Shown in pieces: positions 1 through 64,000 of a DNA stretch of 64,000 nt. The DNA lies in contig CM068827.1 in assembly GCA_028554795.2 (NCBI GenBank), forward strand, positions 137,462,268 through 137,526,267. Reading direction: 5' to 3'. Both the position numbers and the translations under genes were made by a program. Under the pieces are notes generated by a model that saw only the letters and a list, made by a program, of their open reading frames with translations, was not told the DNA's origin and ran no database searches. Numbering within the stretch: position 1 is the first letter of the stretch; each line of letters opens with the position of its first letter. This DNA is from Sinohyriopsis cumingii (taxonomy: Eukaryota > Mollusca > Bivalvia > Unionida > Unionidae).

Positions 1-1
1 A

Positions 2-499
2 GAACTGTTAGGAGAACGCGTCCTGTACTTTGACACGGACAGTTGCATTTACATCCATCACCCGATTCAACAGCACCCTGACATCGAAGGAGACCGTTTA
101 GGAGCCTGGACAGACGAGCATCCCGACGACAAGATTCTAAGTTTCGTCAGTGGTGGTCCCAAAAATTACGGCTACGAATACCGGGACAAACAAGGAGAAG
201 TGCACACGACGTGCAAAGTGAAAGGACTGACTCTGAATCATGGTACCAGTCGAGTGGTCAACTTTGGGGTATTGAAAGAAGCCTTGCAATCGGGAGAGGA
301 TGGAAACTTTAAAGTGACCACCTATCAACCGAACAAGATTGTACGTTTACCCACTCACCACATCGTCAGTCGACCCTTGGAAAAAGTCTATCAAATTGTA
401 TACCAGAAGCGAGTGCGACTTCCCAATCACTTCACCTTACCGTACGGTCACGTCGGTATTGGTCTGTATATGAAAAGGAACCCTAGGCAAGATCGATAG
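2..499 (+). CDS. polB: Protein-primed DNA polymerase B, C-terminal part (cut by window edge)
   Basis: Replicates the element from a protein primer. The open frame enters from the left edge with no start codon and runs 165 codons to TAG at 497-499. The family-B motif C, YFDTDS, lies at 26-43 and carries the catalytic metal-binding aspartates. Downstream come the blocks expected in Polinton and adenovirus-type polymerases: a thumb-like stretch with KGLTLNHGTSRVVNF and a C-terminal KRVRLPNHFTLPYGH. In Polintons the full protein is usually about 1,000 residues or more, so most of it, including the exonuclease domain and motifs A and B, is to the left. No break is seen in the visible part. Confidence 0.93.
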   Translation, partial: ELLGERVLYFDTDSCIYIHHPIQQHPDIEGDRLGAWTDEHPDDKILSFVSGGPKNYGYEYRDKQGEVHTTCKVKGLTLNHGTSRVVNFGVLKEALQSGEDGNFKVTTYQPNKIVRLPTHHIVSRPLEKVYQIVYQKRVRLPNHFTLPYGHVGIGLYMKRNPRQDR

Positions 500-566
500 T
501 TCATTGTTCATTGAAGTAACTTACCATGTCGTTGACGAAGAAGAAACCAGATTGGTTAGGAGTCAA

Positions 567-773
567 ATGTTGGACATCACCGAGACCAGGGTTTTGAGGC
601 TTGGACACAAGAGGTGGCCCAGTATGCACGAGAGTTATTCAAGGAAAAAAGTTACTTTTCAACCTGTGTTAGTGACGGTGCCAGAAGAACCCGTCACCCA
701 GGACAGGACTGTCGTGGACAGGCCTGAAAGACCCTTTCGGGAGGACACTTGTGTGACCTTACCCCTACTATAG
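567..773 (+). CDS. Small hypothetical ORF between polB and the ATPase, possibly broken
   Basis: I do not recognise this product. The frame has an ATG at 567 and a TAG at 771-773 (68 codons) and is open further upstream without an ATG. A second frame starts with a well-placed ATG at 526 and reads MSLTKKKPDWLGVKCW before a TGA at 595-597, directly after a T-run at 591-594; a third frame is open just beyond. This pattern, with protein-like composition jumping frames, suggests one small gene of about 80-90 codons that has taken a frameshift. It lies right behind polB and before the poly(A) signal at 923. It could also be untranslated 3' sequence. Confidence 0.3.
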   Translation: MLDITETRVLRLGHKRWPSMHESYSRKKVTFQPVLVTVPEEPVTQDRTVVDRPERPFREDTCVTLPLL

Positions 774-922
774 AACTGGTTAGAACTTTACCCAAAACAT
801 GTTGTACAGACACTTGTGTTTATTCCACGTTCATGGTTATCATGTGCCTTTTATTCTTGTACTTAAGCCTTTGGCTTTTATGTATTTTTTGTCTTTCGTA
901 TTCATGTTTGAAAAAAACATTC

Positions 923-928
923 AATAAA
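923..928 (+). terminator. Poly(A) signal AATAAA behind the polB unit
   Basis: A canonical AATAAA followed by GT-rich sequence (CGTGTTCTG) lies 71 bp before the ATPase start codon and just upstream of that gene's TATA box. It is well placed to end the transcript of polB and the small ORF. Confidence 0.55.
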
Positions 929-943
929 CGTGTTCTGAAAAAG

Positions 944-950
944 TATATAA
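944..950 (+). promoter_or_regulatory. TATA box of the packaging ATPase gene
   Basis: TATATAA lies 49 bp before the ATG at 999, so a start site about 25-30 bp downstream would give a short leader. It directly follows the poly(A) signal at 923, so one transcription unit ends where the next begins. Confidence 0.55.
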
Positions 951-998
951 ACTCTTGTCTTGTTTGTTTTTCGTGTCACAAGTGACATTTCTCACACC

Positions 999-1742
999 AT
1001 GGCTACCTCTGCTGTCTCTGCTCCCTCTTCCTCTACTGTCAAAGTCATCGACGAACACTTAGATCGTGCCAGTTGGGAGGCTTTGTATCTTCGCCATCCC
1101 TTTAACATGCTCATTGCTGGACCTAGCGGTTCAGGCAAAACCGAATTCGTCAAACGTTTGATCCAACATAAACATCATTTGATCGATCGACCTCCTCAGC
1201 GGTTCGTGTGGTGTTACAAAGAGTGGCAATCGGCGTACAGCCTCTTGCGAGAAAGTCAAGGTGATTCCATCGTGTTTGTGGAAGGCATTCCTAAAGAAGA
1301 CGATGGCATCGTCTCTGACTCCCGTCTAACCCATTTGGTCATTTTCGACGACATGTTAGGAGAAGACGAAGAAGAAATTAAACTGTGGTTCACGCGCAAA
1401 GGGCATCACCGTAATGCCAGTGTCATTTACATCACCCAAAATTTGTTTCAACAAAGTAAAGCCCATCGCACCATCAGTCTCAATGCGCATTACGTGGTCT
1501 TGTTTAAAAGCCCTCGAGATAAATCGCAAGTGCAAGTCTTAGCCAAACAGTTAGGAACGCCTTGGTTGACTCAGGCGTACGACGATGCCACTCAAACTCC
1601 ACACGCCTATTTACTCGTCGATTTGAAACCTACGACTCCCGAGGATTTGCGATTTCGTACCCACTTGTTGCACCACTGGTGCCAAGACGGAGGGCCTGTC
1701 CTGTACACGTCTCCGTCCTCGACTTCATTTCACTCCCCATAA
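999..1742 (+). CDS. FtsK/HerA-superfamily genome-packaging ATPase
   Basis: Motor ATPase that would pump the element's DNA into its capsid. The 247-residue protein has a Walker A motif GPSGSGKT at residues 41-48 and a Walker B motif LVIFDDML at 113-120, followed by SVIYITQNLF at 141-150, the usual sensor-like strand of the A32-type packaging ATPases found in Polintons and large DNA viruses. The ATG at 999 is chosen because it has a strong context (caccATGg) and lies downstream of the TATA box; the frame is open 13 codons further upstream but without a better start. TAA is at 1740-1742. Length fits the family and no damage is seen. Confidence 0.93.
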   Translation: MATSAVSAPSSSTVKVIDEHLDRASWEALYLRHPFNMLIAGPSGSGKTEFVKRLIQHKHHLIDRPPQRFVWCYKEWQSAYSLLRESQGDSIVFVEGIPKEDDGIVSDSRLTHLVIFDDMLGEDEEEIKLWFTRKGHHRNASVIYITQNLFQQSKAHRTISLNAHYVVLFKSPRDKSQVQVLAKQLGTPWLTQAYDDATQTPHAYLLVDLKPTTPEDLRFRTHLLHHWCQDGGPVLYTSPSSTSFHSP

Positions 1743-1749
1743 AAAAATC

Positions 1750-1757
1750 TATAAAAA
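1750..1757 (+). promoter_or_regulatory. TATA box of the 1798 gene
   Basis: TATAAAAA begins 7 bp after the stop codon of the ATPase gene and 48 bp before the next ATG. Initiator-like TCACT (1781) and TCAGT (1787) follow at 31-37 bp. The intergenic gap is therefore only a promoter. Confidence 0.55.
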
Positions 1758-1797
1758 CCTCAGACCCTTTTTCGTCTGTCTCACTCTCAGTGCGAAC

Positions 1798-2718
1798 ATG
1801 ACGTCCCTTCAGTCGCATCTTCCCGTCAAATTGATTCGTGCCTTGTATGGCATCAGTCGAGAAAAAAATCCACAAACACGAGCTCGTGTCTTAGAAGCTG
1901 GTCTCAAAGAAGTCTTACGATGGTTCACGGTGACGGCACGTCAATTACTCCAAGGAATCATTCAGATTCCTCATCAAACCAAACGCTTTTTCGATCGAAA
2001 CAAAGTCGCTTTGGTCCAACTGGCCGATCCCCGCATCGACACTCAAACCAAAAAACAAATCATTTGGAAACCTGGAGGGAGCGGTACTCTAGGAGGGGTC
2101 ATCATTCGCTCACTCTTAAGATGGGATCCTAATGCCCCCAAAGTTATCCCCAAGACAAAAGTCCAACGAAGCCCCAAGAAGAAAAAGACCAGGTCCCCAA
2201 GGAGAACTTCTCCAGTGGCAGGACCCTCCTCTGACCAGACACCACCACCACCCCGGAAAAAGAAAAGAAGCCCCCAGAAAAAGAAAAGTCCACAGAAAAC
2301 TAGTCGCAAGAGAGGCACTTCGGCCAGGACGCAACCTTACACTCGCAAACCACGACCTGCCACGGCGGTGACTGCGTCTCCGGCAGCTTCACGTTTGTCC
2401 ACTTCTCCGTTAATGACACCCAGAACTGAAGAGTACTTGGAGACGTTGATCACACCAAGAACTTCTCCGTTGATGACCCCCAAAAGAACTTCCCCAGTGG
2501 CAGGACCTTCCAATTTAGTGGCAGTGGCTGCTGCTCACAAAGTACCTTCTCCCAAAATCAAAGTTCAAGAAAGATCGGGCATGTTACAAAGTTTGCTGGA
2601 TTTGTCCAAGCAAGAACTGGCTCGATTTAGTCCGTTACGTACCCCTGCACGACGTGTCATGCCTGTCCTCAAACTAATACGACGTAAAGACAATCAGTGG
2701 CGACGTGTTCCAGTATAA
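1798..2718 (+). CDS. Basic virion core-type protein with SPKK-rich tail
   Basis: A 306-residue protein in two parts. Residues 1 to about 105 form a helical domain ending in a Gly-rich hydrophobic stretch (KPGGSGTLGGVIIRSLL). From about 115 the chain is Lys/Arg/Pro/Ser-rich with SPKKKK, SPRR and SPQKKK motifs like those that bind the minor groove in histone H1 tails, and repeated RTSPVAGPS and TSPLMTP units. The likely role is packing the genome in the virion, comparable with adenovirus core proteins, but that is inferred from composition and place. The N-terminal domain lines up with the whole protein of the next gene, so the two may be paralogs. The stop codon TAA (2716-2718) lies inside the next gene's TATA box. 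Confidence 0.8.
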   Translation: MTSLQSHLPVKLIRALYGISREKNPQTRARVLEAGLKEVLRWFTVTARQLLQGIIQIPHQTKRFFDRNKVALVQLADPRIDTQTKKQIIWKPGGSGTLGGVIIRSLLRWDPNAPKVIPKTKVQRSPKKKKTRSPRRTSPVAGPSSDQTPPPPRKKKRSPQKKKSPQKTSRKRGTSARTQPYTRKPRPATAVTASPAASRLSTSPLMTPRTEEYLETLITPRTSPLMTPKRTSPVAGPSNLVAVAAAHKVPSPKIKVQERSGMLQSLLDLSKQELARFSPLRTPARRVMPVLKLIRRKDNQWRRVPV

Positions 2719-2726
2719 AAAAGGCC
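2714..2726 (+). promoter_or_regulatory. TATA box overlapping the preceding stop codon
   Basis: TATAAAAAAGGCC contains the TAA stop (2716-2718) of the upstream gene. An initiator-like TCAGT is at 2744-2748, and the next ATG is at 2777. A near-identical motif precedes the 3212 gene. Confidence 0.6.
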
Positions 2727-2776
2727 TGTGACCAAGTCGGGTATCAGTGTTTTTTGGTGCTCGTGAAGACTCAAAG

Positions 2777-3163
2777 ATGTCACCCTCCAGAAAACCCCAA
2801 GGAAAGAAAAGGAAAGGACTGCCACCACGTTTAGCCAAACATGGGGACATGTTATCTGTCCTGTCCAAAGCTTCTCCACCCCTACGAAAAAAACTCATTC
2901 AAACAGCCTCCAAAGAGGTCATCGATACCGTGTGCGAATGTTGTTTGAACGTTTTGAAAGGCACGATCCCTTTGTCCAAACACCAGAAACAATGCTTAGG
3001 CAAACATCGTCACGTTCTTCGCCAAATGGTTCAAAAGAAAATTCCCATTCTTCAAAAAAGGAAGATGTTAGTGCAACGTGGAGGTATTTTACCTCTCTTG
3101 TTAGGCCCCATACTGAAAGGAGTCTTGGGAACCATGTTGGGAGGACTGGTGGGAGCAAGATAA
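2777..3163 (+). CDS. Small basic Polinton core-type protein with RGG-hydrophobic C-terminus
   Basis: A 128-residue basic protein of a type seen in many invertebrate Polintons next to the capsid genes: a Lys-rich N-terminus, a helical middle with KEVIDTVCECCLNVLKG, then a KKRK-like stretch leading into LVQRGGILPLLLGP and a Gly/Leu-rich end. The molecular role is not established to my knowledge; a nuclear-targeted virion core protein or a membrane-active peptide precursor are both plausible. The ATG at 2777 is used because the frame's upstream extension has no ATG and would start at the predicted mRNA cap site. The stop TAA at 3161-3163 lies inside the next TATA-like motif. Confidence 0.82.
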   Translation: MSPSRKPQGKKRKGLPPRLAKHGDMLSVLSKASPPLRKKLIQTASKEVIDTVCECCLNVLKGTIPLSKHQKQCLGKHRHVLRQMVQKKIPILQKRKMLVQRGGILPLLLGPILKGVLGTMLGGLVGAR

Positions 3164-3170
3164 AAAGGCC
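3160..3170 (+). promoter_or_regulatory. TATA-like box overlapping the preceding stop codon
   Basis: ATAAAAAGGCC, preceded by G, contains the stop codon at 3161-3163 and lies 52 bp before the ATG at 3212. It shares the TAAAAA-GGCC core with the box at 2714. Confidence 0.5.
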
Positions 3171-3211
3171 TCGGAAGTTCCAAGATCTCAGAATCGAACC
3201 CTGACAACCCC

Positions 3212-3841
3212 ATGGAAGGACGAAAACTAGCTTTAGTGCCTTACAAACGATGGATGGAATACCATCGGTGGCAAGAACAACGCACCCCGCATTTACCTCC
3301 CAATCCCCATTTGAGCGAGATGTCCCAGTTACAACACGAATTGCAGTCCTTGATCAATCGCCAAGATTTGTCCGAAACAGAAAAATCGCAAAAGTACGGT
3401 CAACTCTTGCAACGACTGCAACTCTTTCACCAGAAAGCTTTAGACGAAACAGCTCTACCCACTTTGAAAGATTTTAAGACCTTGATGAAAAGTCCAGCAC
3501 CATCACCAGTACCAGTACCAGTGACCAAGACAGAAAAAGGAAAAGAAGAAGAAGAAGAAGGGTTTCAAACTCCGCCAGAAAAAGTTCGCAAGTTAACAAC
3601 ATCACCTACATCCAGAATTGGATGGATTAAAAAGATGATGGCCACCCCTTCTTCATCACAAGAGAAAAAGAAAGTGAAGACAGAAGTGAAGACAGAAGTG
3701 AAACAAGAACCGATATCCCCCGCTCAGACATCCTCCTCCTCTTCGACACCTATTGCCGGTCGCACACGTAAAGCATTGCAATCCAAGAAAATACCCCAAG
3801 AGAAAAAGAGTAGCATCCTCCAAGAGTGGGTGCCTTATTAA
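3212..3841 (+). CDS. Polinton coiled-coil/basic protein of unknown function
   Basis: A 209-residue protein. The first ~20 residues contain LALVPYKRW. A helical Gln/Leu-rich segment follows at about residues 37-80 (LQHELQSLINRQDLSETEKSQKYGQLLQRL), a pattern I associate with a protein commonly found beside Polinton capsid genes. The rest is low complexity: a PVPVPV stretch, a poly-Glu run, and Lys-rich repeats (KVKTEVKTEVKQEP), where KTEVK and VKQEP resemble SUMO-type consensus sites. The N-terminal part could support oligomerisation and the tail nucleic-acid or nuclear contacts, but I cannot assign a function. The start has its own TATA-like box. Confidence 0.72.
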   Translation: MEGRKLALVPYKRWMEYHRWQEQRTPHLPPNPHLSEMSQLQHELQSLINRQDLSETEKSQKYGQLLQRLQLFHQKALDETALPTLKDFKTLMKSPAPSPVPVPVTKTEKGKEEEEEGFQTPPEKVRKLTTSPTSRIGWIKKMMATPSSSQEKKKVKTEVKTEVKQEPISPAQTSSSSSTPIAGRTRKALQSKKIPQEKKSSILQEWVPY

Positions 3842-3861
3842 CACACCAACCAACACAAAAA

Positions 3862-4971
3862 ATGGAAAAAGTCTTAGCCAGCATTTACTACGATCCCTCC
3901 CATCCTGCAGTTTACGCAGGAGTTCAAAAATTGTATCGTGCTGCCAAAACGCGACTGAAAAGTCTCCGTTTACCTCAAGTGCAACGATGGTTACAAGAAC
4001 AAGCTACCTACACTTTACACAAACCCATTCGACGCAAGTTTGCCAGAAGTCGCACCCGAGTGGAAGGCATCGATCATCAATGGCAAGCCGATTTAGCCGA
4101 TGTCTCTCATTTGGCCAGCTACAATCGTGGCTACAAATATTTGTTTTGTGTCATCGACGTCTTTTCCAAATTTGCTTGGGTCGTACCCTTGACTTCCAAA
4201 TCGAGCAGCGAGTTAGTGCGAGCCCTGCAACGGGTGTTGAAACAAAGCGGTCGTCACCCTCTTCGATGGCAAACGGACAAAGGCACCGAATTTCTGAACC
4301 AAGATTTCCAAAAAGAATTAAAGAAACGTGACATTCATTATTTTACCACCGAGAATCCCGAAACCAAAGCCAGCATCGTGGAACGTTTTCAACGCACTTT
4401 GAAAGAACGCATGTGGAAATATTTTACGCATCACCACACTCTGAAGTACATCGACATCTTACCGCACCTGGTGCAAGCGTACAACCAATCTTAGCATCGA
4501 AGCATTGGACGTGCCCCGCAAGACGTGACTCCCGACAACGAAGTGTTAGTGTTTGAGCGCCTGTTTGGTACGTCCCCGACGAGGGCTGTCCCCAAGAAAA
4601 GTGGAGACTTGGCCGTAGGAGATTGGGTGCGCATTGGCAAAACCAAACGCACTTTCGACAAAGGTTACTTACCTAACTGGACGACCGAATTGTTTCGCGT
4701 CACTGGACGAGTGCATGGCCGTCATCCTGCCGTCTATAAATTGGAAGACATGAACGGAGAAGTGCTCAAAGGAACGTTTTATTTGCCCGAGTTACAACGT
4801 GTGACTAAAAAAGAAGACGACGTGTACGACATCGAAAGCATTCTCGAACGCAGAACCCGTAAAGTGGGCAAACGACGTGTCAAAGAAGTCAAAGTACGTT
4901 GGAAAGGATATCCGCCCAGTTTTGATTCTTGGATCGACGCTTCGCAAGTCATCGACTATAAAAAGAAGTGA
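3862..4971 (+). pseudogene. Integrase (DDE, rve-type) with C-terminal chromodomain, interrupted by an in-frame TAG
   Basis: Retroviral-type integrase that would insert the element into host DNA. The catalytic triad is visible: D77 (in WQADL), D139 (in QTDKG) and E174 (in SIVERF), with the spacing of about 35 residues usual for the second and third. The last 50 codons (4819-4968) form a chromodomain with VRWKGYPPSFDSW, expected to read histone-tail methyl-lysine and steer integration to chromatin. At codon 211 (4492-4494) there is a TAG; the same frame then stays open to TGA at 4969-4971, so no bases were gained or lost. As it stands only a 210-residue catalytic fragment without the chromodomain would be made unless the stop is read through. 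Confidence 0.9.
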
Positions 4972-4976
4972 CCATC

Positions 4977-5391
4977 ATGCCCTTTCACACAGCAGACGCA
5001 GCTACGTCGACCACTCCTCCTTCCCCTAGTTCTTCTGTGCAAGATTTACAAAAACAACCCTTGTGGGTGTGGTGTGGAGAACGTGTGCCTAAAACGCAAA
5101 TCCTTTTTCTGCCAAATCTTCGTGGTGTATTGTGTCATCGGGGCAGCCATCGCCAATTTGAGTTTGCAACAAGGAGACAAACAATTGTGGACCATTTTAT
5201 TGAGCAGTTGCATCGGTTACCTGCTTCCTAATCCCTTCCTGAAATTCACCTCGAACGGGAACCCCGGGAACCTTGTGTCCAGTGCCAGTGCCAGTCACCA
5301 CTTCAATCACAACCAGAACCCCATTTTAGACGGAGACACGCCTCTGACGTCCAGTAACCCCTCGGACAGCCACAGAACTCTGGAATTATGA
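4977..5391 (+). pseudogene. Small single-pass membrane protein of Polintons, with a frameshift
   Basis: The ATG at 4977 opens a frame that reads a Ser/Thr/Pro-rich N-terminus and then turns into unrelated sequence. From about 5095 the conserved part lies in the next frame: a charged KRKSFFCQ, a hydrophobic segment (IFVVYCVIGAAIANLSL), then GDKQLWTILLSSCIGYLLPNP. This pattern, one membrane span followed by an LxxGDxxLW block, recurs in Polinton proteins encoded before the penton gene; the function is unknown. The two frames meet at an A-run (5091-5094), where a one-base length difference would explain the break. The downstream frame ends in TGA at 5389-5391, overlapping the next gene's ATG. 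Programmed frameshifting is possible but I favour a mutation. Confidence 0.62.
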
Positions 5392-6311
5392 GTCACCAAA
5401 ACCAATTTTACTTAACTTTACCCAGTGACAGTTCCATGGAGGTGTTTCCCAAGAACACGTTGTGCTGTTACACGGCCAAATTACCTCAGGCCATCCAGTT
5501 AGATCACGAAGCCCATTGGGAAGTGGCTTTAGTAGAAATGATTCACCCGACCCAAGTCCTCAATGTCCTTCCCAATCAAAATTTTTTTGATGTGGAAGTT
5601 CATGACGAGCAAATGCAACAGTGGATGGATAGCAATGTCAAATATGACAAGAAAACCCGTACACAAAAGTACACCACCTATCACTTGTTCATTCCCCCAG
5701 GCTATTATTTTAGTGGTCAACATTTGGTCAGCACCATAACCTCCAGGTTTAATGTCGTGTTTCTGAAAGCTTTGGAGCATGTCAACAAAAATGTCACCAT
5801 GGAGTACCACAAAGCAGCTCGTCGCTTCTTGATGAAATTTGAACGAAGTAAAATCGTGTCCATTTTATTTTGTCCTGAATTGTATGACATGTTGGGCGGA
5901 GACATGGACATGAGAAAGACCATGCTCAAGAAAAACGAATTACCCATCGTTTACGACAACGAGTCTTTTAGCAAGTTATTTCGTGCCCCGGTAGAACTGA
6001 ACCAAGGACTGAATTTGATGTTCGTGTATTCCGATGTGGTGGAGTACAACGTGGTGGGACACACCTCCGTACCGTTACTGCGTGTCATTCCTTTCAAAGT
6101 GGATTCTGCCACGAACGCTGACGAGGAAGGTGGAAACACTTACCACGTCCACCGCGAATTTGTCCATCGTCACTATTTACCTGTCAGTAAGTCGGATTTG
6201 GACACGGTCAACTTTGCTATAAAAGGAGATCTGGGACAAAATATTTCATTCACCAAAGGAAAAGTCACGGTGAAACTCCATTTTCGAAAACGGTTCTCTC
6301 ACGACTCGTAA
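5388..6311 (+). CDS. Penton-like minor capsid protein (single jelly-roll)
   Basis: Forms the pentameric vertices of the icosahedral capsid. The 307-residue product opens with NQFYLTLPSDSSMEVFPKN and continues with a WEVALVEMIHP block, both typical of the Polinton minor capsid protein (called PX in early Polinton papers and later shown to be penton-like). The C-terminus has HRHYLPVS and ISFTKGKVTVKLHFRKRF, the usual final strands. Length fits the family. The ATG overlaps the stop of the upstream frame as ATGA, which suggests translation from a shared mRNA. It is intact from ATG to TAA (6309-6311). Confidence 0.9.
   Translation: MSHQNQFYLTLPSDSSMEVFPKNTLCCYTAKLPQAIQLDHEAHWEVALVEMIHPTQVLNVLPNQNFFDVEVHDEQMQQWMDSNVKYDKKTRTQKYTTYHLFIPPGYYFSGQHLVSTITSRFNVVFLKALEHVNKNVTMEYHKAARRFLMKFERSKIVSILFCPELYDMLGGDMDMRKTMLKKNELPIVYDNESFSKLFRAPVELNQGLNLMFVYSDVVEYNVVGHTSVPLLRVIPFKVDSATNADEEGGNTYHVHREFVHRHYLPVSKSDLDTVNFAIKGDLGQNISFTKGKVTVKLHFRKRFSHDS
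6218..6226 (+). promoter_or_regulatory. Possible TATA box inside the penton gene
   Basis: TATAAAAGG lies in the 3' part of the penton frame, 93 bp before the ATG of the pVI-like gene at 6319. It would give that gene a leader of about 65 bases. It may be coincidental coding sequence (AIKG). Confidence 0.35.
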
Positions 6312-6318
6312 GTAAGTC

Positions 6319-6735
6319 ATGTATCCAGTGTACCGAGGGGTTGCTCGACAGCGAGGACACGGTTTAGGAGACATGTTAAAATCGGCCTTTCGTTCGGTGG
6401 CCCCGGTGTTGAAACCGATGGTGACACGCGGATTGCACGCCTTGAAAGATGCGGCACTGACGCAAGGCAAAGAATTTCTCCAAAATGTCATCATCGACAA
6501 ACAAAACCCTAAAGAAGCCTTCATGAGGGCAGGCAAAAATGTCTTGCTGCAAACGGGTAAAGACATTTTAGGCCAACGAGAAACACCTATAAATGCCCTG
6601 CACGCTACCGAGTCAGGCATTCAGCAAGGACAAGGCAGAAAGAGACGACGAAGAAAACACCCTTTCACCAGACTTCAAGCGAGAAAAGCCAAGAAAAGAA
6701 GAACCGTTCGAGACTTAGACGTTTTCGATTATTGA
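6319..6735 (+). CDS. pVI-like small basic virion protein
   Basis: A 138-residue protein starting MYPVYRGVARQRGHGLGDML, a signature I recognise from small proteins placed between penton and major capsid genes in Polintons and related adeno-like elements. Residues about 15-90 predict amphipathic helices, and residues about 105-130 are strongly basic (GRKRRRRKH, ARKAKKRR), probably a nuclear localisation signal. By analogy with adenovirus protein VI it may line the inner capsid and act on membranes during entry; this is inference. It starts 7 bp after the penton stop codon. Confidence 0.75.
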   Translation: MYPVYRGVARQRGHGLGDMLKSAFRSVAPVLKPMVTRGLHALKDAALTQGKEFLQNVIIDKQNPKEAFMRAGKNVLLQTGKDILGQRETPINALHATESGIQQGQGRKRRRRKHPFTRLQARKAKKRRTVRDLDVFDY

Positions 6736-6751
6736 GAAAAGAGACAAAAAA

Positions 6752-8065
6752 ATGATGCACCGAGAATCTTGCGCTTGTTCCAAGACGGAATTGGATCTGT
6801 TTGCCATGCCCCCCACGATGATGACGATGCAAGAATCCCACTGGGTGGAATTTCACCCCGTCTCCTCACTGACCGATTCCGCTCCCATCGAGTTTGAAAT
6901 AAAAGGACAGCCCGAAGATTACATCGATCTGAATAGCAGTTACTTGTACCTGAAAGTCAAAATTCTAGATAAGACTGGAGGTGCTATAGACGATGAAGCA
7001 GTAGCTCCCGTCAACAATTTCATGCATTCCTTGTTCAGTGGAGTGGACTTGTACTTGAATAACAAACTGGTCAGTAGCAGCATGGATACTTACCCTTATC
7101 GTGCCTACCTGGAAAATCTCTTGACGTACGGAATAGATACCAAGAACACTCATCTCAATGCCTGTGTGGTATGGGAAGCTGACGAACCTACCAAGTTTGA
7201 AATATTGGAAACTGATGAAAAGAAAGACAACAATGATGGATTTGTAGAACGAAGAAAGAGATTCACGGGAGCCGACACAAGTTTAGAACTGATGGATCGC
7301 TTGCATTTGGACATGTGGTTGCAAGAAAAGCATTTGCTGAACGGGGTGGATGTCCGCCTGCGACTGAATCGTAGCAGTGCCGCTTTCCATTTGATGACTG
7401 ATAGTGACGGTTACAAAACCAAAATCCTAGAAGCCAGACTCTACGTACGCCGTGTGGAAGTGTTACCTAAAGTGGGAAACAACATTAGTCAGACGTTGAG
7501 CAGAACGACTGCCAAGTATCCCATACGACGCGTGGAAGTGAAAACCTTCACCATTCCCAAGGGACAGCGATCCATGATCGAAGATCATCTGTTCCAAGGA
7601 CAGTTACCCAAACGTTTGATCGTTGGTATCGTCGAGAATACAGCCTTCAACGGAGCTGCCGAAAAAAATCCTTTCTACTTTCAACACTTTGGCGTGTCCA
7701 AAATCGAAGTCGAAGTCGATGGCAAGACCTTGTGTACCCGACCTTTCGAACCTGACTTTACCAAGAAGAATTACTTGAGATCGTACTTGTCCCTGTACGA
7801 AGCCACCGGACAGTTAGGAACCAATACCAGTCACGGTATTACGTACGAGGATTATGCAGGAGGCTACGCTTTGTGGGCTTTCGATTTCACTCCAGACCAA
7901 GGCAGCGACGAGGGACATTTCCACCCTATAAAATCCGGCCAGATTCGTGTGGAAATTCAGTTTAAAGACCGAGACCCTGATGAAACGGTGAACGTCATCC
8001 TGTATGCAGAATTCGATAATACCATAGAAATCAACAGTTTGAGAGAAGTCATCCTAGATTACTAG
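6752..8065 (+). CDS. Major capsid protein (hexon-like double jelly-roll)
   Basis: Forms the trimeric capsomers. The 437-residue product contains the stretches by which the Polinton major capsid family is known: PIEFEIKGQPEDYIDLNSSY near the N-terminus, an N-F-M-H-S-L-F-S-G-V-D-L-Y-L-N block, PYRAYLENLLTYG, and NPFYFQHFGV with a FTPDQ segment in the second jelly-roll. Copies in animal genomes are often annotated as F54H12.2-like after a nematode copy. Two Met codons open the frame (6752, 6755); 16 bp separate it from the stop of the pVI-like gene. No breaks are seen, and TAG is at 8063-8065. Confidence 0.95.
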   Translation: MMHRESCACSKTELDLFAMPPTMMTMQESHWVEFHPVSSLTDSAPIEFEIKGQPEDYIDLNSSYLYLKVKILDKTGGAIDDEAVAPVNNFMHSLFSGVDLYLNNKLVSSSMDTYPYRAYLENLLTYGIDTKNTHLNACVVWEADEPTKFEILETDEKKDNNDGFVERRKRFTGADTSLELMDRLHLDMWLQEKHLLNGVDVRLRLNRSSAAFHLMTDSDGYKTKILEARLYVRRVEVLPKVGNNISQTLSRTTAKYPIRRVEVKTFTIPKGQRSMIEDHLFQGQLPKRLIVGIVENTAFNGAAEKNPFYFQHFGVSKIEVEVDGKTLCTRPFEPDFTKKNYLRSYLSLYEATGQLGTNTSHGITYEDYAGGYALWAFDFTPDQGSDEGHFHPIKSGQIRVEIQFKDRDPDETVNVILYAEFDNTIEINSLREVILDY

Positions 8066-8118
8066 AAACCATGGAAGACTGTTATCCCTCTTTACCTAAT
8101 GGAGAAACTTTTAGTGTT

Positions 8119-8398
8119 GGATTATTGTTAAAAATGTTAGAGTTGTTGTTGTTTAGTGTTAAGTGCTTTTTGAATAAAAAATGCTGTGTTTTGAAAAAAA
8201 TTGTTTGATGTTATATTGTTGGATTATTGTTAAAAATGTTAGAGTTGTTGTTTAGTGTTAAGTGATTTTTGAATAAAAAATGTTGTTTTTTGAAAAAAAT
8301 TGTTTGATGTTATATTGTTGGATTATTGTTAAAAATGTTAGAGTTGTTGTTTAGTGTTAAGTGATTTTTGAATAAAAAATGTTGTGTTTTGAAAAAAA
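8119..8398 (+). repeat. Tandem ~100-bp repeat carrying three poly(A) signals behind the capsid gene
   Basis: Copies begin at 8119, 8221 and 8320 (spacing 102 and 99 bp; the first has an extra TTG). Each contains GAATAAAAAATG followed by TGTTTTGAAAA, so AATAAA hexamers lie at 8173-8178, 8272-8277 and 8371-8376, with T/G-rich sequence after each. The repeat sits directly behind the major capsid gene and probably gives a strong or layered 3' end to the late transcripts. Confidence 0.85.
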
Positions 8399-8504
8399 TG
8401 CCTTTGTCTTTTGTTTAGCTATAAGAATGTTGGATTGATGCTCTTTCATTTCTTACTATCCCTCTCATGACACTCACTAAACGTTGCGACTCAAAAACCG
8501 TGTG

Positions 8505-8530
8505 GGGGATGTTTTCCTTCACGTCCGCGC
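8505..8530 (+). promoter_or_regulatory. 26-bp conserved upstream element, copy A
   Basis: Identical over 26 bp to 9364-9389 and 10204-10229: GGGG, then ATGTTTTCCTTCACG, then TCCGCGC. It lies 66 bp before the ATG at 8596. In this copy the place of the TATA box is taken by the weaker ACTTTAAG. The element contains a CACGTC core and a CG-rich end; I do not recognise its factor. Confidence 0.75.
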
Positions 8531-8595
8531 TTTGACTTTAAGAACCGGGTTGTTTCCAGTCTAACCATCCATTGTCGACTCATCCTCCTACGAAG

Positions 8596-8955
8596 ATGTG
8601 CTCCAAACTAGCTAAACTCAACGAAGCCTACGTGAATTTGCATAGGGTCAGACACAGTCTGATACCGAAGCCAGAAGAAATAGAGAATGTGAGAATGTTA
8701 AAAATCACTGAAGACCTGATAGAAGAGCTCTTCAGAGAAGAAATGAACAGGGAAAAAGAAGAATGGACAGAGAAGTACAGACTTCAGAGACAGCAGCAAC
8801 AACAACAACAACAAGAGCAGCAGCAGCAACCTGAAGCTGACAGAGGCTTTGTCGATTGTCGTATCGACACCAAAGAGTTCTTCTTCTCTTTCCGAAGAAG
8901 CAGACCTATTGCCAGAAAGTCTATCCTCAGAGGACATCGCATTCTTAGAAACTAA
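8596..8955 (+). CDS. Accessory coiled-coil protein A (three-gene family)
   Basis: A 119-residue protein of unknown function. The N-terminal ~60 residues are helical (KLAKLNEAYVNLHRVRHSL, then ITEDLIEELFREEMNREKEEW), followed by a poly-Gln run (about residues 66-80) and a basic C-terminus with RRSRPIARKS. The first helical block resembles the proteins of the two following modules. The ATG at 8596 is the first in frame downstream of the conserved upstream element. The stop codon is followed after 35 bases by a histone-type hairpin. No known domain is visible; such charged proteins in virus-like elements are often early or regulatory, but that is a guess. Confidence 0.6.
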   Translation: MCSKLAKLNEAYVNLHRVRHSLIPKPEEIENVRMLKITEDLIEELFREEMNREKEEWTEKYRLQRQQQQQQQQEQQQQPEADRGFVDCRIDTKEFFFSFRRSRPIARKSILRGHRILRN

Positions 8956-8990
8956 AAAGAATGCCATAGCAAACAAAAAAAAAAAAAAAC

Positions 8991-9029
8991 AGCCCTTTTC
9001 AGGGCTACCCAAATACTCTAGAAAAGAAA
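8991..9029 (+). terminator. Histone-type mRNA 3' end, copy A
   Basis: A perfect hairpin AGCCCT-TTTC-AGGGCT (8991-9006; 6-bp stem, 4-nt loop) follows an A-rich stretch, is followed by ACCCA, and 14 nt later by the purine element GAAAAGAAA (9021-9029). These are the parts, in order and spacing, of animal replication-dependent histone 3' ends: SLBP hairpin, ACCCA flank, histone downstream element. A back-up AATAAA is at 9072-9077. Confidence 0.75.
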
Positions 9030-9290
9030 TAACGATCGATTTGCCAATGTGTGTAGGTAGAGTAGTGTGAAAATAAACACTAACTCTTTTTTAAAAATAT
9101 GTGAGGGTATGTGTTTGTGTTTGTAAGTGGTTAAGTAAGTTGGTATGAATAGTAGATTAAAATGATGTCTTTTTTGGTGTTTGAGGTGTATATTTGGGGT
9201 TAGATTGGATTGCTTTGCGTATGTGGATAGTCTATTGAAGTGATTTATAAAAAATTTTAAAATAGTGATGGGTAGCATAAAAAAGTGAGT

Positions 9291-9314
9291 GAGTGTTTCT
9301 TTTAGGTCCGAGCG
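9291..9314 (+). promoter_or_regulatory. Degenerate copy of the conserved upstream element
   Basis: TGTTTCTTTTAGGTCCGAGCG aligns with the 26-bp element with a gap and a few changes. The homology continues with copy C downstream (GTTGTT..TTGGT, then ATGATCTAGGTAAGATCAA at 9331 and 10241). No ORF follows before the copy B element at 9364, so this looks like the relic of a fourth module. Confidence 0.5.
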
Positions 9315-9363
9315 TTGTTGTTTTTTGGTCATGATCTAGGTAAGATCAATTTTATGTTTTTAG

Positions 9364-9402
9364 GGGGATGTTTTCCTTCACGTCCGCGCTTTCACTATAA
9401 AT
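9364..9402 (+). promoter_or_regulatory. Conserved upstream element copy B with TATA box
   Basis: The 26-bp element (9364-9389) is followed at once by a good TATA box, TATAAAT (9396-9402), 52 bp before the ATG at 9454. This supports reading the element as a core-proximal promoter motif in all three copies. Confidence 0.75.
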
Positions 9403-9453
9403 TGAAACTCGTTCGGCAGTCCAACTACCCTTGTTGATTGATCAACACCAATA

Positions 9454-9837
9454 ATGAACACGAGACTGGAGAAACTGTTGGAACTTCATGTGCATCTGGA
9501 ATATGCCAGGCGCATATTAAATGAACTGGCCGCAGAAGCCATTGTGGAGGAGGGAAGGATAAGAGAGGAGGAGGAAAGAAGAAACAAAGAAGAGGAGGAG
9601 AGAAGATATAAAGAAGAAGAGGAAAGAAGATACAAAGAGGAGGAGAGAAGATACAAAGAAGAGGAGGAGGAGGAGGAGGAAAAGGAGAGAAGAAGAAGAA
9701 ATTTCAGAATCCCAGAGAGCGAAAATTGGGATTCTGAAGCGACATATCCTGCCTCTGCCCTCTCCCCCCAAAAGGTAAAAAGTAACTGGGGGATAAGATG
9801 TGTATGCGGCGCCAGGCCTGGAAGGTGCCACCATTAA
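9454..9837 (+). CDS. Accessory coiled-coil protein B (three-gene family)
   Basis: A 127-residue protein of unknown function. The helical N-terminus (RLEKLLELHVHLEYARRILNE) resembles protein A (KLAKLNEAYVNLHRVRHSL). Residues about 35-85 are an extended Glu/Arg/Lys run with repeated RRYKEEEE units, strongly coiled-coil-like and probably expanded by replication slippage. The C-terminus carries a short Ser/Pro-rich segment and VCGARPGRCHH. The start is the first ATG after the TATA box (ataATGa). The hairpin of a histone-type 3' end begins 32 bases after the stop. Confidence 0.6.
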   Translation: MNTRLEKLLELHVHLEYARRILNELAAEAIVEEGRIREEEERRNKEEEERRYKEEEERRYKEEERRYKEEEEEEEEKERRRRNFRIPESENWDSEATYPASALSPQKVKSNWGIRCVCGARPGRCHH

Positions 9838-9868
9838 CCAGGTGTCCATGAAGTTCCAAACAAAAAAC

Positions 9869-9906
9869 AGCCCTTTTCAGGGCTACCCAATACTCTAGAA
9901 AAGAAA
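9869..9906 (+). terminator. Histone-type mRNA 3' end, copy B
   Basis: The same hairpin as copy A, AGCCCT-TTTC-AGGGCT (9869-9884), then ACCCA (9885-9889) and GAAAAGAAA (9898-9906) after 13 nt. The downstream sequence up to about 10,040 is homologous to that after copy A, but the AATAAA seen there reads ATATAAA here, so no clear poly(A) signal remains. Confidence 0.75.
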
Positions 9907-10203
9907 TAACCATCAATTTACCAATGTGTAGGTAGAGTAGTGTGAATATAAACACTAACTCTTTTTTAAGATAGTGTGAGGGTATGTGTTTGTGTGTTGG
10001 TGCTTGTAAGAGCTAAGGTATGTTTGTGTGAATAGTAGATTATGGGTTTCTTTATTGTTTCTTAGCGTAGGTGAAGAGTATAGTTAGGGTTTTGTAAGCG
10101 CTCACGACCGATTGTGTGGATAGTAGATTATGGATTTTGTTTATTGTTTCTTAGCGTATGTGGAGAGTATAGTTTTGGTTCTATTATATGAAATGAGAAA
10201 GTA

Positions 10204-10229
10204 GGGGATGTTTTCCTTCACGTCCGCGC
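10204..10229 (+). promoter_or_regulatory. 26-bp conserved upstream element, copy C
   Basis: Identical to copies A and B over 26 bp, but followed by different sequence: TTGTTTGGTT and then ATGATCTAGGTAAGATCAA, a stretch also present at 9331. That stretch contains an inverted repeat (GATCT-AGGTA-AGATC) and a splice-donor-like AGGTAAG. No TATA box is seen; the ATG is at 10297. Confidence 0.7.
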
Positions 10230-10296
10230 GTTGTTTGGTTATGATCTAGGTAAGATCAATTTTATTAATTTATTGAGAGACATCTATTTCTGGATA

Positions 10297-10836
10297 ATGG
10301 ATGTAGAATATGTTTTAGGAAGAATAGAAGAGGAATGGAGGCATGGAGATATGAAAGACTTTGTAACGAGTCAAGTTCAAGGCCTAAAGACAGCAAGAGA
10401 CATCATAGCAGGGATGATTGAAGAAGAAGTCAGTAAGTCAAGAGGCTTCATTAACCCACCTTACTTCAGAGTGGGAAGTTTGAAGGAAGCACTGGATCAT
10501 GTCATCCAAGTCCGGTGCTTCCTAGAAAAAATATTGTCCTGGACAGAGTGGAGAAATGTAAAATGGGGATTGGAAAAGGTGAAGAAAGGGGAAGATCTGA
10601 TGAGAAAAGTAATGGAGGAAGAAGTAGAGAAGATTAAAGTGAAATGGAGGGAAGAAAGAAAAGATGTGGAAAGCAAAAAGAAACAGACAGAGTTTGAGAG
10701 GATGAATGAGAATTGGATCAAAGTCCAGGAAAAGTTTAGAGCCTTGGGCCATCCAGACTGGATGCCAGAGGAGAAAAAGAAGAAGAAAGGAATAATGGAA
10801 AAAGTGAGGACTTGGTGGAAGAAGTTAAGGAGTTAG
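10297..10836 (+). CDS. Accessory coiled-coil protein C (three-gene family, internally repeated)
   Basis: A 179-residue charged protein of unknown function. The block SLKEALDHVIQVRCFLEKIL plus GLEKVKKGEDLMRKVMEEEVEKI matches the pattern of protein A, and a second, N-terminal block (LKTARDIIAGMIEEEV) resembles the same unit, so the protein may hold two copies of the module. The C-terminus is basic (EEKKKKKGIMEKVRTWWKKLR). The frame is open upstream to the promoter element but its first ATG is 10297. The stop is followed after 24 bases by the best of the three histone-type hairpins. Confidence 0.6.
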   Translation: MDVEYVLGRIEEEWRHGDMKDFVTSQVQGLKTARDIIAGMIEEEVSKSRGFINPPYFRVGSLKEALDHVIQVRCFLEKILSWTEWRNVKWGLEKVKKGEDLMRKVMEEEVEKIKVKWREERKDVESKKKQTEFERMNENWIKVQEKFRALGHPDWMPEEKKKKKGIMEKVRTWWKKLRS

Positions 10837-10860
10837 AAGAAGAAGAAGAAGAAACCCAAA

Positions 10861-10901
10861 GGCCCTTTTCAGGGCCAGCCATATTTCTCGAAAAGAGATA
10901 G
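10861..10901 (+). terminator. Histone-type mRNA 3' end, copy C (closest to consensus)
   Basis: CCCAAA, then the hairpin GGCCCT-TTTC-AGGGCC (10861-10876), then AGCCA, then GAAAAGAGATAG (10890-10901) 13 nt after the stem. The GG..CC closing pairs and 5' CAAA flank match the animal histone stem-loop consensus; AAAAGAG is the core by which histone pre-mRNAs pair with U7 snRNA. Confidence 0.8.
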
Positions 10902-10980
10902 CCTTTCCATTGCCTACTCTTTTTTTAAATTTAAATTTAAATTTAAAAAAAAATTTAAAAAAAAAAAATCCCATATTCAA

Positions 10981-11180
10981 TTCCCCTTGTCGCTAGACAG
11001 ACCCACACTATAGTTCCATGTTAAATTCCCCTTGTCGCTAGAGTGACCCACGATTTTTCTCCATGTTAATTTCCCTTGTCGCTAATCTGACCCACGATTT
11101 TTCGCCATGTTAAATTTCCCTTGTCGCTAATCTGACCCAGGGGTCTCTGTAATGCTAATTCCCATTGTCGCTAATGTACC
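10981..11180. repeat. 45-bp minisatellite at the right edge of the element
   Basis: About 4.5 units, each with TTCCCTTGTCGCTAATCTGA, then CCCACGATTTTTCNCCATG and TTAAA; units start at about 10982, 11026, 11071, 11116 and 11159. It is preceded by a run of AAATTT repeats (10926-10970). It lies between the last accessory gene and AT-rich host DNA and may be part of the element's terminal repeat. Confidence 0.75.
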
Positions 11181-12065
<885 letters not shown>

Positions 12066-12362
12066 AATAGCTACGTTTCACTGACATCTGACATAACTCT
12101 ATTGACTGAAGCCTGTCTTGCTATATCCAAATGCTGTTCCATTTCTATGTTTGATTGACACTTGAAGTAGCTGTATTGACTGAAGCCCCTCTTGACATAT
12201 CCAAATGCTGTTCCATTGCTATGTTTGATTGACAGCTGACGTTGCTTTCTTCACTGAAGCCTCTCTTTGCTGTCCGATTGCTGTGTTGATTAACATCTGA
12301 CCTAGCTGTATTAACTGAAGCCAATCTTGTCATGTCCAAATTCTGTCCTACTGCTATGATCA
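12066..12362. repeat. Tandem repeat of ~60-85 bp units
   Basis: Four diverged units share GACATCTGACNTAGCTGTAT, then TGACTGAAGCC and TGTCNAAATGCTGTTCCATTG. Unit lengths vary through deletions. Confidence 0.65.
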
Positions 12363-13545
<1,183 letters not shown>

Positions 13546-14168
13546 TTATGCTACTACCCTTATTTTGCAATAAATTTCCTTGGAAAAGACAGCGCTTATT
13601 TTGTCACCATACGCATCTCTATCGAGCATGTAAGGACAATTGAAATCGAGTACAACCAAAACTGGTGCTAAGGCAAACGTTTTACCTACGAACCGATAAT
13701 AATTACGAAAACTCCCTACCACAGTAACTGTTTTTGAAGTGGGTCGATTCTTTATTACATCTACTTTTTTTAAAAAGATCGGTGGCAACTCCTGCAGCTG
13801 ATATGTTATGACCAAGACATCGTACCTCTTGCACAGAATGTACGATTGCTTGGTTTTAGTTTAAAATCGGTTCTGTGAATTCACTTAAGGCATGTGCTTG
13901 TCTCTCAAGCAACTGCTTGAATTTACTTCCAAACACTACCGCGCCGTCGAGATGGACCACGCAAGCTTCGTATTTCAGCCCGGCTAAGATGGATTTCATG
14001 AGATGCCCAAAAGTCCTGTGAAACTTGCATAAACCGAACGACGTTACTTTGAAATATTGTGAACATTTCCTTGTTGTGAAATAAAATCTTACACGCGTCA
14101 GCCTGTTGGATGTCCACTTGTCGATATCCTGACGTCATATTCACTGTCGAAACCAGCTTGTGACCCAC
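13546..14168 (-). pseudogene. Decayed Ty3/Gypsy reverse transcriptase fragment
   Basis: On the minus strand, 14168-13923 reads STVNMTSGYRQVDIQQAD followed by C-K-I-L-F, the palm region of a Gypsy RT (usually TLDMTSGYWQI..D..KTAF). After frame changes, 13815-13546 reads PTSKTVTVVGSFRNYYRFV, the connection to RNase H, and then a DFNCPYMLDRDA stretch corresponding to the RNase H start. The catalytic YxDD is not seen. It is a different Gypsy lineage from the element at 31.9-35.3 kb. The sequence on to about 14,950 may be more of the same element but I recognise nothing in it. Confidence 0.7.
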
Positions 14169-15010
14169 ATCAAATCAAGACTATCATCGCAAAGCTTCTT
14201 CCCATCTAATTTTGTTACCAAGTCCTATTGAAGTAGCCCAAAGTGTAACTAACGGTTCTATCAATGACATATCATCGACTTGTGTCACTTTCCTGCTGGA
14301 GATGTAACGGCAATCTTCTGGGAGTGACTCAGATCAAAGCGATAATCCCTATCCTTTTATCAAGTTTTATCAAGCTTTTCCTGCCCAAATCGTCGTGGTT
14401 TTTGCGAAAACGGTGCAAGATTAGTTCGACCGATTAATGAAGATAGCAGCTTGATTGTGTGACAATTGGCTGCTTGATCGCTCTAATAACTTCGACAAAT
14501 GGGAAGGTAGATTGCCGCTAGAATACTTCGTGGAACACTCAACACTTTACGTCGATAATCCTGACCTTGTTTGAATGCACCAAACACCAGCCTGCAAAAG
14601 TAGTGCATATTTAGTCGGATTCAGTATCTCTATTGACACCGTTCCGTCTTTCGCTTTAAGAACAACTCGTGCGACGAGCATTTTCATTTCTTAAAGCACT
14701 AACGATAGCGTTGCTAGTATTAACTCGGCAGACAGCATTCCAGTTCCCTTGATGTACTCAGCAAACATTATACAATCGCATCCAACATACCCCAGAACAT
14801 AATACAGGAGCTGCAATACATGCCCCCATAACTTTGCATTCAGTAATATTGATGTCTCAATTTTGAAGACGAAAACAATCTAACCAAGAATTCAATAGGG
14901 CTGAAGAATTCAGCTTGACAATAAGTTTCAATCGCGCCGCTGGATGCACTGATGATTGGCTCTTCACGATGATGTTTGTTGGCTTTCGTGGACCTAACTC
15001 TTATGGTACG

Positions 15011-15984
15011 TGTTTAGGCTCAGATAAACAGTAACACAAGAAAGAGTGAAAGCAACAAGCTTTGAAAAAATGTAATTAATTTCCCTGGAAAAATTCGGTA
15101 GAAATTAAAAAATATGAACTTACGGTTTTAAGAATCAAATCCAAAAATAATCCAAGAATATTCCACGAATACAATTTTAGTAGTCCTTATAACAAAATGT
15201 TCTAATAGTTTCAAGATCGTGTCCCGACGAAGAATCCACGATGGATGACGATGACGTATGTTGTAATCTGTAGTGTTGAAGTCGACATTTCCTTGTAGAA
15301 ACAAGAAAAATCATTCCGGTTTTAGAAATATGAATATTTTTTTTATAAAAAAAGCTGTCTTTTTTCAACAATTTCACATGAACACACATATTTTCCAGGA
15401 ATTTTTAAAATCCTTTTTGAATCCAAGCAATTTGAAAGAACTCCAAACAGAGCAACATACAACTACCAGTGTAAGTAAAACTTCAGCTTTTACTGAGAAT
15501 ATCTCTCCAAAACAAAGGTTATATCGTATTCTAAAACGCAGAAAAGGGGCCACGTGATCATGATTCAGAACTTCGTCGAAATTATGTACTTGTTAAAGAT
15601 CACATACACCCAGTGTGGCCCTGACGACAACCAATCAATTTACTCTAAGAAACAAAAAATAAAAAATATTCTTTACCTCTTAAACACGTACTCCCATTAT
15701 GACCTCGACAACAACCAATCATATTAAAATTAAAAAAAAGAAGTTATGTACGTGGCTGATTTTTGTTTCTCAAATCAAGGTCAGGATTTAGATCAGCACA
15801 TTGTCTTTATAAAACGAACAGTCAAGGTCGAACTATTTTCGGGAAAAAGTATGATTTCCAGGTGAATAAATTTACATTACAATAGCATGTAATGAAACAT
15901 TTTTAAAAAATTAAAAATGACAAACAATTAAATTGAAATAAATATATATTAAATCAGATATAATTAAATACAATATACATAACA
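15011..15984 (-). repeat. Solo LTR of a Gypsy element
   Basis: Starts TGTTTAGGCTC and ends ATAACA on the + strand (TG...CA), and aligns along much of its length with 31906-32800, which is the 3' LTR of a minus-strand Gypsy. It is flanked on both sides by pieces of the same minisatellite (TTGGCTTTCGTGGACCTAAC at 14981-15000; array from 15985), so it probably inserted there and later lost its internal part. Flanks TACG and TACC may be a degraded target duplication. Confidence 0.65.
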
Positions 15985-16292
15985 TACCGTCTCACACCGC
16001 CATTTTGTGACGGTAGACACTGTAAAAGCAGACCCGTGTTCGCCACGATGATGTGTTTTGGCTTTCGTGGACCTAACATTTCACACCACCATCTTCTAAC
16101 GGTAGACACAGTAAAATCAGCCCCGTGTTAGCCACGGTGATGTGTTTTGGACCAAACGTTTTACACCACCACTTTCTAACGGTAGACACTGTAAAAGCAG
16201 GCCCGTGTTAGCCACGATGATGTGTTTTGGCTTTCATGAACCTAACGTTTCACACTGCCATTGTCTAACGGTAGACACTGTAAAAGCTTCAG
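15985..16292. repeat. 80-90-bp minisatellite interrupted by the solo LTR
   Basis: Units contain TAACGGTAGACACTGTAAAA, then GCCACGATGATGTGTTTTGG and CTTTCGTGGACCTAAC; unit starts judged from GCCACG are at 16042, 16131 and 16211. A partial unit lies on the other side of the LTR at 14966-15000. Confidence 0.7.
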
Positions 16293-17414
16293 AAGAGCAC
16301 ATTAACTTGGCCCAGAGAACAATTATTAGATTTATTGATCGGGTGATTGTTAAAACGCTATAATACACTGATGTTTAATGTCTGTGTCGGGGGAGGAAGT
16401 GATTCGTAATTAAGCCTTCGTTTATTTACCTTGAGACAAACTGGAACGAATAGGTTAACTTCAATTTTATATCGGAACTGTCAGAGTTGAGATTTTACAG
16501 AATCGTTTTTTTTTTTGTTGTTGTTGCTGTAAATCTAGAAGTTAGGCTGATCGCAACTTTGGTGCCTAGTTATAAAAGGCGGTAGATATATTTAGTCCTG
16601 ATTGGTTACGCTAAATAAGGGGGATGGTTCCCACACGAAATTTCTTAAGTTTAAATTGCCCCCATCGAAAAATCTAATCAGTCTGCATTTTTCCTGCTAG
16701 AATGAAAATATAAGGGACACTGAGATTGAATTTGGAAGAAATTCTCTCGTAAAACATTTGTCAAAGGGACTGGATGTCGGGAAGTCGACGGAAACAGTAC
16801 GGCGATAGAAGCAAACAAAGCTTGAAAGCACAATATCCTATCCACGTACTTGCTGACCCAAGTATCTACGTGTCTACGTACTCACGTATTGACCTACCCA
16901 CACGAAGTTTGAGGGCCGAAAAGAGGCGAGAGAGTAGGGAGGTTGGAGAAGGGAAAAAGCGAAAGGACCTAGAGGAACAACCACGGTGAAGTCAGAGTGG
17001 ACTGGAATAAGCTCGTTATGAAGTTGTACAAGTCAATGACTTCGATTGTTCACTCGATTTATATGATGAACTAATTATATCATTTAAAACATATCGGCTA
17101 TTTATATAAATAGATTTGTGTTTGAAATTCGGTGAAACATTTATTTCATAAAGAGTGTATAATTCCTAATGTAAAGTGTTATCACAGTTGTTTATGTAAT
17201 TGATTAAATTGTTTTTCCATGTACGGGGGCTCGTGTGATTCTGTTCTATATATCTCGTCATCTATAAGTTTCACCCTTTATATTGATATTTACTCGATCC
17301 GGGCAATAACACCGAGGGTGATCATCTAGATAACGAGAACCGAATAAAGAAGACGTCTTATGAGAACGTAGAAATCACCAATCAACCTTACCACCCACGG
17401 CACCGTTACAACTA
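16293..17414. other. Host DNA without recognised genes
   Basis: One 71-codon open frame (16774-16989) has no motif I know. No RNA gene or clear repeat was found. Confidence 0.4.
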
Positions 17415-17949
17415 ACCACACAAAAAAGCAAACAGACCTTTGTCTTACACCACTACACAAAAAAGCGAACATGCCTTTGTCTTACACCAACACACAAGAA
17501 AGCGAACATACTTTTTCTTACACCACCACACAAGAAAACTAACAGGCCTTTGTTTTACACCAACCATACAAGATAGCTACCTGGCCATTGTATTACGCCA
17601 ACACATAAGAAAGCAAACATGACTTTGTCTTACATCAACCATACAAGAAAGCAAACAGGCCTTTGTCTTGCACCAACCACAAAATAAAGCAAACATACAT
17701 TTGTCTTACACCAACCACACAAGAAAGCGAACAGGCTTTCGGGTTACATCAGCCACACAAGAAAGCAAACATTCTTTTGTCTTACGCCAACACACAAGAA
17801 AGCTAACATGAGTTTGTCTTACACCACCACCCAAGAAAGCAAACATGTCTTTGTCTTTCACCACCACACAAGAAAGCTAACAGGACTTGGTCCAACACCA
17901 CTACACAAGAAAGCTAACATTCCTCTGTCTTACACCAACCACACAAGAA
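17415..17949. repeat. ~40-bp minisatellite
   Basis: About 13 units of the pattern ACCACACAAGAAAGCNAACA, then GGCCTTTGTCTTAC. Short open frames through it are by-products of the repeat. A SINE is inserted at its right end. Confidence 0.85.
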
Positions 17950-18199
17950 GGGGCCCCGAGTGGCCGAGTGGTCTAAAGAGCTTTCCGTTACGGATCACTG
18001 TCATCTCACCTCTGTCTGCGCTGGTTCGAGTCTCAGATTCAGCCAATGTGGGTATGTGAGAAAGCTTGCCAGTAGCTTTTCGTGGGTCGGTGGTTCTTTC
18101 CGGGGTTTTTCCGGGTTCTTCCTCCACCATTAATACTGGCCGCCATGTATAGCCTATCGTGTGCTGAAAAATGGCGTTAAACCCCACAGCAACAACAAC
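17950..18199 (+). mobile_element. tRNA-derived SINE, copy 1
   Basis: The head TGGCCGAGTGGTCTAAAG (A box) and GGTTCGAGTC (B box) come from a Leu/Ser-type tRNA. The body ends with AAAAATGGCGTTAAACCC and a (CAA)n tail. It is flanked by a perfect 13-bp duplication AACCACACAAGAA (17937-17949 and 18200-18212). Confidence 0.88.
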
Positions 18200-18212
18200 A
18201 ACCACACAAGAA

Positions 18213-20218
<2,006 letters not shown>

Positions 20219-20731
20219 CAGTGATTCTCAAACTGTGTGCCGCAGCACACTAGTGTGCCGCGAGAGATTTGCAGGTGTGCCGTGGGAGTTTTGAAAAATA
20301 TTTAAAATTGCCAGCGTTTTGAAACCTTGAACATATCGAAAAATTAAATGGTAAATCAATGTCGCAAAAGTTAAAAAAAATAACATGAATAGTGCAATCA
20401 GTTCAAAAGCAATCAAAGTAATTCTACCATTTGTGTCTTCGTAGTTTTGTGAGTTTGGATTTTCAGAATTGACAGAAATCAAATCGAAAAAGAGAGCGAC
20501 CTCTTAAAATCGACGATGAAATGCGCTCTTGTTTGTCGACTTTTGGAGCCTCGTATCAATCTGATTTGCTCTCTAATGCCTGCACATCCTTCACATTAAA
20601 TTTAAAATTAAATATATATGTAAAAATAAATAAGTTCTTCACCACACAAATTGTTAAATCTTTTCAGGTGTGCCGTGAAAGTTTTAGATCTTTTTGGTGC
20701 GCCGCAAGACAAAAAAGTTTGAGAAACACTG
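20219..20731. mobile_element. hAT-type non-autonomous element (MITE)
   Basis: Ends CAGTGATTCTCAAACTGTG and the inverse of CAGTGTTTCTCAAACTTTTT, the usual hAT terminal form, with matching subterminal GTGCCGC repeats. Flanking octamers CATTATGC and TATTATCC agree at 6 of 8 bases, fitting an old 8-bp duplication. No transposase is encoded. Confidence 0.75.
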
Positions 20732-20774
20732 TATTATCCTGACACCTGGCCGACCAGTCAGAACACTAACCTCT

Positions 20775-20905
20775 TAAAGCTGAGCTCCTAGTGAGGCAGC
20801 TGTGAGTACCACTTTTATAAGTCTTTGATATGACTCGGCCGGGTTCGAACCGACGACCTACCGCATCCGAGGCGGACGCTCTAACTACTAGGCCATCGGA
20901 GCGGT
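20775..20905 (-). mobile_element. tRNA-derived SINE of a second family
   Basis: On the minus strand, TGGCCTAGTAGTTAGAG (A box) and GGTTCGAACCC (B box) are followed by CATATCAAAGACTTATAAAA and a short tail. This form differs from the SINE at 17,950 and is probably not a functional tRNA because the acceptor halves do not pair. Confidence 0.7.
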
Positions 20906-21599
20906 TAGTAATTATAATGACCACGACGATGATGTTAATGGCAGTGAGAATGCTAATAATCAGAATGACGATAAAAACAGCGAATCGACGGGTACAAACA
21001 CTCAAAATGAACCCAATTTTTTGCATGTGGTTGCTTTTATGGGAACAGTGTGTGCACTGGAAAAATGTATTTTAGTTACGTGTATTTAATATGTATTTGT
21101 TAGATTTCTCTAGGATTATAACTTACAATTGCATTTTATACTTGAGCGTGTCCAAAATCAAGTTCATGTCGTACCTGATCAAGAACTTTTATTTTTGAAA
21201 ACAAATTTTATATAGCTATTATTTTTTCTAGGAGTGTAGGTTAAATATTATGATCATTATTAATAGAAATAAACCTATTTATTTGAGTCTGGATCATGGT
21301 AATTGGATTTCACCCCCTAAAATACATAGCCTTCATGATGTTTACCATATTCTAGATTATAATGTTAGTAACAGAATCTTCTAGAATGGAATCTTCCGCA
21401 AAGTAATACGTATTTGTTTTAGAAATGCAAATTGTCACCTAGGTCACGTAAAGGGTTTTGAAATGAGAATTATAGTGAATTCAAACAAGGGCATTTTTGG
21501 ATTATGTTACTGTGAATTATTTTAAGATTGTTGTCACATCACCACGTCACAAGCCACTACAGGGACATCAACACCTTCAGCGATGGATTTTATTTCGAA

Positions 21600-21790
21600 A
21601 CACCACTGGAATTTAGTTAAAACTTTATTTATTAGGACTGGTGGTAAATCTCTTCGGACTATTTGGGATTTTATTTCGCATTACTGTAAGTTCCTTTTAA
21701 ATTTTCACTTTAAATTCTAGGAAATAATTTATTCGTTGAATTTTACAAAACTTGTTACGTTTCGCTTTTTGTTTAGTACTCAATTTAAGA
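21600..21790. repeat. Dispersed repeat, copy 1 (second copy near 29,960)
   Basis: ACTATTTGGGATT, then TTAAATTTTCACTTTAAATT, then TAGGAAATAATTTATT recurs with changes at about 29,960-30,055 on the same strand. No coding or terminal repeats are seen, so the class is unknown. Confidence 0.4.
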
Positions 21791-22014
21791 CCATATAGTC
21801 GTAATACTTTTATGTAGGTTTGTATCTGCGTACTGAGCTACTCTAACTATGACTCGTTTTGACCCATTTCTCTCGCCTAGATTAAAGTGACCTTCATTAT
21901 AATAATTATGAGAATTTTAGAGACAAAGTCACTAGTTCCTCGTATTTTTCGCACATGTTTCAGTGAAAACATCAAGCTACGGTGACACTGTTTGAAGCGT
22001 GCATGCATAAGTCG

Positions 22015-22400
22015 GATTGTCAGATATTATAGAGAATGTTAAAATGAGGCGTACACACATACGTAGGATTGACACATATCATAGATTATGAATATTAAAA
22101 TGAGGCGTACACACATACATCGGATTGCCACATATCCTAGACTATGAATATTAAATGAGGCGTACACACATACTTCGATTGACACATATCCTAGACTATC
22201 AATATTAAAATGAGGCGTACACACATACGTACGATTACCACATATCATAGACTATGAATATTACAAAGAGGCGTACACACATAAGTCGGATTGCCACATA
22301 TCCTATGAATATTAAATGAGGCGTACACACATACTTCGATTGCCACATATCCTGGACTATGAATATTAAAATGAAGCGTACATGCATACGTATTATGGTC
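22015..22400. repeat. ~57-bp minisatellite
   Basis: About seven units with AAATGAGGCGTACACACATA, then CGGATTGCCACATATCCTAG and ACTATGAATATT. Confidence 0.85.
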
Positions 22401-22799
22401 ACACATCAAAGAGCATCTTATATTCATCTGTTCTTCTTTGTACGGATATTTACAACGACGAAACATACATAATGTAGATTTACAGACAACGATAATGTGA
22501 TGATATAGGGAAACATCATCTAAAACTATATTGATATAATGAACCATGATAAAAAGACACATTAATATATCCTTCAGCAAATACACCTGAAAATGTACCT
22601 TATCGCTCATCAGGTAGTCTCTACGTCCAATATTGACTAGAGTGTTCAAAAATTGCATCCCATTAAGAACGCTTGAGATCACTTGACCCGGACGATTACC
22701 TGATAAAATGTTGCTTAGAACATACCCCCCTTCTCTATAATAGGTTTTGAAATTAAAATTTGTATTTTATACTTTATGCACGAGTAAAAATTATATGAA

Positions 22800-22925
22800 A
22801 TGTATGTGAGCGTCTCCATAAACAATACGAGTACAATTTATATGAGCATCTCCATATATTGTACGAGTACAATGTATATGAGCGTCTCCATAAACAGTAC
22901 GAGTACAGTTTATATGGGCGTTGGC
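22800..22925. repeat. ~41-bp tandem repeat, three units
   Basis: Units share TATATGAGCGTCTCCATAAA, then CAGTACGAGTACAAT. Confidence 0.75.
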
Positions 22926-23429
22926 TACTTTCATGGGGTGTCAGATTTCCTGCTTTACCCACATGATACTGGTTCTTTACAATTAAAAACTGATATAATA
23001 AATTAAGATGAGATGGATATTACAGATAATCTGACACTGGGCCACCGCGTGCAAAATTTGGAGGTCAAAAAGTCGCATTCTTATTGATACATGCATACTA
23101 AAAATTAGATCATTCAAATTCAGACTTTCTCTCCCACTCCCACCCCCACTCTGTCTCTGCTGCTAGCCCAAGAGTATGATTGAAATTTCATTGACGCATC
23201 TGAATATTTGCTGAAGTATAATTTATAATTTGCATAAGTTGATATTAATTTATTTATATTATTCACAACGTTGTAGTCACTCCTACAATCCAGTTTTCAT
23301 TTCAGTTTTGCTCGTGCAAAACTGAATTTCTCCAAAAGTAAAAACGGGTGAGTAAATCATTATCTGTAAAACTTTTATTTTCAGTTCTAAACAAACAAAC
23401 TTATGATTATTTTTGTCTCTGTTTCTCAG

Positions 23430-23784
23430 GTTGATGTCTTTAAAAGGGCCCAGCCGGTGGATTTGTCCAACTTTGTGGGAAACGGCGAGTGGGAGCTAAT
23501 TGGAGTCCATGCAGTTAGGAATGTGGTTTACTATCCCTGCTGCACCACGCCATTTCCGGATGTTACGTTCACCATCCACATTAGGAGGAGAACATTATAT
23601 TACACATACAACGTCATCGTCCCTTGCATAATGTTGTCCATTTTGACTCTAGCTGGATTTTGGATGCGACCAGATAGTGGAGAAAAAGTGTCATTGGGGT
23701 TGACGGTACTTCTAGCTTTCTCGGTGTTCATGCTTCTCATTGCCGAGAACATGCCAGCCACGTCAAGTTTCGTTCCTTTGATAG
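23430..23784 (+). CDS. Nicotinic acetylcholine receptor alpha-type subunit, penultimate coding exon
   Basis: Part of a pentameric ligand-gated cation channel of the nerve or muscle membrane. After a TTTCTCAG acceptor the exon encodes the end of the ligand-binding domain with loop C, including the adjacent cysteines of YYPCC that mark alpha-type subunits, then M1 (YNVIVPCIMLSILTLAGFW) and M2 (GEKVSLGLTVLLAFSVFMLL). The GEK start of M2 fits cation selectivity. The exon ends in ATAG, one base into a Gly codon. The frame runs on past this point but loses homology. The intron apparently starts with GC (GCAAGT at 23785). The signal peptide and Cys-loop exons were not found between 11 and 23.4 kb. 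Confidence 0.92.
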
Positions 23785-25187
23785 GCAAGTATCAAAATGC
23801 ATACAGTTTTATATCCAGCTATATTTAGATGAGCGTCCTTTTGACTGAAGTGAAACTGTTAATATTATCAAATTTAAGATAAAACAAGTAACGTACAAGA
23901 TGCATCATATGTTCATTCTGCCTTTGAACGGAAATAGAGAAATGCCTTTTTCTCCATAGGTCCAACACACACACACACATACACACAAATATATACATAT
24001 TTGCTCCTAGACATTGCCTAATTACTCGGGTTCATAAATATCTTTTAAACACATAATCCCCAATTCAAACAAATAATTACTAAAATCTACCACATAAATA
24101 AATAGCAGATACGCAGATTCAAATATCAAGGTGCAATAAGGTATAATTTGGTACTATATCACCAAAATTGACTAATAATTAACTTGATTAATAAGTATCA
24201 TCTGCTTAAAATTAATACCAGCTAAAATCTAGACAATGTCTAATAGTCGGCATAATGGTCACCTAATATTAGAATCCAGCATACGGTTGCTTTTCTGTAG
24301 TTGAGTCTGTTGAATACCATTCTATATCAACAGGTGTTACGTCTAGGCTAATTGCGTAGAAAATGATTCGTCTAAAGTAGGGATTGGCGACGTGGGTGAG
24401 CGAGGGTGGTGTTTCGACGCGGAAATTAATAAAATCGAAAATACACTCTTGGTATTTTGTTGCAGATAAGGTAGGTGGGTTATGATGTATGGCCTCACAA
24501 TATATAAAGAACATCGAGACATATTGATTGTATATCCGGGCACCCATAACAAAAGTCAACTGTCAACATTTTTTATATAGGTATCGTGACTGCTAAGTTT
24601 AAACAACGATGACTTTTTTTCTCTTTAGGTTTAAGTCAAAACTAAGAGTTCATAATTTCCTGGATTGTTTCAGTAAATTAAAATTGGTGAATGCAAAACA
24701 CCAATTTTAATTATATTTTTATCGAATCAAGCTATTTTGGCAAGACGTATATAAATAAGTAAATGTGTTCAAATTGTTTATGAAATTCCAATATTTAGAA
24801 ACGGCTGACAACATGCATTCAAAACAAAGCGGATCTGGTCCCAGTGTATAAGCAGAAACTTGAAATCATGATAACACAAGAAAATAATATTTTGCAAATA
24901 ATAAAGACAAATCGTTGTTACTGAATGAAAGCATATATGGTTTTGATTTAATGCTGTATTTCATTGGGTCTCATGAACACGTGCGTGTCTTGTATTGTGT
25001 TTTCCCTTTAAAACATTGGAGTTTGCAGAATAGATGCAAGTGAGTGAATGTTCTTCTTTTAATTTGTTTGTGTTTTTGTCTGTATTTAGTTGGTAAAACA
25101 AGACGTGATTGTTTAAGGTGGTTGTATTCCGTAACTATTTGTTTTACAAATGCAGCATAGATTTGGGATTACGGTCTTTATACATTA

Positions 25188-25370
25188 GTATGTATGTATG
25201 TATGTATGTATGTATGTATGTATGTATGTATGTATGTATGTATGTATGTATGTATGTATGTATGTATGTATGTATGTGTGTGTGTATGTATGTATGTTGT
25301 ATGTATGTATGTATGTATGTATGTATGTATGCATGTGTATGTATGTTGTATGTATGTATGTATCTATACA
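25188..25370. repeat. (GTAT)n microsatellite in the receptor intron
   Basis: About 45 near-perfect tetramers followed by a short (CCAT)n. It lies in the 1,670-bp intron 23785-25454, and its open frames (MYVCMYVC) are not coding. Confidence 0.95.
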
Positions 25371-25454
25371 GGTGCGTGCATTCCATCCATCCATCCATCC
25401 ATTACCACAACTGTCACATCAGTCTGTTCTATTCTTTTTTTGTTTTTGTTACAG

Positions 25455-25987
25455 GGATATATTTGACAACAACAATGAGCCTGACATCATTATCTGTCAT
25501 TCTGGCAGTCACGACTTCGAATATCAACCACAGAGGTCTTAAAGAGCAATATATTCCAAACTGGATCAAAAAATTGCTTTTGTGTCTGGCTAAAGTTTTC
25601 TGTATGAGGCTACACTTTATTAAAAATGACTGGGACTTGGTAAAGCCTGAGAAGTGTATGAAACAAATGGATTCCAACGACTCTGGTTATAGTCTGATGG
25701 GGTACGAAAACGGAGAACTAAGTCACCCTGTAGTGAACAATCTGAAAAGGCAAGATGGCGTTGATAGAAGCGATTGTATGGACGAGGTTCTTCAGAAACT
25801 GCAGATTCTTATTACTCGCGAAGATGAGAAGGACAAGAATGAACTGATCATAAAACAATGGACAGAGGCAGCGGAAGTGTTGGACCGTTTACTTTTTTGG
25901 CTATTCGTGATATGCACTACTTTCGGCTCAATTATAATTCTAGTTATCCTTCCACTATTTAAGTCGGTACATCTTGAGGAAACATAG
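25455..25987 (+). CDS. Nicotinic acetylcholine receptor alpha-type subunit, last coding exon
   Basis: Continues the exon at 23430: acceptor TTTTTGTTACAG, then GG completes the split Gly codon and the frame reads M3 (YLTTTMSLTSLSVILAVTTS), the cytoplasmic M3-M4 loop (about 95 residues, with a NWIKKLLLCLAK amphipathic start and an acidic, Lys-rich MA-type helix before M4) and M4 (LDRLLFWLFVICTTFGSIII). TAG at 25985-25987 ends 8 residues after M4, normal for the family. The two exons together cover the C-terminal 60% or so of a typical subunit and are intact. Confidence 0.92.
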
Positions 25988-28160
25988 AAGTGTTGTATGA
26001 ATCCAAACTTTAAGTCTTCCAGTTAGAAGTTTTCTAGATTCGTCAAATCGAGTCTAATATTTTTGGTCACAACGATTGAAACTGCATTGTTCTACAGGAG
26101 CAGATGCTTATTGGAGGATAGAGAAGATGAGTTTGAAAGGTGTTAAATAGGAAAAGAGGAATATAATTTTGATTTCATATCTTACCGATGCAAAATGTTG
26201 AATTATGTCAAAAGAGCAGTTATTGGGACCTAGATAACGACGTATTAACAAATATTTTGGTGATAACATTGCACAGAATTTACTTACCGTTTGAAAAGTA
26301 TTACGTTTATAATAATTAAGATTTAATTTATATTATGATTCATTGCATTTATTATAACTTAGAGGCTGGCCCTTGACAAATGTAGTTAAATCCATTGTGT
26401 ACATAAAATCTAGTGTACAAATATACATTGTAAATGCACATATATGTCTACATGTTTTAGGTTTGTATGACTTTGTATTTAATCATGGTCTACTCATTAC
26501 GCATGCGTATCAAACGAAGAAACGACGAAATGTTTACGGGCCAGAATACATTATGAATTTTCCAAGAAAATAATCCTCCCGAAGTTCGGTTTATCATAAT
26601 GTTCAAATTCACCTGTTCTATCACGTTTTATAACTGATGTCTAATGTCCATGAAACAGGCGCCTTATTGGATGACAACAGTATATGAAACATATATACAT
26701 TAACAAAGAATACATGCATCACTGGTTTCTAACGTGATTGCAGGGGTCAACAAGACTGGTGCAAGTCTCGTAGATCACGTATGCACATTTACTCATAAAA
26801 AATTAAATATAAATTGTTCTTTTAAAATTTAACACTAATTGTCTTTAACCAAAATCTACTCAATCCTGATAAATGAATGCTCTGAACCTTAAATGTCATC
26901 AAGAAACTTCCAGACGAAAATTATCTATCGCTATGGACTTTTACAATGGTAGCCATATACTAAACTTGGGTCACAATAAGAGCGCGTCGAATGGAATCAT
27001 CACAATCGAGGGTAGTACGAATTTTTTTATCAATACGAGTAGCTTTCATTGTGACAGCACAGCGCGCGACATTCAATCCTGATTGTACTGGATCACATCC
27101 TTAGGTTCATTTCGTCCAAAAATGTCTCCGTACTGTATAGTTGATTTTGCAATATGCAACTCTCGGACGTCTATATAATGACCTTCCAGAGGAATATGGA
27201 TGTATACGAATCCAAATGAAGCTATTACTTGCTACTTATTACTTGCCAATTAAAGGTATGTAGAATCAAATTCTAGAAAATGACACCCATTACTGAAATA
27301 GTCGGTGTTGAATTGCAAACATGACCCGTGTGTCTTGTACTGCTCCTGGAACAAGAAACCGTTACTGACTGAAGCTGAAATTTCTCAAGCGCACTTAGGC
27401 TATAAATAACTCTTCGTTAACTTTCGGCGATGACGTTATAAAAGATTGTCCGTTTTTTTATTGCAACCAAAATTAAGGACCAAGATTTATCAGGGAAAAC
27501 TATTTTTTTTTTATTTTCTTTTTATATACGAGGGTCATCATGTTGATATGGAAACGCCATTTTCAACACGAATACACATTACGCACACCTCAATGTAAGT
27601 GGCTGCGTCCTATCTGGACAAGCCCGTTTTTAACAGAATTACAGTCTGTACATTAGAAATCATTTGGACTCTTCCTGTCTGGAAAAGTATGACTCTCATT
27701 TAGAGAAATGAAACCTCTCTGTGTAAGAATATAGAGTAACTTAGTACGTACTGGTAATAATATTTCAGCCTCAGCTGGTGACTTTCAGATAACTACAACG
27801 GTCATGATGACGAATAGATTACAGTAAGGCGTGCACTTGATATGCAGCCAATAATATTTTACTGAAACCTTTCGTGTTGTTCCTGAAAAGCCATTTCATG
27901 TTGTGTCCAAAGTTGCTCTGCAGATAATCAGCGGGAGTATTTTTGGCGATGGGGAACGACGTATATCTATCACAACGTCTTACACTACGATGTCACTTGG
28001 ATATATCCAACTGGTCTTACACTACGATGACACGTGGATATATACGACTGTTGCCGAGTCTTCACAAAGAAGATTGCCGATATTCAAAAGATACAAAATG
28101 AAATGAAACTTGTTAAGTTGAGATTTCCTTGCAATATTTGTATACATCAGTTCTTTAAGA
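25988..28160. other. Receptor 3' flank and host DNA without recognised genes
   Basis: AT-rich sequence following the receptor stop; its first part must hold the 3' UTR but I cannot place a clear AATAAA. A near-duplicate of about 37 bp lies at 27,975-28,050 (CTTACACTACGATG twice). Confidence 0.45.
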
Positions 28161-28164
28161 GCTT

Positions 28165-28275
28165 AAAGTCAGCAGCAAACATTTGAAACTCCCTACGAAA
28201 GACTCCAGCAAACGTTTGAAACTCGCTAAGGAAGTCCGCATGAAGCGTTTGAAACTTGCTACGAAAGTTTTACAG
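28165..28275. repeat. ~33-bp tandem repeat, three units
   Basis: Units share AGCAAACGTTTGAAACTCGC, then TANGAAAG. A 111-codon minus-strand frame here is a by-product. Confidence 0.6.
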
Positions 28276-30155
28276 GCCTTACTGTTAATAATAGTTTTAA
28301 AAATGTCCCTGGAGTTTGATTTGAATCCCTCGATCCACACGTTCCAACCCCCCACTAACCTTTGAGTTCGCTTTCTGACTGTAGTGAAGTCTATATATTT
28401 TGACAACTGCATTTTAATGTGCTCGCGCGGAGAGGGTTGTGTCTTACGCCCTTTTGTCACCCACGTTCTGCTAAGCGCATGTACCGCCACGAATGTGCAA
28501 GTTTTGAAGGGTTACGTGAAATGTTGGTATTGGAAACAGCGTTCGCCCAATAACCGAATGCCCAGATGGACTTGACTGGATTGTGCAATGACACCTTACG
28601 CTTATTTGGGCAATATGTTGAGAAATTTAATTATTAGTCTCTTTTGAAAAATTAAAATCTAAACTTTCAGTGCGTTTGTGAGTCTTGCTTCTTATTCATT
28701 AAAGAAATCCCAGGCGATGTTTTATGCACATGGTGCAGAAGTACCGTTTTGTTTCGTTTATACATGCCTCATTTCTCTGATATCAGCCCAAGGTTCCGTA
28801 ACTGTACTCTTAAGTTTCAGTAATAAACATTTGGTATGTTGCACGCCAGTCTATACCAATTTTGCCCCTATGACAATGCACGTGTATGTAAAAGGAAACA
28901 TGATTATTTGAAGCACTGAATTCACAAGGGAACCTTAAACTTGATTGGAAAGGACATGCAATTCTAACAGCAAAAAATGTAAAATTATTTTTTATAAACC
29001 TCTACCCTAGATTCAGCAAATTTCCAACGATTGTACATGCTATGGATTACATTTATAACATTATTCAGATAAGAATTGTTTTACTTGACATCTAATAACA
29101 TTATGTTCTACATAGTTTACGTTGTTATTTTATCTGCAACGTTAATTTGTCTGTTTTGCCTCTTGAGTAAACGTTGCATGTAATGAAATATTTGCTTGGT
29201 GTTTATTCAATATACACGATATATATTTTATAATTTAATGTCAACCTTTTTGTTATATATATTTAATTTGCATTTTGTACTGGCTCTTTTATCATTATAT
29301 GTGTGCATATTTGATTTGTATTGCGATATTGACCTTTGTCCGCAGCTGAGGGCAGGAGTTTTGGGCCTACCTGACTAATGTCTTTCTTGTAAACAACATA
29401 AAGTATTACATAGCAAATTTTTTGTCTTTGATTATAGATTTTTTATTAAGATTATTATTATTTTAATTAATCGTACTTGGATTTGAGTTAGGACATTGGT
29501 ATTCCTCTTGGGAAAACATGGTCAGCCTGATCTTTGTCAGGTAGCTTACTAAAACGGAATAGACCTAATCATGTTAACAACTTTGACTGTTCTAGAAAGG
29601 TGTACTTTTGGCCCTTATCCAGGTCCTCTAATTGTATCGCAGGCTTTTTTTTAAATCAGTGTTGTTTATATCAGAATTACTTATTCCTATCTTCAACTTC
29701 AGTTGAGTTTATATTTAGTTTGACAGGATTTATTTATTTAAAATATTCATTGAAATTACAAAGTGCTCTTTGACTTTTGGACTAAATAGCTATATTGGGA
29801 TTGTTGTGAAATCATTCAAGGACATTTTGGGTATTATCACTGTGATACATCATGACTCTTAGCACGAAAAACCCATTCCAGGTTATTTGTACATAGAAAC
29901 AATCAAGATTGGAATTCATTCAAAATACTTTAGTTTTGGACTTGCAAAAGAAATATTAAGACCATTTGGGATTAATGTTACAATATTGTAATTTTGTTAA
30001 AATTTTCACTTTGTATTATAGGAAATAAATTATTTGTTTAAATTCACTGAACTTGCTGATTTTTGCTCTTTTCTGCTTTTTAGTTTAAAACCAAAGACTT
30101 GTATCAGTCTGTGATATGTCTACCATACGTACCAAACTGATGACAATATAAAGAT
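28276..30155. other. Host DNA without recognised genes
   Basis: Contains the second copy of the dispersed repeat (about 29,940-30,110). No coding signal is seen. Confidence 0.4.
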
Positions 30156-31905
30156 ATATATAACTGCTGAATCGGCATTTTTGACTATCATAAGAGCATT
30201 TATATAGTTAGTGAAGATCATTTGCCAATACGTTGCAAGAAGTAAGATTCCAAAGGAAGATATGTATCTCGTTTACGTATTCAAGAGGTAAATGCACTGG
30301 ATGAATCATAGCAGAGCCACAGGAATCCCCAAAATGCCCTTTGGTATTTCTTTCAAAAGTCATTCAAGTTTCTCCCTAAATCGGGTCATTTTACATATTA
30401 CCCCAAAACTCTTCAGGGATAAGACAGACATTGGTTCCTTTGCTAAAGGTTTTGAAATGCTATTGAAATGCTCTTAACTACAGAAGAGCATACGACACGT
30501 TTGCGAAGAGCTTTAGTCGTCGTATAAGAAGAATTATTATTCCTATTGACGATCTGTATACCGTTACTATTTTCAAGCGTTAAAATGTCTGGAAAGGTTA
30601 TAGAGTGGCTACAGCATAATAAATAACCCTAAATGAATATAACAGTATATAAAAATCTTGCTTGATTCACTTGATTCTTGTAACTTATTGGCTAATACGT
30701 TTGCAATGATTCCCCCAATAGCAGCCAGATGCAATATCAAATCAAAACAGTTCAGGTAAGTGATAAAAGGTAGGAGTCTTCCAAAATTCCGTAATGCTGG
30801 TAAATCTTGAAGAACATTTACATAGTTAGCGAAGCGAATTTGCCAATACGTTAAAGAAGTAAAACTCCAAAGGAAGATATGAATCTCGTTTACGTCTTCA
30901 ACAGTTAAATGCACTGGAAGACTTATAGCAGAACAACAGCAAACCTCAAATGCCCTTTAATAATTTTTATAAACGTCTTCCAATTCTCTTGCCAGATCGG
31001 GTCAGTTGACATACTACCTCAAAACTCTTCGTGCATAGGTCGAAAGTTGGTTCTTTTGCTAAGGCTTTTGAAATGCTCTCATCTTCAGGACAGCATTGGA
31101 AGAGTTTGCGAAGACCTCTAGTCGTCATTTAAAAAAAGTTATTATTCCTAACGAAGATCAGTATCATATTAACATATTCAAGTGTAAAACTGATGAATGA
31201 GATATTGTGGAGCTATAGCTTGATAACATACACATAAATACGATAACGGTATATAAATCTTGCTTGCTTCACTTAATTCTTGTAACTTATTGGCAAATAC
31301 GTTTCTGATGATCTCCCTTATTAGAGTCAGTGAAAAAATATCAAATGAAAAATGGCCACGAACTGAAGAAAGTTAGGACTGATCCTAATATTCATCCATA
31401 TTTCCCTAACGCTCATAAATCTTGAAGAGCATTTATATATTTAGCGACGAGCATTTACTAATACGATACTAGACGCAAAATTCCAAAGGAAGATATTTAT
31501 GTCGTTTACGTCTTCATGAGATAAATGCATTGGAATAAATATAGCAGAGCAACATCAATCCACAAATGCCATTTGGTAATTCTTACAAAAGTTTTCCAAT
31601 TCTCTTCCCAAATCGAGTCAGTTGACCTATTACCTCAAACACTTCAGCATAAGACTAACGACGGTGTTTATGATACAGCTTTATAAATACTCTTGAAATG
31701 ATCTTACCTCCAGGAGAGTATTGGAAGGGTTTGCGAAGAACTTTAGTCACCATTTTAGACGAATTATTATTCCTATGTAAGATCTCTATCCGTTTAATAT
31801 TTTTAAGTGTTAAAATGATTGGATGAGTTATAGTGGAGCTACAGCGTAATATCTAACCTTTTAAAAACAATAACGGTATATAAATATTGCTTGTCTTATG
31901 TTACT
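30156..31905 (+). repeat. ~0.6-kb satellite, about three units, forward orientation
   Basis: Units carry TCTTGAAGAGCATTTATATA, GATTCCAAAGGAAGATATG, AGGCATAAGACGAACGTTGG-like and CAAATCAAAACAGTTCAGG blocks. The same blocks appear as their reverse complement from 35.3 kb on. A Gypsy LTR interrupts the array at 31,906. Confidence 0.85.
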
Positions 31906-34900
31906 TGTTTAGGCTCGAATAAACAGTAACATATAAAAGAGTGAAAACAACAAAATTTGAAAAATTTAACAAATAATTAATTTCCCTTGAAAAATACTGC
32001 AAACCTGAAAAAATAAGAAATTACGGTTTTAAGACTCAAATAAATATTAAAAAAATTCCACGAATAAAATTTAGAAGTCATTATAATGAAATATTCTAAT
32101 GAATACAAATCCGATTCCCGATGAAGTTTGCAAAATGGAAGGCGATGACCTATATTTTGTGGTTTTCAAATGTCTACAGTTCTGTGTTATTCACAAACAA
32201 CAATCCGATGTTGGAAATCCGGAATTTGTTTTAAAGAAATGTCTTTGTTCAAGAATTCTGTTTGAGCACGCAAATATTTTCAGAGAAACGAATTAATTTT
32301 TTAGAATCCAAATAATCTGAAGAAAAATTAACCTATAATTCGATAAATGGCTAAAACTGAAGAACATGACCGCACATCCAGTGTTTTAAGCCCAGACTGA
32401 TTACATTCTCTTTAGGCATCGGTATAAAACCTGAATACTGCGCAAAACAGATGCCCAGATGAGGGTCACGTGATCACTTTCTAGAAAGCATTGGAAGGAA
32501 TTTACAAGTCTAATGGCACGTAAACCAATACAGCCTCTATTTCATGATTATCGTTCCCACAATAAAAGTAAATAAAAAAAGAATATGTTCACGTGGCTGT
32601 TACTAATTTTGAATTAAGGTCGGGAATTAGGTAAACTGTATGTGTTTACAAATTAACAGACAAGGTCAAACTGTTTACTCGAAAACACTTCCAAATCACG
32701 TAAACAAGATAATTTGATAATAGCATGTAATATAATTAAAAAAGCAAAACTGACAACAATAAAATTAAAATAAAGTAAATTAAATCAGATATACGTAACA
32801 CTTCCCGCATAAAAAATAGAAAGATTTATATGATACAAATATATTTTTACCATACATTGATTATACATGAGGTTAAAGAAAATATAAGAAGAACTCTTAT
32901 GACTTATACACAGTATTCATAACATAATACATTTCGACACACGGGAAAGTGGATCTGCTATTAAATTATGTTTTCCCTTTTTGTACCTGATGTCAAGAGT
33001 TTATTCCTGTAACAAAGAAGGTCGCTAAACACAATAATCAAAGAAGGAGCTGAATTAATGTAAACTTCAAAATGTTGCAATGCCAATATCAAAGCCAAAC
33101 ATTCCTTCTCGACTGTTGAATAATTTCTTTGATGCATATTTAATTTCTTAGAAAAAAAGCGCACTGGATGATCCAAGCCATGTTCGTCTTCCTGAATCAA
33201 AGCTGCTCTATACACAAAATCACTTGCATCAACAGACGATTTAAATAATTGTCTGAAATTTGGAGCTGTAAAATCTAACGCACTTTTAAGTATGTCTTTA
33301 AACTTGTCGAAAGCTTCTTTACATTTTTCAGTCCAAAGGAACCTGCTTTTTTACTCAATAAATTTGTCAGGGATTCAGTAATTATAGAAAAAATTGGAAC
33401 AAAATTTCCGATAGTATTCAACCATACATACAAATCAGTGGCTTTTTATTTACAAGCACAGGGCATTCAGATATAGCCTTGATCTTAGTATTTATAGGTT
33501 TACATGACCCACGATCTGGACTATAAAAGTTACACTAGCACGCAGGACTCACTTTTGGATAAATTAATTGTCAAAGACGCATCAGTGAGTCTGTCAGTTA
33601 ATTTCCGAATTGTTGCTAAATGTTCTTTCCAGGTGTCGTTGCAGTTGATGACATTATCGATGTAAGCATCACAATATTTTTTAGACCAGAGATGATCAAA
33701 TTCATGAGACGTTGAAATGCACATGACTACCCTTTCTTCCGAAACGGCTTTACTTTATATTGGCAAAGTACATATGGAGACACGAATGACGAAGTTTTCT
33801 TTGCTCTTTCCGTGAGTGTCATTTGCCAAAATCCTTTCATAAGGTCAAATTTGGTGACGTCTTGGTATTTCCGATCTTACCAATACAGACATCGATTCTA
33901 GGTAATGACAATGAGTCTGCTTTTGTGACACTGTTCACCGACCTATAATCAGTAAACATACGAAAGGTTTTATCTGATATTGGAGCAAGTATACAATCCA
34001 ATCACTTTTACTGGTATGGTGACCTTCTATCACGTTTACTGGGCTGTATAAATCGTTCTGCAGCAAATACTGAGTTTCTTTTTCAAGTATTCCTGTTTGA
34101 GAGGTTTCATCATGTATGGGTGTTGTTTCACAGGCTTGGAATTTACATTTCCAGCATCAAGAAAAATGTTTTTTATTATTGTATGAACATCTGAAATAGG
34201 TGCTCATATTCAAATAATAACTCTTTGAGTTCATTCTTTCTTGCACTTGCAAATGTGAAAGTTTCTGGTCCAAATCTTTCATAACTTCTGAATTCCGAAC
34301 ATTTGTCACTCCAATATCCGTAGAATCCGATGATATTCCTTCACTTAAATCTTCACTGAGTGGGACAGGTACAACTAAATTAATTGATGTTTAACATGGC
34401 TTTCTCTTTCAGTGTACTGGCACCCCTAGAATTTATTTAGATCTTAGGAGCATTAATATTTTAATTTAACTTATTCATTTTCTTCTTACCATTGTATGGG
34501 CCGTAATATCGAACCTGAAGAAACTTTTGAAGAAAGAGCAAGAGAGACAGAATTATATTACCATACTCAAAAGTTTTCTCTATTGTAGTTCTGTCAGACC
34601 ATAATTTCACTTTTTAATTGAATTGCTGAATGCCAAATTCAATCATGATAGGTTGGAAAGTTCCAGACGACAATTTGAAACTGGTCCCAATTGGACATAT
34701 TTGGGAAGGCAAAATCGAGGAAACAAAATGATCGATGCTTTAATATTCTTCAAAGCAATTGCCTCTGGAAACCTTGTTGACGCACACATAATGGTCAACA
34801 TGTATTGGTTTCCTGACTTGGTCTTAGGTAAGGGACCAACGCAATCTACCTTGATTCTTCTAGATTGTTCATCCAACGCAGGAATATGTTGTAGATGAGC

Positions 34901-35290
34901 CTTAGGTATTTTTTGATTGCATTTTCCTGCCATTTAAGAGAAGATGTACAATATATACCAACATTACTTTTGATTTTTGGCCAATATAAGTGAGTCGAGA
35001 TCTTGTGATAAGTTTTATTAATCCCTAAATGACCAGCCAAACGAATTTCATGGTCCAGACTAAATATTTCCTGTCTGTAAGGGTTTGGAACTACACTTTG
35101 CTAGTTCACTGACCACTCATCACCAGAAGGTACCTCGGGAGGTCCCCATTTTCTCATAAGAATTTTTTTTTAATGAAATAACATACAGAATCTTCAGTAG
35201 CTTTAGTTTCACTAATGGGCCTTTGAAACAAACAATATCAATACAATTGCACTTCAAAATTTACGGGAGTTATCAATTTGTGACTACAAT
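31906..35290 (-). mobile_element. Gypsy retrotransposon, Gmr1-like order (IN before RT), 5'-truncated and decayed
   Basis: Minus-strand element. Its 3' LTR is 31906-32800 (TG...CA form), preceded in element direction by a purine-rich GCGGGAAG. Reading from high to low coordinates: integrase zinc-finger region (MAGHLGINKTYHKI.. at 35040), integrase core (VDCVGPLPKTKSGNQY.. near 34840), a GPY/F-type block (RYYGPYNGKKK near 34500), then the RT linker, RT (TDYRSVNSVTKADSLSLPRI near 33930; YIDNVI near 33660), and RNase H (FFSKKLNMHQRNYSTVEKEC near 33130). Integrase upstream of RT is unusual for Ty3/Gypsy and typical of Gmr1-like elements. Many stops and frameshifts are present and no 5' LTR is seen. 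Confidence 0.8.
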
Positions 35291-38200
35291 TAGGATAAGT
35301 TTGAACTTTTTCCGCAGATCTGAAGTATTTTAATTTGATATTTCAAATAACGCCAATAGGGAACATCATTCTAACCGTATCAGCCAATAGGTTACAATAA
35401 TTAAGTCAAGCAAGCGATATCTATATACGTTTTCGTCTATAAAGGTTATTTATTATTCTGTTGCTCCATTATAAATCTTCCAATCATGATTGCACTTGAA
35501 AGTGTTAACGGGACACCGATCTTACTTGGAAATAATAAATATTCTTCATGACGACTGAAGCTCTTCCATCTCTCTTCTAATGCTAATCTGGATTTAACAG
35601 CATTTCTAGGATATTTTAAAAGCTTTAGCACACGAACCAAAGGTCGGCGTATGCCTGAAGAGTTTTGAGGCATATAAACGAAGACTCTTGAATGATTTAC
35701 TAAACGGCTATTGATGATTGCTGCTGCTCTGCTATATGTCTTTCAGTCCAGTTCACTCTTGAAGATTGTAACGAGATACATATCTTCCTTTGGAATCTTA
35801 CTTCATGTAGCGTATTGTCAAATGCTCATCGATCACTATATAAATGCTCTTCAAGATTTCGGAGCGTAAGGGAAGTTTGGAAGAAAATTAGGATGCGTCC
35901 TATCTATTGTCACATAACTTAACTGTTTTGATTTGATATTTCAACTGACACCAACAGGGGGAAATCATTGGTATTATATTAGCCGATAGGTTACCAGAAT
36001 TAGGTGAAGCAAGCAAGACTTATAAAAAGTTATCGTCTTTAAAGTTTATTTATTATGCCGTTGCTTCACTTTAAATCTTGCCATCCTTTTTACATTTGAA
36101 AATGTTGACGGGATACAGATCTTACTTAGGAATATAAAATCTTCTTAAATAACGACTAAAGCTTTTTCCTAACTCTTCCAATTCTCTTCGAGAGTTAAGA
36201 GGATTTCATGAGCATTTGAAAAGCTTTAGCATAAGTATCAACGTTCGTCTTATGCCTGAAGAGGTTCGAGATTAATACGTCAACTGATCTGATTGGGAAT
36301 ATGATTGGAAAATTCTTGTAAGATATACTAAAGGACATTTGAAGATTGCTGCTGCTCTGCCATATTTCTTCCAGTGTATTTTTCTCTCGAACACGCTAAC
36401 GAGATGCATATGTTAGTTTGGAATCTTGCTACATGTACCACATTGGCAAATGCACTTCGCAAACAATAAAAATGCTCTTAAAGTTTTACGAGCGTTATGA
36501 AATTTTGGAAGACATCTACGATTACTCCTAACTTTTGTTACATACACGATACTATTTTGATTTGATCTTTCAACTGACGCCAATAGTAGAAATCATTAGA
36601 AACGTATTTTCCAATACCTTACATGAATTAAGTGAAGCAAGCAGGTCTTATATATCGTTATCGTCGTTAAGGGTTATTTATTATGATGTTGCTCCACTAC
36701 AACTCTTCCAATCATTCTTACACTTGAGAATCTTAACGGGATACAAAAGCTTCCTTAGGAATACGGAATCATCTTAAATGACGCCTAAAGTTATTCCCTA
36801 TATCTTCCAATGCTCTTCCGAGGTTAATATCATTTCAAGAGCATTTAAAAAGCTTTAGTACAGGAACTAACGTTCGTCGTTTCCCTGAAAAGGTTTGAGG
36901 TAATATATCAACTTCTGGAGGTAACATAATCTGAAGCTTTATCATAAGAAACAACATTCGTCTTATGCCGTAAGAGTATGGTAATTTGTCAACTGAAACG
37001 ATTTGGGAATTGAATAGGAAGATTCTTGCAAGATTTACTAAAGGACATTTGAGGATTGCTGTTTCGCTACGATAGTTCTTCCATTTCATTTAGATCTTCT
37101 AGACGTAAGCGAGATACATATCTTCCTTTGGAATCTTATTTTTGTAACTGATTGGCAAATGCACATCGCTAACAGTATGCAAGCTCTTGATGATTTACGA
37201 GGAAAAGGGAATTTTGTAATAAAATTACGATAAGTCCAAACTTTTGTCACATAACTGAATTGTTTTGATTTGAAATTTCAACTGACGCCAATAGAGAAGA
37301 TAGTTGGAAACGTATTACACATTACATTAAAATAATTAAGTGAAGCAGCAAGACTTATGCCGTTCTGGTCTCTGAGGGTTGCTTTATTATTCTGTTGCTC
37401 CACTATATCTCTTCCAATCATTTTTACACTTGAAAATGTTGATGTGATACAGATCATCCTTATACATATACAATCTTCTTCAATGACCACTAAAACTCTT
37501 CTCTGACTCTTCCAGTACTCTTCTGGACTTAACAGCATTTCAAGAGCATTTGAAAAGCATTAGTACGCGAACCAACGTTTGTCTTGTACCTCAAGAATTC
37601 AGCCGATATGTGAATTGAATAGTAATACTCTTGCTATATTTACTATAGGGCATTGAATGATTGATGTTGCTCTGCGATAGTTCTTCCTGTTCATTTAGTT
37701 ATTGAAGATGTTATCGAGATACAATTCTTCCTTTGGAATCTCACTTCTTGTTCTCTATAAGCTAATGTTCATCGCTAACAGTATGTGTGCACTTCACGAA
37801 TTACGAGAAATAGTAAATTTTGGAATAAAGTTAGGATAAGTACAAAGTGTTTTCATATACATGAACTGTTTTGATTTGATATTTCAACTGACGTTAATAG
37901 GGGAGATAACTGGAAATGTATTACACAATGCTTTACAAAATATAAGTGAAGCAAGCTAGACTTATACGCCGTTATCGTCTCAAAGGGTTGTTTTATTATT
38001 CTATTGCTAAACTATAAATTTTCCAAACATTTTTACACTTGAAAATCTGAACGGTATACAAATCTTCCTTAGAAATAAAAACTCATATTAAATAACGACT
38101 AAATGTCTTCCCTAACTCTTCCAATGCTCTTCTCAGATTAATAGCATTTACGAGCATATGTAAAGCGTTAGCACAGGAACCAACGTTCGACTTATCCCTG

Positions 38201-41200
38201 AAGAGGTTTAAGGTAATATGTCAGCTGTCCCGAACTAGGAATAAAACTGGTAGAGTCTTACAAGTTTTACTAAAGGGCAATTGGTGATTGCTGTTGTTCT
38301 ACTATAAGTCTTCCAGTGGATTTAGCTCTTTATCTTCCTTTGAAATCTTACATTTTGTATATTAGTGGCAAATGTAAGGTAATATGTCAGCTGTCCCGAA
38401 CTAGGAATAAAACTGGTAGAGTCTTACAAGTTTTACTAAAGGGCAATTGGTGATTGCTGTTGTTCTACTATAAGTCTTCCAGTGGATTTAGCTCTTTATC
38501 TTCCTTTGAAATCTTACATTTTGTATATTAGTGGCAAATGCTCTTCGGTAACAATGTGCATTCTCTTCAAGATTTACGAGCGTTATGAAATTCTGAAGAA
38601 CATTAGGATAAGTTCGATCTTTTGCCACATACCTAAACAGTTTTTCTTTGATATTTCAGCTGAAGCCAGTAAGTTATATCACTGGAACCGTATTAGCAAG
38701 TACGTTTCAATAACTACCTGAAGCAAGCAAGATTGATATACCGTTATAGTCTTCAAGCGTTAGTTATTATGTTGTTGCTCCACTAGAACCTTTAGACTCT
38801 TTCTAACACTTGAGAATCTTAGCGGGATACAAATCGTCCTAAGGACTAATACAACTTCTTAAACGACGACAAAAACTCTTCCCTAACTCTTTCAATGCTT
38901 TTTGGGGATTAAGAGCATTTCAAGAGCATTTGAAAAGCTTTAGCACAACAACCAACGTTCATCTTATGCCTGATGAGTTTTGATGTAATATGTCAACTGA
39001 AACGATTTTGGAATAGATTTGGAAAACACTTGTTAGATTTACTATAGGTCATTTGAGGATTGCCTTTGCGCTGTTATAGTTCTTTCAGATCATTTAACTC
39101 TTGATGACATTAACGAGATATATATCCTTCTTTAGATTCTTAGTTCTTGTAACGTATGGGCAAATGGTTTTCGTTAACCATATAACTGTTTTTCAAGATT
39201 TACGAACAATAGGAAAGTTTGAAAGGAAATTAGGATCAGTCCAAACTTTTGTCAAATAAGAACCTGTTTTGATTTGGTATTTATACTGACGCCAATAAGG
39301 GAGATAATCGGAAACCTATTATCCAATACGTTACAAGAATTAAAAGAAGCACGAAGATTTATATACCGTTATCGTTAAATATCATGCTATTGCTCCACTA
39401 TAACTCTTCCTATCATTTTGACAATTGAAAATGTTAATGGGATACAGATCTTCCTTAGGAATAATAATTCTTCTAAAAGGACGACTGAAGCTATTTCCTA
39501 ACAGTTCCAGTTATCTTCTGCATTTAAGAGTATTTCAAAAGCATTTGAAATGCATGACCATAAGAACCGTCGTTCGTCTTATTCCTGTAGAATTTTGAGG
39601 TAAAATGTCAACTGACCCGATCTGAGAATATAATTGGAAGACTCCTTAAATAATTACTAATGGGCAATTGAATAACGGTGTTGTGCTGCTATAGTTCTTC
39701 CAGTTGATTCAGCACTTGCAGGTGTTAACGAGATATTTATCTTCCTTTAGAATCTTTCTTCGTGTAAAGTATGTTCACAAACTCTTCGCAAACTATATAA
39801 ATGATCTTCATGATTTACGAGCGTTAGGTAATTTTGAATGACAATTAGGATAACGTTCACCCTTTGTCACAAACCTGAACTGTTTTGATTTGATATTTCA
39901 ACTGACGCCAATAGGGGAGATAATTGGAAAGGTATTGCCCAATACGCTACCAGAATGAAATGAAGCAAGCAAGACTTATATATCGTTATCGTTTCTAAAG
40001 GTTTGGTTTATTAATATGTTGCTCCGCTATAACACTTCCTATCATTTTTACTCTTGAAAATGTTAACGGGATAAATACCTTCCTTACAAATAATAAATCT
40101 TCTTAAATGACGCAAATAGGTCTTTCTTTGGAATCTTACTTCTTGTAACTTAGTGGCAAATACTCTTAACTAAAATTTTAAATTCTCTTCAAGATTTAGG
40201 AGCATTTGAAATTGTTTTGCCACATACCTGAACTGTTTTGCTTTTTATTTTCAAATGACGCCTATAAGGGATATCGTTGGAACCGTATTAGCCAATATGT
40301 TACAATAATTAAGTGAATTAATCAAGATTTATATCCTGTTATCGTCTTGTTAGTGTTAATTATTATGCTGTTGCTACACTATAACTCTTCCAAACATTTT
40401 TACAATTGAAACTCCTAACGGGATACAAATCTTCCTTTGGAGTAACAAATCTTCGTTAATGTCTATTAAAGTTCTTCCCTAACTCATTCAATGCTCTTCT
40501 GGGGTTTAGAGCACTTCGAGAGCATTTCGAAAGCATTTGAAAAGCTTTAGTACAAGGACCAACGTTCGTCTTATGCCTGAAAGAGTTTTGAGGTAATATG
40601 TCTACTGAATCGATTTGGGAATATGATTGAAAGACTCTTGTAAGATTTACTAATGGTCATTTGAGGATTGCCTTTGCACTGTTATAGTTCTTCCAGTTCA
40701 TTTAATTCTTGAAGACGTCAACGAGATACATATCTTCCTTTGGAATCTTATTTGTTGTAACTTATTGGCAAATGCACATCTCTAACAGTATGTGTGCTAT
40801 TGAGAATTTACGAAAAATATGGAATTTTGTAATAAAGCTAGGATAAGTCCTATGTTTTTTCACATAACTGAACTGTTTTGATTTGATATTTCAACTGACA
40901 TTAATAGGGGAGAGAATCGAAACGTATTACCCAATACGTTACAAAATTTAGGCGAAGCAAACAAGACTTATATACCGTTATAGTCTCTAATGGTTGGTTT
41001 CTTTTTCTGTTGATCCACTATAACTCATCCAAATGTTACACTTGGAAATCTTAACGGGATACAAAAGTTTCCTTAGGAATAACAAATCTTCTTCAATAAC
41101 GATTAAAGCTCTTCCCTAACTCGTTCATTGCTCTTCTGGGCTTAAGAAAATTTCAAGAGTATTTTAAACGCTTGAGCACAGGAACCAACGTTCGTCTTAT

Positions 41201-44200
41201 GCCTGAAGAAGTTTGAGTAATATGTCAGCTGAAGCGATTTGCGAATAGATATGGAAGACTGTTGTAAGACTTACTATAGGTCATTTGAGGTATGCCTTTG
41301 CGCTGCTATTTTTTCCGTTTCATTTAGATCTTGAAGACGTATACCAGATACATATCTTGCTTCTTGTAACGTATTGGCAAATGTTAATCGCTAACCAAAT
41401 GAACGATCTTCAAGATTTGCGAGCGTTAGAAAATTTTTGGAATAAAATTAGGATCTATCCCAACTTTTCTCACATACAAGAACTGTTTTGATTTGATATT
41501 GCAACTGAGACCAATAGGGGAGATAACTTGAAACATATTAGCCAATACAATACAAGAATAAAAAGAAGCAGGCAAGATTTATAAACCGTGATCGTTTCTA
41601 AGGGTTGGTTATTACGCTGTTGCTCCACTATAACTTTTCCAATCATGTTTACAATTGACATTATTAACGGGATACAGATCTTTCTTAGGAATAATAAATC
41701 TTCTTCAAGAACGACTAAAGCTCTTCCCTAACACTTCCAATTTTCTCCTGCAGTTAAGAGCATTTTAAGAGCACTTGCAATCCATGACCATAAGAACCAT
41801 CGTTCGTCTAATGCGTGAAGAATGTTTAGGTAAAATGTCAACTGACCCGCTTTGGGAATAAAACTGGAAGACTCTTGTAAGAATTACTAAAGGGTATTTG
41901 AGGATTGGTGCTCTGCTGCTATAGTTCTTCCAGTTTATTTTGCTCTTGCAGACGTTTACGAAATATTTATCTTTCTTTAGAATCTTACTTCTTGCAATGT
42001 ATTGGCAAAAGCTCTGACTAACTATATACATGGTCTTCACGATTTGATATTTCAACTGGGGAGATAATTGGAAACTTGTTAGCCAAGACGTAACAAGATT
42101 TAAGCGAAGCATTCAAGATTTATGTACCGTTGTCGTCTCTAATGGCTAGTAATTATGCTGTTGATCCAGTATTATTTTTCCAATCATTTTAGCACTTGAA
42201 AATGTTAACGGTATGCAGATCTTCCTTAGAAATAATAAATCTTCTTAAATGAAGAATAAAGCTCTTCCCTAACTCTCCCAACGTTTGTCTTACGCCTGAA
42301 GAGTGTTGAGGTAATGTGACAACTGTCCCGATTTGGGAATAGAATTGGAAGACTCTTGTTAGATTTAATAAAGGGCATTTTGTAGGCGTTAACCATATAT
42401 TTATCTTCCTTTAGAATCTTACTTATTGTAACTGAGTGGCATTATCGTCGCTAACAATATAAATGCTCTTGAAGATTTAGGAGCGTAAGGAATTTATTTA
42501 AGACAATTAGGATAAGCTATATCGTTTGATACATACTTTAACTCTTTTGATTTGATATTTCAACCGACGCCAAAAGGGTATATAAAGGTTAGTTATTATG
42601 ATGCTGCTCCTCCACTATAACTTTAAGAATAGTTTTAACACTTAAAAATGTTAACGAGATACAGGTCTTCCTTAGGAATACTAATTCATCTTAAATGACA
42701 ATTAAAGATCTTCCCTAACTCTTCCAACGCTGTTCTGGAGTTAAGAGTTTTTCAAAAGCATTTGAAAATCTTTAGCATAAGAACCAACGTTCGTCTTATG
42801 CCTGAAGCGTTGACCCGATTTGTGAATAGAAATGGAAGACTCTTGTAAGATTTTCCAAAGGTCATTTGAGGATTGTTGTTGCTATGCAATAAAACTTCCA
42901 GTGCCTTTAGCTCTTAAGGGCATTAGCTATAGCTTTATCTTCTTTTGGAATCTTAATTCTTGTAACGCATTGGCAAATTCTCTCCGCTAACTATATATAT
43001 GCTTTTCAAAGCTTAGGAGCTTTCGGGAATTTTGGAAAAAATTATGATGAGTCCTGTTATTTCTTCCATACTTGAAATGCTTTGATTGGATATTTCATCT
43101 GACACCAATATTTGAGATGAACGGAAAATGATTAGCCAATACATTACAAGAAGTAGTGAAGCAAGTAAGATTTATATATCGGTATCGTATTTAACTGTTA
43201 GTTATTATGCTGTTATACCATTATAACTCTTACAATCATTTTTGACACTTGGAACTGTTAACAGGATAGAGATCTTGCTTAGGAATAATAATTCTTCTTA
43301 GATGACGACTAAAGCTCTTCCCTAACTCTTCCATTGATCTATTGCAGTTAAGAGTGTTTCAAGAGCACTTGAAAAGCTTGACCATAAGTAACCAACGGTC
43401 GTCTTATGCCTGAAGAGAATTGAGCAAATGTGTCATCTGACCCGATTTGGGAATAGAATTGGAAGACTCTTGTAATATTTCCTAAAGGTCATTTGAGAAT
43501 TGCTGTTGCTCTGCTATAATTATGCCTGCGTATTTAACTTTTCAAGATGTTAATGAGATACATATGTTCCTTTGGAATCTTTCTTCTTGTAACGTTTTGG
43601 CAAATGCTCGTCGCTAACTATGTAAATGGTCTTCATGGTTTACGAGCGTTAGGATATTTTGGAAGAAAATTAGGATAAGTCCTAACCTTTTTCACATACC
43701 TGAACTGTTTGGATTTGATATTTTAACTGATGCATGTAGGAGTTATAATTGAAAACGTATTAGCCAATAGGTTACAAGAATTAAGTGAAGCAAGAAAGAT
43801 TCATATACCGTTATCGTCTTTAATGATTTGTCGTTATTTTTTTCTCTAATATACATGTTCCAATCATTTTAACATTTGAAAAAGACAACGAGATACAGAT
43901 CTTCCTTACAAATAGTAATTCTTCTTAAATGACAACTAAATATCTTCCCTAACTCTTCCAATGCTCTTCTGGAATTAAGGGCAATTCAAGAGCAATTGAA
44001 AAGCTTTAGCACAAGAATCAACGTTTGTCTTATTCCTGAAGAGTTGATCCAATTTCTTAATAGAATTGAAGACATTTGTAAGAATTTTGAAAGGACATTT
44101 GAGTATCTCTGTTGCTATGCTATAATTCTTCCTGTTCATTTAGCTCTTGAAGACGTTTATGAGATACATATCTTCTCTTGGAATCTTACTTCTTTTAACG

Positions 44201-44565
44201 TATTGGCAAACGCTCTTCGCTAACTATATACATGAAATTCAAGGTTCACGAGCGTTAGGGAATTTCGGAAGAAAATTAGGATCAGTCCGAACTTTTGTCA
44301 CATACCTGAACTGTTTTGACTTGTGTTTTTCAGCTGAGGCCAGTATGGGGGAATCTTTGGATACGTATGAGCCAATACGTTACATGAATTAAGTGAAGCA
44401 ATCCAGACGTATATTCCATTATCGGATTTAAGGTTTAAGTTATTATGCTTTTGCAAGACTATAACTCTTCCAATCATTTTAATAACTTAAGATGTTAAGG
44501 GAATACAGCTCTTCCTTAGGATTAATAATTCTTCCCAAAATCCCTTACAAACATTATTAAAAAAC
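35291..44565 (-). repeat. ~0.6-kb satellite, about 15 units, inverted relative to the 30-kb array
   Basis: The block AACTGTTTTGATTTGATATT-TCAACTGACGCC recurs at about 35,921, 36,551, 37,258, 37,863, 38,632, 39,260, 39,886, 40,224, 40,867, 41,479, 42,036, 42,536, 43,073, 43,705 and 44,307, mostly 600-640 bp apart with some truncated units. Units are diverged from each other (visible substitutions and indels), so the array is old. Short open frames in it share the same peptide pieces and are not genes. Confidence 0.88.
38209..38540. repeat. Exact 166-bp tandem duplication within the satellite
   Basis: 38209-38374 is repeated without visible change at 38375-38540 (AAGGTAATATGTCAGCTGTC to TTAGTGGCAAATG). 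Against the divergence of the surrounding units this is a recent event or an assembly effect. Confidence 0.85.
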
Positions 44566-45110
44566 TCCTTGTGTTAGGTTAGATTCTAAGGGATGGATAA
44601 TACATTTCACAAACAAAATATCCAAAAACATCACCTATCACATCCCAGTCCCCTTACACAACTATCCCAAAACGCCCTGTTTTAGCATAGAGTGTACGAT
44701 GAGGAGATGAAATCTCAAACATATTCTCAAACATCTTATATACCAGCCATCACCTAATACTATACATTGCATCATCTATACCATCCATCACCACATACAC
44801 TATCGCAACACGCACTGTGTTAGCTTAGAGTGTAAGAGAAGGTGATGAGAGCAAACAAAACACACTATGCACTAAACCACTATAACATCTAACATCCCAA
44901 TACCGTTCAACACCCCTTATACACGATACCCCAATCACCTTGTACTTGCTTAGAATGTAAGAGAATAAGATAAAACCTCACACACATACTTTCACACACG
45001 AACTATACCATCATATTCTCATAAAATGATATAAATTGCACCACCTATGCCATCCAACGTCCCTTACACACACACGAACACACACACACACTATCCAAAA
45101 CTCGTCTATG
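44566..45110. repeat. Diverged tandem repeat of ~120 bp
   Basis: About four loose units share GTTAGCNTAGAGTGTAAGAG, then CCATCACC and CCNTTACACACTATCCCAA. Boundaries are uncertain. Confidence 0.45.
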
Positions 45111-46000
<890 letters not shown>

Positions 46001-46004
46001 GCAA

Positions 46005-46135
46005 ACATATTTGTTCACGGACATAGTTACTAGCATATATGTACACGGAGGTAGTAAGTAACATATTTGTACACGGACGTAGTAAGTAACATATTTGTAC
46101 ACGGACATAGTTATTAACATAGTTGTACGTGTACA
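46005..46135. repeat. ~31-bp tandem repeat, four units
   Basis: Units share ACATATTTGTACACGGACGT, then AGTAAGTA. Confidence 0.7.
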
Positions 46136-49100
46136 TACATGATGATACAATATTCACTAACAAAAGGACTAATCCGTCAGAACTGCTTTTAGTCACCTGA
46201 GTGTTTCATTCAGATTTTAATTAGCTGATATAATAAAAAGACAAAAGCATAGTTTACAAATCTTTCCGATCCAAGGAAGCGGTAAAACTAAATTACCAAA
46301 GTGAATAGTCCGATGCCTGTTTTGTGTTTAACTTTGGTTTGGATGAATTTGTTCGTTGCATTGAAGCAAATACATTTATGCACTAATATAATAAGATGTG
46401 GGTGTATTTGGACCAAGCATTTTCGAAGACAAACTGCCATTTTATGACAACCAATTGAACTTCCTGAATTTAAAGAGGGTCTGGTATACGTTTACACTTG
46501 ACAGGCTGATGTCAGTTTTCGTATTGAAAACGCTATGTGTCTTCCTTATTGGTAGCGGTAAATGTGTTTTCGATAATACACGGTACATTGGCCATGTCAT
46601 AATCCGCCTAAATAAGACGAACAATACAGATTTTAATTCATTCACGGCGAAACGGCTTTGCTCATAGCAAACGAATTTAACATACAAACTATTGTGCTAT
46701 ATTTATCATCTGGTTAAGAACACTTAAAAATCATCTCCTTACCGGCATCATAATCATCTTCAATAAAAGTTTCAACGACATCTAAACTAATAACTCAAGC
46801 AACAAGCAAACAAGACTATTAATTTAAGAAAATGAAAACTGACAGCCTCCACTTAGCTTCGTTTGGTTGCTTTATCTGCATGATCGGTTCCATTTTAACA
46901 GTTCAAGATAACTGCATATGTTGTTACAAATCTTGGCATACATCCTTAAATCATCAGGAGATTTAATTAGCTCCTCTACATCATACATTGTGGACATTAA
47001 ATCAGGGTACAAGGTATTTGAAGAGGTGAACAATATGCATACTACACATACAAAATACCTTTTTAATGAAAAGAAAGTAAACAAAATTAAACAAATAAGT
47101 TAAGGACGTCGGTAACCTAGAATTTGACGTGGTTTCAAAGTATTGCATGTACACAAGGGTATTGAATATTATGCGTGCTCGATATTGATACCTTACTAAA
47201 GTCAACTTTAGTGCTGTTGATTTCATTTAGTATGCAGACTTCATGGTGGGAATTACATAAAATCGAACAATCGTTATAGAGGACCGGGCAACAAGCATAA
47301 ACTTATTTCCAATTTTCTCCTCATTAGTAAGAATAGTTATATTAATATTGTTTTCGCGCTATTAACGACGGTACGAGGTTACAAAAACTATTGTGCAAAT
47401 GCAATATTAAAAGAAAATTGCACATACAGTATTACAATAAAATAAAGAAGTAGCTTAAAAGCATTTCTAGCAAAACATATCAATCTGTACGCGAAAGACA
47501 AACAGTGGTAAAATTTGTTTGCGTTCATGTCAAAACAAATATCATCCAAAGACAAAATTCATGAAGATTCCTTATGGAGCCTATCATTTTCATTAACATC
47601 ATTTTTAAACGATTGATTTTTGGTCCGATTTAGATCTCACGTTTTCAGTCTTTTGATTAGAGTTACTGACGTACCAAATAACTAGATATCTACGATTGTT
47701 TTCTAAACGTGATAGTCTTTTAATTCTAGCGGCTTAAAAGCCCTTTTCGCTCCAAATTTGAATTAAGTTTAATTTACTGTCCACATATGCAAGACCATTT
47801 CATTCATTTGACGTACGGTGTTTTGTTTCTAGCATAGTTACCATAGGCAACATTGAATCTTGTAAATAATTGCAGAACACAATATTATGATGTTTCGAGT
47901 TTTTTTCTTCACTTTTCATTGGAAATCATAGAATGCTTTTTGTAATATTTCTATTAAGAAATCAGAATGTTGTACTTTGTTCTCGGGGAGTCGTACGTTT
48001 CTATTAAAACTATTAGACCACCTTCGGATCTCACTCTCAGATGTGCTGAAATAAAGGCATTCATCAATGCATATCACATGCAATCAAGTTCAGTTAACGA
48101 AATATGACAAATAGTTATAGACAAAGGAAATTTTCAGTGTTAGTAGCGCAAGGTATTAAAGTCCTCCGTTGACATTATTACTTGAATTTTCTGCTTGTGT
48201 GGCTGTGGGTTTCTCTTAGTAAAGAATGATGATTGTAGCTTTTAGGTAAGAGGTAAGAGTGTACGATCAGCGTCACCAACAGTGTTATGCTAAAAGCGAT
48301 AACTTCGCTAGTCTCTATTGAATCTTAGCTGCGTTTTCCTCGCTGGATAGGCGGTCGCTATTTAAAATTTTAAACTATTTTAAACTTAATAAACCAAATT
48401 ACGAATTCGATGTTTTTAATGAATAGTATAAATTGTGCTTATGGCAAGCTTCTCTACCTAAATTTGACCGCATTTTGTTCTCTCTTTTTTCCCCCTTTTT
48501 CATTTTAGTAAAGGTGTGCTTATGATACCTTATGCAGAGCAAGTTCCACTTAAATATACCATTTGGACTCAACACGATGAACAAGAAAAGATAGTTTTAT
48601 ATATCGTATATATCTCTTCTTAGTCAGATATATATCACTGTATAAGCTGCTGACCATCGGTAACAACGCATAGTCATTGTCAGAGAAAATTGTTTTCAGT
48701 GAGACCACAGTGTTGCAATCCAAATGTGAAACCAAGTAATATGGTACCTAGACTATAGAAGATAATTACCTTACCACAAATTCAAATGGACTAGATACTA
48801 TCTCATGGACATATCAAAGCATTACAGGTGCATCAAATTCATACAGGTATATTGCTTGAGACTTTCAAAACCATGTCTTCTTTGAAACGCTTCAAACATT
48901 TTTCAGTTGCGTTAACTTTATACAGAAAATAGTCAGAAATAAATGTTTGCGCCTGGAATGGAATGTTGATCTGGTATAGTATATTTTGTATTATTCCATT
49001 CATTAATCTAATCCAACGGCAGCATAGAAAACGTTGACTTCAGGTTCAAGTAGCACGGTTTAATAAAACGTTTACTATTTCCTCAGTTGAATGCCACAGT

Positions 49101-50094
49101 GACACTTGTTCAATGTACAATACCGATATCACATTATCGAATCGTAACACTTAGAATGGATGACATTTAAAATGTAATTTCTGAGGTTTTCGTTAGACTT
49201 TAATCTATTGGAACCATATAAGTTGCGGATATACAGCACATTAAATAAAATACACATTTTTCAGAAAAGACCAAATCAATTATGGTAGAGGTTCAGATAA
49301 TATTTCGACTTGTGTTAAATTTGTTGGTGCTTATTCTTTCTTCACCTAAAGCGGTAAAATATATTAAATCCGGTCCCTAGTTTGGCAACATCATTTCCTG
49401 TAATCAGCAGACACAGCAACATCATTTCCTGTGATCAGCAGTCACGGACTACAATATGCTAATAGATGGTGTTTTGTCAGGCAGAGAAATCGCAAAATAT
49501 AACAGTTCACGCAGTTAATTTATAATAATCTCATTGTAATAACGTATTAAAATAGACAAAAATAAGCCATTTCGTTTCAGAACTAAAAAAGAGGTATGCA
49601 TTTTGAATTAACCCAATTTATCATGTACTGACATATTTAATTTAAAACAATCCTAAATCTTTCGTTATTTATGCAGTTTCTACACTGAATTTCTCCATGT
49701 GACTTAAACCAAACTAGTATTCGCTAGTCAGATAATTTATAGGGTGGAATTACCATACAACGTTGTTGAGCTGTTCAAAGGTTTTGAATTGAATTTGCCC
49801 TAACAGCTGCTTGTTATTATGAATGCATTTGACAACTTTATCATTTCGCGACAGGCAGCTGACCAGTTTGAACTTGTACAAGTCTTGAACCTTGGGACCC
49901 TGTATTCAAAATTTATCAAACAATTGAATCGATATAACACCATGTGTCTTACTTTACAGACCTAGATATATCAACGATAAGATAGCATCACTTGTATAAA
50001 TGTTGCCAGAGACAACTACTGCAGGTGTCGTGAGCGCTCACTTAACATTTAATTGTTTTATTTTGCAATAGAAGATCAGGCAGGAAAGAGAACC
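46136..50094. other. AT-rich host DNA upstream of the FABP gene
   Basis: No gene, RNA or clear mobile element recognised. The last part must hold the FABP promoter; I see no convincing TATA box. TTTTATTTTGCAATAG just before 50,072 could be a splice acceptor of a 5'-UTR intron. Confidence 0.4.
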
Positions 50095-50164
50095 ATGTCG
50101 CATTTACAGGGAAGATGGGCTGTTGCCAAGGAAGAGAATTTGGATGAATTGTTTGCAGCCACTA
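50095..50164 (+). CDS. Fatty-acid-binding protein, exon 1
   Basis: Start of a cytosolic lipid carrier of the FABP/lipocalin superfamily. ATG at 50095 in good context (accATGt); the exon encodes MSHLQGRWAVAKEENLDELF and ends one base into codon 24 before a consensus donor GTAAGT (50165). GRW is the family's first conserved block. The 70 coding bases match the usual first-exon size of animal FABP genes. The four exons together give 133 residues, the standard length, with no breaks. Confidence 0.93.
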
Positions 50165-51413
50165 GTAAGTAATATCTTTTGCATCCACTTTTCTGGTCTC
50201 TATTTTATACAATTAAATAAAATGTTAATTTATAGAAACAATGCCCTCAAAATTACATTTCAAGTGAATAAAATCTCCTCTCATGTCAATGCATAACCAC
50301 ATCACGTGCAGTTAAAAATAACTCAATAATCTAGACTTAAATAATGTCTGTTAAATATATTTACCAGAACGGATATATTCACAAATATCTTAAAATTCCA
50401 TCCCCTTCTGTGACACTATTGTTTTAGAGAGTGAAATTGTGAGAAAAACTATTCTCTGTTTGTTCAGTGAAATAAATACTAACATCATGATATCAAGAAG
50501 CATGTAATCTGTTCCGACTCGTTATACTGCAAACACATGCAAATAGACATGTTGAGAGAGAGAGAGAGAGAGAGATTGATTTAAATGCAATAAAATGTTG
50601 TGACCTTCATCATGATCTTATTGAGTTTATCCAGTAGAATACATATTTGAAAAAACAGCGGTTCACTGGAATACAAATTCTCTGAGTTTGTATATTGTGA
50701 TATGTGTGGGGTGATCTCACTGTTCATATCCCACACCCACACACATACACACCGATGTCAATGAGTGAAATACATGTGGTAAATATACAAAAGCTATAAA
50801 ATGCATACGAAGTTACAATTTGTTAGGTATCTTAACTATGTATGCTTTTACAATTTATATGCCTGGGGTTTCGTGATCTTGTAATATTACTGAAACATGC
50901 GTTTTTCTGACACGGGATACGGTGTTTGGCCGAAACAACGTTTTCTCTCTAATCCCGACTAGCATGGGTTGCGCTTGTAAATTAGGACTGTGATCCTATT
51001 GTATCGATATTGCTGGTATTGCCGAGAATTGTGAATATGTTTAACTAATTTTGCCTAAGATGGAGTTGCCATACCGAATGAAATGTGTGACTTTAACAGT
51101 GCTTGTTTTCATCAACTCTAACAACTAAGGTACCCATCTTTTTGAATATCACACTAGTACGTCAGATTCAAGTGCGAAACTATAGGCCTAAAACAGTCCT
51201 ACCTTCTCGAATTCGATCAGACTAAAATTAGTTTCGAAGCTCAGACAGAACTATCCAAATGGAATTATGTTGGACAAGATACACATACTTTGTTTTCACG
51301 ACCATGTCATCTCCAATCAACCAGATTTTTTAAACATTTTGTCAATGATCCGCCATTTATAATGTTATTTTACTGAATTCCGCTTGATCAACATAAAGCC
51401 TTTTTTCTTGCAG

Positions 51414-51592
51414 ATGTTGACTCGGCAATAAGAGAAAAATCAAAGGAAGGATTAATAAAGCCAGAACAAGAGCTTGTTGTCAATGGTGACGAATATGCTC
51501 TGACGACACATGCTGGTCATATTTCCACTACAATTCGCTTCAAGTTGAACGTCGCATTTCCAGCCTCCTCTATGGATGGCAGGAAAAACATG
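51414..51592 (+). CDS. Fatty-acid-binding protein, exon 2
   Basis: Begins after TTTTTTCTTGCAG, completing an Asn codon, and encodes the helix-turn-helix lid region (SAIREKSKEGLIKPEQELVV) and the central strands (TTIRFKLNVAFPASSMDGRK). To keep the frame with exon 3 the exon must end after the ATG codon at 51590-51592, directly before GCAAGT; a GT at 51597 would shift the frame. So the donor is GC. At 179 bp it is close to the 173 bp of vertebrate FABP exon 2. Confidence 0.9.
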
Positions 51593-53621
51593 GCAAGTAG
51601 AGCGATTGGTCCTTTCTATTATTCTTTTGCATTAGGTATTTTTTGAATTTACTTGGAAAGCGATATGCGACCCTCTGAAACAGTATATATTCAGTATATG
51701 AACAAAAGATTTCATCGACATGCTTTATATTCCCAAATGTTTACAACCTCATTAAAGTTGTATTATGTCAGTTGTAAAATTTTATTCAGTTTAACTCTTA
51801 ACCCAGCGCAAGATGAGGGACCGGCAGAATCCATTCATTTATATCAAAATACAAAAGACCCTATAATCGTGGGCGCAAAAATTCTATTACCGACAATGCA
51901 CTCAAGTCGATAATGAACCTTTACGGCGAAACGATTACCAATATTATTTGCTGGCGAGATTGGGTTCTGAAAACCAAAAAGTCTTGCAGTCGACCAGAAA
52001 CGACGGTTTATTAATATATCCGTTAAATATTAGTTTCGTTGGTCGACTGTTTTGTTTCCCCGTGAATGTGTGTGCCAAGGTCGAAGTCGAGGCTAGTGGA
52101 ATGTAAAGTAATTAGGAAGAATCTTAAAGTGTCACATGTACTTGAGATAGAAAGTGGTCTAAGAAAAGGTACTACAGTTATTTCCTATCATTCTTTTATC
52201 TTTCTTTCCTTGTACACGTAATTTTCTTTCTTGTGGTTTTTTTTTTTTGCTTTCTGTTTCCAAATCTCTTTCAAATAAACACACGTGTACACAAATATTG
52301 ATTATATGGGAACTATACCTCAACATACCGTATTGTGACCCAGTGATGATGTGCTTTACGTATATGTATGGGCACGGGGTAGTTTCTTAGTAACCATACA
52401 AATCTGAGCATTTTGCATACCATATTCGCCTTTATTTCTACAGTCACAATGGACATAGTATAAACCATTAATCTGCAAGATATTTTACTGAAATAATGAA
52501 ACTATGTTCATGCGATTATTAAGAAATGTATTTTCTATTAAATATATTGAGCAGAATTTAATATAAATAATGGTATTATCAGCTGAAAATACATAATATC
52601 ACTATGTTTTATTGTAAATAAGTTTTTTGGGAAATTTGTGCTTTCATACAATATGGCTCAGGCGTTCAGGTCTGACTGGCAACAAAATGAAATGGCAACA
52701 AATGTAGCTGTAAATATCAAAGGGTAGTAATTATCTTAATGTTAATAAAAACTTGAAAAACAATTTTTAGATACCTATCTTTTACGTAACGGTTGCTCAG
52801 ATATATAAATCATAACTTTCTACCTTTCTTAGCCCCTTCTTCTCTTGGGGTAAATATATACCTTATTTGTTCCCATTCCAAAAAGCTGAAGACTGCATGA
52901 TTGATTGCAGTCATGTATGCTGAAATTGAATGCACTCCTGTAGTTTCATTAACTTGGTTGCATAATACAATCACATGCTGTTAAAAGTACACAAACTGTT
53001 ATTGAATATCATCTGGTGTGCGAATAGCATTTACGTTGTACATAATTGTATCGTATTAATATTACATCCATTCACCGGATGTCATAAATTCGTCTGTGTT
53101 GATAGAAATGGACGACACACTGGCTTCAAAAATGATACTCTGGACGAAATAAGAATTTAATATTAAGGCGTCCATTTTGAAACATGAGACATTACAGCCT
53201 GACTTCAATGAAAATTTAACACTGCATTTGTTTACACTCTGGCCTCGAAAATTGTACTCCGCAGTGGGTAATAAAAGTTATAATGCCCGGGTGTCATTTA
53301 TGTGCTGATGAAATCAGACAACCTGACCTCTAAAGGTAAATGAAATGTTAAAACTACACATTCTTTCCAATGCGCTGATGACTGAGCAGCACCAACTTGA
53401 TTTACTAACCGAAATCACACTTTCTTAATAAACACACCTTTTGAGCAACCAACAGTCACACTTACCAGCCTACGAAAACGGTAGGGACATACAATATACA
53501 TACCTAAATCATCACACAGTGGGTCGGATGCCGAAAGAGTGATGAAATTACACACGATCATATATATACAAGGATCGTATCATTTACACATACGCACTAT
53601 TTCGACACTGAGATCCCATGT

Positions 53622-53670
<49 letters not shown>

Positions 53671-53772
53671 TTAGGACAATATGAGATCACATGTATTTGA
53701 TTGTAAAATCAATAAAATAATGTAAAATATAGCAAGACCAGGCCTACTGAAATTATACACCACTTCCGTTTA
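51593..53772. other. FABP intron 2, left part
   Basis: Intron 2 runs from 51593 to 62411 (10,819 bp). This part contains a (CA)n run (about 53,630-53,667) and short open frames without recognisable motifs. Confidence 0.6.
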
Positions 53773-54000
53773 AATATGAGACCCCAAGTGGCCGAGTGGT
53801 GCTGATCACTGCCATTGCACCTCTGTCCTCGTGGGTTCGAGTCAATGGTTGGCTTATGCAGGCACGTGAGAAAGGTTTCCAGTAGTTTAAGTGGTTCTTC
53901 CCTGGGATTTTCCGGATTCTTCCTACACCAGTTATACTGGCTGCCATGTTGAGACTATTCTGTGCTGATAAAAGGAGTTGCGGCCACAACACTACTAAAG
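53773..54000 (+). mobile_element. tRNA-derived SINE, copy 2 (diverged)
   Basis: Same family as 17,950: AAGTGGCCGAGTGGTGCTGA and GGTTCGAGTC, a TTCTTCCTNCACCAGTTATA-type body and a GCTGATAAAAGGAGTT end in place of the usual GCGTTAAACC. Several deletions and no clear target duplication, so an older copy. Confidence 0.75.
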
Positions 54001-54969
54001 ATATTTTTTAATATTTATTAAATCTTTGTCACTGCTTATGTGGTAGCATCTCATTCCTGAAATTGGTCACGAAATACGCACTCGAAATTTATGTCATGGA
54101 ACCATATCATAGTGAAACACAATATAATAATGCAATACGTTATCAATTAAGAATAATGTCATGACCTTGAAGGAGATGAAAATGGCCGATCTGTTTTCAT
54201 GGTACATTTCTGCCGCTTTGACAAGGGTCGTCATAAAACGCTGACCAATTTGTTGACCCCTTAATTTCACAGATTTGCACACTGTCGTGATAGAATAGAA
54301 ACGACTGGAACCATTGTTTTAACATTTATCAAAGGAGGTTGAAACTTTCTGACAACATTATTTAAACGGTTCCGTGATAGAACAGGTGCAATTGTAACAG
54401 ACTGTTTAACAGCAACATCAAGCATAAACGCATCCCTTCCCCCAACAAAAAAAACCAAAAAACTTTTTACTTTTTTTTTTAAATGGCCAGGGTTGAGGGT
54501 TCTCTTTGTTGAAATGTGACTTGTGATTCTTTGTATACTTGAAAGCTTTCCCCAGACATATTTCATAATGCTTTATTCACCCTGCTGGGCGAGGGCATTC
54601 GTGCCGCTCGGACACATTTTCATCTTTTTATTTTAAATTTTGGATAGAGTTGATCACTATTCAATTCGAATCCTGCCAACATATCAGCCAGATGTCTCTG
54701 GTCGGAAGACTTTACTCCATTTACATCTGCGTGATATACCATTAAATTGTTGATTCGCGGTTTAGATGGACCTGATGTAGCTTCTCCCCACTCCTTACAT
54801 CTCTGCCTTTATACCCTGCTTTCTACAAACGTTCGAGTCACACTAACACTGGAAATGCTGCAGAATATTATTGTTTGGATGTCGGTTTAAAATAATACTG
54901 CAAAGCCAGCAATTTTACCTGGAACTCATGATATTATGCAGGAAGGATAGATTTGTAAAATGATCAGAT

Positions 54970-55243
54970 ATTGTCGTAACTAAGGGCCCCGAGTGGCCGA
55001 GTGGTCTAAAGCGCTCACCGTTCCGGATCACTGCCATCTCTGCGTGGGTTCGAGTCCAAGGCTCGGCTAGCGTGGGTACGTGGGAAAGCCTGTCAGTAGC
55101 TTCTCATGGGTCGGTGCTTCTTCCCTGGGTTTTCCAGGGTTCTTCCTCCGCCAGTTATACTGGCCGCCATGTATAGCCTATCTTGTGCTGAAAAATGGCG
55201 TTAAACCCTAGAACAACAACAACAACAAAAATTGTCGTAACTA
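54970..55243 (+). mobile_element. tRNA-derived SINE, copy 3, with 13-bp target duplication
   Basis: SINE body 54983-55230 with A and B boxes, AAAAATGGCGTTAAACCC and a (CAA)n tail. Flanked by a perfect ATTGTCGTAACTA (54970-54982 and 55231-55243), so a fairly young insertion in FABP intron 2. Confidence 0.9.
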
Positions 55244-55891
55244 TAACACGAGCATATACCTTTCGTGCAGCATAAATCGCATTTTGTGTACTAGATGATG
55301 ATACATAAAAGCTGTTGAAAATGAGTTATGGTGAACTATTTCTATTAGTGATAAGACTAACATGATTACTGTTTTCCTGAACCATTTCTATTAGTGATTA
55401 GACTAACACGATGGACAGTTTTATTTTTAAAGATGCTCTGAGTAGCGTGTTTAACCCTAAAAAGACCCTGCGAGATTATTTGCAAAGCACCCATCTTTAG
55501 AACACTTTTAAGCCTCAAGTGTTAAAGTTTTAGACTAGTGTGTATTTTTGTAATATAACAATGGCGGGGACAAATAGATTACCTCGGCATACAATTATAT
55601 AACTCACAATGTGCACCCAATCTTCAATTAGTAAATTTATCTTTTGTTGCCTGGAGTATTAATGAATTGCGTTTCTGTTTCGTTTTGATTTTTGGTTTGT
55701 TTGTTTTTTCTTTCGTTTGTTTGTTTGTGAGTGTGTTAGTAAAGGAATAAATCAAATAGATATAAATAATTATTCGCTGCTAAAAATATTGCCATTTAGT
55801 GGCAAAGGGCGGCTACAGTCTTGGCGCGATCTCAATGAGTTTGTTCTTGAAAGTTGCAATAAAAACCATTTGTGAATACTTGACTAATATC

Positions 55892-56109
55892 ACCAATGGC
55901 AGAGGCATAGCTATGATATTTTGCGTCCGGGGACGAACTATAAAATTGGCGCCCCAGCCCCCTCCCCGTTTAATCACATTTTTGAATATTACCCTTGTTT
56001 ACTTTTTATAATGTAACGTTGTAAGCCTCATTTTGGCGCCCCTGTACCTTGGCGCCCGGGGACATATGTACCCCCCTGCCCCCCCCCCAGCTACGCCTCT
56101 GACCAATGG
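55892..56109. mobile_element. hAT-type MITE with perfect 8-bp target duplication
   Basis: Element 55900-56101 (202 bp): ends CAGAGGCATAGCT and the inverse CAGAGGCGTAGCT, with GGCGCCC-rich subterminal parts. Flanked by ACCAATGG on both sides (55892-55899, 56102-56109). No coding capacity. Confidence 0.9.
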
Positions 56110-59100
56110 GACAATGTCGATGTAATAATGGCGTGGGAAACGGGCTGCATAGCTTGCCTGTTATACTCAATACATCACATGATGTAGTTGTTGTGAGGTT
56201 TCCACATGTTATGGTTTGCACAAGCACATCAAGCCAAATTAAATATTATATATAAAAAGGACGAGGGTAGCAAGATGACCGTACCTAAATTACCGCGACA
56301 GACTCTCACAATCTGCAAGTGCCTGCTTCCTCTCTTGCATCGATATCTACATACTTGACACATCGCACTTGAGCTCTTTGCATACAAGATAGCTCTAGAC
56401 CCAGACAGCGTTCTCATGGGATGTTAATGTGCTAGAAATAGAAACGATACATATAGAACATGCACAACATGCTGATTAGACTGGATATTTCTAGCACTGA
56501 TACCCTTGTCCTTTCTTCGTACAACACATATCAAAGTAGAAATCCACAGCTAAAGGAGACCATTATTTATTATTTCTACTTACGGTTCCCCTTCCCTTGA
56601 ATCAAACCTCTAGAACTTGAATGCCATACCAAATCGTTCTCAAGGCTTAATGTTTGTTTGTTTCTGCCTTTGTGTTTCCCTCTTCCAAAACAATAATGTC
56701 AAAGTTGAGCAATATATAATTTGCTTACACATAATGCAATTAGGAGAATAATGACGTAGTTTTCTAACACTACATTCAGATTATTGACCAATATTTGAAT
56801 TACTTGAATTCAGAACATCTCCGGCCTTCACATCACTTTCAAAAGCATTTCAAGTTACGAAGGTCCAATCTCTTTCTCAAAACTTTACCGAGGCGATCAT
56901 TACTCATAGGAAGTATAATAATTGTCACATTTTCTAGGCAAAGCAGCGACGAAATCGTTCTCATTTTATACATATCAGTCCATCGAATGACGACGGTTTC
57001 GTTAACCTCGTCTGCAGAAGGTAGATTAAAATTCTAAGACTGAAGTGCAATGTGCCAAGCACCCAAATCTTCTTCAACAGTTTGAAGTCAATATCATTAT
57101 AGTGGCATAGTGTGACAGGATTTGTCCGTCGTAAAACAAATGGACGCATGTGCACACGCTCAAACAGGCTAGTCCACACAGTCTTGACAAATTCTTCGAA
57201 AACACTGGGACCATAACTATAATTTCCTAACGTTTGATCAAAATCACCTTCTTTACTCCAGTATTGAGATTTTCGAGATAGACTAAGCTCGCCTCTTGTA
57301 GTCTCAACATCTGCCCAAGTTACTACCAGTACTCTTTTCTTCCACCTAGCAATTCATAACTAACGACTATGTAAGAACTATTTTGTTTACATGTATATCG
57401 AATTTCTGTTAATTAAAGTTTTTTTTCTTCAGAATTGTTTCCAAGCGCTATATAGATTATTGTGTTTGCTATGCAATAAAGTCTCCGCATCAATATAAAT
57501 ACGCCGTCCCATTCTTCGAGAGTGAACATTTTAGTCTTATTGACTGACCTTGCTACTTCTTATGCTGATCATGAATAACACTCGAAATCTGAAATTTAAA
57601 TGTTTTAAAGTAAATGTTTTTTTTTCATTTATGTATATTTTAAGCCATAAAACGTATGACCACACGAAAGACATTGGCATTTAAGGGCATGCACACAATG
57701 TGTAAATTATTTTCCACATTACATAGAATTGACTGATTATTCCAAAAGAAAATCTTTTTAAGATCTTGTTAGCGGTGATATATATAAAAGCAACACGATG
57801 TATTCCATAGATGTATGCCAGATCTTGTTGGCGGAAAACTGATATAGAAAAAAGTCCAAATGAAAAATTACTTCCAAGAACATGTTGTTCTAGATCAAGT
57901 TATGAAATGAAATAGTTACACACAAGAAGTCTCATGCCGAGCATATAAAACATTTGAGTGTGCATGGCTTTAAGTCCTTTGTTTTCCAATATATGCAATG
58001 ACCTCAAGATAACAGTCATTGTCATCTGAAAGGTTCTTAAACGCGCAAATACTGCAGATAATGTGCATCAAATCACATAATAATAATGCATCACAAAATT
58101 CTAATAATTTCACGTTTTGCTTGTTTCAATTTTTTATCATTCAACAGTATTTTTTTTCCAAACTGAATATTAGTTCTTCACACAATGCAACACAAAATTC
58201 GACCAAAATACCCAATACAAAGTATGATTCCAATATACAATTACTAAATGCGTATATTTAAAACTGTCTTGATAGTTGTCTATGTTAGAAATTTAGGGAG
58301 AATTTATTTAAAGGAACTCTTCCATGCTATCATAAAGTCTCGTGAATGCTGTATATTATTAATGTCTGCTCCTAGATATTGGCAACTCACCGCTGTTGAG
58401 AGAAGTGTTCTCAACACCGACTCCACAAAGTCAACAAATAATTTTCAAAACCTAACAAAGCTATAAACGGGGATGTAAATAACAAAATTAGCACATAGCC
58501 TGGGTTTATTACAATTACTATATATTAATCACATTTGAGGGCTTCAGAAATATCCTGCCTGCTTATTAGCTTTCTTGCTTTTTAGTACTTACAGTGATTT
58601 TGTATACACAACCTTTAGTGGCTGTATGTGATTAGTTTTTTAGCTCGGGGAGATTAAAAATAGATTAATATTGTTACAATTTGTTTTTATGCAATTGCAA
58701 GTTCTTATAAAATAAAAAATGAGACTGAGCTACCAAACATTGTCCCAGCTGTGCAGATTAAAAAAAAATAATTTTTAAATAACGAATACATGTATTTGTT
58801 AATTAGTGCTCTCTCTCTCTCTCTCTCTCTCTCTCCTAATAATTCTACGAATCACAGGATGTGGAAACAGAACTAGAATCAGACTATCCCGTAACTTAGA
58901 GGATGGTTTTAGTATATGCGTGTTTTGGATTTGTAACGTATATATATATATTATATATATCTTTTGCAAATGGATGTAAGGCAGCATAGTCCTTGAGTCC
59001 TTGAGTTGTACCTTTAGTTACGACAGATCAGGGTGTTTGTTGTTTGGAGCTGGTCATGACTTATATTAGAGCATATATGGCAACCAGCTATTTAAAACTT

Positions 59101-60730
59101 CAAGGTCATAACATCATAACTGCTGGCGCGGCACTAGACAATGGTGTTTTACATTTTCCACATGTTAACTGACCAGTTGATGTTATACTAGCTATCTTAT
59201 CAACGGTTTGGATAAGAGCCGATGGCGACAGGTGAGTGTCAATTCATGCTACGATAAAATTTATACCATGATACAATTTAATTTTAGTTAGAAACATCAG
59301 AATAAAACATAAACAAAAGATCTGAAAAATTCCTTAACAAACATTTTAATATCAAACTTGAAATACTGTTTAACTATTAAAATTGTTAACTAAAATGAAA
59401 GAGATAAAGACCGCATGTTGTTTCGTAAATGATTGCTTAGCGAACTAAAGTATGTCTACTATAGAGCCGAGACGGCCTAGTTCGAATTCGGTGATATCAG
59501 TGCCTCCATACATTTAATTAAACAACACTCTTTTTGAGATACAACCACACTGTAACTTTTGGACGATTCCATACTGCTTACGGCATCTAAGAGTCTGTCG
59601 TTTTCAAATAGAATCCCAATTAAATTCACATTGTAAATTCAACAGACCTGGAGAGTTGGAGTAATGTGTCAGAGAAATTATTACCACTTGAAATCATAAT
59701 TCTTTTTACATGTCATCATATCCTACTATCTAACCCTTTCAGTCTTTTAACATTAATACGTTAGCAATTTACTCTTAAATGTATCTTTAAAAAAATCTCT
59801 TATTTTTTTTCATATAAACAATCCCAGATGCGTACGACGCTTTCAATTCCTTCCAGAGGGTGAAGCACATTTATATAACTGTAATCCTTAAATTTCTGCT
59901 GTTCATACATTACAGTCCTTCCCCCACCAACTGCATACCAATTCGCTTTTTAAAAACAGTTTTAAAGGCAACGACCTAGGATATCCACATCATTATAAAA
60001 CAAAGAAGTATATAATACAAGAACACAGGAAGTTCAGACCTCGGTCGTAAGCTGTAACTAGTATCCTTGTTTTTATAAAGCAGGTACTAGGAATTACTTT
60101 CGTCATTAGTTAACGCTGTGTCGCGTTTTAAACCTACCTAGCTGATTCTGTACCAGAACTGGTATGCATTTGTGCGACTGCTGGTGTGGAACAGTCACTT
60201 TGTAATTTGAATGATAATTAACAGCAGGTCTAATCAGGCTAGATAAATCTATTTTTATGTTGTATGCTAATTTGCAATGATTTAAATGTGTTTATAAAGG
60301 ATATATTTATATATGCAACTGCTTTAATTATAAACTAAATTGCAGTTCATTTTACCTTATTTATTCACAAGTTTATATGTAAATGCAGTGAAAATAGATG
60401 AGACGTTTATGTTCCTTCAACCAGACTTTTGAATAATCTGTACCAGAAGAAACATGAATCAAAGGCAATTATGACCTAGAAATTTGCAATAATTTGTTTG
60501 GCTAAAGTGCCTTTTCACATTCCTCTGTTTCTGTGTAAGCTCCTAGACAAGACGTTGAATCTGTAGAGAGACACAAGCTGTCAATATCTTTGCTAAAGAC
60601 CACAGAAAGTCAGCCACGTTTTCTGTTATATCGACTGTAACTGCTTTTATTTTGATTTTTGTTCTCCATCTAATAATATTGCACAAATGAGGAAGCAGCC
60701 TTACAGTAGCTTAATAAAAATGACATAATA
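56110..60730. other. FABP intron 2, middle part
   Basis: AT-rich sequence with a (CT)n patch (58,807-58,835). No exon-like or mobile-element sequence recognised on either strand. Confidence 0.45.
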
Positions 60731-60734
60731 CATG

Positions 60735-61665
60735 CTTACCTTATAAGCATGTCCAAGTCGATGCTAATCACATTATAAGTATGTCTTAGTCGATAGCAAA
60801 TCATCGTAAGGGGTATATCCTAGTCGATGGCAGATCACCTTACGAGTATATCCAAGTCGATAGCCAGTACAAGTATGTCCAAGTCGATGGCAGATCACAT
60901 TATGAGTTTATCCTAGTCCATAGGCAATAACCTTATAAGTATGTCCACGTCGATGGCAGATCACATTATGAGTTTATCCTAGTCGATACCTTGTACGTAT
61001 GTCCATCCAATACCTTGTAAGTATGTCCACGTCGATGGCAGGCCACATTACGAGTTTATCCTAGTCAATATCCAATGCCTTGTAATTATATGCACGTCGA
61101 TGGCAGGTCATATTACAAGTTTATCCTAGTCGATAACCAATATCTTGTAAGTATGACCACGTTGATGGCAGTTCACATTACGAGTTTATCCTAGTCGATA
61201 TCCAATACCTTGTAAGTATGTCCATGTCGATGGCAGGTCACATTAATAGTTTATCCTAGTCGATACCCAATACCTTGTACGTATGTATGCCCACGTCGAT
61301 GGCAGGTGACATTACAAGTTTATCCTAGTCGATACCCAATACCTTGTACGGGTCCCCGAGTGGCCGAGTGGTCTAAAGCGCTCTCCGTTACGGATCACTG
61401 CCATCTCACCTCTGTCTGCGTGGGTTCGAGTCTCGGATTCAGCCAATGTGGGTACGTGAGAAAGCTTGCCAGTAGCTTCTCGTGGGTCGGTGGTTCTTTC
61501 CGGGGATTTCCCGGGTTCTTCCTCCACCATGCATAGCCTATCGTGTGCTGAAAAATGGCGTTAAACCCTATAACAACATCAACAATACCTTGTACGTATG
61601 TATGCCCACGTCGATGGCAGGTCACATTATGAGTTTATCCTATAAGTATGACCACGTTGATGGTC
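60735..61665. repeat. ~64-bp minisatellite in FABP intron 2
   Basis: About 13 units of the pattern TATGTCCACGTCGATGGCAG, then GTCACATTACGAGTTTATCC, then TAGTCGATACCCAATACCTT, some shortened. Interrupted by a SINE at 61351-61583. Confidence 0.88.
61338..61596 (+). mobile_element. tRNA-derived SINE, copy 4, with 13-bp target duplication
   Basis: SINE body 61351-61583, same family as 17,950: TGGCCGAGTGGTCTAAAG and GGTTCGAGTC boxes, AAAATGGCGTTAAACCC 3' end. It lacks about 15 bp of the GGCCGCC region near the 3' end. The duplication AATACCTTGTACG is perfect (61338-61350, 61584-61596). It sits inside the 64-bp minisatellite. Confidence 0.88.
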
Positions 61666-61711
61666 TTTTCTGTATATCCTAGTCGGTGGCGAACCACTTC
61701 CTATGTCCTAT

Positions 61712-61887
61712 CATAGTGGTTCCCAGCACCCAGGTTGCAACCTAAATCAGGGTCGAGAGGACGTTATGGAGGGTCGTCATGATTTTTATTGAGGGTTGCA
61801 AAACTTATCAAAATGTGGAAACGGGACATTGAGGTTCAGAACAAATATTTTTAGGGTCGCGGCAAAACATGGTTGGGAACCATCGTT
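61712..61887. mobile_element. Probable hAT-type MITE (diverged)
   Basis: TAGTGGTTCCCAGCACC at the left and GGTTGGGAACCATCG at the right form imperfect inverted ends of the hAT type, enclosing GGGTCG/GGGTCGCGG repeats. The target duplication is no longer clear. Confidence 0.5.
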
Positions 61888-62202
61888 CTAGTAGAAGACA
61901 GGTCACCTGATGAGCATATTCTAGTCGATGGTTGTATCTTATTAAAAATTTTCAACATCTTCATTTAATATAGAGGAGAAACCTTTTTCTAACACTTTAA
62001 TTAATGTAAAGTAATAAAACATTCGAATGAGGAAAGATTATGTGGAATACTGTGTTAAACGGTATTATATGGAGGGCTACTTGTAAATAGTTACCTAATA
62101 AAGGTCAACAAGGCTATAAGGCTCATAAGCACAGAAAAGCCATCGGGATAATGGACGCACTATTACTTACAGGTTGAATCAGTTAAGACGTAAATGGCAT
62201 TC

Positions 62203-62211
<9 letters not shown>

Positions 62212-62276
<65 letters not shown>
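62212..62276. repeat. (TA)n microsatellite
   Basis: About 30 dinucleotides, in FABP intron 2 shortly before exon 3. Confidence 0.95.
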
Positions 62277-62281
<5 letters not shown>

Positions 62282-62411
62282 CTTCTTCTATTTGGAAGAT
62301 CTTAAACATTAATCAGTTTAGAGCATTTACTTTTGGGTGAATATTTGTTTCAATAAAGAACAGGTTTCAGTTTAATTGGAATGCTTTTACGAACCTACCT
62401 TTTCTTTACAG

Positions 62412-62513
62412 ACGACATTTTCGCTAGAAGGAGACAAGCTAATAGAGAGGCAGAAGTACGATGATTTTGAGGCCGTCGTGAGCAGAGAGCTTCAAGGGAC
62501 ACAGCTTATAGCA
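62412..62513 (+). CDS. Fatty-acid-binding protein, exon 3
   Basis: After TTTCTTTACAG the exon encodes TTFSLEGDKLIERQKYDDFE and VVSRELQGTQLIA, the beta-strands G to I of the FABP barrel. It is 102 bp, the same size as exon 3 of vertebrate FABP genes, and phase 0 at both ends. The donor is GTAAAT at 62514. The 315-bp intron 3 (62514-62828) contains a (CA)n run. Confidence 0.93.
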
Positions 62514-62828
62514 GTAAATGTTCCCTAATTAGTAGCTATTACATAAGTGGTCATGATTTTTGTTCTCCTCAAAAACAATATTATTTCTATTACAAGGAGT
62601 TCGATTTCGTTATTTCGATATAACTGTATATAATTAGAATACGAAATTTGAAATCGGTTAAGATGGAAATATAATTTATAAATTTTGTCCAAAACGATTT
62701 AAATTAATGACTACGCGCGATATCGTTCAAAATGACTTGGAAAGTTAGTCACCAGATCGAAGTTTGCACACACACACACACACACACACATACTGAATGA
62801 ACTAATGAACTAATATTTTATTTTCCAG

Positions 62829-62879
62829 ACTATTGAATCGAATGGAGTTGTAGCTAAAGTTACCTACAACAAAGTCTAA
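62829..62879 (+). CDS. Fatty-acid-binding protein, exon 4
   Basis: After TTTTCCAG the exon encodes TIESNGVVAKVTYNKV and TAA (62877-62879), the last strand of the barrel. Vertebrate FABPs have R-x-Y near this end, with the Arg binding the lipid carboxylate; here the Tyr is kept, but the aligned Arg position is Val, with a Lys one residue earlier. Ligand preference may therefore differ. A weak ATTAAA follows at 62910. Confidence 0.9.
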   Translation, partial: TIESNGVVAKVTYNKV

Positions 62880-63357
62880 TTCAGGAGAGGCGATCAAGTA
62901 TATATATTTATTAAACCAGGAGCACATATATACTTTCTAAATTAATATTATCATTGTTATTTGTCCTCGATGCAATTAACTGGATAAAACAAGGCAGGAT
63001 TTAATAGCACTCACAAGGATATAAATACGCATCCAGTATTTCTTTTCTTCTGGACAAACTTCATCCTATTACAGTCCACTACTCACTATTCAGGTGTGAA
63101 CGATCGACGTGTTCAGGAGCCCACTAATGTGTTTAGAATTGTTACGTTAATTTTGAATTTGGACCGGTACAAACATAAGATGACAGATTTAGGATTTCTA
63201 CTGACAGGTTATGACCGGGATTATGTTTGATTCATGTACAGTAACTGAGGGCTAAATCGTATGCATTTTGCGTGTGATGCATTATATGCGCTCTTATTGG
63301 ACCGATGAATATTTAAACCCTGTACGTGGATGCAAGGCCGTTACATCTTTGGGTTAT

Positions 63358-63540
63358 CACAAGCTGGAGTCATACCATATGATCTAAACCCAAATGTGTA
63401 ATTTATCTAGACTAAACACAAGCTGGAGTCATACCATATGATGTAAACCCAAATGTGTAATTTATCTAGACTAAACACAAGCTGGAGTCATACCATATGA
63501 TATAAACCCAAATGTGTAATTTATCTAGACTAAACACAAG
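63358..63540. repeat. 59-bp tandem repeat, three units
   Basis: Near-identical units with CACAAGCTGGAGTCATACCA, then TATGATNTAAACCC and TTTATCTAGACTAAA, starting at 63,358, 63,417 and 63,476. The surrounding sequence from 62,880 to 64,000 shows nothing else I recognise. Confidence 0.9.
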
Positions 63541-64000
63541 TTAAAACCGTCCTACCGCACGGGATTGAATGCGTCTCTGAAATCAAAGCCAATAGCTGTA
63601 TGGTTAGTGAATGATGCGTTATTGCCACTGTTGTAAGAATTACTGTCAGGAATTTACACGAGAATATTTTTAAGAAAAATAGGTGGACTGAATAATATAG
63701 TGCTGTTGGCAAACCAAAACTGTTTCCTGGTTAATAGAAAATTTACACAAAGGTAATTAAAAGTATTATATGTTGTTTTTGTTGTTATTCCTTCAATACT
63801 CTAAATTCTATACCATTTGAGGCCGGCATAACTAGCATAATAAAAAAGCCAATGCTTTATCTGAGAGTGAAATAATATTTAGATGCTGCTCTGAGAAAAA
63901 GAGATGGCATCACATAAAGTGTTTGATACAGTAACGCAAACTAGTTTCCACAGTGCCGTTGAATATTGAAATATAAGTCAATTCTTATATTCTTTGAATT

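What the first reader, a model, noticed from the sequence alone, without database searches (positions are those of the whole stretch)
8991..10901. Three viral accessory genes end in histone-type 3' processing signals
Each of three consecutive small genes is followed 24-35 bases after its stop by a hairpin with a 6-bp stem and TTTC loop (AGCCCT/AGGGCT twice, GGCCCT/AGGGCC once), an ACCCA or AGCCA flank, and GAAAAGA(A/G)A 13-14 nt further on. This is the layout of replication-dependent histone mRNA 3' ends (SLBP hairpin plus U7-pairing downstream element). Stem size, loop, flank, distance from the stop and distance to the purine element all agree in all three. If real, these mRNAs would lack poly(A) and be made or stable mainly in S phase, when a DNA virus or transposon would replicate. 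I know of no such report for Polintons.
Basis: partly seen in the sequence, partly recalled or inferred. Interest (0 to 1): 0.9.

Follow-up and report, generated by a model that had tools for sequence, protein, structure and literature searches.

The report
Histone-type mRNA ends on Polinton genes
Three small, dissimilar genes of a virus-like element in an animal genome end with the signal that animals use to finish histone messages, which suggests that the virus ties these genes to the phase when the host cell copies its DNA.

Summary
Hairpins lie at 8991-9006, 9869-9884 and 10861-10876, sense strand, 35, 31 and 24 nt after the stops of three small ORFs, each followed 13-14 nt later by GAAAAGA(A/G)A. 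Rfam's Histone3 model scores them 32.1, 31.0 and 35.6 bits (cut-off 34) and matches nowhere else in 64 kb up to E 10. The proteins match no histone family and are not clearly alike. So this is a cassette: shared 5' box, variable ORF, histone-type 3' end. It follows the capsid gene of a Polinton/adintovirus-like element; the core genes lack the hairpin, and the capsid gene is followed by AATAAA.

Best reading: host SLBP and U7 snRNP cut these mRNAs after the hairpin, giving poly(A)-less, S-phase-linked messages. Cleavage, U7 pairing in this host and timing are inferred; the host-genome service did not complete. Limits: copies 1 and 2 are a duplication; gene 1 has an AATAAA downstream; six distant relatives lack the hairpin. 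Prior trace: a 2025 survey counted six Rfam histone stem-loops in 8300 PLV genomes without discussing them in that section.

The parts
8991..9006 (+). histone-type hairpin 1, AGCCCT-TTTC-AGGGCT, 3' flank ACCCA
   Evidence: Rfam Histone3 32.1 bits at 8986-9030; RNAfold of the 55-nt stretch -9.0 kcal/mol
9021..9030 (+). purine element 1 GAAAAGAAAT (putative U7 pairing site), 14 nt after the stem
   Evidence: 5 of 6 match to AAAGAG
9869..9884 (+). histone-type hairpin 2, AGCCCT-TTTC-AGGGCT, 3' flank ACCCA
   Evidence: Rfam Histone3 31.0 bits at 9864-9909
9898..9907 (+). purine element 2 GAAAAGAAAT, 13 nt after the stem
   Evidence: 5 of 6 match to AAAGAG
10861..10876 (+). histone-type hairpin 3, GGCCCT-TTTC-AGGGCC, 5' flank CCAAA, 3' flank AGCCA
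   Evidence: Rfam Histone3 35.6 bits, above cut-off, at 10856-10901
10890..10899 (+). purine element 3 GAAAAGAGAT, 13 nt after the stem
   Evidence: 6 of 6 match to AAAGAG; can itself fold into a local hairpin
8596..8955 (+). accessory gene 1, 119 aa; helical N-terminal part, Q-rich linker, Arg-rich tail
   Evidence: 9 relatives among 12 candidates, E 1e-47 to 2e-22, alignment, model mean pLDDT 75
9454..9837 (+). accessory gene 2, 127 aa, E/K/R-rich
   Evidence: ORF; weak MAP7 match below cut-off; not searched in the large protein database
10297..10836 (+). accessory gene 3, 179 aa, predicted all-helical
   Evidence: 4 relatives among 68 candidates, E 2e-49 to 3e-44, alignment, model mean pLDDT 71
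8505..8530 (+). shared 5' box 1 GGGGATGTTTTCCTTCACGTCCGCGC
   Evidence: 26 nt identical in all three genes; 5' flank of gene 1 also conserved in relative P0126
9364..9389 (+). shared 5' box 2, followed by TATAAAT
10204..10229 (+). shared 5' box 3
6752..8065 (+). presumed major capsid protein gene of the element (last core gene; no hairpin)
   Evidence: 968 relatives among 6470 candidates, 120 listed, some named 'F54H12.2-like' in oysters; that this family is the Polinton capsid protein is recalled
8109..8399 (+). three tandem repeats of about 100 bp after the capsid gene, each with AATAAA (8173, 8272, 8371)
3862..4494 (+). rve integrase of the element
   Evidence: PF00665 E 1.5e-14
4750..4971 (+). 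chromodomain ORF next to the integrase
   Evidence: PF00385 E 1.1e-8, above cut-off
999..1742 (+). A32-type packaging ATPase of the element
   Evidence: PF04665 E 8e-8, above cut-off
1..499 (+). possible C-terminal part of a PolB gene running off the left edge (YFDTDS motif at 26-43)
   Evidence: recalled motif, reading frame; no Pfam match for the 165-residue fragment

Best explanation
The three accessory genes of a Polinton/adintovirus-like element carry real histone-type 3' processing signals. Shown from sequence: hairpin, flanks, purine element and spacing of replication-dependent histone genes, each just after the stop of a small uninterrupted ORF, plus a shared 26-nt box at a nearly fixed distance before the ATG. 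Inferred: the host's SLBP binds the hairpin, U7 snRNP pairs with the purine element, and CPSF73 cuts a few nt after the stem. The messages then lack poly(A), are stable and translated mainly in S phase, and follow a different programme from the core genes. The 5' box probably acts as a common promoter or enhancer element that puts the three genes in one regulon.
For: Rfam Histone3 hits of 35.6, 32.1 and 31.0 bits, the only ones in 64 kb up to E 10, all sense and all just after the three stops. Stem, loop, flank and spacing; first base pair changes A-U to G-C with pairing kept. Hairpin-to-purine-element stretch 75% identical between copy 3 and copies 1/2 against 29-40% in the flanks (Fisher p 1e-4 and 2e-5, on an alignment anchored by the hairpin), although the proteins show no clear similarity (best blastp E 0.016). 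26-nt identical 5' box starting 90-93 nt before the ATG. Gene 2 has no AATAAA/ATTAAA up to the next ORF and gene 3 none before an ATTAAA at 11246, while the capsid gene is followed by three AATAAA. Genes 1 and 3 have relatives elsewhere (9 of 12 candidates; 4 of 68). The 5' flank of gene 1 is conserved in relative P0126: 0 of 200 shuffles reach the score in two frames, 5 of 200 in the third.
Against: No RNA data; host SLBP, U7 and histone hairpins not seen. Copies 1 and 2 are one duplication, score below the Rfam cut-off, have A-U instead of G-C as first pair, and match AAAGAG at 5 of 6. Gene 1 has AATAAA at 9072. In gene 3 the purine element can itself fold into a local hairpin. The six Polinton-type loci at hand (25-44% capsid identity) show none. 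The DNA after the stop codons of the close relatives could not be read.
Confidence: 0.78

Rival explanations
1. Dual use: the hairpin gives a poly(A)-less S-phase form, and a downstream AATAAA gives a polyadenylated form outside S phase, as for human H2A.X. This overlaps with the best explanation.
For: AATAAA 66 nt after hairpin 1; H2A.X precedent seen in abstract and passages of PMC7807067.
Against: Only gene 1 has AATAAA; the duplicated gene 2 has AATATAAA there and gene 3 nothing near. C. elegans histone genes keep AATAAA yet end after the hairpin (PMC1924863 passages).
Confidence: 0.25
2. Decoy: the transcripts serve to titrate SLBP or U7 away from host histone mRNAs, keeping chromatin off viral DNA; the coding role is secondary.
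For: Several copies of the signal in one element.
Against: The ORFs of genes 1 and 3 are conserved as proteins, so they look made to be translated.
Confidence: 0.07
3. A captured histone 3' end spread by duplication and now without function.
For: Copies 1 and 2 are a duplication.
Against: Copy 3 keeps hairpin and purine element while its flanks have diverged; one pair is changed on both sides.
Confidence: 0.1
4. Generic palindrome signal for polyadenylation or termination, like the intergenic hairpins of mimivirus and its virophages (recalled).
For: Hairpin after each of the three genes; viruses of the wider group use hairpins (recalled).
Against: Histone consensus with flanks and purine element; 6-bp stem; absent after the core genes; no T run after the stem.
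Confidence: 0.04

Closest known systems
3' ends of metazoan replication-dependent histone genes (Rfam RF00032; SLBP/U7 pathway)
   Same: Hairpin, loop, flanks, downstream purine element, short distance from the stop, uninterrupted ORF (passages of PMC7026596, PMC5011920, PMC1924863).
   Different: The proteins match no histone family and the genes belong to a virus-like element; two copies have A-U as outer pair and a 5 of 6 match to the mammalian U7 core.
Polintons / adintoviruses of animals
   Same: Integrase with chromodomain ORF, A32-type ATPase, capsid family, and ATPase-integrase-penton-capsid order as in L001, whose first ORF is a PolB.
   Different: Histone-type 3' ends; none found in six distant loci L001-L006.
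Histone 3'UTR stem-loops (n = 6) counted in a scan of 8300 PLV/virophage genomes, PMC12220804
   Same: Rfam histone stem-loop in a Polinton-related virus genome (section 16 read whole, methods passage seen).
   Different: There only a count, none in cryptophyte PLVs; not linked to genes, purine element or processing in that section. Rest of the paper seen in passages only; its supplement not read.
Human H2A.X with both stem-loop and poly(A) site, PMC7807067
   Same: Hairpin plus purine element followed by AATAAA (gene 1 only).
   Different: Cellular histone gene; dual ends shown by experiment there (passages).

Membership tests
Replication-dependent histone-type 3' end | 6-bp stem, 4-nt loop and flanks scored by Rfam Histone3 | tested here: met
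   35.6 bits, above cut-off, for copy 3; 32.1 and 31.0, below the cut-off of 34, for copies 1 and 2
Replication-dependent histone-type 3' end | purine-rich element shortly after the stem | tested here: met
   GAAAAGA(A/G)A at 13-14 nt in 3 of 3
Replication-dependent histone-type 3' end | pairing of the element with the host's U7 snRNA | tested here: inconclusive
Replication-dependent histone-type 3' end | intronless gene, hairpin close to the stop | tested here: met
   single uninterrupted ORFs, 24-35 nt; introns in the UTRs not excluded
Replication-dependent histone-type 3' end | no poly(A) signal | tested here: inconclusive
   absent nearby for genes 2 and 3, present for gene 1; C. elegans histone genes keep one too
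Replication-dependent histone-type 3' end | RNA cleaved a few nt after the stem, no poly(A), S-phase abundance | not testable with these tools
   needs RNA
Replication-dependent histone gene | encodes a histone | tested here: not met
   no histone family in Pfam for the three proteins
Polinton/adintovirus | rve integrase | tested here: met
   PF00665 E 1.5e-14
Polinton/adintovirus | A32/FtsK-type packaging ATPase | tested here: met
   PF04665 E 8e-8, above its cut-off
Polinton/adintovirus | double jelly-roll capsid protein | tested here: inconclusive
   large family of relatives; no Pfam match; no solved relative by sequence; fold not predicted
Polinton/adintovirus | protein-primed PolB | tested here: inconclusive
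   YFDTDS motif at the left edge, but the 165-residue fragment has no Pfam match and no tblastn hit in L001-L006 at 1e-3; L001 itself has PF03175
Polinton/adintovirus | terminal inverted repeats and target duplication | not tested
   left end lies outside the window

The most novel reading that the evidence does not exclude
A virus-like element has built a regulon out of a host device: three dissimilar accessory genes share one 5' box and histone-type 3' ends, so that they are made as poly(A)-less, S-phase-linked messages while the capsid gene uses ordinary polyadenylation.
Probability: 0.5. Interest if true: 0.87.

Novelty: new variant of a known kind. Interest (0 to 1): 0.74.

Why it matters
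Histone 3' ends are, by textbook account (recalled), almost private to histone genes. A DNA virus that uses them would have a ready way to time accessory genes to host DNA replication without poly(A) machinery, and would offer a natural test of what the hairpin alone can confer on a foreign mRNA. Poly(A)-selected RNA data would also under-report such genes, which could help explain why they have gone undescribed.

Tried and rejected
Relatives in viral contigs: the capsid protein alone and as alignment, and alignments of accessory proteins 1 and 3, gave 0 confirmed loci. Two strict hairpin patterns gave 0 matches. A looser one gave 3 matches, L007-L009: no Histone3 match at E 0.05 in L007 and L008, a weak one in L009 (24.8 bits, cut-off 34). 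Their ORFs look phage-like by eye, and I take them as chance. The 5' box with two free positions gave 1 match, L010, with phage-type genes by eye, also chance.

Genome contigs with the capsid alignment gave 6 loci in bacterial MAGs; 3 of 6 titles name an animal host (Escarpia twice, Bathymodiolus). None has a Histone3 match at the cut-off; L001-L004 have none at E 1 (L005 and L006 were not scanned that way); the loose regex found only one U-rich stem, in L005. They hold 1.3 to 10 kb downstream of the capsid gene, so absence is well covered only in L002, L003 and L005.

Fold searches for protein 3 found nothing at E 0.001 (viral, PDB); protein 1's model was not searched. For the accessory proteins PHROGs gave one match (protein 1, phrog_332, E 2e-4) and NCBIfam one (protein 1, E 0.0037, far below its cut-off); I read both as coil-type noise. 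Minus-strand sbrA and L20 leader matches near the hairpins are below cut-off and antisense. The mir-297 matches are below cut-off; one lies in the TA repeat at 11345-11415.

Paper searches; I saw listings, some cut (10 of 35, 15 of 26, 15 of 195). PMC12220804 came up and I opened its passage. Passages of PMC11071296, PMC12721341 and PMC8363768 held no histone stem-loop; PMC11071296 does describe viral histone-like 'Histoid' proteins and a helical 'Cah' class.
Full report
WHAT IS THERE. Three ORFs on the plus strand (8596-8955, 9454-9837, 10297-10836) are each followed by a hairpin of six base pairs with a TTTC loop (8991-9006, 9869-9884, 10861-10876). Gaps from stop to stem are 35, 31 and 24 nt; GAAAAGA follows 14, 13 and 13 nt after the stem. 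Copy 3 reads CCAAA-GGCCCTTTTCAGGGCC-AGCCA; its stem is the one printed for C. elegans histone H3 mRNA ends in a passage of PMC1924863 (the loop there is CTTT).

IS IT MORE THAN CHANCE. In a scan of the 64-kb window, both strands, with all 4227 Rfam families up to E 10, Histone3 matches exactly three times, at the three hairpins, sense strand: 35.6 bits (E 1.2e-6, above the curated cut-off of 34), 32.1 (2.5e-5) and 31.0 (6.4e-5; both under the cut-off) (the 2.6-kb scan is). The control in the same scan: mir-297, a family prone to simple repeats, reaches E 5e-5, 1e-4 and 1.4e-3 while far below its cut-off, so E-values of copies 1 and 2 alone would not settle it; their position right after two stop codons does more. 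Only six 6-bp TTTC hairpins exist in 64 kb, and the other three rely on G-U or A-U pairs. The strict patterns have no match in the IMG/VR collection and a looser one three, which I take as chance.

INDEPENDENCE. Copies 1 and 2 sit in a duplication (8980-9159 and 9858-10042, 86%). So there are two, not three, lines of evidence. Copy 3 has diverged: identity to copies 1 and 2 is 75% from hairpin to purine element (30 of 40 columns each), 39% and 29% upstream and 40% and 38% downstream (Fisher p 1e-4 and 2e-5, on an alignment anchored by the hairpin itself). The outer base pair changed from A-U to G-C.

A CASSETTE. It starts 91, 90 and 93 nt before the ATG (from the distances 87, 86, 89 of its inner ATG), and exact matches to its parts occur nowhere else in the window. 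The proteins are not clearly related (best blastp E 0.016, genes 1 and 3; no hit for 1 and 2). Thus the common parts are the two ends, not the coding parts. A relative of protein 1, P0126, happens to be translated from upstream of its start. Those residues match the 5' flank of gene 1 better than all 200 shuffles in two frames and than 195 of 200 in the third, and its GVFSIASAL segment corresponds to the box (GMFSFTSAL in the window). In front of genes 2 and 3 the same segment is the best match in one frame each, with 2 and 11 of 200 shuffles as good.

THE ELEMENT. Left to right: a PolB-like motif at the window edge (the 165-residue fragment has no Pfam match), A32-type ATPase, rve integrase, chromodomain ORF, a penton-like protein (named by position, no profile match), and a capsid-family protein with 968 relatives among 6470 candidates. 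L001, a contig in a MAG of an endosymbiont of Escarpia laminata, has the same order ATPase - integrase - penton-like - capsid, with a 1397-aa ORF in front that matches PF03175, DNA polymerase B. The accessory genes follow the capsid gene. The element's right end and inverted repeats were not determined.

CONTRAST WITHIN THE ELEMENT. None of the core genes has the hairpin. The capsid gene is followed by AATAAA at 8173, 8272 and 8371 in a triplicated repeat of about 100 bp. Gene 1 has AATAAA at 9072 and ATTAAA at 9156; gene 2 has neither before the next ORF; gene 3 has neither up to an ATTAAA at 11246.

THE PROTEINS. Protein 1 has 9 relatives among 12 candidates (69-81% identity over 54-95% of its length), protein 3 has 4 among 68 (48-64%). 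Models: protein 1 two helices, a short beta hairpin and an Arg-rich tail (pLDDT 75, pTM 0.32), protein 3 all-helical (pLDDT 71, pTM 0.53). No fold match at E 0.001 for protein 3. Function unknown; a helical scaffold or regulator is a guess.

MECHANISM. Shown: the cis signals. Inferred: recognition by SLBP and U7 snRNP, cleavage by CPSF73, no poly(A), S-phase coupling. For the pathway I saw passages of PMC7026596, PMC5011920 and PMC7807067. The bivalve Lucina pectinata has such palindromes in its histone mRNAs, with purine elements in only some genes and at variable places (PMC6210712 passage), so spacing rules in molluscs may be loose. In copy 3 the purine element can form a local hairpin that might hide it.

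AGAINST. Six Polinton-type loci with 25-44% capsid identity have no Histone3 match at the cut-off, four of them none at E 1, and the loose regex finds no histone-like hairpin beyond one U-rich stem in L005. So this does not look like a general Polinton trait; it may be confined to one lineage. The host's U7, SLBP and histone genes could not be searched.

NOVELTY. Ten paper searches (not all aimed at this, listings seen and some cut short) over open-licence papers showed no description of viral or Polinton mRNAs ending in a histone hairpin. [quoted passage not shown] methods passage), without discussion in that section. A listing (start of abstract) reports SLBP binding to the SARS-CoV-2 frameshift RNA (PMC12166091), a different use of the protein. 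The kind of signal is known; its use for a co-regulated set of viral accessory genes seems new.

Noticed in passing
8505-8530, 9364-9389, 10204-10229: 26-nt identical box before each accessory gene; no other exact copy in the window; may be an S-phase or viral promoter element.
   Followed up: partly
8109-8399: About 100-bp sequence in three tandem copies after the capsid gene, each with an AATAAA: a triplicated polyadenylation region.
   Followed up: no
8975-8989: An encoded run of 15 A one base before hairpin 1; six A at the same place in copy 2.
   Followed up: no
9001-11000: Strong positive GC skew (0.32-0.43) in the accessory region, against values of -0.20 to 0.11 from 1 to 8000: purine-rich transcripts.
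   Followed up: no
10971-11175: Diverged tandem repeats (ATTCCCCTTGTCGCTA...) just after gene 3, perhaps near the element's right end.
   Followed up: no
23403-23828 and 25190-25987: Exons of a host neurotransmitter-gated ion channel gene, PF02931/PF02932.
   Followed up: no
41765-42112 (-): Weak Egg_lysin match (E 0.0038, below the Pfam cut-off); possible hint of a mollusc host.
   Followed up: no
20838-20895 (-): tRNA-like stretch just above the Rfam cut-off, perhaps a SINE.
   Followed up: no
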